From Bacteroidota bacterium (lineage in GTDB: Bacteria; Bacteroidota; Ignavibacteria; Palsa-1295), in assembly GCA_021324685.1 (NCBI GenBank), contig JAJPIQ010000069.1, forward strand, positions 1 through 64,000: a DNA stretch of 64,000 nucleotides, written 5' to 3'. This document shows, in pieces, positions 1 to 64,000 of this stretch. The position numbers were made by a program, and so were the translations under genes. The notes below the pieces were generated by a model. That model was not told where the DNA came from. It saw only the letters and a list, made by a program, of their open reading frames with translations, and made no database searches. Position 1 is the first letter of the stretch. Each line of letters opens with the position of its first letter.

Positions 1-419
1 ACAAAGCGGTATTCATCGACAAGACCAAGCTCGATGAACTGGGAAGGAATGCTTACACCACCGAGCAAAATATCTTTGCCCGGCGCTTGCTTTAATTCCC
101 GTATTTCGTCCGGAAGAATAGAACGAACAATTCTCGTTTTGTCGTCTTTCGAGTTTTCGAGCGTTCGAGAAAAAACGAGTTTCTGCTTGGAGTCGAAGGC
201 GTCGGCAAAATCGTTCTCGGACCGTGTACCGGAACGATTCCTTGCGACGTCCGGCCAATAGGGGACCATCAATTCGTAGGTTGTTCTCCCGAACGCGAGC
301 AGGTCCACCTCGTCCAAGAGCGCTGTATAATAGTCATGCAGTTCGGCATCGACGATCCCGTTGGTGTGATCGCAGACGCCATCGGCCGTGACGTTGATCG
401 CGTAGATAATGTTTCGCAT
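1..419 (-). CDS. Dihydrofolate reductase family protein (RibD C-terminal type), 3' end off the window
   Basis: Partial gene. The start ATG lies at 417-419 on the minus strand and the frame stays open to base 1, giving about 139 residues. The protein opens MRNIIYAINVTADGVCDHTN, then has FGRTTYELMVPYWPDVA, LVFSRTLENS and the segment PGKDILLGGVSIPSQFIELG, followed by LVDEYRF. This order (MRKIIYAINVSLDG-like start, FGRxTYELM, GKDILVGG, GLVDEY) is the signature of the RibD C-terminal/YyaP-YwjB dihydrofolate-reductase-like family, which binds NADPH. The true substrate of these stand-alone proteins is usually unknown, so a folate role should not be assumed. No Shine-Dalgarno sequence is visible upstream. 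It diverges from the RAYT gene across a 119-bp gap that holds a REP hairpin. Confidence 0.85.
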   Translation of the reverse strand, partial: MRNIIYAINVTADGVCDHTNGIVDAELHDYYTALLDEVDLLAFGRTTYELMVPYWPDVARNRSGTRSENDFADAFDSKQKLVFSRTLENSKDDKTRIVRSILPDEIRELKQAPGKDILLGGVSIPSQFIELGLVDEYRF

Positions 420-487
420 GGTGGTGCGTTGCAAACGCAGTCAGGCCGTGCTTGACTCCGCACATCACGGGGCAGTCGTTGAGGAGA

Positions 488-514
488 ACGTGGTGTGCGC
501 CCACTGCGGCGCAC
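488..514 (+). repeat. REP hairpin upstream of the RAYT gene
   Basis: The head ACGTGGT (488-494) is followed by a hairpin of stem GTGCGCC (495-501), loop CACTGC (502-507) and stem GGCGCAC (508-514). It has the same 7-6-7 geometry as the copies at 1044-1205 and 25290-25352. It ends 24 bp before the transposase start codon. Confidence 0.85.
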
Positions 515-538
515 AAAAATTGATTGTAAATTTGCAAC

Positions 539-1042
539 ATGAAGCAGGACCGTCCTCGCATTCCGCACGATCAATGGGTCAAGCCGGTCTCTGACTTTAC
601 TGCAACACGGCAAAACCTTCCACATTGGCAATCCCCCGGCAGTTGGTATTGGATCGAAGCAAATTCATGGGATGGACTTGTGTTTTCCGAAGAACATCGC
701 GATCTTATCCTGGAAACGATTGAGCATCATGCGGGCAAAAAGTACGATCTCGTCGCAGCGGTCGTGATGCCGACCCATATCCACCTCATCATCCATCCGC
801 TCGAAAAGAATGCAAACGGCTATTACTCGTTGCCGGAGATCATGCACAGCATCAAAAGCTATCCTGCAAATCGCTTCGGCATTCGGATGTGGCAGGACGA
901 GAACTACGATCACATTATTCGAAATGAGAAGGACTATCAGGAAAAGCTCCGTTATCTGATCATGAACCCAGTCAAAGCCGGATTAGTAGTTCGGCCGGAG
1001 GACTATAAATGGCTGATCTATCCCGGTAAGCCAGGCAGATGA
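539..1042 (+). CDS. REP-associated tyrosine transposase (RAYT, Y1/HUH family)
   Basis: A 167-residue single-domain Y1 transposase of the TnpA_REP type. The HUH motif is THIHLIIHP (about residues 79-87), preceded by VVMP as in the family. The C-terminal half carries WQDENYDHIIRNEKDYQ and LRYLIMNPVKAGLV, the usual RAYT catalytic-tyrosine helix and conserved tail. RAYTs are single-copy domesticated relatives of IS200/IS605 transposases that cut and move REP/REPIN hairpins by single-strand transfer. The gene is flanked by REPs on both sides: one 24 bp upstream, and a pair of REPIN-like units starting right after its stop codon. There is no accessory TnpB and no IS ends. TAAATTTG (527-534) resembles a Bacteroidota -7 box but lies too close to the ATG to be convincing. 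Confidence 0.93.
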   Translation: MKQDRPRIPHDQWVKPVSDFTATRQNLPHWQSPGSWYWIEANSWDGLVFSEEHRDLILETIEHHAGKKYDLVAAVVMPTHIHLIIHPLEKNANGYYSLPEIMHSIKSYPANRFGIRMWQDENYDHIIRNEKDYQEKLRYLIMNPVKAGLVVRPEDYKWLIYPGKPGR

Positions 1043-1043
1043 C

Positions 1044-1205
1044 GCGTGGTGGTCGCCCCCCGCGGCGACCTTGGGGCATGCATGAAAAACTGTGCGCCGC
1101 GGTGACGTGCTGAAACACGTACTGCAACGCGTGGTGGTCGCCCCCCGCGGCGACCTTGGGTGCATGCATGAAAAAACTGTGCGCCGCGGTGGGCGCACAC
1201 CACGC
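1044..1205. repeat. Two tandem REPIN-like units (inverted REP pairs) downstream of RAYT
   Basis: Forward REPs lie at 1044-1070 and 1129-1155: head GCGTGGT, stem GGTCGCC, loop CCCCGC, stem GGCGACC. Each is followed by a spacer of the TTGGG(G)CATGCATGAAAAA type and an inverted REP. The second inverted REP (1179-1205) is complete: GTGCGCC, GCGGTG, GGCGCAC, then ACCACGC. The first inverted REP (1092-1104) keeps only one arm and the loop, so it is eroded. Two copies of the whole unit in a row suggest local duplication of a REPIN. Confidence 0.85.
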
Positions 1206-1239
1206 AGTGGCCTTGTAAAGTGATTACTTTAGTTACCGC

Positions 1240-4200
1240 TTAGCTGCACCCGCTCGTCGTGCCGCAGTCGTCGCAGACGGTGCAGGCGCCGTTGCGTTTG
1301 ACGCGCATGCTGCCGCAGGCGGAGCATTGCTCGCCGGTGTAGCCTTTCGAGCGGGCTTCGGTCCTGAGCGTGCTCAGTGCCGATCCTTTCGGAGCCGTGG
1401 CGAGTGGCGAGTGGTGCGTGGCGAGTGCGGGCTCTTCGTCCACGCGCTCGTTGCGGAGGCGTTCGAGATTATCGTCCTCGCTGATCGTTTGGGTTCCCAC
1501 GGCGTCCGCCGCCGGCGAAGAGGCCTGCGCCACGCGCTCGGCGCTATGGTCGGCGGGAAGTTTTTCGTCGATGGCTTTGACGTGGACGAAATCCTGGCGG
1601 TTGAGATAATCGTAGCCCAAGGCGCGGAAGACGTAATCCAAAATGCTCGTCGCGTTCTTGATCGCTTCGTGTCCCTGCACGGCACCGGCCGGCTCGAACC
1701 GGGTGAAGGTGAACGTATCGACCAGTTCCTCCAAGGGAACTCCGTATTGCAGCGCCTTCGAAGTGAGCACGGCGAAGCAATTCATGAGTCCTTTGAACGA
1801 TGCGCCTTCTTTATACATGTCGATAAAGATCTCGCCTAACGTTCCGTCCTCGTACTCGCCGGTGCGGAGATAGACCTTGTGCCCGCCGACGACCGCCTCG
1901 CGGAGCCAGCCGTTGCGCTTCGTGGGAAGTTTATGACGGCGCAGTTCCGGCGGCATCGAAACCGCCTGCGCTTCGACCAACTGGTGCAGCTTCGCCGCGT
2001 CGATCGTCTCTTTTGCAGGATCTTCAATGTCGTTGAATAAAACTTCCTCGGCAAGATCGGCGTCCTCGTTCGAAGCATTCAGCGGCTGCGAAAGTTTGGA
2101 ACCATCCCGGTAGAGCGCGTTGGCTTTAAGGCACAGTTTCCACGAATCGAAATAGGCTTTCGAGACGTCCGCGACCGAAGCCTCGTTCGGCATGTTGATC
2201 GTCTTCGAGATCGCTCCCGAAATAAAGGGTTGCGCCGCGGCCATCATGCGGATGTGCGCTTCGTAGGGAATGAATCGGGTCCCATAGCGGCCGCACTTGT
2301 TCGCACAATCGAAAATGGGGAGATGCTCCGGCTTGAGGTCGGGCGCGCCCTCGAGCGTCATCGTGCCGCAAACGTAATCGTTCGCGGTCTGGAGTTCCTC
2401 GCGGGTGAATCCGAGCACGAGGAGCATGTTGAAGTTCGGATCGTCCATCTGCGAAGGTGCGAAGCCGAGCTTCACGCAGAAGTCTTCGCCCAGCGTCCAC
2501 TTGTTGAACGCGAACTTGAGGTCGAACACGTTATCGCAGAGCTTCTCGATCTCATCGACTTTCTCGTCGGTGAATCCTTTCGCTTTGAGCGACGCACGAT
2601 TGATCGCCGGGCATCCGACGAGCGTGCCGTGCCCCTTCGAATACTTTTCGATCTCTTCGATCTGCTTCTCGTTGTATCCGAGCTTGAGCAGCGCCTTGTG
2701 GACCGACTGGTTCACGATCTTGAAATACCCGCCTCCGGCAAGTTTCTTGAATTTCACGATCGCGAAATCGGGCTCGATGCCGGTCGTGTCGCAGTCCATG
2801 ACGAGGCCGATGGTTCCCGTCGGCGCGATGACGGTCGTCTGCGCGTTGCGGTAACCATATTTCTCGCCGAGCGCGTAGGCGCGGTCCCACGCATTGCGGG
2901 CGGCTTCGAGCAGGTCTTCCGGGCAGTGCTCGGGATTGATTCCCATCGGCTTGATGGTAAGCTGTTCGTACCGTTCCGGCGCGGCGTTGTAGGCCGCAAG
3001 CTTGTGGTTGCGCATGACGCGGAGCATCGCATCGCGGTTCTGCTGATAGCGCGGGAAGGCTCCCAAGTCTTTCGCCATCTCGGCGCTCGCCGCATAGGAC
3101 TCCCCGGTCATGATCGCCGAAAGCGCGCCCGCAATGGCGAGGGCCTTCGGGGAATCGTACGGGATGCCGGCGGTCATGAGGATCGTCCCGAGATTGGCAT
3201 AGCCAAGACCGAGCGTGCGGTAATCGTAGGAACCCTGCGCGATGGCGCGGGATGGGAACTGCGCCATGAGCACCGAGATTTCGAGCACGATCGTCCAGAG
3301 CCGAACGGCGTGCTTGTAATCTTCGAGCTTGAAGGCGCCGGTCTCGTCGTCGTAAAAATAGGCGAGATTGAGCGACGCCAGGTTGCACGCCGTGTCATCG
3401 AGGAACATATACTCCGAGCACGGATTCGACGCATTGATGCGGCCGTCGTTCGGGCAGGTGTGCCACTCGTTGATCGTCGTATCGTACTGGAGTCCCGGAT
3501 CAGCGGAGGCCCATGCGGAAAACGTAATTTTCTCCCAGAGCTCTTTCGCTTTTAGCTTCTTTGCGGCTTTGCCGGAGGTACGGAACTTTAAGGTCCACTC
3601 GCCATCGGTGAGGACGGCGTGCATGAAGTCGTTCGTGACGCGGACGGAGTTGTTCGAGTTCTGTCCCGAAACGGTCTGGTACGCTTCGCCTTCGTAGTGC
3701 GTATCGAATATCCTGAAGTCGATGCGGTCGTATCCCATTTCGACCATTCGGAGCACGCGGACGATATAATTCATCGGCACGCCGCGCGCGAGCGCCTTTT
3801 TGATCGCGATGTCGAGATCGAGATTCTCCTTACGGTCGGTCCCGCCGTCGGCCGCGATCTTCATGATCATATTGAGGAAGAGATCGCAGACTTTCGATCC
3901 CGCCACGAGTGCGGCGACCTTCTGCTCTTCGAGCGCCTTCCACTCGATGAATTGCTCCACATCGGGATGGTCGATATCCAGAATGACCATCTTCGCGGCG
4001 CGGCGCGTCGTGCCGCCGGACTTCACCGAGCCGGCCGCGCGATCGTTGATCTTGAGGAAGCTCATTACGCCGGAGGCCGCTCCGCCACCCGACACGCGCT
4101 CGCCTTCGGCGCGGAGCGCGCTGAAATTCGTTCCAGTGCCGGAACCGTATTTGAAGATGCGCGCCTCACGCGTGACGAGATCGAAAATGCCGCCTTCGTT

Positions 4201-4779
4201 CAGCATATCGTCCTTGATCGACTGAATAAAGCAGGCGTGCGGCTGGGGATGGGTATAGGCATCGGTCGAGCGCATCATCTCGCCCGTCTTCGGATCGACG
4301 TACCAGTGCCCCTGCGGAGTTCCCTTAATGTCGTACGCCCACGCAATGCCGGTGTTGAACCACTGCGGGGAGTTCGGCGCGGCCATCTGGCGCAGGATCA
4401 TATAGGCGATCTCGTCATAGAACGCCTGCGCATCTTCCTTCGAATCGAAATAACCGTGGTCTTCGCCCCACGCGCGCCAGCAGCCGGCCAGGCGGTGCGC
4501 GACCTGCTTGATCGAGCGTTCCGGACCGGTAATAACGTTCCCTTCCTTGTCGCGCATCGGAACGCCGAAGGTGTCCGCCTGCGGCACGCCGGCGCGGCGG
4601 AAATATTTCTGTGCGAGGATATCGGTCGCGACCTGCGACCAGTGCTTCGGCACCTCGATGTCCTCCATGTTGAAAATGGGCTTTCCATCGGGATTTCGGA
4701 GCACGCTCGCGCGCTTCGTGTACTGGAACTCCTCGAAGGGGCTTTTGCCCGCGGTCGTAAAGCGTCGTGTGATTTGCAT
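1240..4779 (-). CDS. nrdJ: Adenosylcobalamin-dependent ribonucleotide reductase, class II
   Basis: A large 1179-residue single-chain RNR of the vitamin-B12-dependent family. It makes deoxyribonucleotides with an adenosylcobalamin-generated thiyl radical and needs no oxygen and no NrdB partner. Visible landmarks are the N-terminal [13 protein letters not shown] and [31 protein letters not shown] (about 137-147), [33 protein letters not shown] in the catalytic barrel, and [20 protein letters not shown]. The C-terminus is a zinc-ribbon-like CSACG...CTVCDDCG tail that re-reduces the active site in this family. ATG start, with the next gene divergent. An oddity is the linker before the zinc tail: it contains [11 protein letters not shown], encoded by a repeat (1397-1427) that recurs elsewhere in the window. 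No other RNR genes are present here. Confidence 0.96.
1397..1427 (-). repeat. Dispersed CACTCGCCA-type repeat embedded in nrdJ
   Basis: Read on the minus strand, this stretch is made of CACTCGCCAC-like units. It matches the array at 26875-26905. It encodes THHSPLAT-like residues in the poorly conserved linker between the catalytic part of NrdJ and its zinc tail. Confidence 0.6.
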
Positions 4780-5528
4780 AACCGAATGATAACGTCCGTT
4801 TTGGTGAATATATTAGCACTCAGGCTGTGAATGAATTTTCATCACTCGTTGCAGCCGAAGAGGAAGCCGAATGCATCGAGATCGAGGCACCCCGCTTCCG
4901 AAAATTTTGAGGGAACGCTCCCGGACCCGCGTATTCAAGGGCCAGAGCAGCTTCCGCACGTGTCGATGTTCTTATTTCAAAAGAGCGATTTCCTGCTCCG
5001 CGCGAGCGTCCGCTCGGCGTTCGGGAAATGGCTCGCGGGGCATGGGTTTCGAGTGGCCGCAAGGGGCTTGCGGCTGGGCATCGCGCGGGAACCGGTTCGG
5101 CCGGTCGCATCGCGAGTTCCCGGGGCGTTGGCAGTGCGGAGCCTGAAAGCCGGGACCGTGTGGTCCCGCTACTCCGCTTAAAATTTCTCTCTCTCCCTTA
5201 TGCTCTAAACTTCTCTTGTGCCTTCGCCCCGATGTTTCCGCCCGGGCGGCGTGTCAAAATTGCCGTGGACGGTACCCGTTACTCATAGCTCGTTGAATGA
5301 CTACAATTTTACTAAATTTTTTCCGAAATTGTTCTCCCAAACGACACAATTTTTCCCACATTCTTTCAAACGAAAATCGCGAGTTATCCACCGATTTTTG
5401 GAAGTTGTTCTTAAGTTGTTCAGGACATGGGGAAAATGGAATTCTGCACTTCATTTCCTCGATTTTGGTTACTATTTTCGGTTACCAATTCATGATTCGT
5501 TGGTCTTCTAAATAAAACGAGCCGTTCG
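4780..5528. other. Long intergenic region, GC-rich structured part then AT-rich part
   Basis: This is 749 bp between divergent nrdJ and the first giant secreted protein. Open frames here show no recognisable protein sequence. Bases about 4850-5180 are GC-rich and end in three strong hairpins (5056-5177, listed separately). Bases 5181-5528 are AT-rich and presumably hold the promoter of the plus-strand gene at 5529. I found no tRNA and no convincing cobalamin riboswitch, although a B12-dependent enzyme starts at the left edge. Confidence 0.6.
5056..5177. other. Three consecutive stable hairpins, possible structured RNA
   Basis: Hairpin 1: GCCGCAAG (5056-5063) pairs with CTTGCGGC (5067-5074), 8 bp perfect. 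Hairpin 2: CGGGAAC (5086-5092) pairs with GTTCCCG (5116-5122), with GC-rich inner pairing and a GCATCGCG direct repeat (5078-5085, 5107-5114). Hairpin 3: GCGGAG (5136-5141) pairs with CTCCGC (5172-5177), enclosing CGGGACC (5151-5157) with GGTCCCG (5162-5168). TTAAAATTT follows. The strand of any transcript is unknown, and I do not recognise an RNA family (not tmRNA, SRP RNA or RNase P by the motifs I can see). Confidence 0.45.
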
Positions 5529-8500
5529 ATGAGAGCGCGTCTACTTTTCTTTAAGTTCTTATTGGCAGCCGCTGCGGTTCCCTCGGCTGCCCAAACGCCG
5601 AAGTGGCAGCAGATAGGCCTGCGTCTTGGCCTCGGAATCCAATGCGGATATTTCTGGAATCGCGGGGAAGGCGTGATCGCCACCGGCTCCGGGCAGTTTT
5701 ATTATTTACGTAACGGTGCCTGGCATGCCGGACTAAAATTGCCGTATGGCGCGCTCATCAATTCCATTCGTTGCTTCGACGGTAAAACTCTTTATGCCCC
5801 GGCGCTAAATCGATTCAATGGCGCAAGTCAATTATGGAAATCGGTCGATAGCGGAATCACGTGGTCCCAGGCGTCCGTTACGAACGCATGGCCCGGTCAG
5901 AGTAACAACGGACCCGATGTCTATTGGAGTTACCGCTCGAATGCTCCGGTCCTTTGGGGATCGACGGTCGTCCGACTCGATAGCCAGGACCTCGCTGCCA
6001 CGTTCGATTTTTTCGGCACCGGCCCGCCCAGCTATTCCACCGATGGCGGGCGTTCGTGGGTTACCAGGAGCCTTTTGTTCGATTCGATCACGGGATATAA
6101 TTATTACTCCGGATCCGGAGTCTGTGCGGACCGGATCAACAAACTCTATTACGCCACGTCGGAATCGGGTTATCCGGGAATGTTCCGCTCGACCGATTCG
6201 GGCCGGACGTGGATCTGCCTCGGTGGCTTGCCACAAACGCTCTTTATGATGGACGACGTCGAAGGCATTTATGACAAGACCTTCTTTCAAACGTCCAAAG
6301 GCATCTACGAAACGACCGATCGGGGCGCAACGTGGGTTCCCATCGGAGGACCGACGCGGCTCGTTTCCGACGACGCAAGATTTTGCGTCTTTGGATGTAC
6401 CGGCGAGGCCGTGATTGCATTCGACGATGGCGGCGGCGTATGGATCGCAAACGATTGGGACGCACCCGATCCCGCAGAACTCGCCTCCTCGTTCACGGCA
6501 TCGCCAAAAATATGCGACACCGCCGTTATCGTGGTCACGGCGCCCCGGAATTTCGAGCAGGGCCGGCTCCGCATCTCCGTTCTCGATTCGTCCGGATTGT
6601 TTTCGCTCCTCAGCCCGGACACGATCGCGCTCGATAGTGCCGCCCAGAAAATTCGCATCTCATTTTCCAGCAGGGACCTCGCAGAACATTCCGCGCAACT
6701 CTCGATCGAACCGCTCGATAGCGGACTCTGCCCGATTATCCATCCGATCTATGGCGAGGCGCGCCTCACGCCGCCCATCGTTTCCGTGGTGTCCCCCGTG
6801 GTGCTCTGTACGGCGGGGGCATCGGCCATTTATCTTTCGGACCTCGATTGCGATTCGCTGCGGATCTCAAAAATCTCCACCGGCCCCTCCATTCAGGTCC
6901 TGGCCTTCGACTCGGTCGTCCGCGCGGCCGACAGTGTTTTGCTTTCGGTCCTTCCCGCCGGCAAAGATACCACCGAACGTCTCACGGTTCGCATCGAAGG
7001 GACGCGGGAACCTTCCGGCGTGGCCTTCGACACCACCGTGGGAATTATCGTTACGACCTCTCACACCCGTTCGACGCTGGGATGGCCCTCCCAGTCCCAA
7101 ATGACCGTCGCGCAGCCCGATATCTGCACGGCCATCGATACCTCGATCATTATTTGGAATAACGGCTGCGATACCGTCCTGGTCGATCTCGCTTCCGGCA
7201 ACATGACGGGCGGCGGATGGTCGGTCATGGCGCGCAGCGGCATGCATGCCCTTTATCCGGGACAAACGGACACGATCCGCGTCCATTTTTTCTCCTCGGT
7301 CCCGGGGAAGTATCCCATTTCGCTCGAATACAGCTACCGTTATGGAGTGTCCCTGCAGGACCTCCTCGACTTCCAACTCACGGCCACGGTCCCGAGCGCC
7401 GGCCCGAGCGTGATGCTTGCCCCTTCGCGTTTCGATTTCGGGGACCGGTCGTTTTGCGATGGCGATACCACGGTCGATATGTCGTTCCAAAACCTGCGGT
7501 GCGACAGCGTTTGGGTTTCGAACGTTCACTTTTTGCATAGTAATTCGTTCCAGTTAGCGACGGCCTCGGACAGCCTGCTCCCACCCGCCGGTGTGTTGAC
7601 TGAAACCGTCTTTGCGACGGCTTCCCCGCGAGGTATCGCGCAGGACACGCTCGAACTCCATGTCTCGAACGCGAGCGGGACGTTTTCGCTCGATACCGTA
7701 ATCCCGTTTCGAATGAACATCGTGCGCGGCTCTGCGGCACTGAGCGTTTCGGCGGCGGCGGTTGACGTTGGCACGACCTATCGTTGCGAAGAACGCGATA
7801 CGTTCGTTGTCCTTCGGGATACCGGTTGCGATTCGGTCTGCATTACGGCGATTTCGCTTTCGGGAACCGGATTTACGATCGCCCGCGGTAACGAAGCGCG
7901 CTGTCTCGGAAGTAATGAGACCGACACGGTGTGGCTGCATACTGCGATCGATACCTCGGATCAGCAAATCGAGAACGTGGATACGTTACAGGTCGAAAAC
8001 GATGGGAGCGCATCGCTGGGCGCGGTGGTGTTATCGCGCGGGATTCAATATCCCACACCCTGGAAATTGCGCGTGCTCCCCGCCGGGAGCACGCGCGCCG
8101 GCTCGGACGAACGCCTCGAGATCGTTCAACGCGGCCGCCTGCCGGACGATGTAACGGCCCTCCGGTTTTCGCTTTTCTACGATGACGACATCCTCGGCTA
8201 TACCGGCGCAGACGAACCCGCCGTGAGTTCCCCTGTCTATTATCGCAGAGCCGATGGTGTAGCGTGCCAGACCTTCCTCATTTCTCCCGTGACCTCGGAC
8301 TCGATTCTTGCAACGCTCCATTTTACTCCGTACGTCACCCGAGCATCGAACACGGCGATAACGCTGGACAGTATTCAGCTTGTCTCTTCGTTCGACCGGC
8401 CGCAACCGTGCATTGCAACGATCGACACTTCGGGAACGACGTTCTCCCTGCTGGCGCAATGCGGTACCGAAGAACTTGCCGGATTTTTACGAAGCGGAAT

Positions 8501-8750
8501 CGTTCGGATCGACGAAGTCCATTCTTCCCAGCAGGGAATCGATTTTTCTATTTTTTCGAATTTCGATACTCCGGGTTCCGAACTCGCGATCAGCGATGCC
8601 CTCGGGAGGACGTGTTGGACGGGAAATATTTCCCTTGCGGAGGGAGAACATCGAATTTCGGTCGCCGCTGCCCTCCCGAGCGGGTTTTATATGGCCCGCC
8701 TTCGTTCGGAAGATGTTGTTTCGGCCAAAAAATTCGTTGTCAAAAATTGA
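5529..8750 (+). CDS. Giant T9SS-sorted surface protein, paralogue 1 (BNR/Ycf48-like plus Cys-pair Ig repeats plus cohesin-like module)
   Basis: 1073 residues. The signal peptide is MRARLLFFKFLLAAAAVPSAAQ. The N-terminal third (to about 330) has propeller-type Asp-box repeats such as YSTDGGRSW, STDSGRTW and TTDRGATW. The middle holds Ig-like modules with a regular cysteine pair: CTAGASAIYLSDLDC, CTAIDTSIIIWNNGC, CDGDTTVDMSFQNLRC and CEERDTFVVLRDTGC, each followed by D-S/T-V and hydrophobic strands. A cohesin-like module follows (LRFSLFYDDDILGYTG ... ILATLHFTPY). The end is a T9SS type-A sorting domain (ALGRTCWTG, LPSGFYMARLRS, KKFVVKN). Expected path: Sec export, then T9SS across the outer membrane. 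The next gene is a close paralogue, so this is a tandem duplication. The ligand or function is unknown. Confidence 0.85.
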   Translation: MRARLLFFKFLLAAAAVPSAAQTPKWQQIGLRLGLGIQCGYFWNRGEGVIATGSGQFYYLRNGAWHAGLKLPYGALINSIRCFDGKTLYAPALNRFNGASQLWKSVDSGITWSQASVTNAWPGQSNNGPDVYWSYRSNAPVLWGSTVVRLDSQDLAATFDFFGTGPPSYSTDGGRSWVTRSLLFDSITGYNYYSGSGVCADRINKLYYATSESGYPGMFRSTDSGRTWICLGGLPQTLFMMDDVEGIYDKTFFQTSKGIYETTDRGATWVPIGGPTRLVSDDARFCVFGCTGEAVIAFDDGGGVWIANDWDAPDPAELASSFTASPKICDTAVIVVTAPRNFEQGRLRISVLDSSGLFSLLSPDTIALDSAAQKIRISFSSRDLAEHSAQLSIEPLDSGLCPIIHPIYGEARLTPPIVSVVSPVVLCTAGASAIYLSDLDCDSLRISKISTGPSIQVLAFDSVVRAADSVLLSVLPAGKDTTERLTVRIEGTREPSGVAFDTTVGIIVTTSHTRSTLGWPSQSQMTVAQPDICTAIDTSIIIWNNGCDTVLVDLASGNMTGGGWSVMARSGMHALYPGQTDTIRVHFFSSVPGKYPISLEYSYRYGVSLQDLLDFQLTATVPSAGPSVMLAPSRFDFGDRSFCDGDTTVDMSFQNLRCDSVWVSNVHFLHSNSFQLATASDSLLPPAGVLTETVFATASPRGIAQDTLELHVSNASGTFSLDTVIPFRMNIVRGSAALSVSAAAVDVGTTYRCEERDTFVVLRDTGCDSVCITAISLSGTGFTIARGNEARCLGSNETDTVWLHTAIDTSDQQIENVDTLQVENDGSASLGAVVLSRGIQYPTPWKLRVLPAGSTRAGSDERLEIVQRGRLPDDVTALRFSLFYDDDILGYTGADEPAVSSPVYYRRADGVACQTFLISPVTSDSILATLHFTPYVTRASNTAITLDSIQLVSSFDRPQPCIATIDTSGTTFSLLAQCGTEELAGFLRSGIVRIDEVHSSQQGIDFSIFSNFDTPGSELAISDALGRTCWTGNISLAEGEHRISVAAALPSGFYMARLRSEDVVSAKKFVVKN

Positions 8751-8835
8751 AAAAATCTTATTCCCTTCTGTTACTTTTTTTTCCGTTTCGGGTTCTTTTA
8801 TAGCGTCCTGTGTCGTCGGTCGCTAAAAAAATAAA

Positions 8836-11829
8836 ATGTGCATGCGAGTTTTTCGTGTCCTGTGGATGGCTGCAACGCTCGGCAGTGTTTTTTATTCGGC
8901 GCCGGTGCAGGCCCAGGGCGACCTGGCATGGCCGGAATGGCTTGAAATGGGCGGACTTGGAGGCCCGCGCCAACCGGTTAGCGGATACAACGCGTTTTTC
9001 TTTTTCGACGCGACGCACGGCGTGGCCGCTGTGAGCGGACCCCAGATTTATTATATTGGAAACGCTTCACAAAGCCAGTGGAACCGGGCGACGATCCCCG
9101 CCGGGTTTTCGACGGTCCGCTCGATCCGTTTCATTCAGGGAACGTTGTATGCGGCGAACGACGGCCCCGACGTGCTCCTCTCGAACGATTCCGGAAGAAC
9201 GTGGACGTTCGGAGGCCTGGGCCTTGGCAATGCAAACGATGTCTATACGGACGGCTCGGGAACGATCCATGCGTTGCACGACCCCATGAAGGTCTTTGCG
9301 CGGCTCGACTCGATGCATTGCATCGCGCAGGGCACCGCAGAAATTTTCGTTTCGAACGATGGCGGCCTCACCTGGACTTCCAGCGGAGTTCCTATGGTCG
9401 ACGACGCCAGCACGGGCGCCTTTGCCGACCCATGCCATATGGTGTATGTCTGCCCCAACAGTTACGGAACGGCGTTTCGCTCGACCGATCTTGGGCAGAC
9501 CTGGCGCAGCGTTCCCACCGGCTGCGGAACGGGCTCCGAATGGCTTGCCGGAGCGAGTACCGTTCCCTATGTCACGAGCGACGGCGGACTCTATCGCTCG
9601 ACCGACGACGGCGTCGACTGGGTCTCTGTTTATACCGTGACGGCCGGGCCCCATACACCGTTCTTTGTCTTCGGGCCGATGGGAGAGCACGTCGTCCTCG
9701 CATGGATGGGCTCCCCGAATGGCAACACGACGTGGATCACTTCGACCGGCGGCCTCGATGACCTTCATGGCGCGCCGAGCATGACCGATTCCAACGGCGC
9801 GCCGCTCATGCAGGAGGACACGATGAATGTCCCGCTCGAGCTGACCTCGATCTGCCAGCCATTCTATATTCCGGTCACGGTCGAGAGCGATGTGGACGGC
9901 ATGACGGTGCACGCGAGTATTGCAAAGGACAGCCTCGGTGATTTTTCGTTCCCAGCCACCGACACGACGGTCTCCCTTCGCAAGAATCATGAAGATACGC
10001 TCTGGCTGCGGTACCAGCCGCATCATGCGGCGAGCAATATCGTGCTGCAGTTCGAAAATCACTGGCAATGCTCGGACTGGACCGAAACGCGCGCGGTGCA
10101 CGTGGTCACCATTCCCGCCGCCCGCATCGCTCCTCCTCCGCTCTTTGCGGCCAGCTGCCGGCCGGATACCGAGGCGGCAGCGATCGAGATCGATTCGTGC
10201 GAAACGCTCATCATCGATTCGGTCGCCATTCCGGCTTCCCTCGCCTCGCAATTTCAACTCCTGACGCCGCTGCCGCTCACGGCGACGAACGCCGGCGGGA
10301 ACGCGCTCCGCTTCGTCTTTACCGCGCTCGGCCCGGGAACGATCAAGGACTCGATCGAAATTTTCGGGCATTATCTCGGCGTCGATTCCCTCCTCGACGA
10401 TTATTTTTACTTCCCACACGCCTGGGGCGACGATACCGATTTTTCCTCGTTCTATACGACGTTACCGATCACGCTCCGGGCCCTTGCGGCCAGTGGCGTG
10501 GCGCTGATATCGAACGATTCCGCCATTACGCTTTTTCGAGCCAATTATTGCGAGCACGAACTTGACACCTCCGTTCGATTTAAAAACAAGGGTTGCACGG
10601 CAGACACGATCCTCTCTTATTCGCTCTCCGGAACGGGATATTCGACGCCAGCGGTCACCCTTCCTATCATCGTTCCGCCGGACAGCACCGTCACCTTCCC
10701 GATCCGTTTTTACGGCACAGACACCGGTTCCTTCGCCGGAGCGCTCGCGCTCGAGATCGTTTCGGGTGAAACGAAGAACGTTGCCGTCTCCCTTTCCGGC
10801 GTAGGGTTCCCACCGGTCGGCGCACTCCAGGCAAACACCGTTTTTATCGACGCGGGCGCGACGAACCTCTGCGACGTGCGCGATACCTTTGTCGTGATTC
10901 GCGACACCGGTTGCGACAGCGTCAGCATCTCGGGCCTCACCCTCGTCGGGACCGGATGGTCGGTCCTCGATAGCGGAAGCTCGAAGATTGCTCCCGGCGA
11001 AGCCGATACGTTGCGCCTTGCTTCGCAGCCCGATACGAGCGGCCGGCCGTTCTCGAACACGGCGACCGTGACGGTCAACAGCGATGCGCGTCCGCCGCTC
11101 GGCGCCGTGACCTTTTCGCGTGAGATCGAGTATCCCATTGCCTGGAATCTCCAGCTTGTCATTAGCGATAGCGGAATTCCCGGGACCGACCAGGTCTTCA
11201 AACTCGTTCAGACCGCACAGCTTCCGCCGGACGTGACCGCGATCGACTTTACGCTCAGCTACGACGACGATCTTCTTCACTTTACCGGCTCGGACGATTC
11301 CTCGCTCGTCCCTGGGAACTACGTTCGAACGCCGGACGGACGCGCACATCAGGACTTTCATCTCAGCCCCGTCGATACGACGGCGCTTCTGGCCACGCTT
11401 CATTTCATGGACTATATCGCGCGCCATCTTCGGACGGCGGTTACCATCGAGAATATCTCTCTTCTTTCCTCGACCGGCCGCTCGAGCGATTGCATTGCAA
11501 GCATCGTGGAAGACAGTGCCCAGTTCGCCGTTGCCGGCTCGTGCGACGGACCGCTCCTCTCGGCGGCTTTAAGGAATGCCCTTGCGCTCGAGGGCATTCG
11601 ACCGAACCCCGCATCGAACCGAGCGGAACTGCATTATAGCCTGCAGGCGTCCAGGGAGACTCCACAAACATTAGAAATCGAAGACATGCTGGGGCGCCTC
11701 TGGGAATCGCAACCGATCGCGCTCGAGCCCGGCCGGGACCATACTCTTTCGCTCGACCTTTCGTCGCTGCCCACGGGCGTCTATCTTGTCCGCATCGCCC
11801 AACAGGAAGTCAAGATAGTGAAAGAGTAA
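8836..11829 (+). CDS. Giant T9SS-sorted surface protein, paralogue 2
   Basis: 997 residues with a signal peptide ending near APVQAQ. It has the same module order as its upstream neighbour 85 bp away: Asp-box propeller repeats (SNDSGRTW, SNDGGLTW, STDLGQTW, STDDGVDW), Ig-like modules with Cys pairs (CRPDTEAAAIEIDSC, CEHELDTSVRFKNKGC, CDVRDTFVVIRDTGC), a cohesin-like module (IDFTLSYDDDLLHFTG ... LLATLHFMDY) and a sorting domain with RPNPASNRAELHY, LGRLWES and LPTGVYLVRIAQQ. The stretch from CDVRDTFVV to the cohesin-like part parallels the neighbour almost motif by motif, so the pair arose by duplication. No hairpin terminator is visible between them, so they may be co-transcribed. Confidence 0.85.
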   Translation: MCMRVFRVLWMAATLGSVFYSAPVQAQGDLAWPEWLEMGGLGGPRQPVSGYNAFFFFDATHGVAAVSGPQIYYIGNASQSQWNRATIPAGFSTVRSIRFIQGTLYAANDGPDVLLSNDSGRTWTFGGLGLGNANDVYTDGSGTIHALHDPMKVFARLDSMHCIAQGTAEIFVSNDGGLTWTSSGVPMVDDASTGAFADPCHMVYVCPNSYGTAFRSTDLGQTWRSVPTGCGTGSEWLAGASTVPYVTSDGGLYRSTDDGVDWVSVYTVTAGPHTPFFVFGPMGEHVVLAWMGSPNGNTTWITSTGGLDDLHGAPSMTDSNGAPLMQEDTMNVPLELTSICQPFYIPVTVESDVDGMTVHASIAKDSLGDFSFPATDTTVSLRKNHEDTLWLRYQPHHAASNIVLQFENHWQCSDWTETRAVHVVTIPAARIAPPPLFAASCRPDTEAAAIEIDSCETLIIDSVAIPASLASQFQLLTPLPLTATNAGGNALRFVFTALGPGTIKDSIEIFGHYLGVDSLLDDYFYFPHAWGDDTDFSSFYTTLPITLRALAASGVALISNDSAITLFRANYCEHELDTSVRFKNKGCTADTILSYSLSGTGYSTPAVTLPIIVPPDSTVTFPIRFYGTDTGSFAGALALEIVSGETKNVAVSLSGVGFPPVGALQANTVFIDAGATNLCDVRDTFVVIRDTGCDSVSISGLTLVGTGWSVLDSGSSKIAPGEADTLRLASQPDTSGRPFSNTATVTVNSDARPPLGAVTFSREIEYPIAWNLQLVISDSGIPGTDQVFKLVQTAQLPPDVTAIDFTLSYDDDLLHFTGSDDSSLVPGNYVRTPDGRAHQDFHLSPVDTTALLATLHFMDYIARHLRTAVTIENISLLSSTGRSSDCIASIVEDSAQFAVAGSCDGPLLSAALRNALALEGIRPNPASNRAELHYSLQASRETPQTLEIEDMLGRLWESQPIALEPGRDHTLSLDLSSLPTGVYLVRIAQQEVKIVKE

Positions 11830-11867
11830 ACTTCTCTTCGTTCTTTTCTGTCGGCGACCGGTACCAA

Positions 11868-14585
11868 TTATTGTTCTTCGAGCACAAGGGCGATCGCGCG
11901 TTCGAGCTCTGGGAACGCAATTGGCTTTTTAAGATGGAACTCGAATCCGGCGGCAAGGCTGCGGTCAATGTCGGCCTGCGTGCCATAGCCACTCATCGCG
12001 ATGGCCCGGAGCGTCCGGGAGATCGCGCCATCGCTGCGGATCGCGCGGAGCAGGTCCGTCCCATCGCCATCGGGCAACCCGATATCGCTTACCAGGACAT
12101 CGAACGGTTCTTTTCGCGCGAGTTCCAGTCCGTTCGCGACGCTGGAGGCCGTCATCACCTGATAACCGCGTCGCTCCAGCAGGATCTTGAGTACGGTATT
12201 CGTGTCCAAATGGTCATCGACCATAAGGATACGGCCACCGTGTTTTCTTCGATCGATGGAACGCGATGGGGGCGTGTGTGGCGTCTTCGCTTTTACGGCC
12301 AGGGCCGTAAACCGGATGATAAAGGTCGCCCCCTGTCCGGCCCCGGCACTTTTTGCTTCGATCGTCCCCCCATGCAGGGCCACAATGCTGCCGGAGATCG
12401 AAAGGCCCAGCCCCAGTCCGCCATAGGAGCCGCCCCGAAGTTCGGAACGCTGCTCGAACGGTTCGAATATGCGCTCGAGGTCCGCCGGTTCGATCCCGGC
12501 CCCGGTGTCCTGCACTTCGACGATGACACGCCCGGCCTCGTCGTTCGAGGTACGGATCGTGATGAGGCCGCCTTCCGGAGTAAATTTTGTCGCGTTATGA
12601 ATCACGTTCCAAAAGACCTGGCTTAGCCGATCGCGATCGCCACGGAGAAATGGGTTCCCGGCGTGAAGCCGCGTGACGACGCGAAGGCCGCTGCGATCGA
12701 TGTCCTTACGGCAAATTTCGAGGACATCGGCGAGCACCGCATGAAGATCGACATCGCTTTCGGCGAGGCGAAGTTTGCCTTTGGCAATGCGCGTCATGTC
12801 GAGCAGATCGTCGATGAGGCGCGTTTCGATCTCGACATTGCGTCGGATCAGTTCCAAAAACGGCCGCAGGCTTTCGGGAAATTCTTTATCGTCCGTCAGC
12901 AGGTCGAGCGTCGTAAGGACCGGCGTGAGCGGCGTCCGGAGTTCGTGGCTGAGGGCGGCAATGAACTGGTCCTTGGCGCGGCTGGCGAGTTCGACGGCGT
13001 CCCGCGCTTCTTCCAGCCGTTGCTGGAGTTCGGCACGACGGGCGATCTCATTGCCGGCTTCTTCGAACAGCATCGCATTATCGATCCCGGTCGCGATGCG
13101 GGAAGCAAGTTCCTGCGCGAACTGCAGGTCTTCTTCCGTATAATGCCGGAGGGAGTGCCCATAGTCCAGGCCGAGAACGCCGAGTGTTCGACGGCGCGAA
13201 CGGAGCGGCACCATGAGGAGCGAAGAGATTCCCAACTCCTGGAGCCGGGCCCAGCGCTCGTCCGATAGCCCGAAGCGCTCCCGTTCCGACTCGATCGCGG
13301 AAGGAATAAATACGGGAGTGCCCGTCTTCAGGACTTCGAGCAGGCCACGCGAGACCTCGCGCCCGAACTTGAGGCGGTACGCCTCGGCCTTGGCATGCAG
13401 GTCCGGATTCGAATGGTAAATAAAAATGCGGTCGAGATGCGCCGGATCGTCCGCGAGATCGATCGTGATCCAATCGGCAAACTGCGGGGCGAGTTGCCGG
13501 GCGACCTGGCGCAGAAGTTCCTGTACGTTGAGCGATCCGGAAACACACTGGCTCACGGCTTCCAATAATTCCAGGCGTTCCTGCGCACGTCGCCGGCGCT
13601 CCGCTTCCTCCACCGCCTGTTCCGCCATCGTGCGAGATTCCGAAACGAGCTTCGTTCGATAAATCGCGACGGAGGCCTGCCGTGCCAATTGCTCGACAAA
13701 AAAACGGTCCTCTTCGGAAAACACCGGTCGGGACGAGAGCCGCGAGAGCATGATGACGCCGAGCAGTTCCTCTTCGACAAACAGCGGTGTGATAATCGCC
13801 GAACCGAGATCGATCTTCTTTTGGAATTCGTAGTGCTCTTCGGAGATGCTATGGGCCCGGCGAAACTCGTCCGTCACTTCGAGCATGTAGGACTGTTTCG
13901 AATTCAAGACCTCCGCGATCATGGCGCGTGTTTCGGCGCGAGCGGGGAACCGCTGGCCGGACTCCCGCACCATCGCTTCGAGCTCCAGAGAAATGCACGC
14001 AAGCGCTAAATTTTGGATTTCCCCCGATGCCTGCTTCAGGTAGACCGTACATAAGTCGGACGTCTCCGGGACCAGAAGGTGCGGGATCTGCCGTAAGGTG
14101 GTCTCGAAATCGAGCGAGGCGCCGAGCACGTCATTCGTTTTGGCGAGCAGTTCCCAGCGCTGCATGTTCCGATAGCGTTCGCTGATATCGATCGTGACAC
14201 CACGGAGGCGGGAGGGGTTTCCGGCGTCGTCCCGCACGAGTATCATCATCGCTTCGACGGGAATGGTACGGCCGGCGGCCGTGACAATCCGGTGACGGTA
14301 CACTTTACGGCCCTCGACGCCGAACGGCGCCTCCGTCAGCTCGCGGAACTGTTCCCGGTCGTCGGGATGGACCATACTCCACCAGATCCGGAGATCGAGG
14401 AGGTCCTCATACGGATAGCCGAAGAGCGTCTCGGCATTTTTACTCAGGTAGGTAAACCGGCGTGAACGGCCGGTGGCATCGCACTCAAGTTCCCAGATCG
14501 CGCAGGGGACGTTCTCGATCAGTTCGAGAAGGTGATCCGCTTCGCTGGGAATGGGTGTTGGGGAACGGTCGGCCGGCACGGACAA
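11868..14585 (-). CDS. Cytoplasmic hybrid sensor histidine kinase/response regulator (PAS-GAF-GAF-HisKA-HATPase-REC)
   Basis: 905 residues with no membrane segment. An N-terminal PAS/PAC domain (about 15-135; FGYPYEDLLDLRIWWSMVHP and the PAC-like SRLRGVTIDISERYR) precedes two GAF domains (about 150-310 and 345-510). A coiled-coil linker leads to the HisKA box FIAALSHELRTPLTP (phosphorylated His near 550), then HATPase_c with N, G1 and G2 boxes (NVIHNATKFTPEGG, DTGAGI, GGLGLGLSIS). A C-terminal receiver domain carries LMVDDHLDTN and the phospho-acceptor Asp in VSDIGLPDGDG. Such hybrids sense small cytoplasmic ligands or redox/light cues and relay phosphate within the chain. No output regulator or phosphotransfer gene is adjacent, so its target is unknown. 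It converges with the giant paralogue, 38 bp apart. Confidence 0.93.
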   Translation of the reverse strand: MSVPADRSPTPIPSEADHLLELIENVPCAIWELECDATGRSRRFTYLSKNAETLFGYPYEDLLDLRIWWSMVHPDDREQFRELTEAPFGVEGRKVYRHRIVTAAGRTIPVEAMMILVRDDAGNPSRLRGVTIDISERYRNMQRWELLAKTNDVLGASLDFETTLRQIPHLLVPETSDLCTVYLKQASGEIQNLALACISLELEAMVRESGQRFPARAETRAMIAEVLNSKQSYMLEVTDEFRRAHSISEEHYEFQKKIDLGSAIITPLFVEEELLGVIMLSRLSSRPVFSEEDRFFVEQLARQASVAIYRTKLVSESRTMAEQAVEEAERRRRAQERLELLEAVSQCVSGSLNVQELLRQVARQLAPQFADWITIDLADDPAHLDRIFIYHSNPDLHAKAEAYRLKFGREVSRGLLEVLKTGTPVFIPSAIESERERFGLSDERWARLQELGISSLLMVPLRSRRRTLGVLGLDYGHSLRHYTEEDLQFAQELASRIATGIDNAMLFEEAGNEIARRAELQQRLEEARDAVELASRAKDQFIAALSHELRTPLTPVLTTLDLLTDDKEFPESLRPFLELIRRNVEIETRLIDDLLDMTRIAKGKLRLAESDVDLHAVLADVLEICRKDIDRSGLRVVTRLHAGNPFLRGDRDRLSQVFWNVIHNATKFTPEGGLITIRTSNDEAGRVIVEVQDTGAGIEPADLERIFEPFEQRSELRGGSYGGLGLGLSISGSIVALHGGTIEAKSAGAGQGATFIIRFTALAVKAKTPHTPPSRSIDRRKHGGRILMVDDHLDTNTVLKILLERRGYQVMTASSVANGLELARKEPFDVLVSDIGLPDGDGTDLLRAIRSDGAISRTLRAIAMSGYGTQADIDRSLAAGFEFHLKKPIAFPELERAIALVLEEQ

Positions 14586-14663
14586 TAAAAAGAAGTAACG
14601 ACGTCCAGAGAACCGCGGAAGCCAGCCGTAAAGTTTTATTAAAATCGCAGAACGGGTGCTTTC

Positions 14664-15221
14664 CTAAAGCCCAAATCGCTCGACGGGCGGGATTTCGCGG
14701 AGCGGGGCCGGTTGCTCGAAGTCCGGCCGGACGTGTTTGTGGGCCCGGTGCACGAATTTAAGCCCGCTCCATACGGGATCGACGGCAATGACTTTGATGT
14801 CGACCAGCCCCGTCGGGAGTCCGATCTCACGGATCAGGTTCTCACTCACATCGGTCGGCGGCCGGTCCGGATATCCTTTCGAAGCTTTTTTGGGCCATGC
14901 GATCCACAGGCTTCCGCCCGGGAACAGCCGCTTGGCAAGGATTGGGAACATATTTTGAAGAAGCACCCGGCTCGCCGTAAAAAAAACGATGAAATCGTAG
15001 GTCCCCAGTTCCAGCTCGGTATCGTAGTCCCCCTCGGCTATCCCGACCTGCTCCGCGAAACCCGAAGGCGCATACAAAAACGCTTTCGACATTCCGTCCT
15101 TACAGCCGAGTTTTTGAGCAAGCGTTCGCTTCGAATAACCGGCCGCACCGTCCACATTTCCAACGGAGCCTTTAGATCCACCGGAGCCCCCGGACAGTTT
15201 ACTTTTTTTCGTTACTTTCAT
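14664..15221 (-). CDS. DUF3052 family protein
   Basis: 185 residues. After a Gly/Ser/Lys-rich leader the body has GYSKRTLAQKLGCKDGM, LGTYDFIVFFTAS, FPGGSLWIAWPKKASK, DVSENLIREIGLPTGLVD and VDPVWSGLKFVHR. This order matches the DUF3052 family (YSxxxLxxKLGxKxG ... LWIAWPKK ... WSGLKxV), a small soluble protein of unknown biochemical role. It lies 78 bp upstream of the histidine kinase on the same strand, so the two may share a transcript. ATG start. Confidence 0.8.
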   Translation of the reverse strand: MKVTKKSKLSGGSGGSKGSVGNVDGAAGYSKRTLAQKLGCKDGMSKAFLYAPSGFAEQVGIAEGDYDTELELGTYDFIVFFTASRVLLQNMFPILAKRLFPGGSLWIAWPKKASKGYPDRPPTDVSENLIREIGLPTGLVDIKVIAVDPVWSGLKFVHRAHKHVRPDFEQPAPLREIPPVERFGL

Positions 15222-15430
15222 CCGTGTTCGTACACTTGGCGTTGCTGGAACGAGATTAAAATTCCAAAGCTCGGCCGAAAGTTCTTCTGAAGCCAGTCCC
15301 GCCGACCGTTCGTCCGAAATCCGAGCTGCGGGCCGACCGTCCGTGCAAAATCCACGCGGTGGAAAGTTCTTGTGAAATGGTGCATTTTTTGTTCGAGTTC
15401 AACCTCGAATACACAATCAAACGAACGACT

Positions 15431-15727
15431 ATGGCACGAGGAGATAAATCAAGTTACACGAGTAAGCAAAAACGGGAAGCACATCACATTGAAAAAGGGT
15501 ACGAGGACCGCGGCGTCTCAAAAGACGAGGCCGAGCGACGCGCCTATGCGACCGTAAATAAACAAGATAAAGGTGGAAAGAAGAGCGGGTCCGGTCGGGG
15601 GAAAAAAAGGGACACCAGTTCGTCGAAAAAGGGCGGTCACAAAGGTGGCTCGCACAGCCATAAACCGGGTCCGAAAAAAGGCTCCGGTAAAGCGAAAGAG
15701 GCCGGACGAAAAGGCGGCCGGTCCTGA
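15431..15727 (+). CDS. Small highly basic KGG-rich protein
   Basis: 98 residues starting MARGDKSSYTSKQKREAHHI, with YEDRGVSKDEAERRAYATVN, then a Lys/Gly/Ser tail rich in KKGG and GRKGG. This matches a widespread small protein that databases often label plasmid-stabilisation or stress-associated; the function is not established. The ATG at 15431 is chosen because the family begins at MARGDKS; the upstream in-frame extension looks non-coding. The tail resembles the histone-like, nucleic-acid-binding tails of other FCB proteins. It converges with nth, 6 bp apart. Confidence 0.75.
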   Translation: MARGDKSSYTSKQKREAHHIEKGYEDRGVSKDEAERRAYATVNKQDKGGKKSGSGRGKKRDTSSSKKGGHKGGSHSHKPGPKKGSGKAKEAGRKGGRS

Positions 15728-15733
15728 GCGTAT

Positions 15734-16462
15734 TTACACACTGCCCTTCATCCCGGCCGAAGGGCAGTAGGACGCGACCGTGCACTGGGAACACTTCGGT
15801 TTTCGGGCATCGCAGATCGCGCGGCCGTGAAGGATGAGGACGTGCGAGGTAAGCGTCCATTGCGATGGCTTCGCGAGTTTCATCAGGTCCTGCTCGATCT
15901 TCACCGGCTCGGAATGGACCGTCAGTCCGAGCCGGCCCGAAAGCCGCGTCACATGCGTATCGACGGCGATGCCTTCCGCTTTGCCAAAGGCATCGCCTAA
16001 AACGACGTTGGCCGTTTTCCTTCCCACGCCGCGCAGCGTCGTCAACTCCTCCATCGAGTCCGGAACGTTGCCGCCGAATTTTTCGACAATGTCCGTCGCC
16101 ATGGACTTGAGGGACTTCGCCTTCTGTCGAAAAAATCCGGTCGTTTTGATCACATCTTCGATGTCCCGAACGTCGGCATTCGCGACTGCCTTCGCATTCG
16201 GAAAGGCTTTTCGAAATTCGGGCATGACGATATTGACTCGCTTATCGGTACATTGCGCCGAAAGAATGGTCGCGGCAACGAGTTCGAACGGCGTATAAAA
16301 TTCGAGCGCACATTTGGCGTCCGGATATTCGCGGCGCAGGAGCTTGAATATGTTTTGGAAGCGCTCTTTTCGAGCCTCGAGCGATTCTCCTTTGGGAAGC
16401 CGCCGAGGTTCTTTCGCTCCGTCGCGAGGCGCGGACTCTTTTTCAATTACTTTTTTTGCCAT
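15734..16462 (-). CDS. nth: Endonuclease III (DNA glycosylase/AP lyase)
   Basis: 242 residues. It removes oxidised pyrimidines in base-excision repair. The helix-hairpin-helix reads LRGVGRKTANVVLGDAFG and includes the catalytic Lys. The catalytic Asp sits in AVDTHVTRLSGRLGL. The C-terminal 4Fe-4S cluster ligands are in ICDARKPKCSQCTVASYC. A roughly 30-residue basic N-terminal extension precedes the core and is longer than in E. coli Nth (211 aa). The gene is last in the overlapping run thyX-GT2-nth, overlapping the glycosyltransferase by 20 bp. Confidence 0.96.
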   Translation of the reverse strand: MAKKVIEKESAPRDGAKEPRRLPKGESLEARKERFQNIFKLLRREYPDAKCALEFYTPFELVAATILSAQCTDKRVNIVMPEFRKAFPNAKAVANADVRDIEDVIKTTGFFRQKAKSLKSMATDIVEKFGGNVPDSMEELTTLRGVGRKTANVVLGDAFGKAEGIAVDTHVTRLSGRLGLTVHSEPVKIEQDLMKLAKPSQWTLTSHVLILHGRAICDARKPKCSQCTVASYCPSAGMKGSV

Positions 16463-17144
16463 GTGCTCGAAATTGTCTTATTCCTTCGATCCCGGCACGT
16501 TCCGCGATCGCCGTCAGCGAGTCTTGCTCCAGGCGATTATAGCGATAGGTCTGTACCTCGATGGTATGAATGATCGCACCGATATTTTCGGCACGTTCGA
16601 AAAAATCAGCATCGTCGCCATAGGGAATGTCACGAAAGCCTTCCAATCGCTCCGCAAGATCGCGGCGAATCACGAACGTGCCGCCGACGACGCAATCGCC
16701 GATCGCGATTCGTTTTGAAGGATCGTGCTTATCGGCGACCTCGCTTTCGCCGATCACTTCCACGCCACCGTGCAGCAGTTCGACTTCAGGATGTTCGTGA
16801 AGATATTCGGTCCGCATCCCCAGGTGGTCGCGCAGATACTCGTCGTCCGAATCGAGGAACGTGAAATATGCTCCCCGGCCCATGGTAAGGCCGATATTCC
16901 TTGCCATGGCAAGGCCCCGGTTTGCGGCATAATGATAGCGAATGCGATCGTCGTTCCGAATGAGATCAGTAAGGACGGCGAACGTGCCATCGCGCGAGCC
17001 ATCGTCCACCACGATGAGTTCCCAATCGGTGAAGGATTGTGCCCTTACGCTCTCGATCGCTCGAACGATGAGGCGCGCGCGGTTAAACGCCGGCATAATA
17101 ACAGAGAACAAGGGCGGCGGCCCGGCGCCGATCGCGAGGATCAT
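16443..17144 (-). CDS. Family 2 glycosyltransferase
   Basis: 233 residues of GT-A fold: FSVIMPAFNRARLIVRAIES at the start, WELIVVDDGSRDGT (nucleotide binding), then FLDSDDEY as the DxD metal site, and GGTFVIRRDLAERLEGF with YGDDADFF further on. It transfers a sugar from an activated donor; acceptor unknown. The ATG overlaps the thyX stop in an ATGA arrangement, and the 3' end overlaps nth by 20 bp, so translation is probably coupled. Sitting between two DNA-metabolism genes is functionally odd. Confidence 0.9.
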   Translation of the reverse strand: MILAIGAGPPPLFSVIMPAFNRARLIVRAIESVRAQSFTDWELIVVDDGSRDGTFAVLTDLIRNDDRIRYHYAANRGLAMARNIGLTMGRGAYFTFLDSDDEYLRDHLGMRTEYLHEHPEVELLHGGVEVIGESEVADKHDPSKRIAIGDCVVGGTFVIRRDLAERLEGFRDIPYGDDADFFERAENIGAIIHTIEVQTYRYNRLEQDSLTAIAERAGIEGIRQFRAHGKKSN

Positions 17145-18001
17145 GTTCGTTCCAGGAGGCCCAGGCGCAGCAGTTTTTCGCGAAATTCGCCGGCTTCACG
17201 CTTCGTAAACATGGGCGAGGGTTCGGGAACGGCACCGTTGAACGATTCTTCGGAAACGGCCCGTGGCAGCATCTGCTTCAACAAGTCCACCTCGCGGCGC
17301 GTGAGCGTGATGGCATCGAGCCAATAGTCCTGAAAGGCGGCAAGCGAGCTTGGGAAATATTGTTTCGCAATTTCGAAGATCGCCTCGGCATAAACACGAA
17401 TTTCATATTGTGCCGTCGCTTCCATGCGGAGTTGGAGGAAGCGGAACCAGTTGAGCAGGTTCCCGGTGACGACAAACGTCGAATAGTGCGAGACCGGCAT
17501 GTTCAGCCGCGCCAGTTCGCGTGCGACATTGTGCGTTTGGATCAACTCCGTGTAGGAAGCCTCAAACTCCTTTTGCTCGTCGCCCCATTCGGCGACAAAT
17601 CGCTCCGATTCCGGGTGAGGATCGCCGGAACCCTGATGATTGCTTTTGGCCTGGTAAGAAACCCGGTCGGCTTCGGGTGTATAATACAACGGGTCGAGTT
17701 GTTTATAACGCCCCGATTCCTCATTGTAACTGAACGTCCGGTGCCGGAACCATTCCCGGATCACCATGATGGGCGCGCGGACTTCGAACTTCATCACGCT
17801 GCCTTCGAAGGGCGTGGTATGTTTATGCCGTAGCAAGAACCGAACGAGCGTCGTCTGCTGCGCTTCGCTCCGGGCCGCAACGCCCGTCGAAATACGCGCG
17901 TCCGAATCGGGCGAGGAGTCGTCCCCCATCACACCCAACAGGCGCACATAACCATGGTCGAGGACCGGTTTCTCGTTCGTATAATCAGGGTTGAGCGGCA
18001 T
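17141..18001 (-). CDS. thyX: Flavin-dependent thymidylate synthase
   Basis: 286 residues. It makes dTMP from dUMP using methylene-tetrahydrofolate and FAD/NADPH. The ThyX signature is intact: RHRTFSYNEESGRY (RHRxxSxNExSxRY). Further family features are HKHTTPFEG, MPVSHYSTFVVTGNLLNWF and LRMEATAQYEIRVYAEAI. It heads a tightly overlapping run with the glycosyltransferase and nth. With class II RNR elsewhere in the window, the strain uses oxygen-independent, cofactor-rich routes for dNTP supply. Confidence 0.96.
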   Translation of the reverse strand: MPLNPDYTNEKPVLDHGYVRLLGVMGDDSSPDSDARISTGVAARSEAQQTTLVRFLLRHKHTTPFEGSVMKFEVRAPIMVIREWFRHRTFSYNEESGRYKQLDPLYYTPEADRVSYQAKSNHQGSGDPHPESERFVAEWGDEQKEFEASYTELIQTHNVARELARLNMPVSHYSTFVVTGNLLNWFRFLQLRMEATAQYEIRVYAEAIFEIAKQYFPSSLAAFQDYWLDAITLTRREVDLLKQMLPRAVSEESFNGAVPEPSPMFTKREAGEFREKLLRLGLLERT

Positions 18002-18056
18002 GCCGAAGGCAACAAGAGTCGAATGGAAAAGGTTAGCCTGTTTTCTATTCCGGAAT

Positions 18057-18830
18057 ATGCTCGATCAACTTTCTCTTCCTGTTTTCGCAACGCTGTGCAT
18101 TGCATGTGCCGTCGCGGTTTCGATCCTTGGGCTTGCCCTCTTTCATCGCCTCGTGGAAACAAGCCACCTTCGGGAAGCGCACGAAGTGACCGGGTTTGTC
18201 TATGCGATGGTCGGCGTGATCTATGCGGTGCTGCTTGCGTTTGTCGTCGTGGTCGTCTGGGAACAGTTCCAAAATGCGAATCAGGTCGCGGAAGACGAGG
18301 CGGCGCATCTCGGCAATGTCCGTCAACTCGCCCGGGCCTTCCCCGACTCGGTGTCGAAGGCCATGGCCGAAGAAATTCGGGACTATGCGGCGTCGGTCGT
18401 GAACCGCGAATGGCCGGCGATGGCGCAGGGACATGTCGACTCTGCAACGTACACGATCACCAAGCGGCTATGGAATTCTTTTTATTCGTATCGTCCCGCC
18501 ACCGGCGAGCAGGAGTATTACAATCAGGCCCTTCGAGAACTGACCAGTTTCAATACTTCGCGGCGCCAGCGGATTATCGGGATGTATGGAACGATTCCAG
18601 CGATCCTGTGGGCGCTCCTGATCGGTGGAGGCATCGTGTGTATTGTGTTCACCTACCTTTTTACCACCCCTCGAGCGTGGACCCAATATATGAGCACCGG
18701 ATTACTTGCGGCGATGATCGCCGTGACGCTCGTGCTCATCCATGAAATGGACCGCCCCTATCGGGGCGCAATGAGTTTACAACCGAACGGATTCGAGTTC
18801 GTCCTGCACGGTCCGGCGGCGCTGAAATAG
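18057..18830 (+). CDS. DUF4239-type integral membrane protein
   Basis: 257 residues from the ATG at 18057. A longer frame with a TTG start at 17991 would overlap thyX. Segments of about 20 hydrophobic residues lie at the N-terminus (LPVFATLCIACAVAVSILGLA), near 45-65 (GVIYAVLLAFVVVVVWE), and twice at the C-terminal end (IPAILWALLIGGGIVCIVF, TGLLAAMIAVTLVLI). The loop has QNANQVAEDEAAHLGNVRQLA, typical of the DUF4239 (bestrophin-like) family, followed by HEMDRPYRG near the C-terminus. Function unknown. Its last 54 bp overlap the opposite-strand PAP2 gene. Confidence 0.75.
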   Translation: MLDQLSLPVFATLCIACAVAVSILGLALFHRLVETSHLREAHEVTGFVYAMVGVIYAVLLAFVVVVVWEQFQNANQVAEDEAAHLGNVRQLARAFPDSVSKAMAEEIRDYAASVVNREWPAMAQGHVDSATYTITKRLWNSFYSYRPATGEQEYYNQALRELTSFNTSRRQRIIGMYGTIPAILWALLIGGGIVCIVFTYLFTTPRAWTQYMSTGLLAAMIAVTLVLIHEMDRPYRGAMSLQPNGFEFVLHGPAALK

Positions 18831-19346
18831 CACAACGAACAGTGTTCCTGCTGCATATCCCACAACCGCTCCGATCGCTGCTCCGCCCAGGACATCGCTC
18901 GGATAGTGGAGGCCCTGATAGATGCGGCCTACACTAATAAGCAGCGCAACGGCAAACAACCACCCGGCATTTTTTTTCCGTGCCCAGACCGTAAAAAAGA
19001 AGGTCGCCACCGCGAAATTATTGAGCGCATGGTTCGATGGGAAGCTTTCATCGCCCCGCTTGCCATCGGGCAGGCGTACCCACGAGATCGTATTGCAGGG
19101 ACGTACACGGTGGACGAGCGGCTTCACAAGATAGTGGCCCAACGAATCGGTCGCGCTCACGACCATCACGGCCCCGATCACCATCCATACTCCCCGCCAT
19201 CGGAAACGATAGATGAGTACGATGCCCGCCAACACATAAGCCGGAAACCAATAATGGACGTTCGTCAGCGCATCGAAGAACGTATCGAGAAATCCGCAGG
19301 CCAGCGTGCGGTTAAAAAAATAGAGGACGGAAAGATCGATACTCAC
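18777..19346 (-). CDS. PAP2-superfamily membrane phosphatase
   Basis: Multi-spanning acid phosphatase of the PAP2/undecaprenyl-pyrophosphate phosphatase type. All three motifs are present: KPLVHRVRP (motif 1), SFPSNHALN (motif 2, with the catalytic His) and GRIYQGLHYPSDVLGG (motif 3). I prefer the GTG start at 19344-19346, 3 bp after the stop codon of the upstream GH172-like gene, giving MSIDLSVLYFFNRTLAC; the longer frame from 19409 would overlap that gene by 61 bp. Likely substrates are lipid phosphates in envelope recycling. It converges with the DUF4239 gene, overlapping it by 54 bp. Confidence 0.85.
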   Translation of the reverse strand: MSIDLSVLYFFNRTLACGFLDTFFDALTNVHYWFPAYVLAGIVLIYRFRWRGVWMVIGAVMVVSATDSLGHYLVKPLVHRVRPCNTISWVRLPDGKRGDESFPSNHALNNFAVATFFFTVWARKKNAGWLFAVALLISVGRIYQGLHYPSDVLGGAAIGAVVGYAAGTLFVVLFQRRRTVQDELESVRL

Positions 19347-19348
19347 GT

Positions 19349-22045
19349 CTAACGAAGAATCGAAATGGAAAGAGCTTTGCGTGACTGAGGCAATTCTATC
19401 CGAAGCCAATAATTCCCATTCGGCAACGCCGGCAGAACGATACTGCGGTCGCCGCTCTGCGCCGGCGCCACCACTCGATCGACGATTTGGCCGATTGCAT
19501 TATAGATGACAACAGAAATATCGCCGTTGGAATCGGGAATACCGGAAACGAACAACACTTCGTCCTTCAGCGGATTAGGATAAACTCCAAACGAATGCGC
19601 TTCCGGAGGCAACGGTGCAACGCTCGAGGCCGGATATCCCGCCAGTGCCGAAAGTGGACGGAGGTGCATGTTATCCGGGGCAATACTGTATTCCACAGCA
19701 CTGTCATCCCAGCCTTCATTGACAAAACGGATCGTGTGCAGCCCCGCTGTAAGATATATGCTCGGCAGGACCGCAGAATCGCGAATGATCGATCCCCCGT
19801 TCGGTGTTGCAAAAAACCAGTCATGCAGTCCAAGATCGCTTTCATCTATATAGGTCCGATAGATACCATATCGTTTATCGCCCACGCCAAACACGGTGGT
19901 CGAAAAGGTATCCGCAAACGGAACTTGAAATTGAAAATCGAATTCTGAACCACGCTTCCAATTCCCATTGCAAAAAGCGATCGCTCCCTGGCTCCAGTAT
20001 CCCGGTTGATAGACATATGAATACGTTGCACCGCCATTCGGATTTGGCAGGAGTTCAAATTCGTAATTCAGCGTGCGCGTCACAAAGAGACTGGAATCCG
20101 AAATAATAGATCCGCCGGACTCCCTTTTGACTTGCACACGATAATGACCTTCCGGGACCCAGGGTAAAAATAGTTTTGCGCGGAATACTCCATCGGTATC
20201 GGCAACGATCGTCGAGGGATTCGAGAACAGAGAATCTCCGAGCAGAAGTGTGAGTCGTTCCCCCGAATGAAAGCCATATCCGCGAAGTTCGATCGAATCG
20301 CCCTCGCTAAAACAGCGGTTGGCCGTATCCTGGACATAGCGGAGCTTCGGTACGGCAAGCACCGTAATTCGTTCCGGGTGCTGAATGCCATTGATGGAAA
20401 ACGTGTGATCTCCGACCGCCCACGAATTCGGGACCGCAAGCCTGAACGCGATCGACCCATCGGCGCCCGCATACCCACGATAAATAGTGTCCGCATCCAG
20501 CAACGCGACGATCGGAAGATCGGGGGCATAACCAGCACCCGTAACCGCCCACGTGTTTCCGGCAACGATCGTGTCCGACGACGGGTAAAAAGGGGTCCAG
20601 TCGGTGTAATAGAACGATGTGGTCCGGTACGTGGTCGTATAATCGTTCCGGAAGCCGTGCCCCCAGTCGATGTCAATGGACCTGGTATAGATATAAGGAT
20701 CGTCGATATGAAACCGATACATGGTAGGCCATCGAATGGGGCATCCGCTGAACGGAAGAGAAAAGATGCTGCTCGGATGGCCGTCGCTATCGCTAAAATA
20801 CCATCCGGCATTACAATAATCTTCCGTTCCCGTATAATCGATCGAGGGACCGAGAAACGAAATAGGAACGGAATCGACCGTCATATATCCGTCCCCCTCC
20901 ATAAAGATCGGCACCGAATATTTTGAATCGGGATAATTGAAGATCGCACCGATATAACGCCCAGCTCCTTTAGCATGAAGAACCGGGTGCAGGAGACCGA
21001 CCGCAATCTCAGGGGTCACATGATATTGGGTTGCAAAATATCCAAAATGCCGGTCCCAGGAAGTCGGTTGGTAACGAACGCTGCCTTGCAGCGAAACGGA
21101 AGTCGGATTCTTATTGATCAACACGATTTTGGCATTGCTCCGAAAGGGCATGGGGAAGAAACAATCGAGCGTCGAATTCGCAGAATCGACCGCCAATCGA
21201 AACGATCGAATCGATCGGACGCCCATCGCAATGCCAAAAAAATCGGAAAGAGGAAGTTGAATGCTCGGCGTCGGGCATCGGTCCCAAAAGCATTCAAGCC
21301 ACAGATTGTGCAGGACCGCGGTGTCGAGCGTAGGGAATGCAAAGTGCAGATCGTCAATATAGGCCGGACCTGTAAGCATCGTCACGACCATCGTGTCCTG
21401 CGATGCGGCGGTCCCTCCAAAGATCGCGGAAACACTATCGCGCCAGGGGTCGCTCTTCCAGTAGTTCACTTCGGCCTCGGATTGCAAGCTATCAAAAAGA
21501 TTGCTACCCATGCCGGGAACGAAAACTTTGGCGGTGTCTATTCGCTGCCATTCCGCATCACGAACGAGCCAGCAATAGGCATTGGTCCACCGGAACGAAT
21601 GCTTGTAGGGTATTTGTGTTTCGCAATCGTAACCGCCGGCAATGGCCGTATCGAAGGGATTTCGAATCACGCCATGCGCTTTTCGAAAAAAATCTTCTGC
21701 GGGACCATCGATCAGCAGAGAATCGTCGACCCAGAGCCGCAAGCGGGCCGAGTCCGGAGCATGGCCGCCGCTGAATGTAGCCCAGAAGTGCCTCAGAATT
21801 CCCGGACCGGTATCCGATGCAAGAATCGCATAGCCATCCGTATCGAGCGGCCCGTAATAATCGTCCCAGCGGAAGGCCCGCATGACAGGCGCACTATCGG
21901 CTCCGCCTAAATCCGCGATAGCTAGCGGATCGTTCATCCGTCGATACGGATCGAGTGTGTCCCTGTGGATGGCTTGTGCCTGCGCAACGTTGGAAACGAG
22001 CAGGACGAAGAATAGGAGAAGAAAAATTCGACCGGGCGTGACCAT
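19349..22045 (-). CDS. Secreted DUF2961 (GH172-like) protein with T9SS sorting domain
   Basis: 898 residues from ATG 22045, with a signal peptide (MVTPGRIFLLLFFVLLVSNV). The DUF2961 core includes GPGILRHFWATFSGG, LRLWVDDSLLIDGPAEDFF, FPMPFRSNAKIVLINKN, FMEGDGYMTVDS and YTGTEDYCNAGW. DUF2961 is now GH172, which includes difructose-dianhydride and D-arabinofuranoside hydrolases. The Glu residues in MEGDG and GTEDY are the plausible catalytic pair. Ig-like modules follow, then a type-A sorting domain (YPNPLKDEVLF, YNAIGQIVDR, LPNGNYWLRI). A minus-strand TAAATTTG box (22066-22073) lies about 20 bp upstream. The PAP2 gene starts 3 bp downstream, so both may be co-transcribed. Confidence 0.85.
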   Translation of the reverse strand: MVTPGRIFLLLFFVLLVSNVAQAQAIHRDTLDPYRRMNDPLAIADLGGADSAPVMRAFRWDDYYGPLDTDGYAILASDTGPGILRHFWATFSGGHAPDSARLRLWVDDSLLIDGPAEDFFRKAHGVIRNPFDTAIAGGYDCETQIPYKHSFRWTNAYCWLVRDAEWQRIDTAKVFVPGMGSNLFDSLQSEAEVNYWKSDPWRDSVSAIFGGTAASQDTMVVTMLTGPAYIDDLHFAFPTLDTAVLHNLWLECFWDRCPTPSIQLPLSDFFGIAMGVRSIRSFRLAVDSANSTLDCFFPMPFRSNAKIVLINKNPTSVSLQGSVRYQPTSWDRHFGYFATQYHVTPEIAVGLLHPVLHAKGAGRYIGAIFNYPDSKYSVPIFMEGDGYMTVDSVPISFLGPSIDYTGTEDYCNAGWYFSDSDGHPSSIFSLPFSGCPIRWPTMYRFHIDDPYIYTRSIDIDWGHGFRNDYTTTYRTTSFYYTDWTPFYPSSDTIVAGNTWAVTGAGYAPDLPIVALLDADTIYRGYAGADGSIAFRLAVPNSWAVGDHTFSINGIQHPERITVLAVPKLRYVQDTANRCFSEGDSIELRGYGFHSGERLTLLLGDSLFSNPSTIVADTDGVFRAKLFLPWVPEGHYRVQVKRESGGSIISDSSLFVTRTLNYEFELLPNPNGGATYSYVYQPGYWSQGAIAFCNGNWKRGSEFDFQFQVPFADTFSTTVFGVGDKRYGIYRTYIDESDLGLHDWFFATPNGGSIIRDSAVLPSIYLTAGLHTIRFVNEGWDDSAVEYSIAPDNMHLRPLSALAGYPASSVAPLPPEAHSFGVYPNPLKDEVLFVSGIPDSNGDISVVIYNAIGQIVDRVVAPAQSGDRSIVLPALPNGNYWLRIELPQSRKALSISILR

Positions 22046-22065
22046 TTGGCTAAATTGAATTAGCA

Positions 22066-22073
22066 CAAATTTA
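22066..22073 (-). promoter_or_regulatory. Candidate Bacteroidota -7 box for the GH172-like gene
   Basis: TAAATTTG on the minus strand matches TAnnTTTG and ends 20 bp before the ATG. No clear TTTG -33 element is visible at the expected distance, so this is tentative. Confidence 0.3.
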
Positions 22074-22084
22074 CACCATAATTC

Positions 22085-22360
22085 TTACAGCTCCTCGACA
22101 ATAAGCTCGCCGTCCGGTTGCGAGAGCATCTGCCGGTATTCGGGAACGGCGATCGGGGGATGTGGGATGATGGCGCAATCGTTTTCGAGATAATTTCGCC
22201 AAATTTCGATCGCACGGCTTCGCAAATGCACGCGGCGCTCGGTCGTGAGCGAAACCCACGGCCGCGAAGGCATCGTCCCCGCCGCCGGAATGCCATAGAC
22301 ATGCTGCTCGGCCTCCCACAGCGAGGTAATTCGTTGTTCCAACAATAAGCGCGTTGTCAT
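22085..22360 (-). CDS. Small conserved-looking hypothetical protein
   Basis: 91 residues, ATG start, opening MTTRLLLEQRITSLWEAEQH, with a middle RVHLRSRAIEIWRNYLEND and an acidic end GELIVEEL. No signal peptide or membrane segment. The composition resembles a soluble protein and the frame is uninterrupted, but I do not recognise a family. It sits 39 bp upstream of the GH172-like gene on the same strand; a longer overlapping frame (22071-22505) looks less protein-like. Confidence 0.55.
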   Translation of the reverse strand: MTTRLLLEQRITSLWEAEQHVYGIPAAGTMPSRPWVSLTTERRVHLRSRAIEIWRNYLENDCAIIPHPPIAVPEYRQMLSQPDGELIVEEL

Positions 22361-22571
22361 TTTTTCGAGCTAAGAACTTTATTTCAGGCGACGAACCATC
22401 GTAAAAGGCCGCCACATTATACAAAACAGAACAGGCAAATGCGGCAAACTTGCGGTTTACGGCCGATAATGAGCTTCGGTACCCATTTGCAACCACCGGC
22501 CGCAAAGAACTGTCAATATACTCAATTCATTCTGTGAAGTCAAGCGGATTTCGATGAATTCTGAATGAATT

Positions 22572-24917
22572 TTAGAGCGCATCTCCCTTATCTCCGGGAC
22601 CGACCACGGTTTCGGTCGTAGGCTCTTTTTGCTCTTCTTTCGGCTTTGGGTCCGAACCGTTGGCTTTGCCTTCCGCTCCAGCTTTTTTCAGAATTTCGAC
22701 CGCCTTCGAAAGATTGAAGGTACGGTTTTCCTTGCTGAAGGGCGGAAGTTCCCCGCCTTCCATCAGGATATCGATCTCGCCGGAGTCGAGCGTCTCGCGT
22801 TCCAGCAGCGCAATCGCCATTCGGTGCAACACCTCGATCTTCTCCCGGAGGATCGTCTCCGCACGTTGGGCGCCCTGCTCGACGATGTGGCGGATCTCTT
22901 CATCGATGATGCGCGCGGTCGTATCGGAAAACGTTTTTTGGTGACCGTAATCCCGGCCTAAGAAAATTTCCTGCTCGGCTTGTCCATATTTCAGCGGCCC
23001 GAGTTTATCGGACATGCCCCAGTCGCAGACCATCTTGCGGGCGATGTCGGTCGCGCGCTCGATATCGTTCCCGGCGCCGGTCGTGATGCGGTTGAAGATG
23101 ATCCGTTCCGCTGCGCGGCCGCCGAGCGCATAGGCAATCACGGCCTCGAGATATTCGCGCGAATAGGTATGCTTTTCGTCCACCGGAAGATAGCTGGTCA
23201 CGCCCAGCGCTCGGCCGCGTGGAATGATGGTAACTTTATGGACCGGATCGGCCTCCGGGATCGATTTTGCGACGATCACATGGCCGCATTCGTGGTACGA
23301 GGTCGTCTTCTTTTCGTCCTCGCTAATGAGCACGGACTTCCGCTCGATGCCCATCATCACTTTGTCCTTCGCGTTTTCGAAGTCGTACATCGTGAGTCGA
23401 TCCCCGCCGCGCCGCGCCGCCAGGAGTGCCGCTTCGTTGACGAGATTGGCGAGGTCCGCACCGCTCATGCCGGGCGTTCCACGCGCGATCGCCTGGAGAT
23501 CGACGTCCGCCCCGAGCGGAGTATTGCGGGTGTGAACTTTTAAGATTCCTTCGCGGCCGCGAACGTCCGGCCGATCGACGACGACCTGCCGGTCAAAACG
23601 TCCCGGACGCAGCAAAGCAGGATCGAGCACGTCGGGCCGGTTCGTCGCCGCCATAATAATGACGCCCACGTTCTGGTCGAAGCCGTCCATTTCGACGAGC
23701 AATTGATTGAGCGTCTGCTCGCGCTCATCGTGTCCACCGCCTAAACCGGCGCCACGATGGCGCCCGACGGCATCGATCTCATCGATGAAGACAATACAGG
23801 GCGCATGCTTTTTTGCCTGATCGAAAAGATCCCGTACGCGCGAAGCGCCCACGCCGACAAACATTTCCACGAAATCGGCACCGGAAATCGAAAGGAACGG
23901 AACGCCCGCTTCGCCGGCAACGGCGCGCGCCAGCAGCGTTTTTCCGGTACCGGGAGGGCCAAGGAGCAGCACGCCGCGCGGAATTTTCCCGCCCAACTTC
24001 TGGAATTTCGCCGGCTCCCGCAGGAACTCGATGATCTCTGCCAGCTCCACTTTCGCTTCGTCGGCTCCTGCCACATCGTTGAACGTTACTTTCGGCGCGT
24101 TCTCGGTGATCAGCTTTGCGCGCGAACGGCCGAAACTAAAAATTCCCTTTGCGCCGCCCATGCCGCCGCCCTGCGTTTGCAGGCGCCGCATGATAAAGAT
24201 CCAGACCCCGAAGATGACAATATAGGGGATCAAGGTCACGAGCGTATCCATGATCCCGCTCGAATTATCCGTCTTCGTGATCGTGACCCCTTTTTGTTCC
24301 CAGATCTTGCTCTGGTCGTTCAGCGTTTCCGGAAGAAGGTTGACGACAATGTCATGCGCGGTTTCGTCCTTGCCATCGACGCTATGGACTCGGATATCGC
24401 CACGGAGTTTACCGTGAAAGCGGTATTGCGTAAGCCCATATTGTTCCACGCGGCCGGCCGTAAAATCGCCGTTGTTCAGGAGCTGCTGGTATTCGGTGAC
24501 CGAAACTTCGACCTCGGCCGGATTATTATTCCGATTGAAAATAACGACGAGGAACACCACGCCGAGCAGCAGCACCGCCCAAAGCAGGACCGTCCGCATA
24601 ATATGGCCGAAGTCCATCTCTTCTCGACGGGGCGGACCGCCCGAACGAGGACGCCCGCGGCGCTGACCGTTGGCGCCAGGATCTTTCGGAAGCGAAACGG
24701 GTCGCCGCTTTGCACCATTGGCGCGCTTCTGCGCCTGCCGTGGCCGCTCCGCCGACTGGGCTTTTGGCTCTTCGCCTGCCGGCTGGGAGGATGACTCTGA
24801 AGACGGCTGGGAAGTCGGCTGCGAAGACGGCTGCTTCGGTGTAGCCGACTGGGAAGGCTGCCCGTTCGGCTGTTGGCCGTTACTTACTTCCCGACTGGTA
24901 TTGATCGTATCTGACAT
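22572..24917 (-). CDS. ftsH: ATP-dependent zinc metalloprotease FtsH
   Basis: 781 residues from ATG 24917 ([11 protein letters not shown]); in-frame starts further upstream exist. Membrane-anchored AAA+ protease that degrades membrane and regulatory proteins. An unusual Gln/Pro/Ser-rich N-terminal tail (about 100 residues) precedes TM1 ([18 protein letters not shown]) and TM2 ([17 protein letters not shown]). Walker A is [19 protein letters not shown], Walker B is [12 protein letters not shown], and the second region of homology includes [19 protein letters not shown]. The zinc site is HECGH in place of the common HEAGH; HExxH itself is intact, and the third ligand Asp is probably in [10 protein letters not shown]. 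No partner genes are adjacent. Confidence 0.96.
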
Positions 24918-25081
24918 TCTATAATATTCTGGCGGCTTCCCTTCCATATACGTGCCTAAAGGGCAACGTTTCAGCATCCGAGAGGCCGCCGTAAGTCCCC
25001 AACGCCCGCGTATCGGTGAGAGTTCGAACCGCGATTAATCTGATTTTTAGCGATTACACCGATTCAGGATTGCCTCGTAAT

Positions 25082-25228
25082 ATGAAACAATCTCCTGCAT
25101 TCAGGGTCGCGATAATCGTACAAGACGCACGATGGAGCGATTTATTGGAGTGGAGAGTACAACGCTCGCTGGCGGACCTGCACATGAATTATGAGCACGC
25201 GGCGGAATACGATCTCAAAGAAGTCTGA
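25082..25228 (+). CDS. Possible small protein, unknown
   Basis: 48 residues starting MKQSPAFRVAIIVQDARWSD and ending YDLKEV. The frame can be extended upstream to 25016. The amino-acid make-up is protein-like, but there is no family resemblance and no ribosome-binding site, and a REP cluster follows within 65 bp. Treat it as a candidate only. Confidence 0.3.
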   Translation: MKQSPAFRVAIIVQDARWSDLLEWRVQRSLADLHMNYEHAAEYDLKEV

Positions 25229-25289
25229 TCGGGCGAGTGCTGGATTTGCGGGTGGAGAAGATGAAAATCAAAAAGCCGGTTGAAGGATC

Positions 25290-25389
25290 GCGTGGTGTGC
25301 GCCCACCGCGGCGCACCTCCGGCGAGGACTCTGTTGGCCGCGGTGGGCTAACACCACGTGGGCCAACACCACGTGGGCCAACACCACGC
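25290..25389. repeat. REP cluster with a new stem variant and a 15-bp triplicated arm
   Basis: A forward REP at 25290-25316: head GCGTGGT, stem GTGCGCC, loop CACCGC, stem GGCGCAC. An inverted REP at 25333-25359: GTTGGCC, GCGGTG, GGCTAAC, then ACCACGT. A 15-bp unit of the form GGGCYAACACCACGY is then present three times in total (25345-25389). The 261-bp gap between the small frame and coaBC consists mainly of this cluster. Confidence 0.85.
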
Positions 25390-25489
25390 GCCGAAGACCT
25401 ATATCCTGCGCCTCATCCAGAGGGGTTACCACCGTGAATATTAAACGAGCATCACACGATTAAAATATATTTCTACAAGAATATACCGA

Positions 25490-26851
25490 ATGAAAGAAAG
25501 CACTGACGCTGTTTGGCAGCCCGTGGAAGAAATTCTGAACGGAAAATCGGTGGTTCTTGGCGTCACCGGCTCAATCGCCGCCATCAAGGCGCCGGCGATC
25601 GCTGCATTGCTGCGCGACGCGGGCGCGGAAGTGACCTGCGTGATGACCGAAAGCGCCGAGCAGTTCGTAAGCCGGCAAGTAATGGAGAAAGCAACGGGCA
25701 AAGCTGCGATCTCCCAAATCTTTGCACAGACCGGGACGGCTCAACAGCAGGCGTCTGGTCCACGCGAAGAACTGACCTGGCATGTCCATCTGGCGCGCGG
25801 GGCGGATGCGATGTTGATCGCTCCCTGCTCGGCTTCGGCGGTCGGAATGCTGCGAGCGGGAATTTACGATAACGCGGTGCTCCTCGCCGCGGCTTCGCTG
25901 CCCAAAGGAACGCCGCTTATTATCGTTCCGGCCATGGACGAAGACATGTGGCTGCAGCCGGCCGTCCAGGAAAATATCGCGTGGCTGAAAGAGCATGGAA
26001 CGTTCGCCATCGAACCGGTCGTGGGAAAACTCGCGAGCGGACTCACCGGAATGGGAAGAATGCCGGAGCCGGAGGCGATCGTGCGTCGATTTTGCGGGAC
26101 GATCGGCCAGCCACCCGACGGCCGTCGCCCCGGAACGCTTGATGGTAAAAACGTTCTCATTACCGGCGGCCCGACCTACGAGCCGATCGACGCGGTACGC
26201 TTCATTGGGAACCGTTCCTCTGGCAAAATGGCGGCGGCACTGGCGCTCGAAGCAAAACGAATGGGAGCGGAGGTGACACTGATCCTCGGCCCGACCGTCC
26301 GGTTCCCGCTCCTGGAATCGGCAGGGATCCTTCCTCTTCGCGTCGAGACGGCGGAAGAAATGAAGCATGCGGTCTTAGAACACCTGCCGAAGAACGACAT
26401 CGTCGTTATGAATGCTGCCGTGGCGGACTTCATGCCGGAAGCGAAAGCCGAAAAAAAGTTGAAGAAACGGGACATCGCCGACCAATTTGGGCGTGCAACG
26501 CTGCGGCTGAAACGAACGCCGGATATCCTGGCCTCGATCGCGCGGCTAAAAAAAGAGGGGCACATCGTGGTCGGCTTTGCGCTCGAAAAAGGGAAAGGTT
26601 CCGAAGCCTATGCGCTCGGGAAAATGAAGGAAAAAAAGCTCGATATGATCGTGCTCAATAATATCGAGGACGAAGGCGCAGGGTTCGGGCACGATACGAA
26701 TAAAGTTACGATCTTTACGAAAGAAGGAAAACCCGAGCCGCTGCCGCTGATGACGAAAGAAGAATGCGCTGTCCTTATCCTCGAGAGAATTGCGGCAGTG
26801 AGTGGCGAACGTTCGTCACTCGCTGTTCGCCGCTCGCAAAAGCGAATGTGA
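25490..26851 (+). CDS. coaBC: Bifunctional phosphopantothenoylcysteine decarboxylase/phosphopantothenate-cysteine ligase
   Basis: 453 residues. It makes 4'-phosphopantetheine in CoA synthesis. The CoaC half (1-210) is a flavoprotein fold: VLGVTGSIAAIKAPAIAALL, the active-site HVHLARGADAMLIAPCSA and PAMDEDMW. The last corresponds to PxMNxxMW with Asn replaced by Asp, a substitution I expect in parts of the FCB group. The CoaB half starts at VLITGGPTYEPIDAVRFIGN and has SSGKMAAALA, NAAVADFMPE and GFALEKG. The last about 15 codons (SGERSSLAVRRSQKRM) come from a repeat region, so the native C-terminus has been altered. ATG start; the aminotransferase follows 18 bp later. Confidence 0.94.
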   Translation: MKESTDAVWQPVEEILNGKSVVLGVTGSIAAIKAPAIAALLRDAGAEVTCVMTESAEQFVSRQVMEKATGKAAISQIFAQTGTAQQQASGPREELTWHVHLARGADAMLIAPCSASAVGMLRAGIYDNAVLLAAASLPKGTPLIIVPAMDEDMWLQPAVQENIAWLKEHGTFAIEPVVGKLASGLTGMGRMPEPEAIVRRFCGTIGQPPDGRRPGTLDGKNVLITGGPTYEPIDAVRFIGNRSSGKMAAALALEAKRMGAEVTLILGPTVRFPLLESAGILPLRVETAEEMKHAVLEHLPKNDIVVMNAAVADFMPEAKAEKKLKKRDIADQFGRATLRLKRTPDILASIARLKKEGHIVVGFALEKGKGSEAYALGKMKEKKLDMIVLNNIEDEGAGFGHDTNKVTIFTKEGKPEPLPLMTKEECAVLILERIAAVSGERSSLAVRRSQKRM

Positions 26852-26905
26852 ACAACAAAAATCAAAACAATGGACACTCGCCACTCGCCACTCGCCGCTC
26901 GCCAC
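26800..26905. repeat. Dispersed CACTCGCCA-type repeat spanning the coaBC end and the next gene's start
   Basis: Bases 26800-26821 form a near-perfect palindrome (GAGTGGCGAAC with GTTCGTCACTC, one mismatch). Bases 26875-26905 are an array of CACTCGCCA units. The second part matches nrdJ 1397-1427 read on the minus strand. The repeat provides coding sequence for two genes. Confidence 0.6.
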
Positions 26906-28081
26906 ACATCAGACCATCTTGCCGAGCACTACCGCAGGCATTTCCCGATCCTCGAAACGAACTGCTATATGATCTCGAATTCGCTCGGCGCCATGCCGAG
27001 GGAAGTCGAGACCGAACTAAGGAATTATACGGAACTGTGGGTCCGCGAAGGCGTGGAAGCATGGAATGAATGGTTCCCATTCGTCGATGAGGTGAGCGGG
27101 CTCCTGGCCGCCCTTATCGGCGCCCAAACGCAGGACGTGACGCTCATTCACAATCTCACGATCGGTTCGGCGCTCGTGGCCAGTTGTCTGGATTTTAGCG
27201 GGGACCGAAATAAGATCGTCTATTCGGACCTGCACTTCCCAACGATTTCGTATCTCTGGCAGGGCTGGCGAAAATACGGGGCCGTTTCGCACGTGATCGA
27301 AAGCGACGGCATCTGGACCGAGACCGAGCACTATATCGAGGCCATCGACGAGCGCACTCAGCTCGTCGCGCTTTCCCACGTTTATTTTCGTTCCGGGGGG
27401 CTGCAGGACGTCAAGCCGATCATCGATCATGCTCATAGAATGGGTGCGATCGTTATGCTCGATTCGTATCAAGCCGCTGGTGTCGTTCCGATCGACGTGA
27501 AAAAGCTGAACGTGGATATTCTGGCGACCGGGGTGCTGAAATGGCTTTGCGGAGGGCCGGGCGCGGCGTTCCTGTATGTTCGCCCGGACCTGCAGGAGCG
27601 ATTCCAGCCCGCCATTCGCGGATGGCTCGGCGATAAGGAACCATTCGAATTCCACATGCCGAATATAAACTTTACCGGTGGCATGCACCGCTTTCTTACC
27701 TCGAGCATTCAGGTCCCCTGCCTGCATACGGCCCGGCCGGCGCTGAAAATGTTTGGGGAGATCGGCATGGAATCGATCCGAAATAAGTCGCTCGCCATGA
27801 CAGACCGGATCATCGAACGAGCCGGGGAATTCGGGTTTACCGTTAACTCCCCGCTCGACCCTAAGAAGCGGGGCGGTGCACTGACGATCGATCCTTCAAC
27901 GAACGGGGCGGGCACAGGCTCTTTAACGACGAAAGAAATTTGCGATGAACTGATCCGCCGGCGCTTTATTGTGGACTACCGGCCGCCGCTGGGCATTCGG
28001 ATCGCGCCACATTTCTATAATACCATCGAGGAGATCGACGGGATCATGCTTGAAATGAAGAAAATCCGGGATCGCACGTAG
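26870..28081 (+). CDS. Class V aminotransferase, kynureninase-like PLP enzyme
   Basis: 403 residues. The PLP lysine is in ATGVLKWLCGGPGAAFLYV and the cofactor Asp region is AIVMLDSYQAAGVVPIDVK. NSLGAMPREVETEL near the N-terminus and IRNKSLAMTDRIIERA after the active site are typical of kynureninase-like members of the class V (fold type I) family. The substrate is not clear from sequence. The first about 15 residues (MDTRHSPLAARHTSDH) are encoded by a dispersed repeat and are unlikely to be ancestral; the conserved part starts at HYRRHFPILETNCYM. It lies 18 bp after coaBC and is probably co-transcribed with it. Confidence 0.85.
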   Translation: MDTRHSPLAARHTSDHLAEHYRRHFPILETNCYMISNSLGAMPREVETELRNYTELWVREGVEAWNEWFPFVDEVSGLLAALIGAQTQDVTLIHNLTIGSALVASCLDFSGDRNKIVYSDLHFPTISYLWQGWRKYGAVSHVIESDGIWTETEHYIEAIDERTQLVALSHVYFRSGGLQDVKPIIDHAHRMGAIVMLDSYQAAGVVPIDVKKLNVDILATGVLKWLCGGPGAAFLYVRPDLQERFQPAIRGWLGDKEPFEFHMPNINFTGGMHRFLTSSIQVPCLHTARPALKMFGEIGMESIRNKSLAMTDRIIERAGEFGFTVNSPLDPKKRGGALTIDPSTNGAGTGSLTTKEICDELIRRRFIVDYRPPLGIRIAPHFYNTIEEIDGIMLEMKKIRDRT

Positions 28082-28442
28082 GGCACTCGGAAAACCAGAT
28101 TTCAAAGAACAGCCCAATTACTGTCGTATATTTGCAAAACATAGAGGACTGCGAGGTTCCGGAACCGGGCAATATGAGGAGCTATCCTCTGAGAAAACTA
28201 TTGTTTTTCCGCCCACGACTTCGTATCTTTGTGATAGTTCTTTTTGACAAATAAACGGCGTTTCGAGCGGTTTTGTAGCACGCGTTGGTCATCTTCTCAG
28301 ACCGTGTGTGCCTTGATGCCGACCGACGCCATCAACTCACAATTTGAAGCGGGCAATCCGGAAACGGGCGGTCTGTGCCGGAACTCACGTTCTGGCGGCA
28401 AATGTGAAGGTTTTCATCAACTAAACTAAGAGGATAATTGCC
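28082..28442. other. Intergenic region with promoter candidates
   Basis: 361 bp without a convincing gene. It carries TATATTTG at 28127-28134 and TATCTTTG at 28224-28231, both matching the TAnnTTTG -7 consensus. The short open frame from 28244 does not look like protein. The roughly 210-nt stretch between the second box and the lipoprotein ATG would be an unusually long leader. Confidence 0.5.
28201..28231 (+). promoter_or_regulatory. Candidate Bacteroidota-type promoter for the lipoprotein gene
   Basis: TTG at 28201-28203 is followed, after 20 bp, by TATCTTTG at 28224-28231, matching the TTTG/TAnnTTTG pattern of Bacteroidota promoters. It is the best-spaced example I see in the window. Confidence 0.4.
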
Positions 28443-28700
28443 ATGAGGCTTCGTAAACTCATTGTGCTTGGTGCTTTAGTAGCTTTCGTGGGCGCTCTTT
28501 CGTCATGCTCGAAGAAGACGGATAATGCGACCACCGATACGACCACGGCCCCTCCGGCCACCGCGCCGGCGACGCCGCCACCGCCACCCCCGCCGCCACC
28601 TGCTCCCGATACGACCATGAAGATGGATACCGCGAAGAAGGACATGGGCGGCGCGAAGATGGAAAAGAAGGAAGAAAAGAAAGAGATGAAGAAGAAATAA
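28443..28700 (+). CDS. Small proline-rich lipoprotein
   Basis: 85 residues. The signal peptide and lipobox read VAFVGALSSC, so the mature protein starts at a lipidated Cys. It continues with a Thr/Ala stretch, a run of nine prolines, then TTMKMDTAKKDMGGAK and a Lys/Glu-rich tail ending EMKKK. There is no enzyme domain; it may be a structural or charge-bridging envelope protein. Its own promoter candidate, a long leader and a UUCG-capped terminator hairpin suggest an independently and perhaps strongly expressed single-gene unit. Confidence 0.8.
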   Translation: MRLRKLIVLGALVAFVGALSSCSKKTDNATTDTTTAPPATAPATPPPPPPPPPAPDTTMKMDTAKKDMGGAKMEKKEEKKEMKKK

Positions 28701-28756
28701 ATTCTTCTGAAACTCGCTTTTCTCCAGCATCCATTTTTGGCTGGAACTTGACTTTG

Positions 28757-28784
28757 GCGCGCCCGGGCTTCGGCCAGGGCGCGC
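28757..28784 (+). terminator. Strong hairpin with TTCG tetraloop after the lipoprotein gene
   Basis: GCGCGCCC (28757-28764) pairs with GGGCGCGC (28777-28784). Inside, GGC-TTCG-GCC forms a UUCG-capped stem. TATCGTTTT follows, so it is a probable intrinsic terminator. Confidence 0.65.
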
Positions 28785-28878
28785 TATCGTTTTAGATGTG
28801 TCGATTTGCTCCTCACCGACTCCGTAACGGCGGCTCCGGTTGGTCCTGGGAGTTCATTGAGTGATTTTGTGTTTATGT

Positions 28879-28922
28879 TTTGCTTTACTTTTTATTGCTA
28901 TTTGCTTTACTTTTTATTGCTA
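28879..28922 (+). repeat. Perfect 22-bp tandem duplication at the start codon
   Basis: TTTGCTTTACTTTTTATTGC plus TA occurs at 28879-28900 and again at 28901-28922. The second copy's final A is the first base of the ATG of the next gene. Confidence 0.9.
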
Positions 28923-30634
28923 TGAAGATCTTTTCCATATTTGCGTTCCTTCTCTTCTTCGCCACGTTTCAAACTCCTGCGTTCGCCCAGCATCCGGTCC
29001 TGTTCGAGACATTCACGAATACCTGCGACCCGTGTCCGGACGGCTTACGCCCGACATTCGACCAGGCGGTGAGTTCGGTCCTCTCGAGCGAAGGCTCGAA
29101 GATCATTTATCTCAATTATCATATCGGAAATTTCTGCGACCCGATGGCCCAGCCTTCGAGCCCGTATACCGATCCCGTCGACCAACGACTGACTGGGAAC
29201 AGTTCACAACTGACCGCGTACGTCGGCGCCGTGAACCGGACCGATTTTGGCAGCGGACACGCCAGCGGAACGGGAACCGATTGGGCGGGTGAGATCGAGC
29301 AGGCTTCGGCCAGCACGCCGCCCGCGACGATCACGCTCCAAAGTGCGTCACTCGATAAAACCTCAAGCGGCCTTAGTTATACGCTACGGGCGACGGTTAC
29401 CGTGACCGCGACCCAGAGCATTCCGGATAATATCAATATCTTTTTCGCCGTCGTTGGAGACGGTATCAATCTGCCTTCGACCACCAACGGTATTTGCCAG
29501 AAAAATCCCGGTGCGGAACCGCTCGGTCCCTATAATTCGATCGTCTGGTACATTACGGGAGGAACCGGAATCAGCGTATTTTCCGGTGGGGCGAGTTCCG
29601 GGAAAACCAAACAAATTTCTTTTACGGAAGCGCTGGCCAATCCGCACCAGGACCCGTTGTTCGACTGGACGAAAATGCGGCTGATCGCATTTATCGAGGA
29701 ATCCTCTAATGCCACCGATTATCGTGTGGTCAATGCAGCCGATCTTCGGGACGATCTCGATACGCTGCAGCCACCGCCGCCAACGTTGAGTTTCGGATAT
29801 CTTTCGAGCGCGAACGATACGCTCGCTCCCGGGACCGATGTCCAGGTGAATTATTCGAGCTCGAATCTGCCCAGCGGAGCGAACGCCTTCTATTCGCTCG
29901 ATAATGGGACGACGTGGCGCCTCATCGGCGACAGCTTACAGAGCGGCTTTACCTGGCATGTGCCCGACTCGCTCACGACCCAGGGCAAGATCAAACTCGT
30001 CGCCTCCAGCGATCCCACGATCGTTTCGATCGAATCGGGGAATTTTGTGATCGCCTATGCGCCGTTTATTTCATTTGTCTATCCACAGAACGGTTCCAAA
30101 CTCAAAGCCGATACGACGCTCACGATTCAATGGAGAAAACTCGGCGTCGGAGCCGTGAAAGTGCAGTATTCGATTGCGACGTCGAACGGCGCCTTTGGCC
30201 TGCCATGGTTCCCGATCGCTTCGAGTGTAACCGATACGTTCGTGACCTGGGCGGTACCCGATACGAACGCCATTGCAGAAATCCAATTAGTACCGATCAA
30301 GAACGAAGCGCCTGCGGCATCGAGTATCGATACCATTCGGAAGTTGTTCCAGCAATCGTCAGTGGGACCGGTCGTAAACGCATCGGCACTCCAGTTCACG
30401 GGAGCGTTCCCAAATCCGGCGATGAACGGTGAAGAGATCGAACTTCCGTACCATGCCGACCGGCCGTTCGAGGTCGAAGTAGTCGACCTTCTCGGTCACT
30501 CGGTGGGAGCGACGTATCACTTCGATACTCAGGCGGTGCATCTCGATACACGATCGTTGAGTGCCGGTGCCTACATTGTGCGCATGTCAGATGGCGTTCA
30601 CAGTGCGTCGGAACGAGTCGAAGTTGTTCGCTAA
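28922..30634 (+). CDS. Omp28-like secreted protein with CxxC motif and T9SS sorting domain
   Basis: 570 residues from ATG 28922, with signal peptide IFAFLLFFATFQTPAFAQ. Directly after it comes VLFETFTNTCDPCPDGLRP, the Omp28-type thioredoxin-like start with a CxxC pair, and later IIYLNYHIGNFCDPM. Bacteroidota Omp28-like proteins share this arrangement; a redox role is possible but unproven. From about residue 300 there are Ig-like modules (VQVNYSSSNLPSGANAFYSL, LTIQWRKLG). The end is a type-A sorting domain (FPNPAMNGEEIEL, VVDLLGHSVG, LSAGAYIVRMSDG). The region just before the ATG is tandemly duplicated. Confidence 0.82.
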   Translation: MKIFSIFAFLLFFATFQTPAFAQHPVLFETFTNTCDPCPDGLRPTFDQAVSSVLSSEGSKIIYLNYHIGNFCDPMAQPSSPYTDPVDQRLTGNSSQLTAYVGAVNRTDFGSGHASGTGTDWAGEIEQASASTPPATITLQSASLDKTSSGLSYTLRATVTVTATQSIPDNINIFFAVVGDGINLPSTTNGICQKNPGAEPLGPYNSIVWYITGGTGISVFSGGASSGKTKQISFTEALANPHQDPLFDWTKMRLIAFIEESSNATDYRVVNAADLRDDLDTLQPPPPTLSFGYLSSANDTLAPGTDVQVNYSSSNLPSGANAFYSLDNGTTWRLIGDSLQSGFTWHVPDSLTTQGKIKLVASSDPTIVSIESGNFVIAYAPFISFVYPQNGSKLKADTTLTIQWRKLGVGAVKVQYSIATSNGAFGLPWFPIASSVTDTFVTWAVPDTNAIAEIQLVPIKNEAPAASSIDTIRKLFQQSSVGPVVNASALQFTGAFPNPAMNGEEIELPYHADRPFEVEVVDLLGHSVGATYHFDTQAVHLDTRSLSAGAYIVRMSDGVHSASERVEVVR

Positions 30635-30702
30635 GTTCTGCTTTTTCGAATTCGGGAACCTGGCGTGCGGCCGGGTTCTCGAGTCTTGCAAGTGAGTTAA
30701 CC

Positions 30703-30975
30703 ATGAATGACCGTCTCTTAGCGATCCTTGCCGAACGGCCGGACTTTACGGTCTCGGGCGAGGATAAAAAATGGCTCGAGGTCTTCGTGGAATATCTCGA
30801 TCACGGCTCGCTTTTTTTGGCTGGGTTCGAACCGGGTTCCGATCCTACGTTCCTGTTCTCGAACGATGCGCAGCGGTACTCCTTTCGCATGACCGAGATC
30901 CGCGAATACGTGCTCGCCATGAAGCGCGGGGAGCCAATGCCCTGGGAGCGAATTCCTTATGCACTGAAGGAATAA
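30703..30975 (+). CDS. Small soluble hypothetical protein
   Basis: 90 residues, ATG start, opening MNDRLLAILAERPDFTVSGE, with middle YLDHGSLFLAGFEPGSDP and end GEPMPWERIPYALKE. No signal peptide or membrane segment. Composition and an uninterrupted frame support coding, but I cannot name a family. It lies between two T9SS cargo genes, 44 bp before the start of the third giant paralogue. Confidence 0.6.
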   Translation: MNDRLLAILAERPDFTVSGEDKKWLEVFVEYLDHGSLFLAGFEPGSDPTFLFSNDAQRYSFRMTEIREYVLAMKRGEPMPWERIPYALKE

Positions 30976-31019
30976 GGAATTTAACCCGCACCGTTATCAT
31001 TTCGAAGTCGTCATCCTAT

Positions 31020-34000
31020 ATGAGAATCATGAAGCGCTTTGCGCTTTGGCTGGTCCTGATCGTCCCAGTCCCCGCTTCGGGACAATGGTCCCTGTTACAT
31101 ACGTTCCATACAAACGATGGGATTCTTTACATGGTCTATTTCATGGACTTTGTCGGCAATCCTTCCGCCGGGTTTGTTGGGATCGATGGAACCCTGTATC
31201 GAACCGGCGATGGCGGTGCAACCTGGGGTGCGGTCCTTCCAAATTTATCGGGACATCCGAGCAGCGTCTGTTTCAAGAATGCGGTCGTCGGATGGTGTAC
31301 GGTCGATGGGGGTCTGGTCGGGAATCCGGCCGTTTATAAAACAACGGATGGCGGTGGTTCGTGGACAGGACTTAGTATTGCCGGTCAGGGTAGTGACGTT
31401 TCCTACAACGCGGCGACCGGCCGCCTTCTGGTCTCTATCCGCTCAGCCAACGTCCAGGCGTCATATACCTCTACGGACGATGGTGCAACGTGGACTGCGA
31501 TCAGCAATGTGACAAGCCAGAATGGCTTCGCCTTCTGCAACGGCCAGCAAGGAATTCTTTCGTCCTATGCGCCCTCCGCAGCAGGGACGCCGTTCTATCG
31601 TACCAATAATGGCGGTCAGACCTGGACCAGTCTTAACGTGTTCATTCATTCCTGGTCGCCGTGCGCGGTTCCCGGAACGAATACGATCGTCGCGGCACAG
31701 GACCAATCGTCTTCTATTTGGGCTTCGACCGATGCCGGGGTAACATGGAACGTTACGTCCAACGTCTCTCCCGATCATTTAACCGGGTGCGTACAGTCCG
31801 GCCCGTGTAATATGTACATCCAAAGCTACGATGGATTGTATGTCTCGGGCGATTTGAAAACGTGGACATGGATCCGCGGTCCCGGCAACACGTACGACAC
31901 CCGTTTTTTTGTCGGTAAAACGACCGTGTACGCGGGGGATGCTTCTACGGGTAGTTTGTATGAATTTCAATCGGGTATAGGCGACTGGCCGACGCTCCGA
32001 TTTACTCCAGCTTCCATCACGGTTTCGGCAGCGGCCAACTGTCCTGCCCAAACGGCATTTGCAGCGTTTCAAAATCTTTCATGCCTTCCACTTACGGTAT
32101 TAAGCGCCTCGATCACCGATTCCAGTGTATGGCACCTGGTGCGGCGGCCACTGCCGGCCGTTGTTCCCACGGGCGACTCGGTCGGATTTCAATTGATCAC
32201 GCTCAACGATACCAGTGGCACATTTACCGGCGGTCTGCAACTTCTTATTCAGACGACCGGCGGCCTTACGGATACGACATTAAAAGTCGTACTCCAAATT
32301 GCAGGGATCGTTTCCCCCACGATCCAGCCGATCAGTGTTACGCTCGCGGACCGATGCCTGGAACTCGATACGGTGGTGCAGCTTCGCAATAATCATTGCG
32401 ATACGATCGTGCTCGATTCTCTGGCAATGCAAAAAAGCGGACTGTTCCTTAACGGGAATATTTCCCTGCCGATTTCCATCCCGCCGGACTCCGAATGTAC
32501 CCTTCCGTTCCGTGCGCGCCCGAAAGATCGAGGAACGTTCAGCGATACCGCGTTCATTCGCCTCCGTTGCCACGGGTACACGCTCGATACGACGATCGCG
32601 CTCGAAGGCAGCGTTCATTCGTCCTTCATCTCGGCCGATCTTACGCCACAGGCAGCGAATTTCCATACGGTCGATGCGTGTCAGGAGTCGTTCGATACGG
32701 TGTATCTTCGAAATACCTCCTGCGACTCGGCAAAGCTCACGGAGCTTTTTTTGAGTGGAACGAAATTCCAGATCCTTCAACCCCAGTTGAACCAGTGGAT
32801 TGTCGATAACGACAGCATCGCGATCATTCTTGCCCTCCCCGGGAATACGGCACCGGGAACGTATTCCGATGAACTCGATCTGATGCTGGATAACGGCGGC
32901 ACGCAGCAATTCTACGCGCTGCCGGTCTCCGCAACGGTGGTAAAGATGGCGCCCGAGAAATTCGTTACACCGGCAACGGTCCAGCGTGACAGCATTCCGC
33001 TGTGCACGACGTTTGACACGACGATCGTTTTTACGGCTCAGACCGGTTGCGATTCGATCTCGATCTCGAGCCTCCAATATGTCGGTACCGGTTCGGTTTT
33101 CCTTCAAACCAAGCCAGCACTACCGGCGGAACTTCATTCCGGGGACACGATTCGGTGTACGCTGAGTTGGAACGCGCCGGCCTCCGCAACGCTGGACGGC
33201 TCGCTCACGGTAGTGGGAACGGGATTCGACACCGTCGTTCCGGTCCACCTTTCGATGCGAGCCGATTCTGGTAATGATGTTACTTTAAGTATTCCGAAAA
33301 CGGCGTTCGTCGCCAGTGCGTGTGCGATCGACTCCACCGATCTCTCGATTATCAATCGGGGTTGTGCGGCGCTCGCATTCGATACGGTGGGAATCGTGGG
33401 TCCAATGGGAGCCTTTAGCATCGCCGCGAGCTCCCTTCCTATTGTCCTTGCGCCCGATTCGAGCACAATCATTCGAGTCTATTTTAACGGCGCAACCGCT
33501 TCGAGTGGAACAGCGACGCTTCATGCGCATGAAATGAGCGGAATGGTCCGCGATATTCCACTTTCGGGAACATTTATTCCGCTCGATACGGCGCGGGTCG
33601 CTCTACGGCTGCTCGCAGGGTCTTCCCCGACCCTTCCTGCTGGCAACACGACCGGGTTCGCGCTCTATTTTGCCGATTCTGTTGCGGCCGAAACACAACT
33701 CCAAACGTTCGATTGCACGCTCGACTTCGACCAAAACATCCTCGGACTCCTCAACAATCCGGTAGGAACGAATGGTTGGAATATTCAAACGGTGGTCTCG
33801 GGCGCCGGATCGATGCGCTTGTCCTGCTCGCGAAGTTCCACGAGTCCCATCTCTCCGAATGAAACGATCGGGACGTTCTTTGCCGAGGCCTTCGTTTCGG
33901 ATTCCCTGCATACGCCCCTCACGCTGGAGCACGTTACGTTTACACCGAACGATCCCTCGTATGAACATTGCGTTCTGGCATCGGCGATCGATCCGCCCGC

Positions 34001-34337
34001 ACTTTCCTTCCAGGTGGAGAACCAATGCGGCGATAGTATCCTCATCCGTTCGATGCGCTCCGAGCCGATCATCGAAGCCATCGCGGTCCAGCCCAATCCG
34101 CTTGAACGCTCTTCGAATCAAACGCTTCTGGTAACCATTGAGGCCAGGACGACCACAACGGCCGATCTTAGGCTGCTCGACCTCCTGGGACGAACCCGAA
34201 TGGAGTTACAGGAACTGCTTAACAAAGGGCCAAACGCACTCGAACTGCCAGTATCCTCGATCGAGCATGGCGCTTATGTGCTTGAAGCGAACGCTCAGGG
34301 GTATCGCGCACTTAGGCAGGTTGTAATTCTTCCCTGA
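31020..34337 (+). CDS. Giant T9SS-sorted surface protein, paralogue 3
   Basis: 1105 residues from ATG 31020, the start that gives a signal peptide (FALWLVLIVPVPASGQ). Propeller-type Asp-box repeats follow (GDGGATWG, TDGGGSWTG, STDDGATWTA, NNGGQTWTS, STDAGVTWN). Five Cys-pair Ig modules come next: CPAQTAFAAFQNLSC, CLELDTVVQLRNNHC, CQESFDTVYLRNTSC, CTTFDTTIVFTAQTGC and CAIDSTDLSIINRGC. A cohesin-like module (FDCTLDFDQNILGLL ... IGTFFAEAFV) and a sorting domain (VQPNPLERSSNQTLL, LLDLLGRTRME, IEHGAYVLEANAQ) finish it. It has the most Cys-pair modules of the four paralogues. Its 3' end overlaps mfd on the other strand by 26 bp. Confidence 0.85.
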   Translation: MRIMKRFALWLVLIVPVPASGQWSLLHTFHTNDGILYMVYFMDFVGNPSAGFVGIDGTLYRTGDGGATWGAVLPNLSGHPSSVCFKNAVVGWCTVDGGLVGNPAVYKTTDGGGSWTGLSIAGQGSDVSYNAATGRLLVSIRSANVQASYTSTDDGATWTAISNVTSQNGFAFCNGQQGILSSYAPSAAGTPFYRTNNGGQTWTSLNVFIHSWSPCAVPGTNTIVAAQDQSSSIWASTDAGVTWNVTSNVSPDHLTGCVQSGPCNMYIQSYDGLYVSGDLKTWTWIRGPGNTYDTRFFVGKTTVYAGDASTGSLYEFQSGIGDWPTLRFTPASITVSAAANCPAQTAFAAFQNLSCLPLTVLSASITDSSVWHLVRRPLPAVVPTGDSVGFQLITLNDTSGTFTGGLQLLIQTTGGLTDTTLKVVLQIAGIVSPTIQPISVTLADRCLELDTVVQLRNNHCDTIVLDSLAMQKSGLFLNGNISLPISIPPDSECTLPFRARPKDRGTFSDTAFIRLRCHGYTLDTTIALEGSVHSSFISADLTPQAANFHTVDACQESFDTVYLRNTSCDSAKLTELFLSGTKFQILQPQLNQWIVDNDSIAIILALPGNTAPGTYSDELDLMLDNGGTQQFYALPVSATVVKMAPEKFVTPATVQRDSIPLCTTFDTTIVFTAQTGCDSISISSLQYVGTGSVFLQTKPALPAELHSGDTIRCTLSWNAPASATLDGSLTVVGTGFDTVVPVHLSMRADSGNDVTLSIPKTAFVASACAIDSTDLSIINRGCAALAFDTVGIVGPMGAFSIAASSLPIVLAPDSSTIIRVYFNGATASSGTATLHAHEMSGMVRDIPLSGTFIPLDTARVALRLLAGSSPTLPAGNTTGFALYFADSVAAETQLQTFDCTLDFDQNILGLLNNPVGTNGWNIQTVVSGAGSMRLSCSRSSTSPISPNETIGTFFAEAFVSDSLHTPLTLEHVTFTPNDPSYEHCVLASAIDPPALSFQVENQCGDSILIRSMRSEPIIEAIAVQPNPLERSSNQTLLVTIEARTTTTADLRLLDLLGRTRMELQELLNKGPNALELPVSSIEHGAYVLEANAQGYRALRQVVILP

Positions 34338-37300
34338 TCCCCATCTCTGGCGTGAGCGTTCGGAGGACGTCCTCGATTTCTCGCATGCGTTCTTCGCCGT
34401 CCTCTTTCGTCTTCAACCGGACGATGAGGCGAAGCGCCTTGTTTTCGCTGACCAGTCGGATATTTTGCTGTCCGATGACAGAAAATCGATCGAGGATCTT
34501 TGGGAATGTATTTTGATAATAGAAGACCTCGTCTTCGAGCGGAAGAAGAATACGGAGCGTGCGGGTCGGTGCTTCGAAGGTGACGTTCCGAGCGCCCAAT
34601 TGCTTCGCGCGTTCGCGCACGCGTGCGACGTGCATGAGCGCCTCCGCTTCCAAGGGAAGCGGACCGAACCGGTCGCGCATTTCGCGCGCGATTTTTGCGA
34701 GTGCTTCATCGCTCGAAGCGTCCGCCATGCGCTGATAGAAGCCGAACCGTTCCGCATCGTCTTCGATATAATGTTCCGGAAGGAGTGCATCGGTGCCAAG
34801 CGAGACGGTCACTTCTCCTTCGTTCGTAAACCGGCGGCGGCCAAAGGCCGAACGTTTGTCGCGCGCGATCTCGTCCTGGAACAGGTCCTGGAACTCTTCT
34901 CGCTTTAATTCCTCCACCGCTTCTTCGACCGTTTTTTGATAGAGATCGAATCCAATTTCGGCGATGAATCCGGATTGCTCGGCGCCCAGCAAGTTCCCAG
35001 CCCCGCGAATTTCGAGATCGCGCATGGCAAGCTGGAACCCCGCGCCAAGGTCGGAGAATTCTTCCATCGCCTCCAGGCGGCGAAGTGCGTCCTGCGTAAG
35101 CTGGCTGACCGGGGGCGCGATGAGGTAGCAATAGGCCTGCTCGTTCGATCGTCCGACCCGGCCTCGAAGCTGATACAGTTCCGCAAGGCCGAAATTTTGC
35201 GCGCGATTAATCACGATCGTATTCGCATTCGGAACGTCGAGGCCCGACTCGACGATCTTCGTCGCTACGAGAATATCGACTTTGCGCTCAAGGAACGATT
35301 TCATCGACTTTTCAATGGAGGTCGGCGGCATTTGTCCATGGACAATTCCGACCCGAGCACGCGGTGCGGCTTCCCGAAGCTTATTTGCAAAAAGTTCGAT
35401 ATCCCCGACTTTATCGTTGATCGCATAGACCTGTCCACCGCGTCCGAGTTCGCGCCTTATCGCTTCCGCGACCACATGTTCGTCGTACCCGGGAAGGACC
35501 TCGGTCATGATCGGAAGGCGGTTCCGTGGTGGCGTTTCCATAATCGAAAGATCCCGCGCGCCCAGGAGCGAAAAGTTGAGGGTCCGAGGGATGGGGGTCG
35601 CGGTAAGCGTAAGCGTATCGACATTGGCGCGGAGTTCGCGAAGTTTTTCTTTTGCCGCCACGCCAAAGCGATGCTCTTCGTCGATCACCAGCAGACCGAG
35701 ATCCCTGAAGACCACGTCTTTCGAAAGTATACGGTGCGTGCCGATCAGGACGTCGATCTTTCCTTCTGCGAGTGCCTGAAGGATCGCGGTCTGTTCTTTC
35801 TGGGAACGGAACCTGGATAGCGACGCGCAACGAACGCCAAAACGCTCGAGCCGGTCCGAGAACGTCCGATAATGCTGTTCGGCAAGGATCGTCGTGGGTA
35901 CCAGGACGGCGACCTGCTTTTTATCGAGCACGGCTTTCATGGTTGCGCGCATGGCCACTTCGGTTTTTCCGTATCCGACGTCCCCGCAGATGAGGCGGTC
36001 CATGGGATGGCCCGATTCCATATCCTTTTTCGTTTCCGCCGTGGCCTTCGCCTGATCGGGAGTATCTTCATACAGGAACGCCGCTTCCATTTCGCGCTGA
36101 ATGATGTCGTCCGGACTGAAACCAAAGCCTTCCGCTTTACGGCGTTTGGCATAGAGCTGAATAAGGTTCCGAGCAATGTCCTTTAGTCGTTTTTTCGTAC
36201 GCTCTTTGGCGCGCTGCCACTCCGCGGAACCTAATTTGGACAGTTTCGGCTCCTGGAGCGTCTCTCCGGACGAGTATTTTGAAAGTCGGCCAATATAATC
36301 GAGATTGACGAAAAGAACATCGTTATCGCGATAGACCAACCGGACGACTTCCTGCTTCTTTCCGCCGACCGAGATCGTTTCCAAGCCCATGAACTTTCCG
36401 ATTCCCTTGTCTTCGTGGACCAGAAGGTCGCCTCGTTTCAGCGAACGAAGTTCCCGAAGCGAAATCCCCTTGGTGCGCGCCGCTTTTTTGCGCGCCGATG
36501 CACCGCGCTCGCGTTTTCGCCCGAACAATTCATGTTCGGTATAGATGGCGATGCCCACTTCCGGAACCGAAAAACCATACGCGAGCGAAGGCTCTACGAA
36601 TATTGGCGCGCGGGCCGGGTGCGCGTCCTCGGCCTGCGATTGATCGTCCATCAGATCGCGTAGCCGTTTCGTGAGGTCCCTGGATTCGGACATGACCACG
36701 ACCTTCGTTCCACGCTCGAGAAGATCGCCAATATGCTCACGAATGAGTTTCAGGTTGGCGTTGAAGCTGGGTTGCGTTATGCTCCCAAAATCGATAACCG
36801 GTTCTGACGGAGCGGGAAATGCTTTCACTGCGAACCGCTGAAAGTTCGTGAGCGAATCCAAAATCTCGGTCGGCACCTCACACTCCATCATTCTGGTCCG
36901 AATGCGTTCGGGCTCGATGGAAACGACCACTGCATCCGCGCTCAGATACTCGAAAAGGAAGGCTTCGGCGGCCTGCTCGGACTCGGTGAGAATATTCGGG
37001 ACCAACGCTAATTCGTTCCGAGTCGAAGTCGAACGCTGACTGATCACGTCAAAGCCCCGCATGCTTTCGATCGTATCGCCGAAAAATTCGATCCGGACCG
37101 GCAGTGTCTCCGTATATGGAAAGACGTCGACAATACCGCCGCGAACCGCAAAATCGCCCGCCGATTCGACAAACGTCTTACGTTCGAAGTGATGGGCTTC
37201 GAGCCAGGCGATCGTCGTGGAAAACCCGGCCTCCGTTGCCACGGTAAGGACGCGAGATTCGCGGGCAAACCGTTGTTTTTGAGGCAGCCGAGTTCCCATC

Positions 37301-37704
37301 GATTCGGCATCGGCAATGGTAATGAGCGGAGTCGTTGCTCGCGTCAGCCGATCGATGGCTTCCAGAAGCTGTGCCGTTGCTTCTGCGGTCTGCGCGCGTT
37401 TTTGGCGCTCTCGCTTGAGTAGAGAGACATGGGCCCCTTCCGAAAACAGCGCAAGCTGGTCTTCGCCGATGAGTCGAGCGAGATCGTCGTACCATCGCTC
37501 TGCTTCGGCAGATTGTTCAACCAAAATAACGAACGATCGCTGTTGCGCAACAAATGCAAGCGCCACCACAAGCGCATCCAGCGAGGGAATAAGGCCGGTC
37601 ACCGGGATCTCCCGTGCGCGATCATGCGTAGCCACAGAAAATTTCGTGAACGCTTCGAGCTTTTCAGCAAGGGCGCTTAAAGCATGAAATAATGGGCTTG
37701 GCAA
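34312..37704 (-). CDS. mfd: Transcription-repair coupling factor
   Basis: 1130 residues. It displaces stalled RNA polymerase and recruits UvrA. Landmarks in order: a UvrB-like N-terminal region (FAVRGGIVDVFPYTETLPV), the RNA-polymerase interaction domain (RSLKRGDLLVHEDKGIGKF), Walker A (CGDVGYGKTEVAMRA), the DEEH box (LLVIDEEHRFGVAAKEKL), SAT-like TATPIPRTLNFSLLGARDLS, motif VI QLRGRVGRSNEQAYCY and the TRCF C-terminal domain. The first codon appears to be TTG (37702-37704), as no ATG lies near the conserved N-terminus. It ends the minus-strand run that includes ligA, 119 bp after the membrane-protein gene. Confidence 0.96.
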   Translation of the reverse strand: MPSPLFHALSALAEKLEAFTKFSVATHDRAREIPVTGLIPSLDALVVALAFVAQQRSFVILVEQSAEAERWYDDLARLIGEDQLALFSEGAHVSLLKRERQKRAQTAEATAQLLEAIDRLTRATTPLITIADAESMGTRLPQKQRFARESRVLTVATEAGFSTTIAWLEAHHFERKTFVESAGDFAVRGGIVDVFPYTETLPVRIEFFGDTIESMRGFDVISQRSTSTRNELALVPNILTESEQAAEAFLFEYLSADAVVVSIEPERIRTRMMECEVPTEILDSLTNFQRFAVKAFPAPSEPVIDFGSITQPSFNANLKLIREHIGDLLERGTKVVVMSESRDLTKRLRDLMDDQSQAEDAHPARAPIFVEPSLAYGFSVPEVGIAIYTEHELFGRKRERGASARKKAARTKGISLRELRSLKRGDLLVHEDKGIGKFMGLETISVGGKKQEVVRLVYRDNDVLFVNLDYIGRLSKYSSGETLQEPKLSKLGSAEWQRAKERTKKRLKDIARNLIQLYAKRRKAEGFGFSPDDIIQREMEAAFLYEDTPDQAKATAETKKDMESGHPMDRLICGDVGYGKTEVAMRATMKAVLDKKQVAVLVPTTILAEQHYRTFSDRLERFGVRCASLSRFRSQKEQTAILQALAEGKIDVLIGTHRILSKDVVFRDLGLLVIDEEHRFGVAAKEKLRELRANVDTLTLTATPIPRTLNFSLLGARDLSIMETPPRNRLPIMTEVLPGYDEHVVAEAIRRELGRGGQVYAINDKVGDIELFANKLREAAPRARVGIVHGQMPPTSIEKSMKSFLERKVDILVATKIVESGLDVPNANTIVINRAQNFGLAELYQLRGRVGRSNEQAYCYLIAPPVSQLTQDALRRLEAMEEFSDLGAGFQLAMRDLEIRGAGNLLGAEQSGFIAEIGFDLYQKTVEEAVEELKREEFQDLFQDEIARDKRSAFGRRRFTNEGEVTVSLGTDALLPEHYIEDDAERFGFYQRMADASSDEALAKIAREMRDRFGPLPLEAEALMHVARVRERAKQLGARNVTFEAPTRTLRILLPLEDEVFYYQNTFPKILDRFSVIGQQNIRLVSENKALRLIVRLKTKEDGEERMREIEDVLRTLTPEMGIREELQPA

Positions 37705-37823
37705 CGAAATTGATTTTTTTATTTAAACTACGGCATGCGGTCTTCGCAGAGGAAGCCAGGCTCCCACCGCAAAAGATCGCTAGTATCGATGAGAACAAAT
37801 GCCGCACCACGTTCGTGCGAAGC

Positions 37824-38867
37824 TCAGGCCGCCTCTTCGTCCACATAGACGAGCGGCCCATCGTGTCGCGTCCGAAGATCGTAGTAGAGCACCGTTCCTG
37901 CGGTCGTAAGAAACGAAAATAGAAGCAGTACGACGACACTCCATTCAATGGCAATGGACCGCAGGAAGCTTGGGAACGCAGTCAAAAACCAAGATAGGGT
38001 GATGAACGGCTTTGTCATCGCATCGTTCGCCCACGTAAACGCATCGTTGGTTACCATTCCGGCAATCAAAACGATAACAAAGAATACAAAAAGGAGCAGA
38101 ATCCCGATCGTTAAAAAAATCCCAAAGATCCGCCATCCGCTTCGATGCGTGAGTTGCCAGCTTCTTGCAAGCGCGGAAAACGGTCCTAACTCTTCGGAAA
38201 CGAGCGCAGGTACCGTCATCGAAAAACGAACGATCAGATAAACCTGAACGATGGTAACGAATCCGCTGAGAGCGTCCCCCGCACCGCCTGGAAGCACGAG
38301 TAAAAACGCGTCCAGGGTCCAAACAACAACCAGATAAAGGAGATAGAGGAACAGGACTTTCCAGAAGTGCTTTGCAATCGCGGTTCCGAGCGTTCGCCAG
38401 AACTCCTGTGGGCGTTCTTCGAAGACTTGGGAACCGAGCTCTACCGTCGCCGCGGTGAGAACGAACATTCCTAAAAAAATCCAGATCATGCCGATACCGA
38501 AGACCGCGAGCGGCGATGAGAATCGCTCCGTGTTTCTGCTGATATAATCGAGGAACGCTCGAGTGCGAGAACTCGGATAGGGCTGACCGGCGCCCGGAAA
38601 TTGGCTCGTGATCGCAGGGTCCGATTTCGAAAGGACCGCATTGAGATCGTTCCTCAGCATCGTAAGATCGCTATCGCTGTATCCGATCGCGCGATGCGCT
38701 TCCGTGAGGACCTGGCGGCCCGTTTCAATGCTCCCGGACGTTCCGACCCACACGCCTGGAACGATCAAAATCAGGAAAAAAACGATATACCGTGGCAAGG
38801 TGCGTACGTAAATCGCACCGCTTTCGCCTACGATCTCAAAAAGGGTGAGAGCACGAGAAGGAATCAC
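37824..38867 (-). CDS. Multi-spanning membrane protein of unknown function (GDPD membrane-domain-like)
   Basis: 347 residues from a GTG start (38865-38867). About six hydrophobic spans: YIVFFLILIVPGVWVG, FGIGMIWIFLGMFVLTAA, VLFLYLLYLVVVWTLDAFLL, FVTIVQVYLIVRFSM, FLTIGILLLFVFFVIVLIAG and VVVLLLFSFLTTAGTVLYY. The segment FSALARSWQLTHRSGWRIFG is typical of the repeated membrane domain found beside glycerophosphodiester phosphodiesterases and in related families. No catalytic domain is visible. It lies 9 bp downstream of ligA, so it is likely co-transcribed. Confidence 0.72.
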   Translation of the reverse strand: MIPSRALTLFEIVGESGAIYVRTLPRYIVFFLILIVPGVWVGTSGSIETGRQVLTEAHRAIGYSDSDLTMLRNDLNAVLSKSDPAITSQFPGAGQPYPSSRTRAFLDYISRNTERFSSPLAVFGIGMIWIFLGMFVLTAATVELGSQVFEERPQEFWRTLGTAIAKHFWKVLFLYLLYLVVVWTLDAFLLVLPGGAGDALSGFVTIVQVYLIVRFSMTVPALVSEELGPFSALARSWQLTHRSGWRIFGIFLTIGILLLFVFFVIVLIAGMVTNDAFTWANDAMTKPFITLSWFLTAFPSFLRSIAIEWSVVVLLLFSFLTTAGTVLYYDLRTRHDGPLVYVDEEAA

Positions 38868-38876
38868 AGTGGAGGA

Positions 38877-42514
<3,638 letters not shown>

Positions 42515-42522
42515 AAGAACAA

Positions 42523-43953
42523 TCAGGGAGCAGGTGGTATCGGTTCGACCGGATGGAGTTGCGGAGCAGCGCCATTCTTCGATGACCGGTGCGTCTGAGA
42601 AGATTTTCCGGTGGACTTCGTTGGCTTCTTTGTTGTATTGGTATGCGTAGCGCTCGAATTTTTCGCAACCGTTCCCTGGTTCGGTTTGTGCACCGAAGGG
42701 GAAGCTGGTTTTGCGACCGCTTGTGAGTTCCCACTTTTCTTATTAAGAGTTCTCCCTCCATTCGACGGCGGGGCGTTCGCCGGTACCGAGGGAGAATGAA
42801 CCACGGCCGCCGCGGGCGAAACCGGTGGCGTGGTCAGGGCATGAAAATCGACAGGATTTCCGGCGATACTTACACGATCTCGCGTAAGCACAAGATCCCG
42901 CACCACGACGCTTGAATGTGCGATCGCCGGAAGGCCCGAAAGCGGGGCTCCGTTGAAGGTCAGCACTACGGAGTGCTGGTTCCCAATATCGACGACGAAT
43001 TTTTGCCCTGCGCGAAACGAACGCACTTCGCCGGGTTTCATTTCGCCGCGATAAGCCGGAATTCCATCCGGCGCAATCGAGACCCACACGGGCTGCGTTG
43101 CACGCAGCATGAACCGCAGGGAGTCTTTGACAGCGGTCGCACCTACGATTGCCGTGCGATTCGTCGGTGAAACTTCGTTTTTCCTTGGCACGGGAATGGG
43201 CTGGTTCTTTTCGACCGGCGCCGGAACATAATCTTTGGCAGTCACTGCATTACTTTCGTTCCGAGACATTCGGATGGCGAAATATGCGGCGACCGCAAAA
43301 AAGACGACGAGCAACCCGATGACAACATTCGTCGCCCGTTTGGAAGTCCTCATCCGAGAGGGTTTCGGGGCCCGAACGATTGGTTCTTCGGGCGGTTCTT
43401 CTTTCTTCGACTCGGGAGTATGCTTTATCGGTTCTACTTTTCGTTCCAAAGGCGGAAGCCCGAGCCGCTCGCGACGAATCGTATCTGCCTCTTCCCAAAG
43501 TTCTTTCGACGTCAGTACTTCGAGCGCTTCCTTACTACCAGTCTCGACAAGATTGACAACGCTCTCTGTCGTTTTTGTGACGGTCTTGACGGCCGTTTTC
43601 ACCGCGGTATTTGCAAACCGTGCGGTTTCTCGCGCGACTTGCGAAAAATTGACTTCCTCCCTTCCAACGGGATGACTAACGACTTTCGGATCGCGTGGCG
43701 AAGGACGCACGCCAGCATCCGGAGGAATAAATTCAGGCGGCACTGTTAGACCGAGCGAACGAGCATATTCCCGAACGAAGGCCGCCACATAAGGACCTTG
43801 GGGTAGTTTCTCGAGATCTCCCGCTTCAATGGACTCCAGATGGCGGCGGTTAATTTTTATGGTGGACGCAATATCGTCCAGGCTGCGCCCCTGCTGGGTT
43901 CGCGCTGCTTGCAACCGCTCGCCAAACGACCGAAATGTTTCCGAAGAGGGCAT
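42523..43953 (-). CDS. rodZ: RodZ-like cytoskeletal/shape protein (HTH-TM-DUF4115)
   Basis: 476 residues from ATG 43953; the frame is open to a TTG at 43992. The HTH_25 domain reads FGERLQAARTQQGRSLDDIA ... IKINRRHLESIEAGDLEKL ... GPYVAAFVREYARSLG. A charged linker precedes one TM segment (NVVIGLLVVFFAVAAYFAI). The periplasmic part has a DUF4115 domain (PVWVSIAPDGIPAYRGEM ... FRAGQKFVVDIGN) and a low-complexity Pro/Ser/Lys/Asn tail. RodZ binds MreB and helps set rod shape; no mreB is present in the window. It heads the rodZ-kinase-ligA run. Confidence 0.87.
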   Translation of the reverse strand: MPSSETFRSFGERLQAARTQQGRSLDDIASTIKINRRHLESIEAGDLEKLPQGPYVAAFVREYARSLGLTVPPEFIPPDAGVRPSPRDPKVVSHPVGREEVNFSQVARETARFANTAVKTAVKTVTKTTESVVNLVETGSKEALEVLTSKELWEEADTIRRERLGLPPLERKVEPIKHTPESKKEEPPEEPIVRAPKPSRMRTSKRATNVVIGLLVVFFAVAAYFAIRMSRNESNAVTAKDYVPAPVEKNQPIPVPRKNEVSPTNRTAIVGATAVKDSLRFMLRATQPVWVSIAPDGIPAYRGEMKPGEVRSFRAGQKFVVDIGNQHSVVLTFNGAPLSGLPAIAHSSVVVRDLVLTRDRVSIAGNPVDFHALTTPPVSPAAAVVHSPSVPANAPPSNGGRTLNKKSGNSQAVAKPASPSVHKPNQGTVAKNSSATHTNTTKKPTKSTGKSSQTHRSSKNGAAPQLHPVEPIPPAP

Positions 43954-44130
43954 GGATAGATCGTAACGCGCATTCTTGCGGCGTTGGTTCAAACCCCAGG
44001 TTTATTCCTCGAAACTTCTGCGAATGAAAAGCGAATTCGCTCTGCTTTTCAATGGGAATCGGGAAATCGAGGCACACCCTATGGGGTTTTAACACCTGGA
44101 TTTTCTTGCGTTCAGATCGCAAACGACGGC
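43954..44130. other. Intergenic region with a 12-bp palindrome
   Basis: 177 bp upstream of the rodZ-like gene. It contains the perfect palindrome AGCGAATTCGCT (44030-44041), about 80 bp from the start codon, as well as short CCC-ATA-GGG pairing. It could be an operator or a weak terminator for the helicase; nothing else is visible. Confidence 0.35.
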
Positions 44131-45531
44131 CTACCTCCGCGACCACCCTTTCAATCTTCGACGTTCAGCATTGGACATTTCGATCGGGGGTGGAGGAGCG
44201 TAACCTTCCACTTGTGTCCGTTCGATTTCGGTTCCGATCCGTTTTTCGATGTCCCGCATCAGCGGCTCTTCTTCGGGGCTGACGAGCGTGATCGCAATAC
44301 CGGTTTTTTCGGCGCGCGCAGTACGGCCGACGCGGTGAACGTAATCGTCCGGCGACATCGGCGGCTCATAGTTGACAACATGTGTGATGTCCTCAATATC
44401 CAGCCCGCGGCTGGCGACGTCCGTGGCAACGAGGGTATCGAATTTACCGTTTTTAAAATCTTGAAGCGCGCGGGTCCGCTCGCTTTGAGTTAGATCGGAA
44501 TGAAGTTTTGTAACGGGAACCTGGGCGTGCGCCAGGACGTGTGCAACCCGATCGGCATCGTGCTTGGTGCGAGTGAAAACGAGCGTACGGGCCGCTCCCG
44601 CGTCCGGAAACTCCTTTAGAAGTTTAAGTAAAAGCTCTGGTTTTTTTAGCCGCATGACCGAGAAAATTTTTTGCGTCACGCCTTCGGCCGGTTTTCGTCG
44701 GCCACCCACTTCGATAAGTGCGGGATCGTGCGTCAGCCGGCGTGCGAGTTCCTCAATATCGTGGGAAAGCGTGGCGGAGAACATGAGCGTCTGCCGGTCC
44801 GGCGGGACATGCGTCGTGATGCGCTTGATCTGAGGAAGGAATCCCATGTCGAGCATTCGGTCCGCTTCATCGAGTACAAGAAACTCGACGGAGCCCAGCG
44901 AGATCACACGCTGGCCCAGGAGGTCGTTGAGGCGTCCCGGTGTCGCCACAAGAATGTCGCATCCTTTGACAATATCGCGCTCCTGTGTGCGCTGACTGAC
45001 ACCGCCATATACGACGACCGTTCGTAGCAATCGTCCATCGCTACTCTTCATTCCCTGCGTGAAACTGGTCGAGGCTTCGAGAACCTGCATGGCGAGTTCC
45101 CGCGTCGGCTCGAGCACGAGCACACGGGGACGTTCTTTATGTTTACCAGAATGGTTTCCTGACCCATGATCGCTTGTGCGCGATGGATGACCGCTCAGGC
45201 GGGACGAACATAAGAGCGAATCGATGAGTGGAAGCATAAACGCCGCAGTTTTTCCAGTTCCGGTTTGTGCGATCCCAATGACGTCATGACCTTCGAGAAT
45301 CAGAGGAATGGCTTCGCGCTGGATCGGCGTTGGCGTCGTGTACCCGATCGTGGCCACACGCTCGCACATCTCGGGGATCAGCCCGAGATCAAAAAATGGT
45401 AGCGATTCCAGATCGTGCGCGTCCCGTACGAGAGAGATGTTCGGTTTTGCGGCGCGATTGGCCGTTTTTGCCGGGTTATCGTTCGTCTTTGCCGGATCCT
45501 GATTTTTATTGGAAGCACCCGCAGATTTCAT
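44131..45531 (-). CDS. DEAD-box RNA helicase
   Basis: 466 residues. Q motif region TPTPIQREAIPLILEG, motif I AQTGTGKTAAFMLP, Ia LEPTRELA, motif II FLVLDEADRMLDMGF, motif III SATLS, motif V VATDVASRGLDIEDITHVVN and motif VI YVHRVGRTARAEKTG are all intact. It unwinds short RNA duplexes, for example in ribosome assembly or mRNA decay; which RhlE/CsdA subgroup it belongs to is not resolved here. Unusual points are a 35-residue Asn/Lys/Ala-rich N-terminal tail and a Ser/His/Gly-rich insertion of about 20 residues between motifs I and Ia. It is divergent from the tail-fibre-like gene, 37 bp apart. Confidence 0.93.
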   Translation of the reverse strand: MKSAGASNKNQDPAKTNDNPAKTANRAAKPNISLVRDAHDLESLPFFDLGLIPEMCERVATIGYTTPTPIQREAIPLILEGHDVIGIAQTGTGKTAAFMLPLIDSLLCSSRLSGHPSRTSDHGSGNHSGKHKERPRVLVLEPTRELAMQVLEASTSFTQGMKSSDGRLLRTVVVYGGVSQRTQERDIVKGCDILVATPGRLNDLLGQRVISLGSVEFLVLDEADRMLDMGFLPQIKRITTHVPPDRQTLMFSATLSHDIEELARRLTHDPALIEVGGRRKPAEGVTQKIFSVMRLKKPELLLKLLKEFPDAGAARTLVFTRTKHDADRVAHVLAHAQVPVTKLHSDLTQSERTRALQDFKNGKFDTLVATDVASRGLDIEDITHVVNYEPPMSPDDYVHRVGRTARAEKTGIAITLVSPEEEPLMRDIEKRIGTEIERTQVEGYAPPPPIEMSNAERRRLKGWSRR

Positions 45532-45545
45532 ATTTTCGCAAAAAT

Positions 45546-45567
45546 TTTAACAAGTCTTTAACAAGTC
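45546..45567 (+). repeat. Perfect 11-bp tandem duplication just before a start codon
   Basis: TTTAACAAGTC occurs at 45546-45556 and 45557-45567, ending one base before the ATG of the next gene (45569). Confidence 0.9.
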
Positions 45568-45568
45568 C

Positions 45569-47044
45569 ATGAAGACATTTCGTATGGTGTCCTTTCCGGT
45601 TTTTTGTTTTCTCGGTGTTATAACACTCGAACCGGTCAGTTTCGCTCAAGCTCCGCGAACAATTTCGTATCAGGGCCAGCTAACTACGAAATCTGGCACC
45701 CCTGTAGCCGACGGGCAGCATATCCTGCTCGTCGCACTCTATAGCAGCAGAACGGGCAGTACCATCCTCTACAGCAAAGAAGATACGGTCGTTACAAAAG
45801 GCGGCGTATTTAGCACGCTTCTCGATTCCATTCCGACATCGTTGACCTTTCAAAAGGAAGTGTATCTTGGCGTGTCGGTCGATGGAAGCACAGAACTAAG
45901 TCCGCGCACGTTAATGACGGGCGCGCCGTACGCACTCGGCTCGACGACTCAGAACAATTCTGGTATTACGCAGATCACTTCGAGCGATCAATCCGTAAAG
46001 ATCACGAATGCGACCGGGCCCGTGGTCGATCTCGCCGTTATCCCGGCCAAACAGACGAGCGTCGATTGGAACTCCATCACTGGCGTTCCTGCCACGTTCC
46101 CTCCGGGCGGCACGGCCGGTGGCGATCTGGCCGGAAGTTATCCGAACCCCACACTCACGACGAGCGGCGTCCTGCCGGGAACATATACGAATGCCACCGT
46201 GACCGTCGATGCAAAAGGTCGCGTAACGAGTGCATCCACAGGAACGAGCGGAGGCGGCGGAACGCTCTCGCTGCCGTATTCGGGAAGTTCTTCGTCGGAT
46301 ACCGCATTTGCGGTGAAAAGTACGAATGCTTCGAACGCGATCGCGATCCTGGGCGTAACGAATGCGACGAATAATTATCCTACGCCGGCAAGCGGATCCG
46401 TCTTCGGCTATAATTCGAATACCTCTACGACCTCGGCAGTCTTCGCGGTCGTCGGACGAGTTAGTTCCGTTTCGCCGAATGCGGCAGGTACGTATGGATA
46501 CAACAGCGGAACATCCGCCGGCTCCGGAGTGATGGGCTATGGACATTATGGCGTCTCCGCTATTTCGAGCGGTAATGGAGCCGAATCAGCCGGTCTTTAT
46601 GCCGATGCGAATGGCGGAAGCTATGCCATTTATGCGAACGGAGATTTATACGTGACGGGCAATCAAACCGCAAAAGGGACAAAATCAGCGATCGTTCCCA
46701 TCGGTGCGGAATGGCGCAAACTATATTGCGAAGAAGCGCCGGAAGTATGGTTCACGGATTACGGTTCCGGTACCCTTGTGGAGGGCCACGCCCATATCGA
46801 GCTCGATCCCGAATTCCTTGCAACAGTTACGATCGACTCGGCTAATCCCATGCTCGTGTTCATTCAAATGACGAGTGAAATCAGCGGGATCTATGTAAGA
46901 AAAAACATGACCGGTTTCGATGTGATCGAGAACGGCACCGGACACTCTTCCGGAACGTTCGATTACCGCGTGGTTGCAAAGCGCAAAGGTTATGAGCATG
47001 TCCGTTTGGAGCTAGCCGTGCCACCCGTGCGTTCTCAGTACTGA
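45569..47044 (+). CDS. Secreted tail-fibre-like repeat protein
   Basis: 491 residues with a signal peptide ending near EPVSFAQ. The N-terminal module starts [20 protein letters not shown] and runs through [20 protein letters not shown] to [11 protein letters not shown]. This module is common in Bacteroidota proteins that resemble phage tail fibres. The middle has [30 protein letters not shown] and repeated short beta-rich GSV/GNS units with little charge. There is no T9SS sorting domain; the last about 120 residues ([20 protein letters not shown] onward) form a separate globular-looking domain. It is probably a surface fibre or adhesin; function unknown. Confidence 0.7.
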
Positions 47045-47071
47045 TTTTTTCATAAACCGCCTTCAAACTTT

Positions 47072-47578
47072 ATGTGGTACACTACATTTGTCGTTCTTCA
47101 TATTTTAAGCGCCGGCATTGTCATCGGCTTGATCACTCTTAGCGTCATCGGTGCTTCGATGCGTAAAAAAGTGCGCGGCACGATGGGCGAACTGGCTGCG
47201 ATCCGTTCGGGCGCGATGATTTCCCCTATCATGGCAAACATCGGCAGTATCGGTCTGCTCGTCAGCGGTGTCGTTCTCACACTCCTGCAATATTCGTTTT
47301 TCCCGTTTGGCACGATGCCGTGGCTCGCATTGATGCAGACCGATTACGTCGTCATCATGGCAATTTCAGGAGCGTTTCTGGCACCGAACGGAAAGAAAAT
47401 TCTCGCCGCGGCCAACGCCGAGATTGCAAGCCCGGGTGCGGGCTCCGGCGCAAGCGAAAGCCTGCGGAGTATGGTCGATCGGCAATATGCGGTTGTCATG
47501 CTCGTGGGGTTCCTTGTGCTGCTCGCGGTGATCTTAGGGGAGTCCAAAGCGATGATGTGGGCGGCCGGCATCCAATAA
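47072..47578 (+). CDS. Small four-TM membrane protein (DUF2269-like)
   Basis: 168 residues. Hydrophobic spans: TTFVVLHILSAGIVIGLITL, ISPIMANIGSIGLLVSGVVL, WLALMQTDYVVIMAISGAFL and YAVVMLVGFLVLLAVILG. The opening with a histidine in the first span (LHILSAG) resembles DUF2269-type proteins. No catalytic motif. It lies 27 bp after the tail-fibre-like gene and 5 bp before the delta-60 gene, so the three probably form one transcript. Confidence 0.65.
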   Translation: MWYTTFVVLHILSAGIVIGLITLSVIGASMRKKVRGTMGELAAIRSGAMISPIMANIGSIGLLVSGVVLTLLQYSFFPFGTMPWLALMQTDYVVIMAISGAFLAPNGKKILAAANAEIASPGAGSGASESLRSMVDRQYAVVMLVGFLVLLAVILGESKAMMWAAGIQ

Positions 47579-47583
47579 AGTTT

Positions 47584-49263
47584 ATGAAAGTACGTATCTC
47601 GTTCCTCCTTTCGAGTATCTTCCTTTGTTGCAGTACCGCATGGGCACAGACGTCCGTCGGACTGCTTGGGATCGATTCTTCGTTCGATTATCACGGCCCG
47701 ACACCGGGACAATACGAGCATGATTTTCATGGCTACGACGACTCGGGAACGTGTTACAGCGCAGGAGTTCCCATTTTTGGCGGTTTCCAGCGATGGGTCG
47801 CCGCGGGCCGGGTCGGCGCCGCCAATGACAGCGCACGCCTCGGCATCGTGTGTTTCGATACGAGCGGAACTCCGATCCTGAATTTCGGAAATCATGGCAC
47901 CGCAGAGTTGAGCTGGGGTGCGAGCGATTACGCCAATTGCCTGCTACTTCTTCACGATTCCAGCATTCTTTGCTCCGGCGCGAGCGACGGGGAACCGGCG
48001 CTTTATCACATTACGGTCCATGGCTTGCCCGACCTCCTGTTCGGCGATAGCGGGCATGTCGTTTTTCGTCCATTCTCAAAAACGGCAGGCGTATTTACAG
48101 GCCTGGACAGTACTCCAATTCGCCCGCCCAACGGTACGGTCCAACAAAAATTTTATTATGTTGCAACGGGATATGCACCGCCGCGCCCTGCTATCCTCGA
48201 ATCAGAACCCGGTTTTGTTGCCGTGCGATTGGATTCGGACCTCACGATCGACTCGTCCTTCGGGCAAAACGGTCAGGTTTTCATTCCCGCCCCAATCACG
48301 TTTGCCAAAGGATTTTTAGCACCTCAGGGTCCTATCCTTTTCGCCGGTCTGGATACGGCCCATGATCCAGAAATCGTCCTGTGCCGGTTAAAAGAGAATG
48401 GGATTCCTGACTCCTCGTTTGGCATCGATGGAATTCTGCATACACAAATTCATCTGCATGGGAAAGCGGCCCTGCGCCGCCTTATCGTCTATGGCAATTT
48501 CGATTCCACACTTCTTGTCGAAGGGCCCATGCTCGATTCTTCCGCAGGGGCGCCAGTGACGTTCCTTCAATTTCTTTATGATGGTTCGCTTGATCCTAAA
48601 TTCGGTTCCCATGGGCTTGCAACGCCAGCACTGGATACAAGTTTCGAACCCCACGGAATCGTCGAAGCCAACGACGGAAGCATTCTTCTGTCGGGCTCCG
48701 CTGGAACGGCGTTAAAAAAGGGAGCCGTAATGAAGCTATTCGGGACCGGCGCTATCGATTCGCTCAAGCGATCGCTCGAGGGCACACTCGATACGAACTT
48801 CGGAATAAAAGGGATCGAATATCTTGCCGCTGGCACATCGACTGAGGAAAATTATCTCGCGGCATTCGTCCCCATCGGCCGTCGAGCGATAATGGATACG
48901 ATGCGCATTTCTCGATTCTTAGGGATCGGCAGCATCAGGAATAGTGCCGGGAACTTCGATTATCTCGTCGTGCGCTATATACGTGTGCTCGTTCCATCTC
49001 GTGTTGAAAATACTTCGCCCGGCACGCTGACGGTCGAAGTATTTCCGAATCCCGCACAAACAGTGCTTTCACTCTCCAGTGCCGATCCGATCGAAGAGGT
49101 CCGCATTGCGGATGAAAGAGGGCGCTTCATTCAATCGCTACACCCTGCTGGTCCTGTGAACGAATACAGCTTCGACGTCTCGGGTCTCGCTGCGGGAACG
49201 TATTCACTCATCGTAATCGGTCCGAACGGAACTTCTGTCCAGCGCCTCGCGATCGTACGATAA
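47584..49263 (+). CDS. Secreted delta-60 repeat protein with T9SS sorting domain
   Basis: 559 residues from ATG 47584; signal peptide MKVRISFLLSSIFLCCSTAW. The body is built from delta-60-type repeats, seen as D-x-S/T-F-G-x-x-G units: IDSSFGQNGQVF, PDSSFGIDGIL, LDPKFGSHGLA and LDTNFGIKGIEYL. These fold as a propeller-like domain of unknown role. The end is a type-A sorting domain: VEVFPNPAQTVLSLS, VRIADERGRFIQS, LAAGTYSLIVIG. It converges with the BNR-repeat gene 2 bp downstream. Confidence 0.85.
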   Translation: MKVRISFLLSSIFLCCSTAWAQTSVGLLGIDSSFDYHGPTPGQYEHDFHGYDDSGTCYSAGVPIFGGFQRWVAAGRVGAANDSARLGIVCFDTSGTPILNFGNHGTAELSWGASDYANCLLLLHDSSILCSGASDGEPALYHITVHGLPDLLFGDSGHVVFRPFSKTAGVFTGLDSTPIRPPNGTVQQKFYYVATGYAPPRPAILESEPGFVAVRLDSDLTIDSSFGQNGQVFIPAPITFAKGFLAPQGPILFAGLDTAHDPEIVLCRLKENGIPDSSFGIDGILHTQIHLHGKAALRRLIVYGNFDSTLLVEGPMLDSSAGAPVTFLQFLYDGSLDPKFGSHGLATPALDTSFEPHGIVEANDGSILLSGSAGTALKKGAVMKLFGTGAIDSLKRSLEGTLDTNFGIKGIEYLAAGTSTEENYLAAFVPIGRRAIMDTMRISRFLGIGSIRNSAGNFDYLVVRYIRVLVPSRVENTSPGTLTVEVFPNPAQTVLSLSSADPIEEVRIADERGRFIQSLHPAGPVNEYSFDVSGLAAGTYSLIVIGPNGTSVQRLAIVR

Positions 49264-49265
49264 AA

Positions 49266-51269
49266 TTATTCGAGCACGACCGAGGTCTGAGCAATGCTAC
49301 GACCGTCGGAAGAGATGCTTGCGAAGACCAATCCGTGTATCCTTGGGAGCGCGAGGGAAATCGTTTCACGGCCAGCGCTCAGATTCCCGACGGTTTGCTC
49401 TCCTAAGCTGCGTCCTGCGGCATCGAAATAGTGAATGCGAACATCGGGCTCGGGTGAACTCAGTTCGAGGTGCAGCATCGCCGTTCCCTGCGATGGATTG
49501 GGAGTGATCTCAATGGGCGGGGCCGTCCGCCCGGGCCCGATGACCGCGGCCGATGGCGCCGCAACGACATGGGCTTGAAGCAGAACTGAATAGCGTGACG
49601 TGGTCTGCGTGAACTCATCGTCCACATTGAAAACAAGAGAATCCTTTACTGTCCCTAATCGCACAGGACGGAATTGGACAAGCAACCGTAGATAGTTGCC
49701 ACCCTCGATCAAAAACGGAGATAATGCCCCATGAATCGAAAAACCATTTTCAGTTCCCAGCTCAGCATCGACCGACAGCGTGTCGCATCCTATGTTCTCA
49801 ATCGTGAAAAAGGTGTCGATGGTCATGCCTGAATCTACCGTCCCCAAATCGATCGCAGAATCGGAAAATGAGAATGGCAGAAACGCGTTGGATACCGTTT
49901 CAATTACGACCGTTGGAACCGCCGTGTCATCGACAACGGTGTAGTACAGCACCGATGTATCGCTTCCGGGCTTACTTCCAATCAATGTCACTGGAACCGT
50001 TTGCGCCACCCCGGGCGGTAGGATCGTCGTATCCTTTTTATCCGCGGACAAAATCTTCTCCGGGAGCAGTGTCGCGTTCTCAATGACAAAGGAGGTGTCC
50101 AGGACACCGCATTGATGGACGCTGAAAATGAGCGTATCCGGCAGGAGCGCCGTGGAGTTTGTCGCTTCTCGTTTATAATAGATCGCGGAATATCCGTCCC
50201 GATGGTCCTGCCAAAGTAAGTGCAATGCGTTCGGACCCGTCTCAATGAACGGCTCCCCCGGTGTCGAGGCTACAGGGACGAGGTCGGTTTCCGGCCCCCA
50301 CGTCGCCCCGCCATCGCTCGAATGGCGATAGACGACCGCGCCACCGAAATACCACCACACGATATGCACATCCGGACCGCTCCTGGCAAGAACCGGGTAA
50401 GCCGCAGTACTGCCGGGAATGGAAAGCTGAGTCTCGTTCGACCAGGACGTGCCATGATCGGTCGAATATTTATAGAAGACCTCGAACATGCCTCGACGGT
50501 CGCCCCATGCAAAATCGACATTCGTTCCGAGCGCGTGGACGACGGGGAAATAGGAACTTGTTGGCGGCTTGTTCCAGAGTGTTTCGGGTCCCCACGTCGT
50601 ACCATTGTCACTCGAAATTCGCCCATAGGCCTGCATGATGGGCGCGCCGTTGAGGCTATCGCGATTATCGTTCCACACCAGATAGACGTGCCCATCGGAA
50701 GCAGCGATGGATGGATCTTCGGATCGCCCAAGCGCATTCGAGACGCGAACAATGCTGTCCCATGTCTCGCCGCCGTCCATCGAACGTCGGAACCACACTT
50801 CGGAGTTACCGGGCACATTGCTGTTGAGCGCGACGAACACATGTCTGCCATCGCAGGTGATGGATGGCCACCAATAAAAATTACCAAGGGACCGGCGGGG
50901 CTGCCACGTTTGGCCGCCATCCGTCGAACGTTCATACCAGGACGTACTATCGTCCCGATAAGCAATGTTTACAAGTTCCCCACTTACGGCAATGGAAGGA
51001 AAATCCGCACTCTTTGAGGCGCCGGCAAGGGCGATGGGTGCACTCCACGTCGCGCCACCGTCGAAGGAATTCGCATAAAAGATCGAACTTGCGCCCGCCG
51101 AATTATCGCACCAGACAGCATACACCGAATCGCCGCTAACGGCAAGGCACCGGCCCATATTTTCGTTGAGCCGCGCACCGGTATCGCTCGAAACCTTGAA
51201 ATCCGGCGTCCATTGGGCAAAAACCGAAGCCGGAAGAGACAAAAAAACAGCAAACAGAATCGTTTTCAT
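49266..51269 (-). CDS. Secreted BNR/Asp-box (sialidase-fold) protein with T9SS sorting domain
   Basis: 667 residues, signal peptide MKTILFAVFLSLPASVFAQ. At least six Asp-box repeats fill residues 20-365: SFDGGATWSA, STDGGQTWQP, SMDGGETWDS, SSDNGTTWGP, STDHGTSWSN and SSDGGATWGP. They form a propeller, but the sialidase catalytic residues are not evident, so enzymatic activity is not claimed. Ig-like modules follow (FSVHQCGVLDTSFVIEN, DTFFTIENIGCDTLSV). They resemble the Cys-pair modules of the giant paralogues, but each holds only one of the two cysteines. The sorting domain has ITPNPSQGTAMLHLE, YFDAAGRSLGE and a terminal VLE. Confidence 0.82.
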   Translation of the reverse strand: MKTILFAVFLSLPASVFAQWTPDFKVSSDTGARLNENMGRCLAVSGDSVYAVWCDNSAGASSIFYANSFDGGATWSAPIALAGASKSADFPSIAVSGELVNIAYRDDSTSWYERSTDGGQTWQPRRSLGNFYWWPSITCDGRHVFVALNSNVPGNSEVWFRRSMDGGETWDSIVRVSNALGRSEDPSIAASDGHVYLVWNDNRDSLNGAPIMQAYGRISSDNGTTWGPETLWNKPPTSSYFPVVHALGTNVDFAWGDRRGMFEVFYKYSTDHGTSWSNETQLSIPGSTAAYPVLARSGPDVHIVWWYFGGAVVYRHSSDGGATWGPETDLVPVASTPGEPFIETGPNALHLLWQDHRDGYSAIYYKREATNSTALLPDTLIFSVHQCGVLDTSFVIENATLLPEKILSADKKDTTILPPGVAQTVPVTLIGSKPGSDTSVLYYTVVDDTAVPTVVIETVSNAFLPFSFSDSAIDLGTVDSGMTIDTFFTIENIGCDTLSVDAELGTENGFSIHGALSPFLIEGGNYLRLLVQFRPVRLGTVKDSLVFNVDDEFTQTTSRYSVLLQAHVVAAPSAAVIGPGRTAPPIEITPNPSQGTAMLHLELSSPEPDVRIHYFDAAGRSLGEQTVGNLSAGRETISLALPRIHGLVFASISSDGRSIAQTSVVLE

Positions 51270-51309
51270 GACACTCTAACACGGGGTTTCCGGAATGCTC
51301 ACGGGCACG

Positions 51310-53385
51310 TCAGCGGACTTCGAGGCCGGAAGCGGCTTCTGTTTCGCTGGTGACGAGCGCAACGACGCCATGTTCATCATTGACAGCGAGAAGCATCCCG
51401 TTCGACTCGTGCCCCATCAATGTTGCAGGCTCAAGATTCGCAACGACAACAATGGTTTTTCCGACGAGATCGTCCGGGCCATATTTTTGCCCGATACCGG
51501 CCACGATCTGGCGCTGTTCGGCGCCGATGGCGATCTGGAGTTTCACCAGTTTTTTCGATTTTGGAACTCGTTCCGCTTCCAGTACCTTGGCGGTACGCAG
51601 CTCGATCTTTTTGAAATCGTCGATGGAGATTTTCCCGTTCGTCGACAGCGGAACGTTCCCAATTCCCATGTTCCCGGCCGCACGAGCACTCTCTTCGGCC
51701 ATCGTTTCCAGGCGTTTCATTTCTTCTGCCACCGTCTCGTCCTCGATCTTCGAAAATAAAATTTCCACGTCGCCTATTTCCGTCTGCCCGTGCAGTTTCG
51801 GTTCGTGCGCGTTCTGCCAGGTCTCTTCAGAAAAAGAATGGCCCAGTGTTTTCAAAATTTTTTGGGAAGCCTCCGGAGTGATCGGCTCGAAATAGACCGC
51901 CAGCGCACGCAGGGCTTCGAGGCAGGAACGAATCACAGCGCCCGCATTCGCTTTATCCTCTTTAATAAGCTGCCACGGCGCTGCGTCGTTAAAATATTTG
52001 TTTGCCGCGCGAGCGAGGTCCATCGTGCCCATGACCGCTTCCCGCAATCGAAAACGCTCATAGTTCTGAGCGATCCCGTTTGCCTCCTCGCCGAACCGCG
52101 AGAGTAACGCCTTGCCCTCGGTGTCCAACTCATTACGGTTCCCCATGATCTTGTTTTCGAAGTTCCGTTTTGCAAACGTCAGCACGCGATTGGCAAAATT
52201 CCCAAAAATATCGGCCAGTTCGTTGTTTACGCGCGCCTGAAATTCCTTCCATGCAAAATCGGAATCTTTTTGCTCCGGCAGCATCGTCGCAAACGCATAG
52301 CGGATGACGTCCGCGGGATACCGCTCGATGATCTCGTGAAGCTCCACCGTCCAACCGCGCGACTTCGAAAGTTTCTGGCCTTCTAAGTTCATCCATTCAT
52401 TCGCCGGTACGTTATCGGGAAGGATATAGCGATGAGTTCCATCGGCTTCATTATGCGCCGATAACATTGCTGGGAACAGGATCGTGTGAAAGACGATGTT
52501 GTCCTTACCAAGAAAGGCAATCCACTGCGTCGCGTCGTTCTGCCACCACGTACGCCAGTCCTCCGAAGGAACTGCCTCTTTCGTCGCACTGATGTAGCCG
52601 ATGGGTGCATCGAACCACACGTAGAGCACTTTTCCCTCGGCGCCTTCCAGGGGCACGGGAACTCCCCACGAGAGATCGCGAGTGATCGGTCGGTCCTGAA
52701 GGCCCGCTTTCAGCCAACTTCGAGCGGCCTGGAGGACGTTGTCTTTCCAATCGCCGCGGTGCGACTCGATATAGCGTTCGAGTGGTCCCTGGAAGCGGGA
52801 AAGTGCAAAGTACCAATGCTTGGCAGGTCGCACAACGGGCTTCGTTCCCGTTACTTTCGAGCGAGGATCGATCAGTTCCGTTTGATTTAGATACGTTCCG
52901 CAATTTTCGCACTGGTCGCCGCGAGCATTGGGGTTCGAGCAAACCGGACAGGTGCCCTCGACGTACCGGTCGGGCAGGAACATCTTCGCTTTTTCGTCAT
53001 AGAGCTGCGGCTCTTCGCGCGGAAGAAGAAAGCCGCCGCGGTAGAGTGTAAGGAAAAATTCCTGCGAGGTCTCGCGGTGGACCGGGCTTGTGGTCCTCGC
53101 ATAATAATCGAAGGAAATGCCGAGCCGCTCGAAGGAGGTTTTGTTCAGCGCATGGAATCGGTCGACAATCACCTGTGGCGAAACGTTTTCTTTATCGGCC
53201 GAGATCGTAATCGGCACTCCGTGCTCGTCCGAGCCACAAATAAAAAGAACGCGCTTGCCATCTAATCGCTTGAAACGGGCGTAAAGATCGGCTGGAAGAT
53301 AGCAGCCGGCCAGATGTCCGATGTGGAGCGGGCCATTCGCATACGGAAGTGCGGCGGTAATTAGCGTACGTTCAAAATTCGGCAT
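51310..53385 (-). CDS. metG: Methionyl-tRNA synthetase
   Basis: 691 residues. The class I HIGH signature is YANGPLHIGHLAG and the KMSKS-type loop is GQKLSKSRGW. The zinc knuckle reads CPVCSNPNARGDQCENC. A C-terminal tRNA-binding (EMAP/Trbp111-like) domain is fused on: FKKIELRTAKVLEAERVPKS ... GKTIVVVANLEPATLMG. It charges tRNA-Met. ATG start; nothing unusual in neighbouring spacing. Confidence 0.97.
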   Translation of the reverse strand: MPNFERTLITAALPYANGPLHIGHLAGCYLPADLYARFKRLDGKRVLFICGSDEHGVPITISADKENVSPQVIVDRFHALNKTSFERLGISFDYYARTTSPVHRETSQEFFLTLYRGGFLLPREEPQLYDEKAKMFLPDRYVEGTCPVCSNPNARGDQCENCGTYLNQTELIDPRSKVTGTKPVVRPAKHWYFALSRFQGPLERYIESHRGDWKDNVLQAARSWLKAGLQDRPITRDLSWGVPVPLEGAEGKVLYVWFDAPIGYISATKEAVPSEDWRTWWQNDATQWIAFLGKDNIVFHTILFPAMLSAHNEADGTHRYILPDNVPANEWMNLEGQKLSKSRGWTVELHEIIERYPADVIRYAFATMLPEQKDSDFAWKEFQARVNNELADIFGNFANRVLTFAKRNFENKIMGNRNELDTEGKALLSRFGEEANGIAQNYERFRLREAVMGTMDLARAANKYFNDAAPWQLIKEDKANAGAVIRSCLEALRALAVYFEPITPEASQKILKTLGHSFSEETWQNAHEPKLHGQTEIGDVEILFSKIEDETVAEEMKRLETMAEESARAAGNMGIGNVPLSTNGKISIDDFKKIELRTAKVLEAERVPKSKKLVKLQIAIGAEQRQIVAGIGQKYGPDDLVGKTIVVVANLEPATLMGHESNGMLLAVNDEHGVVALVTSETEAASGLEVR

Positions 53386-53471
53386 AGGAAGTCAGGCAAA
53401 ACGCATCGCACGAGGAGACTACTCCCGCCCGACTGAAACCGAGTGTTCTGCTGTGTGTTGTTAAGTTACTG

Positions 53472-54245
53472 TTGCGACAATTCCTTTTTTTGGCTCGCCC
53501 GAGGTTGACACTGATTCATAGCGGTGGCGCGCCGGCGTTCCTTCGTTTCTTTGAGGTCTTCGGCGTCCTATTGTTTTGTCTTGTCGCGATTCTATTCTTT
53601 TCATTATTAGCCTCGTCGCCATTATCAGCTCAAACGACGTCGGCCTCGCATCCGGCTTCTCAGCCGTCTTCACAGCCGAAAACTGATTCGCTGGACCGCA
53701 ACAATGCTTATCTCGTTGCCGCGATCGGAGGTTTTATTCCGACTGGCGAAAGTTATCGCCTGAATTATTCGACAAAAACGGCGGGGCTTCCTATCGAGCT
53801 GAGCGGCGGATTCCTGATTCCGATAGGTCCGGCCTCGTTCGTTCCACTTACAGTACGGTATCTTCGACGCGAGGCGAATTTTGTAGACGGGACCTCCATT
53901 TCGGTACTTTCCATCGAGCCGGGTATTCGGTTTTTTCTCGAGCCACAGCACGATCACGACCTCCGACTCTTTGGAGACTTTGAGGTGCTTTTGGCAGATG
54001 CCAGCGTCTCAGGAAGTTTTTATATTGACTCCGGCGATACCGCATCGGGGACCGGAATCGCGCAAAAAGATTATTATAATCTGGGAATTGGCCTCGATCT
54101 GGGACTTACTGCTCAACTTACAGGATCGACCGCGCTGGACGCCTTCATTCACATTGCCGTCTATATGGCCAGCCCAATCCAAAATGGCGGGATCGGGAAC
54201 ATTGGTGGCATTTCACTCGTAGCGGCCTATCGCTTTGGATTTTAG
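53472..54245 (+). CDS. Outer-membrane beta-barrel protein
   Basis: Up to 257 residues. The upstream start is TTG (53472). A TTG at 53571 would give a neater signal peptide (FCLVAILFFSLLASSPLSAQ) and may be the real start. After a Ser/Gln/Pro linker the protein has alternating strands: AYLVAAIGGFIPTGESYRLN, FVPLTVRYLRREANFV, SIEPGIRFFLEP, LRLFGDFEVLLADASVSG and ISLVAAYRFGF. It ends in Phe, as outer-membrane barrels do for BAM recognition. Eight to ten strands are likely. A lipoprotein gene follows 7 bp later. Confidence 0.7.
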   Translation: MRQFLFLARPRLTLIHSGGAPAFLRFFEVFGVLLFCLVAILFFSLLASSPLSAQTTSASHPASQPSSQPKTDSLDRNNAYLVAAIGGFIPTGESYRLNYSTKTAGLPIELSGGFLIPIGPASFVPLTVRYLRREANFVDGTSISVLSIEPGIRFFLEPQHDHDLRLFGDFEVLLADASVSGSFYIDSGDTASGTGIAQKDYYNLGIGLDLGLTAQLTGSTALDAFIHIAVYMASPIQNGGIGNIGGISLVAAYRFGF

Positions 54246-54252
54246 GTATCGG

Positions 54253-54666
54253 ATGCGGTCATTCGTTCTCATTCTTGCTGTAACAGTCATGGCCGGGTGC
54301 GCAACCGAGCCGGCGCCGGTGACCTCGAGTGTACGACTGAATTTTTCGATTAAGAATGGCCAGCCGTCGGCCGACTCGCTGTATCCTGTTTTCCCTAACC
54401 CGTTCAACCGGTTCGCAGGTGACACGGGCTTTGTTTTTCAGTTCGCGCTCGCCGATTCCGGTTCAGCAAATCTCGTGATTCAAAATGCACTGGGCGATCA
54501 GATCGCCATTTTCTCCGATACGTCGCTTCCTGCCGGATATTATTACGGCTCATGGGACCCGCTTGCCGCAGATGGCTCGCGGCTCATGACCGGGATCTAT
54601 TTTGTAACACTCCATCATGGGAACTACATCAATTCTCGTCTTATCGATATTTTGGAAAATGAATAG
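54253..54666 (+). CDS. Small lipoprotein made of a FlgD/T9SS-sorting-like Ig domain
   Basis: 137 residues from ATG 54253. Lipobox ILAVTVMAGC. The mature protein is essentially one beta-sandwich with LYPVFPNPFNRFAGDTGFVF, ANLVIQNALGDQIAIF, YYYGSWDPLAADGSRLMTG and IYFVTLHHG. This pattern (NPFN, LG, G-x-Y-x-x-x-WD, G-x-L-x-x-G-I-Y) is that of FlgD-like/type-A sorting domains, normally found at the end of long cargo proteins. Here it is lipid-anchored and has no cargo. It overlaps the next gene by 8 bp. Confidence 0.7.
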   Translation: MRSFVLILAVTVMAGCATEPAPVTSSVRLNFSIKNGQPSADSLYPVFPNPFNRFAGDTGFVFQFALADSGSANLVIQNALGDQIAIFSDTSLPAGYYYGSWDPLAADGSRLMTGIYFVTLHHGNYINSRLIDILENE

Positions 54667-55648
54667 AAGGCCGAGTATACTGTATCGAGTTACGGGCGTC
54701 GCCAGCACGATGGCGGCCCTCATGCTCCTATCCTCATTTGCTGCTACTATTCAAGCTCAGACGGCGTCGCGCATTGAGCATTATATGCACCTGGCACATC
54801 CTGTGGGATCGGTAGCCATGTCGTTTCCCGGGCCGGAAGGTGGATTTACATTTCTCCATTTACCGACGAAAGAAATCACCGAATGGGGCGATACCGTGGT
54901 GCGGCCCCGAGTGTATCTCCTTGATCTCAATTTATCACACGAAGGATCGTATCTCGCGCCAGACACGATGACGTCGACCTCGGATTACACGCCGTTCGAA
55001 TTCGTGCTTCCCGGAAACCGGATTATTCACGCCAAACTCGCACCCGGGCACTCTCGCGAAGAATTGCTCGGGCTGGACACGAATTTTAACGGCGTCATTG
55101 GATGGGGCCTTATCAAGCAATTTATCACCGTTTACGATTTCAAAAAAAATACGCTCATCTTTTATCCTCTTTATGCGAGTGTAAACATCGCGGACAATGA
55201 CTCGAACACCATCCAGATGCCGATTCTGGACGATGCGAAGATCACGTATTGCCATTGCCCGGTCTCGACCGTATGGCTCGATGTTCAGGCACCTCCGCTC
55301 CAACCAGGGCACGTTCAACTCGCTTTTCAACAACCGCAATCGCAGGTTTTTTTGAGTTCATTGGATTCGAATACATACCGTATTATCGATCGGCAGCACC
55401 TCAGGGATTCGCTCTCGGGGCTAAAACGACCGATCGGCCTCAATCTCGCACAGTTCACGATCACAGATCTCAGCGGCCATCCCATCAACCTCGCGAGCCG
55501 AGGTTCGCACCGGACTGTTGTGGAACTTCCCGCGATTTATCACGACCTCACGGTCCCGGTGCTCGGGAATTTAGGGACCGATGTACTTCGGACGTTCAGC
55601 GGTATCATTATCGACCCCTCAAGGAATAAATTAATCTTCATCAAGTGA
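54659..55648 (+). CDS. Secreted protein resembling a degenerate two-lobed pepsin/retropepsin fold
   Basis: 329 residues from ATG 54659 (MNRRPSILYRV), overlapping the lipoprotein stop by 8 bp. A signal peptide follows (MAALMLLSSFAATIQA). Two stretches look like the ends of aspartyl-protease lobes: NGVIGWGLIKQFITVYDFKK with NTLIFYP, and VPVLGNLGTDVLRTFSGIII with DPSRNKLIFIK. The Asp-Thr/Ser-Gly active-site triads expected earlier in each lobe are not present. It is therefore either a pseudo-protease or a different beta-rich fold with convergent motifs. Co-transcription with a barrel and a lipoprotein suggests an envelope role. Its 3' end overlaps the SDR gene by 18 bp on the other strand. Confidence 0.5.
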   Translation: MNRRPSILYRVTGVASTMAALMLLSSFAATIQAQTASRIEHYMHLAHPVGSVAMSFPGPEGGFTFLHLPTKEITEWGDTVVRPRVYLLDLNLSHEGSYLAPDTMTSTSDYTPFEFVLPGNRIIHAKLAPGHSREELLGLDTNFNGVIGWGLIKQFITVYDFKKNTLIFYPLYASVNIADNDSNTIQMPILDDAKITYCHCPVSTVWLDVQAPPLQPGHVQLAFQQPQSQVFLSSLDSNTYRIIDRQHLRDSLSGLKRPIGLNLAQFTITDLSGHPINLASRGSHRTVVELPAIYHDLTVPVLGNLGTDVLRTFSGIIIDPSRNKLIFIK

Positions 55649-56512
55649 GCCCGAGATAATTTCCGGCGTAAACGCCAGGTTGGCAAGAGCGAATGTCTTT
55701 TGCCAGTCCGCATAATACTTCTGCTCTTTAATAATATTTTCTTCTTTCATCATCGTGAGTTCCCCCACGGTGAAAGGAAAAAATTCGAAACGCCCTAAAA
55801 GGCGGGCGGCGTTATTGGCCAGGGACATCGGAATTTTGAGTTCCAGCTTCTTCTTTTTCATGGCGCGACCAATTGTACGAACGATTTCGCGATAACTGAG
55901 CCGGTCGGGTCCACCAAGTTCAAATGTCTTTCCTATCGTTTCCGGCTTATCGAGCGATTGACAGATGCTTTGTGAGACGTCCTCCAGAGAGACTGGCTGC
56001 ATCCGGTAATGGCCATCGCCCAGTATTGGAAGAAAAGGTAACTGGCGAATCGCTTTTGCAAGCTCGCCCACGAAATGTTTTCGTGACGTCGGACGGGAGT
56101 CGAAAATGACCGAGGGACGAAGGACCGTGAAGTCCAAACCGCTCTTTCGTATCAATTCCTCGGCTTCGAATTTCGTCCGGAAATATGGGGTAGAGGCATT
56201 GGGCCTTGCTCCAAGTGCCGAAAGCTCGATCCATCGTCGAATACCATTTTCCTTGGCAACTTTCACAAGATTTCGAACTCCCTGAACATGAATGCGTTCA
56301 AATGTCAGCCCTTTTCGTGGGAATTCTCTTAAGAGCCCGGGCAGATAAACGATTGCTTCGGTCCCTTCGGGCACAGCACGGAGCATATCGTCAAAGTTCG
56401 ATATATCGGCTTCACGGTGCGAGGGCGCAACCACTTCATGACCGCGCGCTCGAAGATCATGCAGCACTCGATGCCCAACAAAACCAGACGCACCAGGGAG
56501 GAAAATTTTCAT
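55631..56512 (-). CDS. NAD(P)-binding SDR, NDUFA9-like/epimerase type
   Basis: 293 residues. Rossmann start MKIFLPGASGFVGHRVLHDL with the GxxGxxG-type loop. Later IVYLPGLLREFP, HVQGVRNLVKVAKENGIRRW, SALGARPNASTPYFRTKFEA (catalytic-type region), FTVLRPSVIFDSR and VSLEDVSQSI. The combination resembles the atypical SDR group that includes complex I NDUFA9 and related reductases. Substrate unknown. It converges with the pepsin-like gene. Confidence 0.87.
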   Translation of the reverse strand: MKIFLPGASGFVGHRVLHDLRARGHEVVAPSHREADISNFDDMLRAVPEGTEAIVYLPGLLREFPRKGLTFERIHVQGVRNLVKVAKENGIRRWIELSALGARPNASTPYFRTKFEAEELIRKSGLDFTVLRPSVIFDSRPTSRKHFVGELAKAIRQLPFLPILGDGHYRMQPVSLEDVSQSICQSLDKPETIGKTFELGGPDRLSYREIVRTIGRAMKKKKLELKIPMSLANNAARLLGRFEFFPFTVGELTMMKEENIIKEQKYYADWQKTFALANLAFTPEIISGSLDED

Positions 56513-56601
56513 ACGTGGATTTTGTAACGCAGAATAGCGTTTGATGGGTCACAAGGTAATATCCCTTTCTATTTTCTCATCTTCTATTACTCTAACACGC
56601 T

Positions 56602-57276
56602 TTGTTCACCGGCCTTATTGAAGAACTCGGCACACTGGTTGACCTAAAGGCATCAGGAACATCGCTGTGTCTCAAAATTGAGGCAGAGCGGGTCTTTTCG
56701 GGAAGTTCTCCGTCAGTCCAAAATGGGCAAAACGGCTTGAAAATAGGCGATTCCATAGCGGTGAACGGCGTTTGCCTGACAGCCACCGCAGTGAAACCGC
56801 CCTATTTTGAGGTCACTGCCGTGGAAGAAACCCTCCGAAAGACGACCCTGGGTTCATTGATAACAGGTAAGGGAAGCAGCACCGCGCTCGAGGATAGCTC
56901 GAAACGGCTGAATCTGGAACGAGCGGCCACGCTCGAGACCCGCTTGGGCGGACACCTCGTGCAGGGTCATGTCGATACCACGGCCGCCGTTCATGAAATC
57001 GCCGAGCGCGATGGCAGTTGGGAGTTCACTTTCGAACTTCCGGCCGCGGACGCAAAATATATCGTCCCGAAAGGCTCTATTGCTCTCGATGGCGTAAGCC
57101 TGACCGTCGCGAAGGTCGAGCAAATTTCGGTTTGCGAACGTGTGACCATCGCTGTCATTCCTCATACCTATTATCATACGACCTTTCAGTTCCTGAAGCC
57201 GGGCGTCCGCGTCAATGTCGAATACGACGTGATCGCAAAAATGGTCGAACGGCTCGTGGGAACCGCGAGAGTGTAA
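56602..57276 (+). CDS. ribE: Riboflavin synthase, alpha chain
   Basis: 224 residues starting with TTG (56602-56604); the family-standard N-terminus FTGLIEELGTL follows directly, so the start is fixed despite the rare codon. Two lumazine-binding repeats are seen: GDSIAVNGVCLTATAV with LGGHLVQGHVDTTA, and GSIALDGVSLTVAKVEQ with IPHTYYHTTFQF. It dismutates two lumazines into riboflavin and a pyrimidine. An insertion near residue 35 (SGSSPSVQNGQNG) makes it slightly longer than usual. No other rib genes are nearby. Confidence 0.95.
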   Translation: MFTGLIEELGTLVDLKASGTSLCLKIEAERVFSGSSPSVQNGQNGLKIGDSIAVNGVCLTATAVKPPYFEVTAVEETLRKTTLGSLITGKGSSTALEDSSKRLNLERAATLETRLGGHLVQGHVDTTAAVHEIAERDGSWEFTFELPAADAKYIVPKGSIALDGVSLTVAKVEQISVCERVTIAVIPHTYYHTTFQFLKPGVRVNVEYDVIAKMVERLVGTARV

Positions 57277-57332
57277 CAATCGAAGTAACCGTAACCATAG
57301 GTAGCAATACCTAAGAGAGGAATAGAAGCGTA

Positions 57333-59021
57333 ATGTCAAAAGGTGGTGGCGCCGGTAAGGTCTATTTTATTTTGTATCTGGCCGTTCTTCTGGAACTGCT
57401 GATCATCATCGTCGAACGCGACGACGCCGAAGATGCTCTTCGTAAAGAGAAGGAAGAACTCCTTCGCAAAACGAAACGCATTCAGCTCATCGCGGAAACG
57501 ATCATCAATTCGTTGCGCGGAAGTCCAACGGCCGTTAGCTCGACTTCTGACCAGAGCATGGTCCTGGGTGATAAGAACGAAGCCAACGGACGCGAATTCA
57601 ATGTTCGTATTCGCTTAGCCGATCCGGCGCACGATACCGTCAAGGAGCTCGATCTTCACATCCTCCGCAATAATGCCGAGATGGAGACGATCAACCTTGC
57701 GGCGGATTCGATTCAGTATCCACGCACGCGCGAAGGCAACGACCTTATTTTCAAATATGCGTTCAAGCCGCATTTCGGTGCCGGAGAATACAAACTCCAT
57801 TTCGATGCTCGCACGAACCAGATCGTCGGTGTCACGCAATCCGCTTCGCCGGAAGATACGGTGAAGATCGGCGCCGTGCACCTGACGGTGAAAGAACTCA
57901 AGGAAGTAAAGGACGGTATTTCTGAAAATATTGGACTCCGCGGATATATCGACTCGTTGCTCAATGGCGGATATCAGAACTTTGCTGCCAACATGGGTTC
58001 GAATGAGTTTACCGTGAATGTCAAACCGCCGCAGGAAGTCGATCAGCTCAAGATCTTCCCGGCCGTGCCTGACTTCGCTTCGTTCCCCTCGCTCGACCTT
58101 CCGAACGGCGTGAAAATCGAAGGCGCAACGATCTCCGGACCGCAGGGCGTCACGATCTCGAAGGTCGATGGACCGGGTGAGATCGTAAAGGTCGACTCCA
58201 ACTTCTATTGGACATGGAAGCCAGACCCCAGTGCCATTGGACAGACTTATACTATCAAGCTCGCCGGCAAAGCGAACCGCAACGGCGCACAGAAAGACCA
58301 GGCATCGACGACGTTTACGGTACGAGTGCAAAAACTTGCAAAGGCTACGGCGGCCCCGTATTCCCCCTCGAATCCGAAGACGCATGAAGCCACGCCATAT
58401 ACGGACGTGACCTTCAAAGCCAATGAGCAGATCGCGGGTCTCGATGGTAGTTATCGCACCGAGATCTATCTCGATGGACAAAAGATGGTCACGGCCAATG
58501 AGCCGACCATCGAATTCACACCGCAGTTCCAAAAGGACGAAGGAAAGACGCTTGAAGTCAAAGCGTATTATAAATCGCCCTTTATGAAGGACTACGTGCC
58601 CGTCGACGATCAGAGCTTCAAGATCAAGCCGGTGCCGTTCATCGCGGTGGCTGCATCGAGCGAGATCAACGCTGGCGATCAACTTCAGATTAAAGCGGCC
58701 TGGGATACCGTCAATGGCGGTAACGATGCCCGCTATATCGAGATCGGTGCCGACCATATCAATATCGAGTCCGATGGATACTTCGCAACCACCGCGAAGA
58801 AAGAAGGCGGCGCCGGAATCGGGAAGTTTATGTTCGATGCCCGGCCCACCAGCAAAGCGACGGGCGTCGTGAAGAAAGAAGGCGTGGACGTGCCCATCGT
58901 CTTTACCGATCCGGTAACAGGGCAGTCGTTCAATGGAACGGTCCATATCGATCCGAAGCCGCAACAGCAGCGCGGCGGCCTCGGTGGCTACCGAGGAGGT
59001 GGCGGTGGCGGTATCCATTAA
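57333..59021 (+). CDS. GldM/PorM-like T9SS core subunit
   Basis: 562 residues. A short cytoplasmic start (MSKGGGAGK) and one TM helix (VYFILYLAVLLELLIIIV) precede a coiled coil (EDALRKEKEELLRKTKRIQL). The periplasmic remainder is a chain of beta-rich modules, with a Gly-rich tail (LGGYRGGGGGGIH). This plan (single N-terminal TM, long rod of Ig-like domains) matches GldM/PorM, the shaft of the T9SS motor; sequence identity looks low, so the call is structural. gldK, gldL and gldN are not adjacent. SD-like GAGAGG precedes the ATG. A 12-bp hairpin follows. Two barrel genes lie downstream, possibly in the same unit. Confidence 0.65.
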   Translation: MSKGGGAGKVYFILYLAVLLELLIIIVERDDAEDALRKEKEELLRKTKRIQLIAETIINSLRGSPTAVSSTSDQSMVLGDKNEANGREFNVRIRLADPAHDTVKELDLHILRNNAEMETINLAADSIQYPRTREGNDLIFKYAFKPHFGAGEYKLHFDARTNQIVGVTQSASPEDTVKIGAVHLTVKELKEVKDGISENIGLRGYIDSLLNGGYQNFAANMGSNEFTVNVKPPQEVDQLKIFPAVPDFASFPSLDLPNGVKIEGATISGPQGVTISKVDGPGEIVKVDSNFYWTWKPDPSAIGQTYTIKLAGKANRNGAQKDQASTTFTVRVQKLAKATAAPYSPSNPKTHEATPYTDVTFKANEQIAGLDGSYRTEIYLDGQKMVTANEPTIEFTPQFQKDEGKTLEVKAYYKSPFMKDYVPVDDQSFKIKPVPFIAVAASSEINAGDQLQIKAAWDTVNGGNDARYIEIGADHINIESDGYFATTAKKEGGAGIGKFMFDARPTSKATGVVKKEGVDVPIVFTDPVTGQSFNGTVHIDPKPQQQRGGLGGYRGGGGGGIH

Positions 59022-59033
59022 GAAAGTGTTCGA

Positions 59034-59065
59034 GGCTTCGCGGTCATTCTCACGACCGCGAAGCC
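59034..59065 (+). terminator. 12-bp perfect hairpin after the GldM-like gene
   Basis: GGCTTCGCGGTC (59034-59045) pairs with GACCGCGAAGCC (59054-59065), loop of 8. No T-run follows at once, so it may attenuate or protect the transcript instead of ending it fully. Confidence 0.55.
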
Positions 59066-59112
59066 TTGCTCCTTCGAAAAAAAGTTTTAATTCTGCGTTC
59101 TGATTTAAAAGT

Positions 59113-60807
59113 ATGACATTCCATTCAACTCGGTTTTCGAAACGGCTGCCCGCCTTTTTGCTGGTAGCTGTTTCGGTTTTGGTTTCTCCGCTTCTCGCCT
59201 CGGCGCAACCCATCAACGATTCGCTCAAGGCGCTCACGCTACGGAATGAAAAAATGTACCGCATGCTGAGCAACATGGACGATAAGGGCGCCGACTATAC
59301 CTTTACGAACGTTACCGCGTGGAAGATCACCGACGATGACCTCAAAAACCAGATCATCGCCGTCTATACCGCGCAATACGGTAATAAGCAACTCAAGAAC
59401 TTCGATATTTCAGACGTTTATATTTTTGCGGCGCCTGTTGGGACCGATGCTTCCGGCAGTCCGCGCTTCGAACCGTTCCATGTGCTCTTTATGGGTAAGC
59501 ACGTAACGGTCGATACCTCCGGCGGTGGCGAAGCGAACATCTTCTTCGGCGGCGGTGCGAAAAAGAATACTAACGCACTCGTACCGGTAGCCTTCAAAGG
59601 CCGTGATGTAGTGCGCACGATGTCACACCAGCCCACGCTTGTCGACAATATCAATGCGGTCCAGGGCGATCTTGTAGAACTTCCCGGCGATATCCTTCCG
59701 CGCGGCGTGCAGCTCATTAAGAATGCCGACGAGCGCTACGTCTTCCATCAGATGTTCACGGGCTTCTATTCGAAGCGCATGATCGTCGATGAGCAGGACA
59801 TGGCGATGGGAATTCCGACCTCGGACGAAGAAACGCTCGTCATCGATTCCACGGCGCCGCAGATTCCGATGGAGGCGGATGAAACCCCCATCGCAAGTAC
59901 AGAACAGTTGAATTCGCGTGCATTTCGGTACGAGAAGACGTTCGACCTTTCCATCGATCATTTGGGCGTGAACCTTTCGCGACAGAACGAGCTGTTGTTA
60001 CAGATTGGGAACCCCGAAGTAGGGCTTCCCTTCTGGTCCAGCGGCGAAGCACGGCTCTGGCTCAATATGCGCAACCAGATCGGCACCGAGAGCGATTTTA
60101 TGATCGGCCTCGACATGCCAAATTTCGATCTGGGCGATGTCACGCATGCGATCTTCCAGCCACGCAGGCTCTCGGGCTTCTGGGGCGGTTCTGTCGCAGC
60201 CTATTTTGCCGGTATCGATTTCTTCAGCGCCTTCAATATGCCGGTGGCGTTTAACTTCAGCGTCATCCCATCGCAGGGATCGAATTCCTCGATTATTTAC
60301 GATGGCGTCGGCGGCACGGTCGTCAATCCGAATACGAACCAAACGATGAACGTCCCCGCAAACCGGACGTTCTACCGGACCTCCTTCATCGGGCAGCTCT
60401 ATATTCCTTTTATCGTGCAGCTCGACCCTGCGAACTTCATGCAGTTCTCGGCCGGCGTTGGAGTACATACCGTGAAATTGAGCTGGATCCCGGCAACGGA
60501 TAGCGAAGCCGCCGCGTACGGCTACGGTGCTAATCAGGGCGGGACCATGCAGGACTTGCTCTACAATGGCAAAACCAACGTCTCGACCCCATTTACCCCT
60601 CATGTTGGGATCGAATATGTGAACCACCGCTCGAACAAGTTCGGCCTCGAGTTCCAATACGACCATCTTTTCACGTTCGGCGGCTGGCTTGAACTTATTC
60701 CGGACCATCTCCGGATCGAGGCGAGCTATACGGCCCCGCTGGTGCGCGATGCGCTTCCCTACGAACCGCCGTATTTCTTCGAGATTACGCCACGCATTTA
60801 TTTCTAA
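59113..60807 (+). CDS. Outer-membrane beta-barrel protein with N-terminal periplasmic domain
   Basis: 564 residues, signal peptide LLVAVSVLVSPLLASAQ. The first about 240 residues form a soluble region: helical NDSLKALTLRNEKMYRMLSN, then AWKITDDDLKNQIIAVYTAQ and YIFAAPVGTDASGSPRFEPF. The rest alternates hydrophobic and polar residues as in barrel strands (SGEARLWLNMRNQIGTESDF, FGLEFQYDHLFTFGGWLELI) and ends FEITPRIYF with a terminal Phe. It is followed 49 bp later by a second barrel protein of related plan. Position after the GldM-like gene suggests a link to the secretion machinery or its outer-membrane partner, but I cannot name a family. Confidence 0.65.
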   Translation: MTFHSTRFSKRLPAFLLVAVSVLVSPLLASAQPINDSLKALTLRNEKMYRMLSNMDDKGADYTFTNVTAWKITDDDLKNQIIAVYTAQYGNKQLKNFDISDVYIFAAPVGTDASGSPRFEPFHVLFMGKHVTVDTSGGGEANIFFGGGAKKNTNALVPVAFKGRDVVRTMSHQPTLVDNINAVQGDLVELPGDILPRGVQLIKNADERYVFHQMFTGFYSKRMIVDEQDMAMGIPTSDEETLVIDSTAPQIPMEADETPIASTEQLNSRAFRYEKTFDLSIDHLGVNLSRQNELLLQIGNPEVGLPFWSSGEARLWLNMRNQIGTESDFMIGLDMPNFDLGDVTHAIFQPRRLSGFWGGSVAAYFAGIDFFSAFNMPVAFNFSVIPSQGSNSSIIYDGVGGTVVNPNTNQTMNVPANRTFYRTSFIGQLYIPFIVQLDPANFMQFSAGVGVHTVKLSWIPATDSEAAAYGYGANQGGTMQDLLYNGKTNVSTPFTPHVGIEYVNHRSNKFGLEFQYDHLFTFGGWLELIPDHLRIEASYTAPLVRDALPYEPPYFFEITPRIYF

Positions 60808-60856
60808 CCGACCTGAAGTACTTTTGAAGCAAATGATCATTCAAACACACTCCACT

Positions 60857-62230
60857 ATGAAGCATCTTCGGACCGTACTTCTGGCGCTCTTCAGCCTTAC
60901 GCTCAGCCTCACGAGCGTTTATGCGCAGGACGGCGGACAGCAGTCCTCGCAGCAGCAGGCGCAGCCGACGCAAATGAACTGGGCCGACTCGCTCCGCATG
61001 GCCCGCGCCGAGAATGCCGCGCTCACAGCGATTATCAATTCGATCTCCTCGATCGATACCGCTCGACAGAACGAACTCATTCAATGGATCATCACGGATC
61101 GGACGATCCGTTCGCGCGTCATCAGCGCCCTTCGTAAAAACGGCTATCGCATTTCGCCAAATTCCGTTGCCGAAATGACGGTCACGCAAGTTCCCCCGAA
61201 CGATTTCAACGATCAGGAACAGCTCCTGCGCATTGTCATCGAGCAGATCGGCATCTATGGGAACGCGAACATCCGCCGTATCCTCGGGCCGGCACTCTAC
61301 GATGAGATCAATTCCCGGCAGGGATACGAGTTCACTCTTATTTCCTCGCAGGAAGAGCAGCCGAAGATCCAGTTCGTCGGCATCAATGCTTCGCTCTTTG
61401 GCGGCGATATTATCTTCAAATCGAATTTCGGATTCGGCATTAACGTCGGCGACGATTACATCGGCTATCCCTTCTGGCTGCCGGGAACGATCGGCACCTA
61501 TGGCCTGATCCGCAATGGCACGACCGATTTCCGTCTTGGCATCGAATGGCCACTGGGGCAATCGGGAATTAGTCCGTTCGTCATATCGCAGGGGCTTCAA
61601 ATTCGGGAGCGAAAACTCACCGGTGCGATGGCATTCGCCGCAGAGGTGAAGCAGGATTTAGGGCTGCTCCCGGAACAATCGGGTAAACTTCATTTTGGCC
61701 TTGAATTCCGCGATGCGTTCACGCCCAATATCTCCAGTTTCCCCTATGTCGATCTCAGTGCCAATTCTCCATTCCGCACTGGCGTCTTGAGTACGGGTGC
61801 AAAAAATTCAAGAGACAGTCTTTACTATCTCGCACTTTCGGCCCATGCCTATGTGCAATATAAAATGCCGGACCAAACATTGAAAGGCGCATACATTCAG
61901 GTCGGTGCTGGGATGCATTCGATCCAGCCCTTCAGCATTGGTCCTCCGGGCCAGGGGCCGAACAGCACCAATACCGACCTCAATTTTTACGACCGGCAGA
62001 ATTTCTTCGACCCGTTTGTAAAGCTCGGTTACATTCATACCGGCGAGACCGGCGAAGACTACGCCATCAGTGTGCAGTATTCGAATACACTGCTGACGGA
62101 CGCATGGGTCAAGCTGTTTAAATGGCTGGAACTCGAAGCGAAGTATTCGACCGTCATTGGCCGCAATCCCTATCCCTGGGAATGGAAGGACTACGTGATG
62201 GTCTCGCCGAAACTGATACTCAATTTCTAA
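60857..62230 (+). CDS. Outer-membrane beta-barrel protein with N-terminal domain, second copy
   Basis: 457 residues from ATG 60857, the start that places the signal peptide (LLALFSLTLSLTSVYAQ) first. A Gln/Ser-rich linker and a helical region (WADSLRMARAENAALTAIIN, LIQWIITDRTIRSRVISALR) precede IRRILGPALYDEINSRQGYE, then barrel-like strands (QFVGINASLFGGDIIFKSNF, FRLGIEWPLGQ, LHFGLEFRDAFTP) and a terminal MVSPKLILNF ending in Phe. It shares the soluble-domain-plus-barrel plan with the upstream gene. A strong intrinsic terminator closes the unit 18 bp later. Confidence 0.65.
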   Translation: MKHLRTVLLALFSLTLSLTSVYAQDGGQQSSQQQAQPTQMNWADSLRMARAENAALTAIINSISSIDTARQNELIQWIITDRTIRSRVISALRKNGYRISPNSVAEMTVTQVPPNDFNDQEQLLRIVIEQIGIYGNANIRRILGPALYDEINSRQGYEFTLISSQEEQPKIQFVGINASLFGGDIIFKSNFGFGINVGDDYIGYPFWLPGTIGTYGLIRNGTTDFRLGIEWPLGQSGISPFVISQGLQIRERKLTGAMAFAAEVKQDLGLLPEQSGKLHFGLEFRDAFTPNISSFPYVDLSANSPFRTGVLSTGAKNSRDSLYYLALSAHAYVQYKMPDQTLKGAYIQVGAGMHSIQPFSIGPPGQGPNSTNTDLNFYDRQNFFDPFVKLGYIHTGETGEDYAISVQYSNTLLTDAWVKLFKWLELEAKYSTVIGRNPYPWEWKDYVMVSPKLILNF

Positions 62231-62247
62231 GCAAACACTCGCTTTTC

Positions 62248-62280
62248 AAAAAGCCCGATGGTTACATCGGGCTTTTTTGT
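62248..62280. terminator. Intrinsic terminator, probably bidirectional
   Basis: GCCCGATG (62253-62260) pairs with CATCGGGC (62265-62272) around a GTTA loop. A T-run follows (62273-62278) and an A-run precedes the stem (62248-62252), so it can serve both the barrel gene and the converging giant gene. Confidence 0.9.
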
Positions 62281-62308
62281 TTTCATACGTTCGGTACGGA
62301 CTTCTTCA

Positions 62309-64000
62309 TCATCGAACAATCGTAACCTCTCTGACAAGATCGCCAAAATCGCTCTTTATTAGCAGAAAATAAGCACCGCTCGCAGCATGGACCGGAAGCA
62401 CAACGTTATCCGCGCCAGCAAACAGGGAACATTCCCCGATGTTTTCCACGATGTCGCCCCGGTCGTCCGCAAGCAGGAAACGGCAATTGGTCTCCCGTTT
62501 TAGATCGAGCGATAATTCGATCTTAGAACCGCCGCCTAAGGACTGCACGGCGATGCCATTCACCGCGATGGGAATTTGCAACAGAGCATCGCCCAGCAAC
62601 GAATCTCCGCAGAAGCGATCGATCGTGAGTTCCACGCCGGCGGGAACCGCTTGTGGCGCAAGTACGCACCGCGCAAAATCGGAATCGTCATGGTTAAACG
62701 CCACCTTCTCAATGGTCAGCGTTCCTGATCTCGGCTCCGAAAACGCTGTGGTAAAGTAGGCCTGAACGATCGGAGTCCCGGCTGTCAGGGCAAGGGACGT
62801 GTTACTGGTAAGATCGAGATCGAGCGTCCCCAGTCCACGCTCTACGGCCGTCTCCGACCATCCGCCGGATATATGACATTGACCGGAATAGGTCAAAAGA
62901 TCGCTATCGAACGATACCGTCGCATGGATCGCTGTAAGACCGAGCGAGTCGGGAACGTTGTCCATCGGCCGAATCAGGAACGACACGGTGTCCTGCGGAA
63001 CGCGATGAACGGCGCTCGTGCCGTCGGACGCTTCCAGCGCCATTCGAGCGATCGCAGGACGCGTTGTCGTGATGGCAGAGAGCGGAATGCTTCCCGACAC
63101 TCTGCCATCCGCCGTGCGATAGACAAGGGACGAAGAATGATCCAGTGTATCTTCCGCACTGTAAAGGATTTGCATCGTGACCGAATCGCCCGGAGCTACA
63201 ACGGTATCGCGCCATGCGCCAAGCATCGCAAAGGTATTGGAATCGGTAAGCGCCAGACCTTCGAGTTCCACAGGGCCGCACGTGCCGTTCTTCCACACAA
63301 AATGTTTCGCGTCGCTCGAACAAAGCTTCGCATGAAAAACAGTGTCCGGCGCGCGAACGGCAAGTTCGGTGCCACCAATATTGTTGGACGCTGCGAGTGC
63401 AACGAACGTATCGATAGAAGTTCCCACGATATGGACGGCATTGGTACTGGCCGAGTCGCTCGTGGTGCGGACATGAATTCGCAACGTTTCCGAATCCCCC
63501 GGCGCAAGTTCGATCTCACCCGTGCTATCGAGCGAGAACCAGGTTCCCAGAGCACGGAGCGAAGCCGACAGTGCGATACTTTGACACCGCGAAGCATTCC
63601 TGATCGAGATCGATGTATCGAGCGATGAACACGGCGAAAGATCCGCGGACGTTATCGAGGTTGGCGCAATCTGGATATGCGGAGTATCGGCAACGATGAT
63701 ACCATGAAGTTGGACGGTAAGCGATTGTTCGGCACCCGCAGAGTCCTGTAAAATAAAGGTCACCGAATCTGTTCGTTCCCCGCCGGAATTGGGACGAAGA
63801 CCAATGAGCACTTCTGTGCTGTCACCGGGAGCGATCCAGGTATGAAGCGGCGGAGCAAGAAGTTCGAACTCGGAATTCTGCGGCGCTTCGAAGCTAACGA
63901 TTTGCGTCGAAAGGCACGATTCATCGTGAATAAAGGAGATCCGCTCATTGGTGTCGCAAATGAGCAACGAACCGAATTCAAGGGCACTGTCGGAAAGCGT
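62309..64000 (-). CDS. Giant T9SS-sorted surface protein, paralogue 4 (3' part; 5' end off the window)
   Basis: The frame is open to the right edge, so the start and any signal peptide and propeller lie outside the window. About 563 residues are visible. Cys-pair Ig modules: CDTNERISFIHDESC, CSSLDTSISIRNASRC and CSSDAKHFVWKNGTC. A cohesin-like module follows (IHATVSFDSDLLTYSG ... IVQAYFTTAFSEPRSGTLTI, then CVLAPQ and FCGDSLLGDALLQ). The sorting domain reads LGGGSKIELSLDL, FLLADDRGDIVENI and SGAYFLLIKSDFG. The module order equals that of the genes at 5529, 8836 and 31020. It converges on the terminator at 62248-62280. Confidence 0.83.
   Translation of the reverse strand, partial: TLSDSALEFGSLLICDTNERISFIHDESCLSTQIVSFEAPQNSEFELLAPPLHTWIAPGDSTEVLIGLRPNSGGERTDSVTFILQDSAGAEQSLTVQLHGIIVADTPHIQIAPTSITSADLSPCSSLDTSISIRNASRCQSIALSASLRALGTWFSLDSTGEIELAPGDSETLRIHVRTTSDSASTNAVHIVGTSIDTFVALAASNNIGGTELAVRAPDTVFHAKLCSSDAKHFVWKNGTCGPVELEGLALTDSNTFAMLGAWRDTVVAPGDSVTMQILYSAEDTLDHSSSLVYRTADGRVSGSIPLSAITTTRPAIARMALEASDGTSAVHRVPQDTVSFLIRPMDNVPDSLGLTAIHATVSFDSDLLTYSGQCHISGGWSETAVERGLGTLDLDLTSNTSLALTAGTPIVQAYFTTAFSEPRSGTLTIEKVAFNHDDSDFARCVLAPQAVPAGVELTIDRFCGDSLLGDALLQIPIAVNGIAVQSLGGGSKIELSLDLKRETNCRFLLADDRGDIVENIGECSLFAGADNVVLPVHAASGAYFLLIKSDFGDLVREVTIVR

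Follow-up and report, generated by a model that had tools for sequence, protein, structure and literature searches.

The window, a 64,000-nucleotide stretch of a Bacteroidota contig, carries near its start a RAYT (TnpAREP) gene at 539–1042 on the forward strand, with a hairpin preceded on its 5′ side by a GT[AG]G tetranucleotide (here of the GTGG type) at each flank. The gene encodes 167 amino acids, including an HuH motif (H80-I-H82), the pair W118-Q119 and the catalytic tyrosine Y139 within YLIMNPVKAG. This open reading frame matches the NCBIfam model for REP-associated tyrosine transposases (NF047646) at 84.4 bits (6.8e-24; curated cutoff 80) and the structure of E. coli TnpArep (PDB 4er8) at 1.5e-8; the Pfam family Y1_Tnp gives just 17.4 bits, under its cutoff of 23. 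The frame is intact with every catalytic residue present, and H80, H82, W118, Y139, N143 and P144 are invariant across nine aligned RAYTs. The family match, the structural match and the HuH/Y139 motif bear out the RAYT call of the initial annotation; its guess at a host in the FCB group is sound. Further along the window, a 1073-aa ORF at 5529–8750 has no Pfam match at the 0.001 threshold and resembles a long, secreted protein with repeats.

Four REPs beside the gene share the CGTGGT head and the 7-6-7 geometry that had been read from them: 489–514, 1045–1070 and 1130–1155 on the forward strand and 1179–1204 on the reverse strand. The first (stem GTGCGCC/GGCGCAC, loop CACTGC) ends 24 bp upstream of the ATG at 539, as annotated, and has a predicted folding energy of −9.6 kcal/mol (z −2.8). 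The second (stem GGTCGCC/GGCGACC, loop CCCCGC) has a head that starts 2 bp past the RAYT TGA. The remaining two form an intact heteromeric REPIN (1130–1204, z −3.5), so that both of the proposed stem classes are present, GTGCGCC/GGCGCAC at 489 and 1204 and GGTCGCC/GGCGACC at 1045 and 1130. Two inverted-pair units had been described after the stop codon; the one at 1130–1204 stands, while the first is half-decayed, the reverse-strand mate of 1045–1070 (1089–1119) having kept its 3′ arm, with its head cut to CGTG and its 5′ arm lost. This unit, 1045–1119, folds no better than shuffles (z −0.30).

To follow the hairpins beyond the gene, we searched the 3.47-Mb genome with their pattern, as the initial annotation had suggested. 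At one mismatch or fewer there are eight matches, versus none for the reversed control pattern, and within the window seven matches at up to three mismatches compare with 1.5 expected, a count that no shuffle reached. A broader two-mismatch pattern matched 204 times and its reversed control 94 times; most of these matches are due to chance, and only the zero-mismatch rows were used. The hairpins do not lie beside the RAYT alone but at three further places, giving nine full REP copies at four places in the genome: the RAYT, 25291–25358, the groES-groEL spacer and an mqnE-mqnA fusion gene, three of the four being intergenic. The names groES, groEL, coaBC, mqnE and mqnA are readings of the sequence rather than results of a family search.

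At 25291–25316 (forward strand) an intergenic REP with the stem GTGCGCC/GGCGCAC, upstream of a coaBC-like gene, is joined by an inverted mate at 25333–25358 (reverse strand) whose stem, GTTAGCC/GGCCAAC, has one mismatch and represents a third stem class. This heteromeric REPIN folds at z −6.5, and next to it, at 25359–25388 on the reverse strand, stand two tandem 15-bp truncated copies consisting of head and 5′ arm (CGTGGTGTTGGCCCA). The groES-groEL spacer holds a REPIN with perfect stems, directly past groES and ahead of groEL. The fourth place is a long ORF on contig C52 (L017:1928–1957), which aligns with the intact mqnE-mqnA-like fusion of relatives and reads the REP in frame as HSAPQWAHTT. 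With nine full copies here and 26 in the richest relative, this is not a high-copy family, and ‘abundant REP family’ would be the wrong term. We keep the name REP because the structure, the guide and the linkage to a RAYT are all present, and low-copy REPtrons have already been described (PMC3733652).

The genome encodes seven RAYTs, and each of the six besides the window RAYT is flanked by a different GT[AG]G hairpin type of its own. The two sisters most similar to the window RAYT (56% and 50% identity) lie on contigs C74 (L018 3600–4400; REP GTGG-CGCAG[Y]GCT-TCC-AGC-CTGCG) and C2 (L019 1960–2630; REP GTAG-GTCGG[T]GCG-TCC-CGC-CCGAC), and two sister-RAYT hairpin families tested in the genome are likewise low-copy. 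By eye, the C74 and C2 REPs both have a 5′-side bulge, a covarying 3-bp tip and a TCC triloop.

In the sister species, a covariance model built from 24 copies, which are themselves among the copies counted, found at E ≤ 1e-3 the nine of the own genome and about 51 further copies in six species together (26 in G002, 11 in G006, six in G005, five in G004, two in G003 and one in G001). Matches in G034, G052 and G135 were dropped, as their stem is unpaired. Inverted pairs occur at 1130–1204, at 25291–25358, between groES and groEL, and in G002, G005 and G006. Most join two unlike perfect stems, as at 1130–1204, on G006 contigs C58 and C7, on G002 contig C136 (GTGCGCC with GGCCGCC) and on G005 contig C4 (GTCCGGC with GGTCGCC); the stems at 25291–25358 are unlike too, one of them imperfect, and the exception is the pair between groES and groEL, whose stems are alike. 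The BIMEs of E. coli pair y with z REPs, a parallel to these unlike-stem pairs. Elsewhere in G005 (C16:217699–217803; L299:50–155), tandem REPs with a 36-bp period leave the reading frame uninterrupted, so that it encodes a 12-aa repeat (RVVSGDPAGPMD).

Within these relatives, whose assemblies are fragmented, the REPs seem to outlive their enzyme. No intact RAYT of the window subtype was found in G001–G003 or G006. In G004 (C40, L156:1421–1977) there are two window-type RAYT fragments of 66–70% identity near a degenerate CGCGTGGC hairpin, and in G005 (C4, L157:1356–1577) a 29-aa N-terminal remnant (66%) lies next to a heteromeric REPIN. The REP-richest sisters, G002 and G006, are assemblies of 250 and 350 contigs in which the cognate enzyme either is absent, has been lost or escaped assembly.

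We read the locus, with a probability of about 85%, as a REPtron, in which a HuH/Y1 transposase (RAYT), present as a single copy and probably domesticated, is accompanied by its cognate REP hairpins. The reading draws on the identity of the gene and its catalytic motif, on the cognate hairpins at its flanks and their dispersal, and on the full and empty sites and the covariation of stem and apical pair described below. Against it stand the own-genome count of only nine full copies, several of them diverged, so that present activity is putative, and the fact that the REP-richest relatives show no intact RAYT of this subtype in their assemblies. There is an appreciable, if minority, chance that the system is instead a dead relic, in which the RAYT once spread REPs through the genus, what is left of the family is fading and persists by chance, and the apparent stem classes descend from old founders. 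The low copy number in the own genome, the decayed mate at 1089–1119, the truncated repeats at 25359–25388, the RAYT remnants in G004 and G005 and a MetRS REP site common to G001 and G002 would all suit such a history, which accounts less well for an intact RAYT frame with its catalytic residues and for the perfect stems of the REPINs at 1130–1204 and between groES and groEL.

The REPtron reading gains further detail from the architecture of the hairpin. Across the first 24 copies, 98.6% of stem cells are paired and four of the seven pairs have changed on both sides, with a covariation score of 0.335 versus 0.085 for shuffled and at most 0.113 for slid alignments; with 68 copies, covariation is seen at five pairs and 97.7% of cells are paired. 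The loop had been described as fixed, but it conceals a covarying pair and a bulge. It comes in two forms, CACYGC or GACYCY, and its positions 1 and 5 are C-G in 33 of the 68 copies, G-C in 32 and something else in three (65/68 paired, a figure that, like the other pairing figures, counts sequences rather than independent events and is inflated by the kinship of the copies). Shuffles stratified by stem class pair 46.7 on average, and none of 20,000 reached 65; when distinct rows are counted, 58 of 61 have this apical pair, with a score of 0.919 versus 0.260 shuffled. The apical pair played no part in the model that collected the copies. Both of its forms occur within each of the stem classes GGGCGCC, GGTCGCC, GGGCGGC and GTCCGGC, which argues for repeated change. 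An alternative pairing of loop positions 1 and 6 was discarded, since with 49% paired it does no better than the shuffles. Over the 68 copies, the element consists of 7 bp, a bulged 3′-side pyrimidine (C in 58, T in nine, G in one), one apical pair and an NCY triloop whose centre is C in 67, and 47 copies have the 5′ motif CGCGTGGT.

From the joint change of both arms, selection for structure had been concluded at the outset. The covariation is indeed strong and selection for structure is a plausible cause, but templated palindrome repair or inheritance from a few founders could give the same pattern. Template-switch (quasipalindrome) repair is a well-known mutational process in which one arm is copied from the other; as the source of the paired stem changes it is compatible with the RAYT/REP identity and rivals the inference of selection only, and we consider it rather unlikely. 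While it would explain why half-changed stems are very rare (97.7% of cells paired), the apical pair (positions 16–20) covaries as strongly as the stem despite an intervening unpaired base, which makes it a poor target for templated repair, and the head and triloop centre are constant while the stem varies.

Orthologous sites with and without the REPs were found at several genes. The groES-groEL spacer is full in the own genome and empty in other species; the PheS REP is full in G004 and the UvrA, IleRS and MBOAT REPs in G002, with orthologues elsewhere empty. At the mqnE-mqnA site, 36 nt with the REP correspond to 33 nt without it, so that the REP replaced a loop rather than simply lengthening it. 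The MetRS REP occupies an identical site in G001 and G002 and for this reason looks inherited. Such in-frame REPs (L088, L094, L096, L098 and L249, in the PheS, UvrA, MBOAT, IleRS and MetRS genes) are mostly read in the relatives as xGAAVGAHHA-like peptides, and intragenic REPs occur in both sense and antisense orientation. Judged from the aligned sequences, the mostly empty orthologous sites show past mobility of the REPs. In the relatives, both the spacer between groES and groEL and the protein loops are too diverged for the insertion junctions to be placed exactly.

A preference of the REPs for genes was rejected: of the 39 elements at the loci examined, 27 fall within ORFs of 150 aa or more, versus 85% of random positions, so that there is no such preference and the elements are somewhat depleted in ORFs. 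No RAYT match adjoining the ribonucleotide reductase gene was found in the relatives. In G003, the groES-groEL spacer (L140) carries a different inverted hairpin pair, of the GTAGGGGCGTGCTGCGCACGTCCC type, and this spacer may therefore repeatedly receive REP-like elements. That the hairpins serve the host at the RNA or DNA level (as terminators or mRNA stabilisers, for instance between groES and groEL) with the RAYT an incidental neighbour is very improbable, for although the REPIN lies directly past groES and ahead of groEL, REPs hug the RAYT at both flanks, sit sense and antisense inside coding genes, and are matched at the other RAYTs by equally close yet different hairpins. A role at groES-groEL can coexist with mobility.

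How the REPtron might work can be proposed by analogy with the E. coli and Stenotrophomonas enzymes (PMC8266576), from which the recognition determinants, cleavage, movement by the window RAYT and a single-stranded route would carry over. A REP strand that becomes single-stranded, on the lagging strand or in an extruded cruciform, would fold into its hairpin, and the RAYT would bind it through the GTGG guide (here extended, CGCGTGGT), the bulged pyrimidine and the one-pair NCY tip. Y139 would then cut beside the hairpin, and the enzyme would join the REP, or an inverted REP pair, at another site. The stem sequence may be largely free provided that it pairs, and several stem classes could thereby serve one RAYT. 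The proposal in its complete form, with a fixed CGCGTGGT guide, recognition of the bulge and NCY tip, a free stem, one RAYT for at least six stem classes, a preference for unlike-stem pairs, and REPs persisting after the RAYT is gone and coming to lie in frame within loops of essential proteins, is tentative and on balance doubtful.

Detailed dissections of RAYT/REP recognition exist for only a few enzyme–REP pairs, all of them gammaproteobacterial (PMC8266576). The roughly 60 natural hairpin variants described here, which combine a single guide with many different stems and two forms of the apical pair, are a ready test set for what a RAYT reads, and the full and empty in-frame sites (UvrA, IleRS, PheS, MBOAT, MqnEA) show where hairpins are tolerated.

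RAYT loci of other phyla were taken as the best 80 of 408 relatives from an alignment query of genome contigs; a single-protein query of the same contigs gave no matches. These 80 loci, from Zixibacteria, WOR-3, Chloroflexi, Deltaproteobacteria, Cyanobacteria, Planctomycetes and others, mostly have GTGG or GTAG hairpins close by, with at least two flanking hairpins at 70 of 80 versus 25 of 80 in the control. Single flanking hairpins were not taken as evidence, because the control has at least one in 48 of 80. RAYT/REP systems beyond gammaproteobacteria, Bacteroidetes included, have been described before (PMC6006769, PMC3733652). Two stem classes served by one RAYT, which the initial annotation had thought would be informative, are not new: they are frequent among the 80 loci and known from E. 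coli, where TnpAREP serves the y, z1 and z2 REPs (PMC8266576).

Compared with known systems, the locus shares with the E. coli REPtron (TnpAREP/YafM; y, z1, z2, BIMEs; group 2) a single RAYT for several REP classes, inverted pairs, a GT[AG]G guide and an unpaired pyrimidine on the 3′ side of the hairpin, which is important in E. coli (PMC8266576). It differs in the hairpin, which in E. coli is a long stem with an AA/GC bulge and here has 7 bp, one bulged pyrimidine, an apical pair and an NCY triloop, and in its GTGG guide and nine copies versus GTAG and about 600. The E. coli and S. maltophilia enzymes depend on GTAG and on unpaired bases, and the stem sequence is constrained only in part (PMC8266576). 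The Stenotrophomonas and Marinomonas REPtrons (group 3, subclass 2.5) resemble the present one in their short hairpin, small loop with an essential base and partly free stem (PMC8266576); of the subclass motifs (DH[LF]H, WQ, YI[VI]ANP), the window RAYT has WQ but THIH and YLIMNP, whereas its two closest sisters in the own genome carry DHFH as well as WQ. Bulged REPs and a different phylum also set the window system apart.

Subclass 2.4 (Bertels group 4; Cyanobacteria, Bacteroidetes and others) is alike in phylum range, GT[AG]G heads, WQ and in-frame REPs within genes, which in subclass 2.4 lie inside tnpAREP itself (PMC6006769). The window RAYT nevertheless falls outside its definition (NH[IFV]H, median HuH–Y distance 88; PMC6006769), with THIH and a distance of 57 aa, and four other RAYTs of the own genome, of the NH[VAL]H type, fit this subclass better. 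REPs read in frame in uvrA and tRNA synthetase genes were already known from elsewhere, and intragenic REPs and Rickettsia palindromic elements are likewise short in-frame palindromes in uvrA, tRNA synthetases and other genes (PMC3733652); they belong to another family and host, whereas here full and empty orthologues are aligned within one genus. The novelty lies in the REP family as such, in the bulge and tip of its hairpins, and in the collection of full and empty sites.

Follow-up and report, generated by a model that had tools for sequence, protein, structure and literature searches.

Divergent cohesin-fold modules ahead of T9SS-type C-terminal tails in a Bacteroidota family without detected dockerins

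In the gingipain RgpB, an IgSF domain precedes the CTD and, in the account given in PMC4804311, may act as a spacer or insulator, with the length of the junction influencing anchoring. The CTD is removed by the sortase PorU, which attaches A-LPS (PMC5445135). Cohesins, too, are known in T9SS-anchored proteins: such a scaffoldin has been described, together with dockerin-bearing enzymes, in Cloacimonadota (PMC8542988). Outside such systems, the TMEM132 proteins offer a precedent for a cohesin homologue with dockerins undetectable, at least as they are described in PMC6030884. The 64,000-nucleotide stretch of Bacteroidota DNA analysed here (hereafter, the window) encodes four proteins of about 1,000 to 1,245 aa with a module of ~153 to 165 residues located immediately before a C-terminal tail, the end of the module lying 84 to 92 residues from the C terminus in all four; a cohesin-like module ahead of the sorting domain had been noted in the sequence-only reading of this DNA. 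This module is a divergent cohesin-fold β-sandwich and represents a variant of that fold tied to T9SS cargo.

The four carrier proteins and their parts are listed in Table 1. The Ig-like stalk of P0001 was assigned from relatives and from its sequence pattern, with no passing Pfam hit in this protein. The true start of P0003 is probably internal, before MRIMKRFALWLVLIVPVPASGQ. The fourth protein (P0004) belongs to a 1245-aa frame on the contig that extends beyond the window. Full-length relatives of P0002 (L095; 45% identity over 985 residues) and of P0003 (L086; 41% over 1,111 residues) are encoded in G164, one of the three genomes of a single GTDB family, representing two genera, that were compared in this work (the others are G000, which is the genome at hand, and G208). 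The heads, scanned in the four window proteins and in seven others (one of the seven being the full-length fourth protein), are unrelated to each other and include BNR/sortilin-like, SBBP propeller plus DUF7948, and IgGFc_binding types. In one 992-aa protein with an IgGFc_binding head (L123; G000:C15:215600-219200), residues 517 to 585 give a cohesin match of 29.8 bits, above the Pfam cut-off, upstream of the terminal module, so that this protein contains more than one cohesin-type domain.

Table 1. Positions of the carrier proteins, modules, tails, quoted peptides, and related proteins in the window
Feature	Position	Strand	Remarks
P0001, 1073 aa	5529..8750	+	Signal-like N terminus, weak sortilin/BNR-type head, Ig-like stalk, module, T9SS-type tail
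Quoted peptide 1, FSLFYDDDILGYTG	8166-8207	+	Placed here by the sequence-only reading
Cohesin-fold module 1	8034..8492	+	In P0001; the locus originally noted; ends CGTEELAGFLR
P0001 T9SS-type tail, diverged	8550..8747	+	PF18962 12.8 bits and TIGR04183 21.2 bits, both under cut-off
P0002, 997 aa	8836..11829	+	Architecture as in P0001
Cohesin-fold module 2	11116..11574	+	In P0002
Quoted peptide 2, FTLSYDDDLLHFTG	11248-11289	+	Had been placed at 8836
P0002 T9SS C-terminal sorting tail	11602..11823	+	Over cut-off
DUF2961 protein	19349-22066	-	T9SS tail over cut-off; no module
Protein with no other passing domain	28880-30634	+	T9SS tail over cut-off; no module
P0003, ORF of 1188 aa	30771..34337	+	BNR/Ycf48-type head
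Cohesin-fold module 3	33564..34058	+	In P0003; ends CGDSILIRSMR; modelled alone
Quoted peptide 3, CTLDFDQNILGLL	33714-33752	+	Had been placed at 31020
P0003 T9SS-type tail, diverged	34059..34334	+	PF18962 15.1 bits, below cut-off
Propeller-like protein	47320-49263	+	T9SS tail over cut-off; no module
667-aa protein	49266-51269	-	BNR_2 repeats and HYDIN-type Ig domain, like the carriers; no module match
Fourth protein (P0004), C-terminal 563 aa	62309..64000	-	BNR head, HYDIN-type Ig stalk
Fourth protein, tail-like C terminus	62312..62581	-	Unmatched by PF18962, TIGR04183, and the tail profile
Cohesin-fold module 4	62582..63070	-	In the fourth protein; ends CGDSLLGDALL
Quoted peptide 4, ATVSFDSDLLTYSG	62882-62923	-	Had been placed at 62309

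The modules had been recognised from four quoted peptides, all of which exist in the translated sequence, although only the first was correctly placed; the positions given for the other three are near gene starts or ends. Each peptide is followed by a LATLHF-, IGTFF-, or VQAYF-like strand and then a Cys-Gly/Asp motif, where the same reading had given a LATLHF/IGTFF-like strand and CGxxLL or similar. With a profile made from 40 non-window members (first collected with profiles that included window members), only these four of the 363 stop-to-stop ORFs in the window were matched, with E values of 4e-31, 6.2e-27, 6e-19, and 9.6e-18. The description of the following region as a sorting domain holds for P0002, which passes both the Pfam (27.4 bits versus 27) and the TIGR04183 (24.0 versus 23) cut-offs. 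The regions in P0001 and P0003 score below these cut-offs and are probable tails, supported by a profile derived from the tails of 16 other carriers (E 4.5e-9 and 2.1e-11, respectively), and the tail of the fourth protein, which no profile recognises, is putative. The same tail profile matches 6 of the 11 tested carriers without a listed tail. In three more window proteins, the T9SS tail passes the Pfam threshold.

Whether the module is a cohesin depends on the method that is asked. Searched with PF00963 (cut-off, 24.1 bits), P0001, P0003, and P0004 give no row at E ≤1, whereas module 2 gives a weak match of 11.8 bits against that cut-off; among 18 collected modules, 4 match at E ≤1, the best of them with E 0.0056. 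The module is therefore not filed as a PF00963 member. On the other hand, hhalign aligns a set of 14 modules, gathered by the four window modules and without use of the cohesin model, to 30 cohesins of the phylum over 109 columns with a probability of 96.4% (E 1.2e-9), as against 1.5% or less in seven control comparisons with reversed sequences, upstream Ig regions, and tails. In a search of 177,635 PDB sequences with the 18-module profile, cohesin or scaffoldin chains account for 10 of the 12 matches (best E 0.0014), and 7urp and HYDIN for the other two; 5nrk and 5nrm are labelled endoglucanase in this search and cohesin in the Foldseek listing.

The predicted structure points the same way. 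For the P0003 module alone, AlphaFold2, given an alignment of 5 rows (L146 plus the four modules of the window), produced a model with a mean pLDDT of 75.5 and a pTM of 0.71 that is weak around the Cys pair (pLDDT about 50 to 64). In Foldseek, Clostridium perfringens cohesin-like modules rank first (E 6.8e-8), and the 50 matches listed comprise 42 cohesin, scaffoldin, or cellulosomal multimodular proteins, 1 unnamed C. perfringens GH84 interaction module, and 7 others. VIA-align returns a Z score of 14.2 to both 2w1n and 2vo8 (rmsd of 2.7 Å over 134 residues for the latter), and unrelated sandwiches, such as CLIPPER (9ifr), pilins, and integrin, reach 10 to 11 compared to 14 for the best cohesins. 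Assignment to another Ig-like family was rejected on the basis of these lower Z scores and the failure of upstream Ig regions and tails to align. Thus, the label "cohesin-type" used in the sequence-only reading is supported by profile-profile comparison, the PDB sequence search, and the predicted fold, while the modules stay under the Pfam cohesin cut-off. In a second model, of the P0001 module together with its tail, the tail appears as a seven-strand region; the domain arrangement in this model was set aside because its pTM is 0.46 and the Cys pair is modelled with low confidence, and a fold search with it returns cohesins mixed with long multidomain proteins, e.g., transglutaminases.

For the P0003 module, most of the listed structural matches to cohesins stop at residues 150 to 157, and the helix predicted at residues 157 to 165, within the CGDSILIRSMR motif, is located beyond them. 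Conservation is strongest at this C-terminal junction, beyond the aligned core of the cohesin fold, where it takes the form of two cysteines followed by a short C-G-x-x-x-L helix. The junction (residues 154 to 165) averages 2.25 bits of column information, versus 0.86 to 1.59 bits in the other segments. In A6, the 44-member module alignment and profile, Cys155 is kept in 44 of 44 members, and Cys136 and Gly156 are each found in at least 90%. A larger set of 46 modules, from which L140 (E 0.061) had been left out, still contained L133 (without the CG motif) and L096 (94.8% identical to L097), both removed before A6. In this set, CG is present in 42 modules and CG[DN] in 34, and the second Cys lies 90 to 113 residues from the C terminus in all 46. 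A [PS]NP motif is found in 34 modules, with the second Cys 19 to 24 residues ahead of it in 32 of them and 30 residues ahead in the other 2. The two cysteines probably form a disulfide.

The CG motif is absent from all 40 further proteins with a T9SS tail that were examined in this genome, namely, those ranking highest in the tail list once neighbours of strong modules had been omitted; the idea that T9SS junctions in general carry it was rejected on this basis. L187, one of these 40, also counts among the 33 module places of this genome; like L191, it matches the module weakly and lacks the motif. The GD..LLRYL look of CGDxxLRxYL had also suggested a remnant of a dockerin helix, an origin that we do not claim, there being no intermediate among the listed loci from the same taxonomic class.

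With the A6 profile, at E ≤0.001, there are 33 module places in G000, 35 in G164, and 23 in G208; an earlier profile had found 28 in G000 at the same threshold. In the phylum, the earlier profile matched 29 of 395 genomes at 1e-5, with at most 9 candidates per genome scored; on that basis, only G000, G164, and G208 have matches below 1e-17, and other phylum genomes reach 2.7e-10 at best. Many of the weaker matches within the same taxonomic class are also located 88 to 130 residues before the C terminus, and several of them share the two cysteines but lack the helix motif that follows. Better cohesin matches, with E 1e-5 or better, number one in G000, three in G164, and none in G208. In a search of G000 with the Pfam cohesin model, a single place scored above the cut-off (L001/L141; G000:C75:21223-21627; 43.4 bits); it belongs to a frame of 1937 aa, is followed at once by a weak match to the T9SS tail, and contains a Cys close to its end without the CG helix motif. 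G000 also encodes recent-looking paralogue pairs, L131/L132 and L126/L128, whose modules, at 62% and 69% identity, are closer than those of most pairs.

Components of the export pathway are encoded in the same genomes. SprA_N and the PorU sortase score over cut-off in all three family genomes (677 bits for PorU in G000). T9SS tails are found in at least 150 places in G000 (150 of 192 candidates scored, E ≤1), and, among the tail matches listed, one begins within 400 bases after 21 of the 33 own-genome modules. The module thus appears to be a standard pre-tail domain across a large set of surface proteins in this Bacteroidota family. Such a pre-tail β-sandwich might have spread simply by duplication of whole C termini and contribute nothing beyond length and stability; the low identity of the members to P0003 (13 to 42%) and the existence of T9SS-tail proteins without a module are consistent with this. 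We nevertheless consider it unlikely that the module is filler of this kind, as the invariant Cys, near-invariant Gly, and nearly fixed spacing persist across three genomes and two genera.

The sequence-only reading reported no dockerin in the window and argued that, if the modules are true cohesins, secreted dockerin-bearing partners should exist and the carriers would act as surface scaffolds. The first statement is borne out and can be extended: PF00404 finds no dockerin in the window or anywhere in the genome. Indeed, none of the three family genomes has a PF00404 match, compared to 135 positive genomes among the 395 of the phylum, and a profile made from 8 phylum dockerins likewise finds none in G000, G164, or G208 at E ≤10, although it retrieves both control genomes at ~1e-18; searches of this type would miss non-homologous or strongly diverged dockerins. 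The expectation of partners is therefore not supported. The cohesin fold of the predicted model would suit a scaffold, as would the Cloacimonadota precedent and the co-occurrence of the two domains in the phylum, where dockerins are found in 75 of 94 cohesin-positive genomes and 60 of the 301 remaining ones (Fisher p 7e-26, uncorrected for kinship). Among the 29 genomes positive for the module profile, some of which contain ordinary cohesins caught by that profile, dockerins are present in 10. However, the family genomes encode 33, 35, and 23 modules with no partner found, the cohesin core is weakly conserved compared to the junction, and, instead of the several tandem cohesins typical of scaffoldins, each of the four window proteins has a single significant module match, with no tandem array. 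A true cohesin-dockerin scaffold thus seems very improbable. The module most likely binds no dockerin, and, because a partner was not found, it is not filed as a functional cohesin. In another family within the same taxonomic class, L147 (G377) and L148 (G259) have a dockerin close to the cohesin-type domain on its N-terminal side, the two being reported in the same 818- or 1812-aa frame; L152 (G070) shows the order cohesin, then dockerin.

As the genome searches revealed no matching dockerin, a spacer role beside the export and anchoring tag becomes the likelier one. We therefore favour, as probably correct, the reading that in T9SS cargo the cohesin-fold module acts as a spacer and a junction for processing, by analogy with the IgSF domain of RgpB and independently of dockerins and presumably of any protein ligand. 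The carriers would follow the order of a Sec signal, a propeller or IgGFc-binding-like head, a HYDIN/ASH Ig-like stalk, the cohesin-fold module, and the T9SS tail. The module would form a rigid spacer, probably stapled by the disulfide, between cargo and tail, and the CGxxxL..L helix would set the cleavage and anchoring junction ~22 residues before the first conserved motif of the tail. The T9SS sortase might then act at this helix-positioned junction, whose distance would be fixed by the Cys-bounded helix. A spacer role does not require the cohesin fold, and the module is missing from many other proteins of this genome that have a T9SS tail (40 examined).

The main rival to the spacer reading is a module for adhesion or network formation, which would bind another surface protein, a glycan, or a homologous module in place of a dockerin, as has been proposed for the cohesin-Ig ectodomain of TMEM132. 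Cohesin-type and Ig-like domains are combined here as they are there, the TMEM132 precedent lacks detectable dockerins as well, and the large paralogue expansion would fit such a role. Against it, conservation peaks at the tail junction and not in the cohesin core, and a fixed place beside the tail suits secretion better than ligand binding; we regard adhesion as rather unlikely. A possible, though still doubtful, elaboration is that the dockerin-free cohesin and its Cys-stapled CGxxxL..L helix constitute a second, conformational signal for secretion or anchoring, with the sortase or the shuttle machinery reading module and helix in addition to the tail. If so, the cohesin fold, otherwise a means of assembling complexes, would have been redeployed for protein export in a lineage-specific class of cargo.

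Irrespective of the exact role, a usable profile and signature now define a large family below the Pfam cohesin cut-off, and the occurrence of a cohesin fold in a secreted protein should not be taken as evidence of a cellulosome-like system. With 23 to 35 copies per genome and one constant junction, these modules provide a concrete case for the part played by a pre-tail domain in T9SS export and anchoring. Among the titles listed in searches of open-licence papers, none deals with a pre-tail cohesin-like T9SS module, although one may have been published elsewhere.

Among known systems, the scaffoldin-like protein of "Ca. Stygibacter" (Cloacimonadota) similarly combines cohesin-type domains with a T9SS-type CTD; as described in PMC8542988, however, its cohesins are in tandem and accompanied by carbohydrate-binding modules, and dockerin enzymes are encoded in the same genome, whereas here each window protein has a single module and the genome no detected dockerin. 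The TMEM132 ectodomain, likewise described as joining a cohesin homologue to tandem Ig-like domains with no detectable dockerins (PMC6030884), belongs to animal membrane proteins and has the cohesin before the Ig domains, whereas here the module follows them. In fold, the module is closest to cohesin modules from C. perfringens GH84C and GH33 (PDB 2w1n, 2jh2, and 2vo8), with which it shares the β-sandwich at about 10 to 14% identity. Compared to the PF00963 cohesins, it adds the Cys pair and a C-terminal helix beyond the aligned fold, in a genome without a detected dockerin. With RgpB, it shares the arrangement of a β-sandwich directly before the T9SS sorting tail and a short linker between them (PMC4804311). 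The sandwich of RgpB, however, has an Ig-superfamily fold instead of a cohesin fold, and its linker is described there as disordered, whereas in the proteins analysed here the residues just after the sandwich are predicted to be helical.
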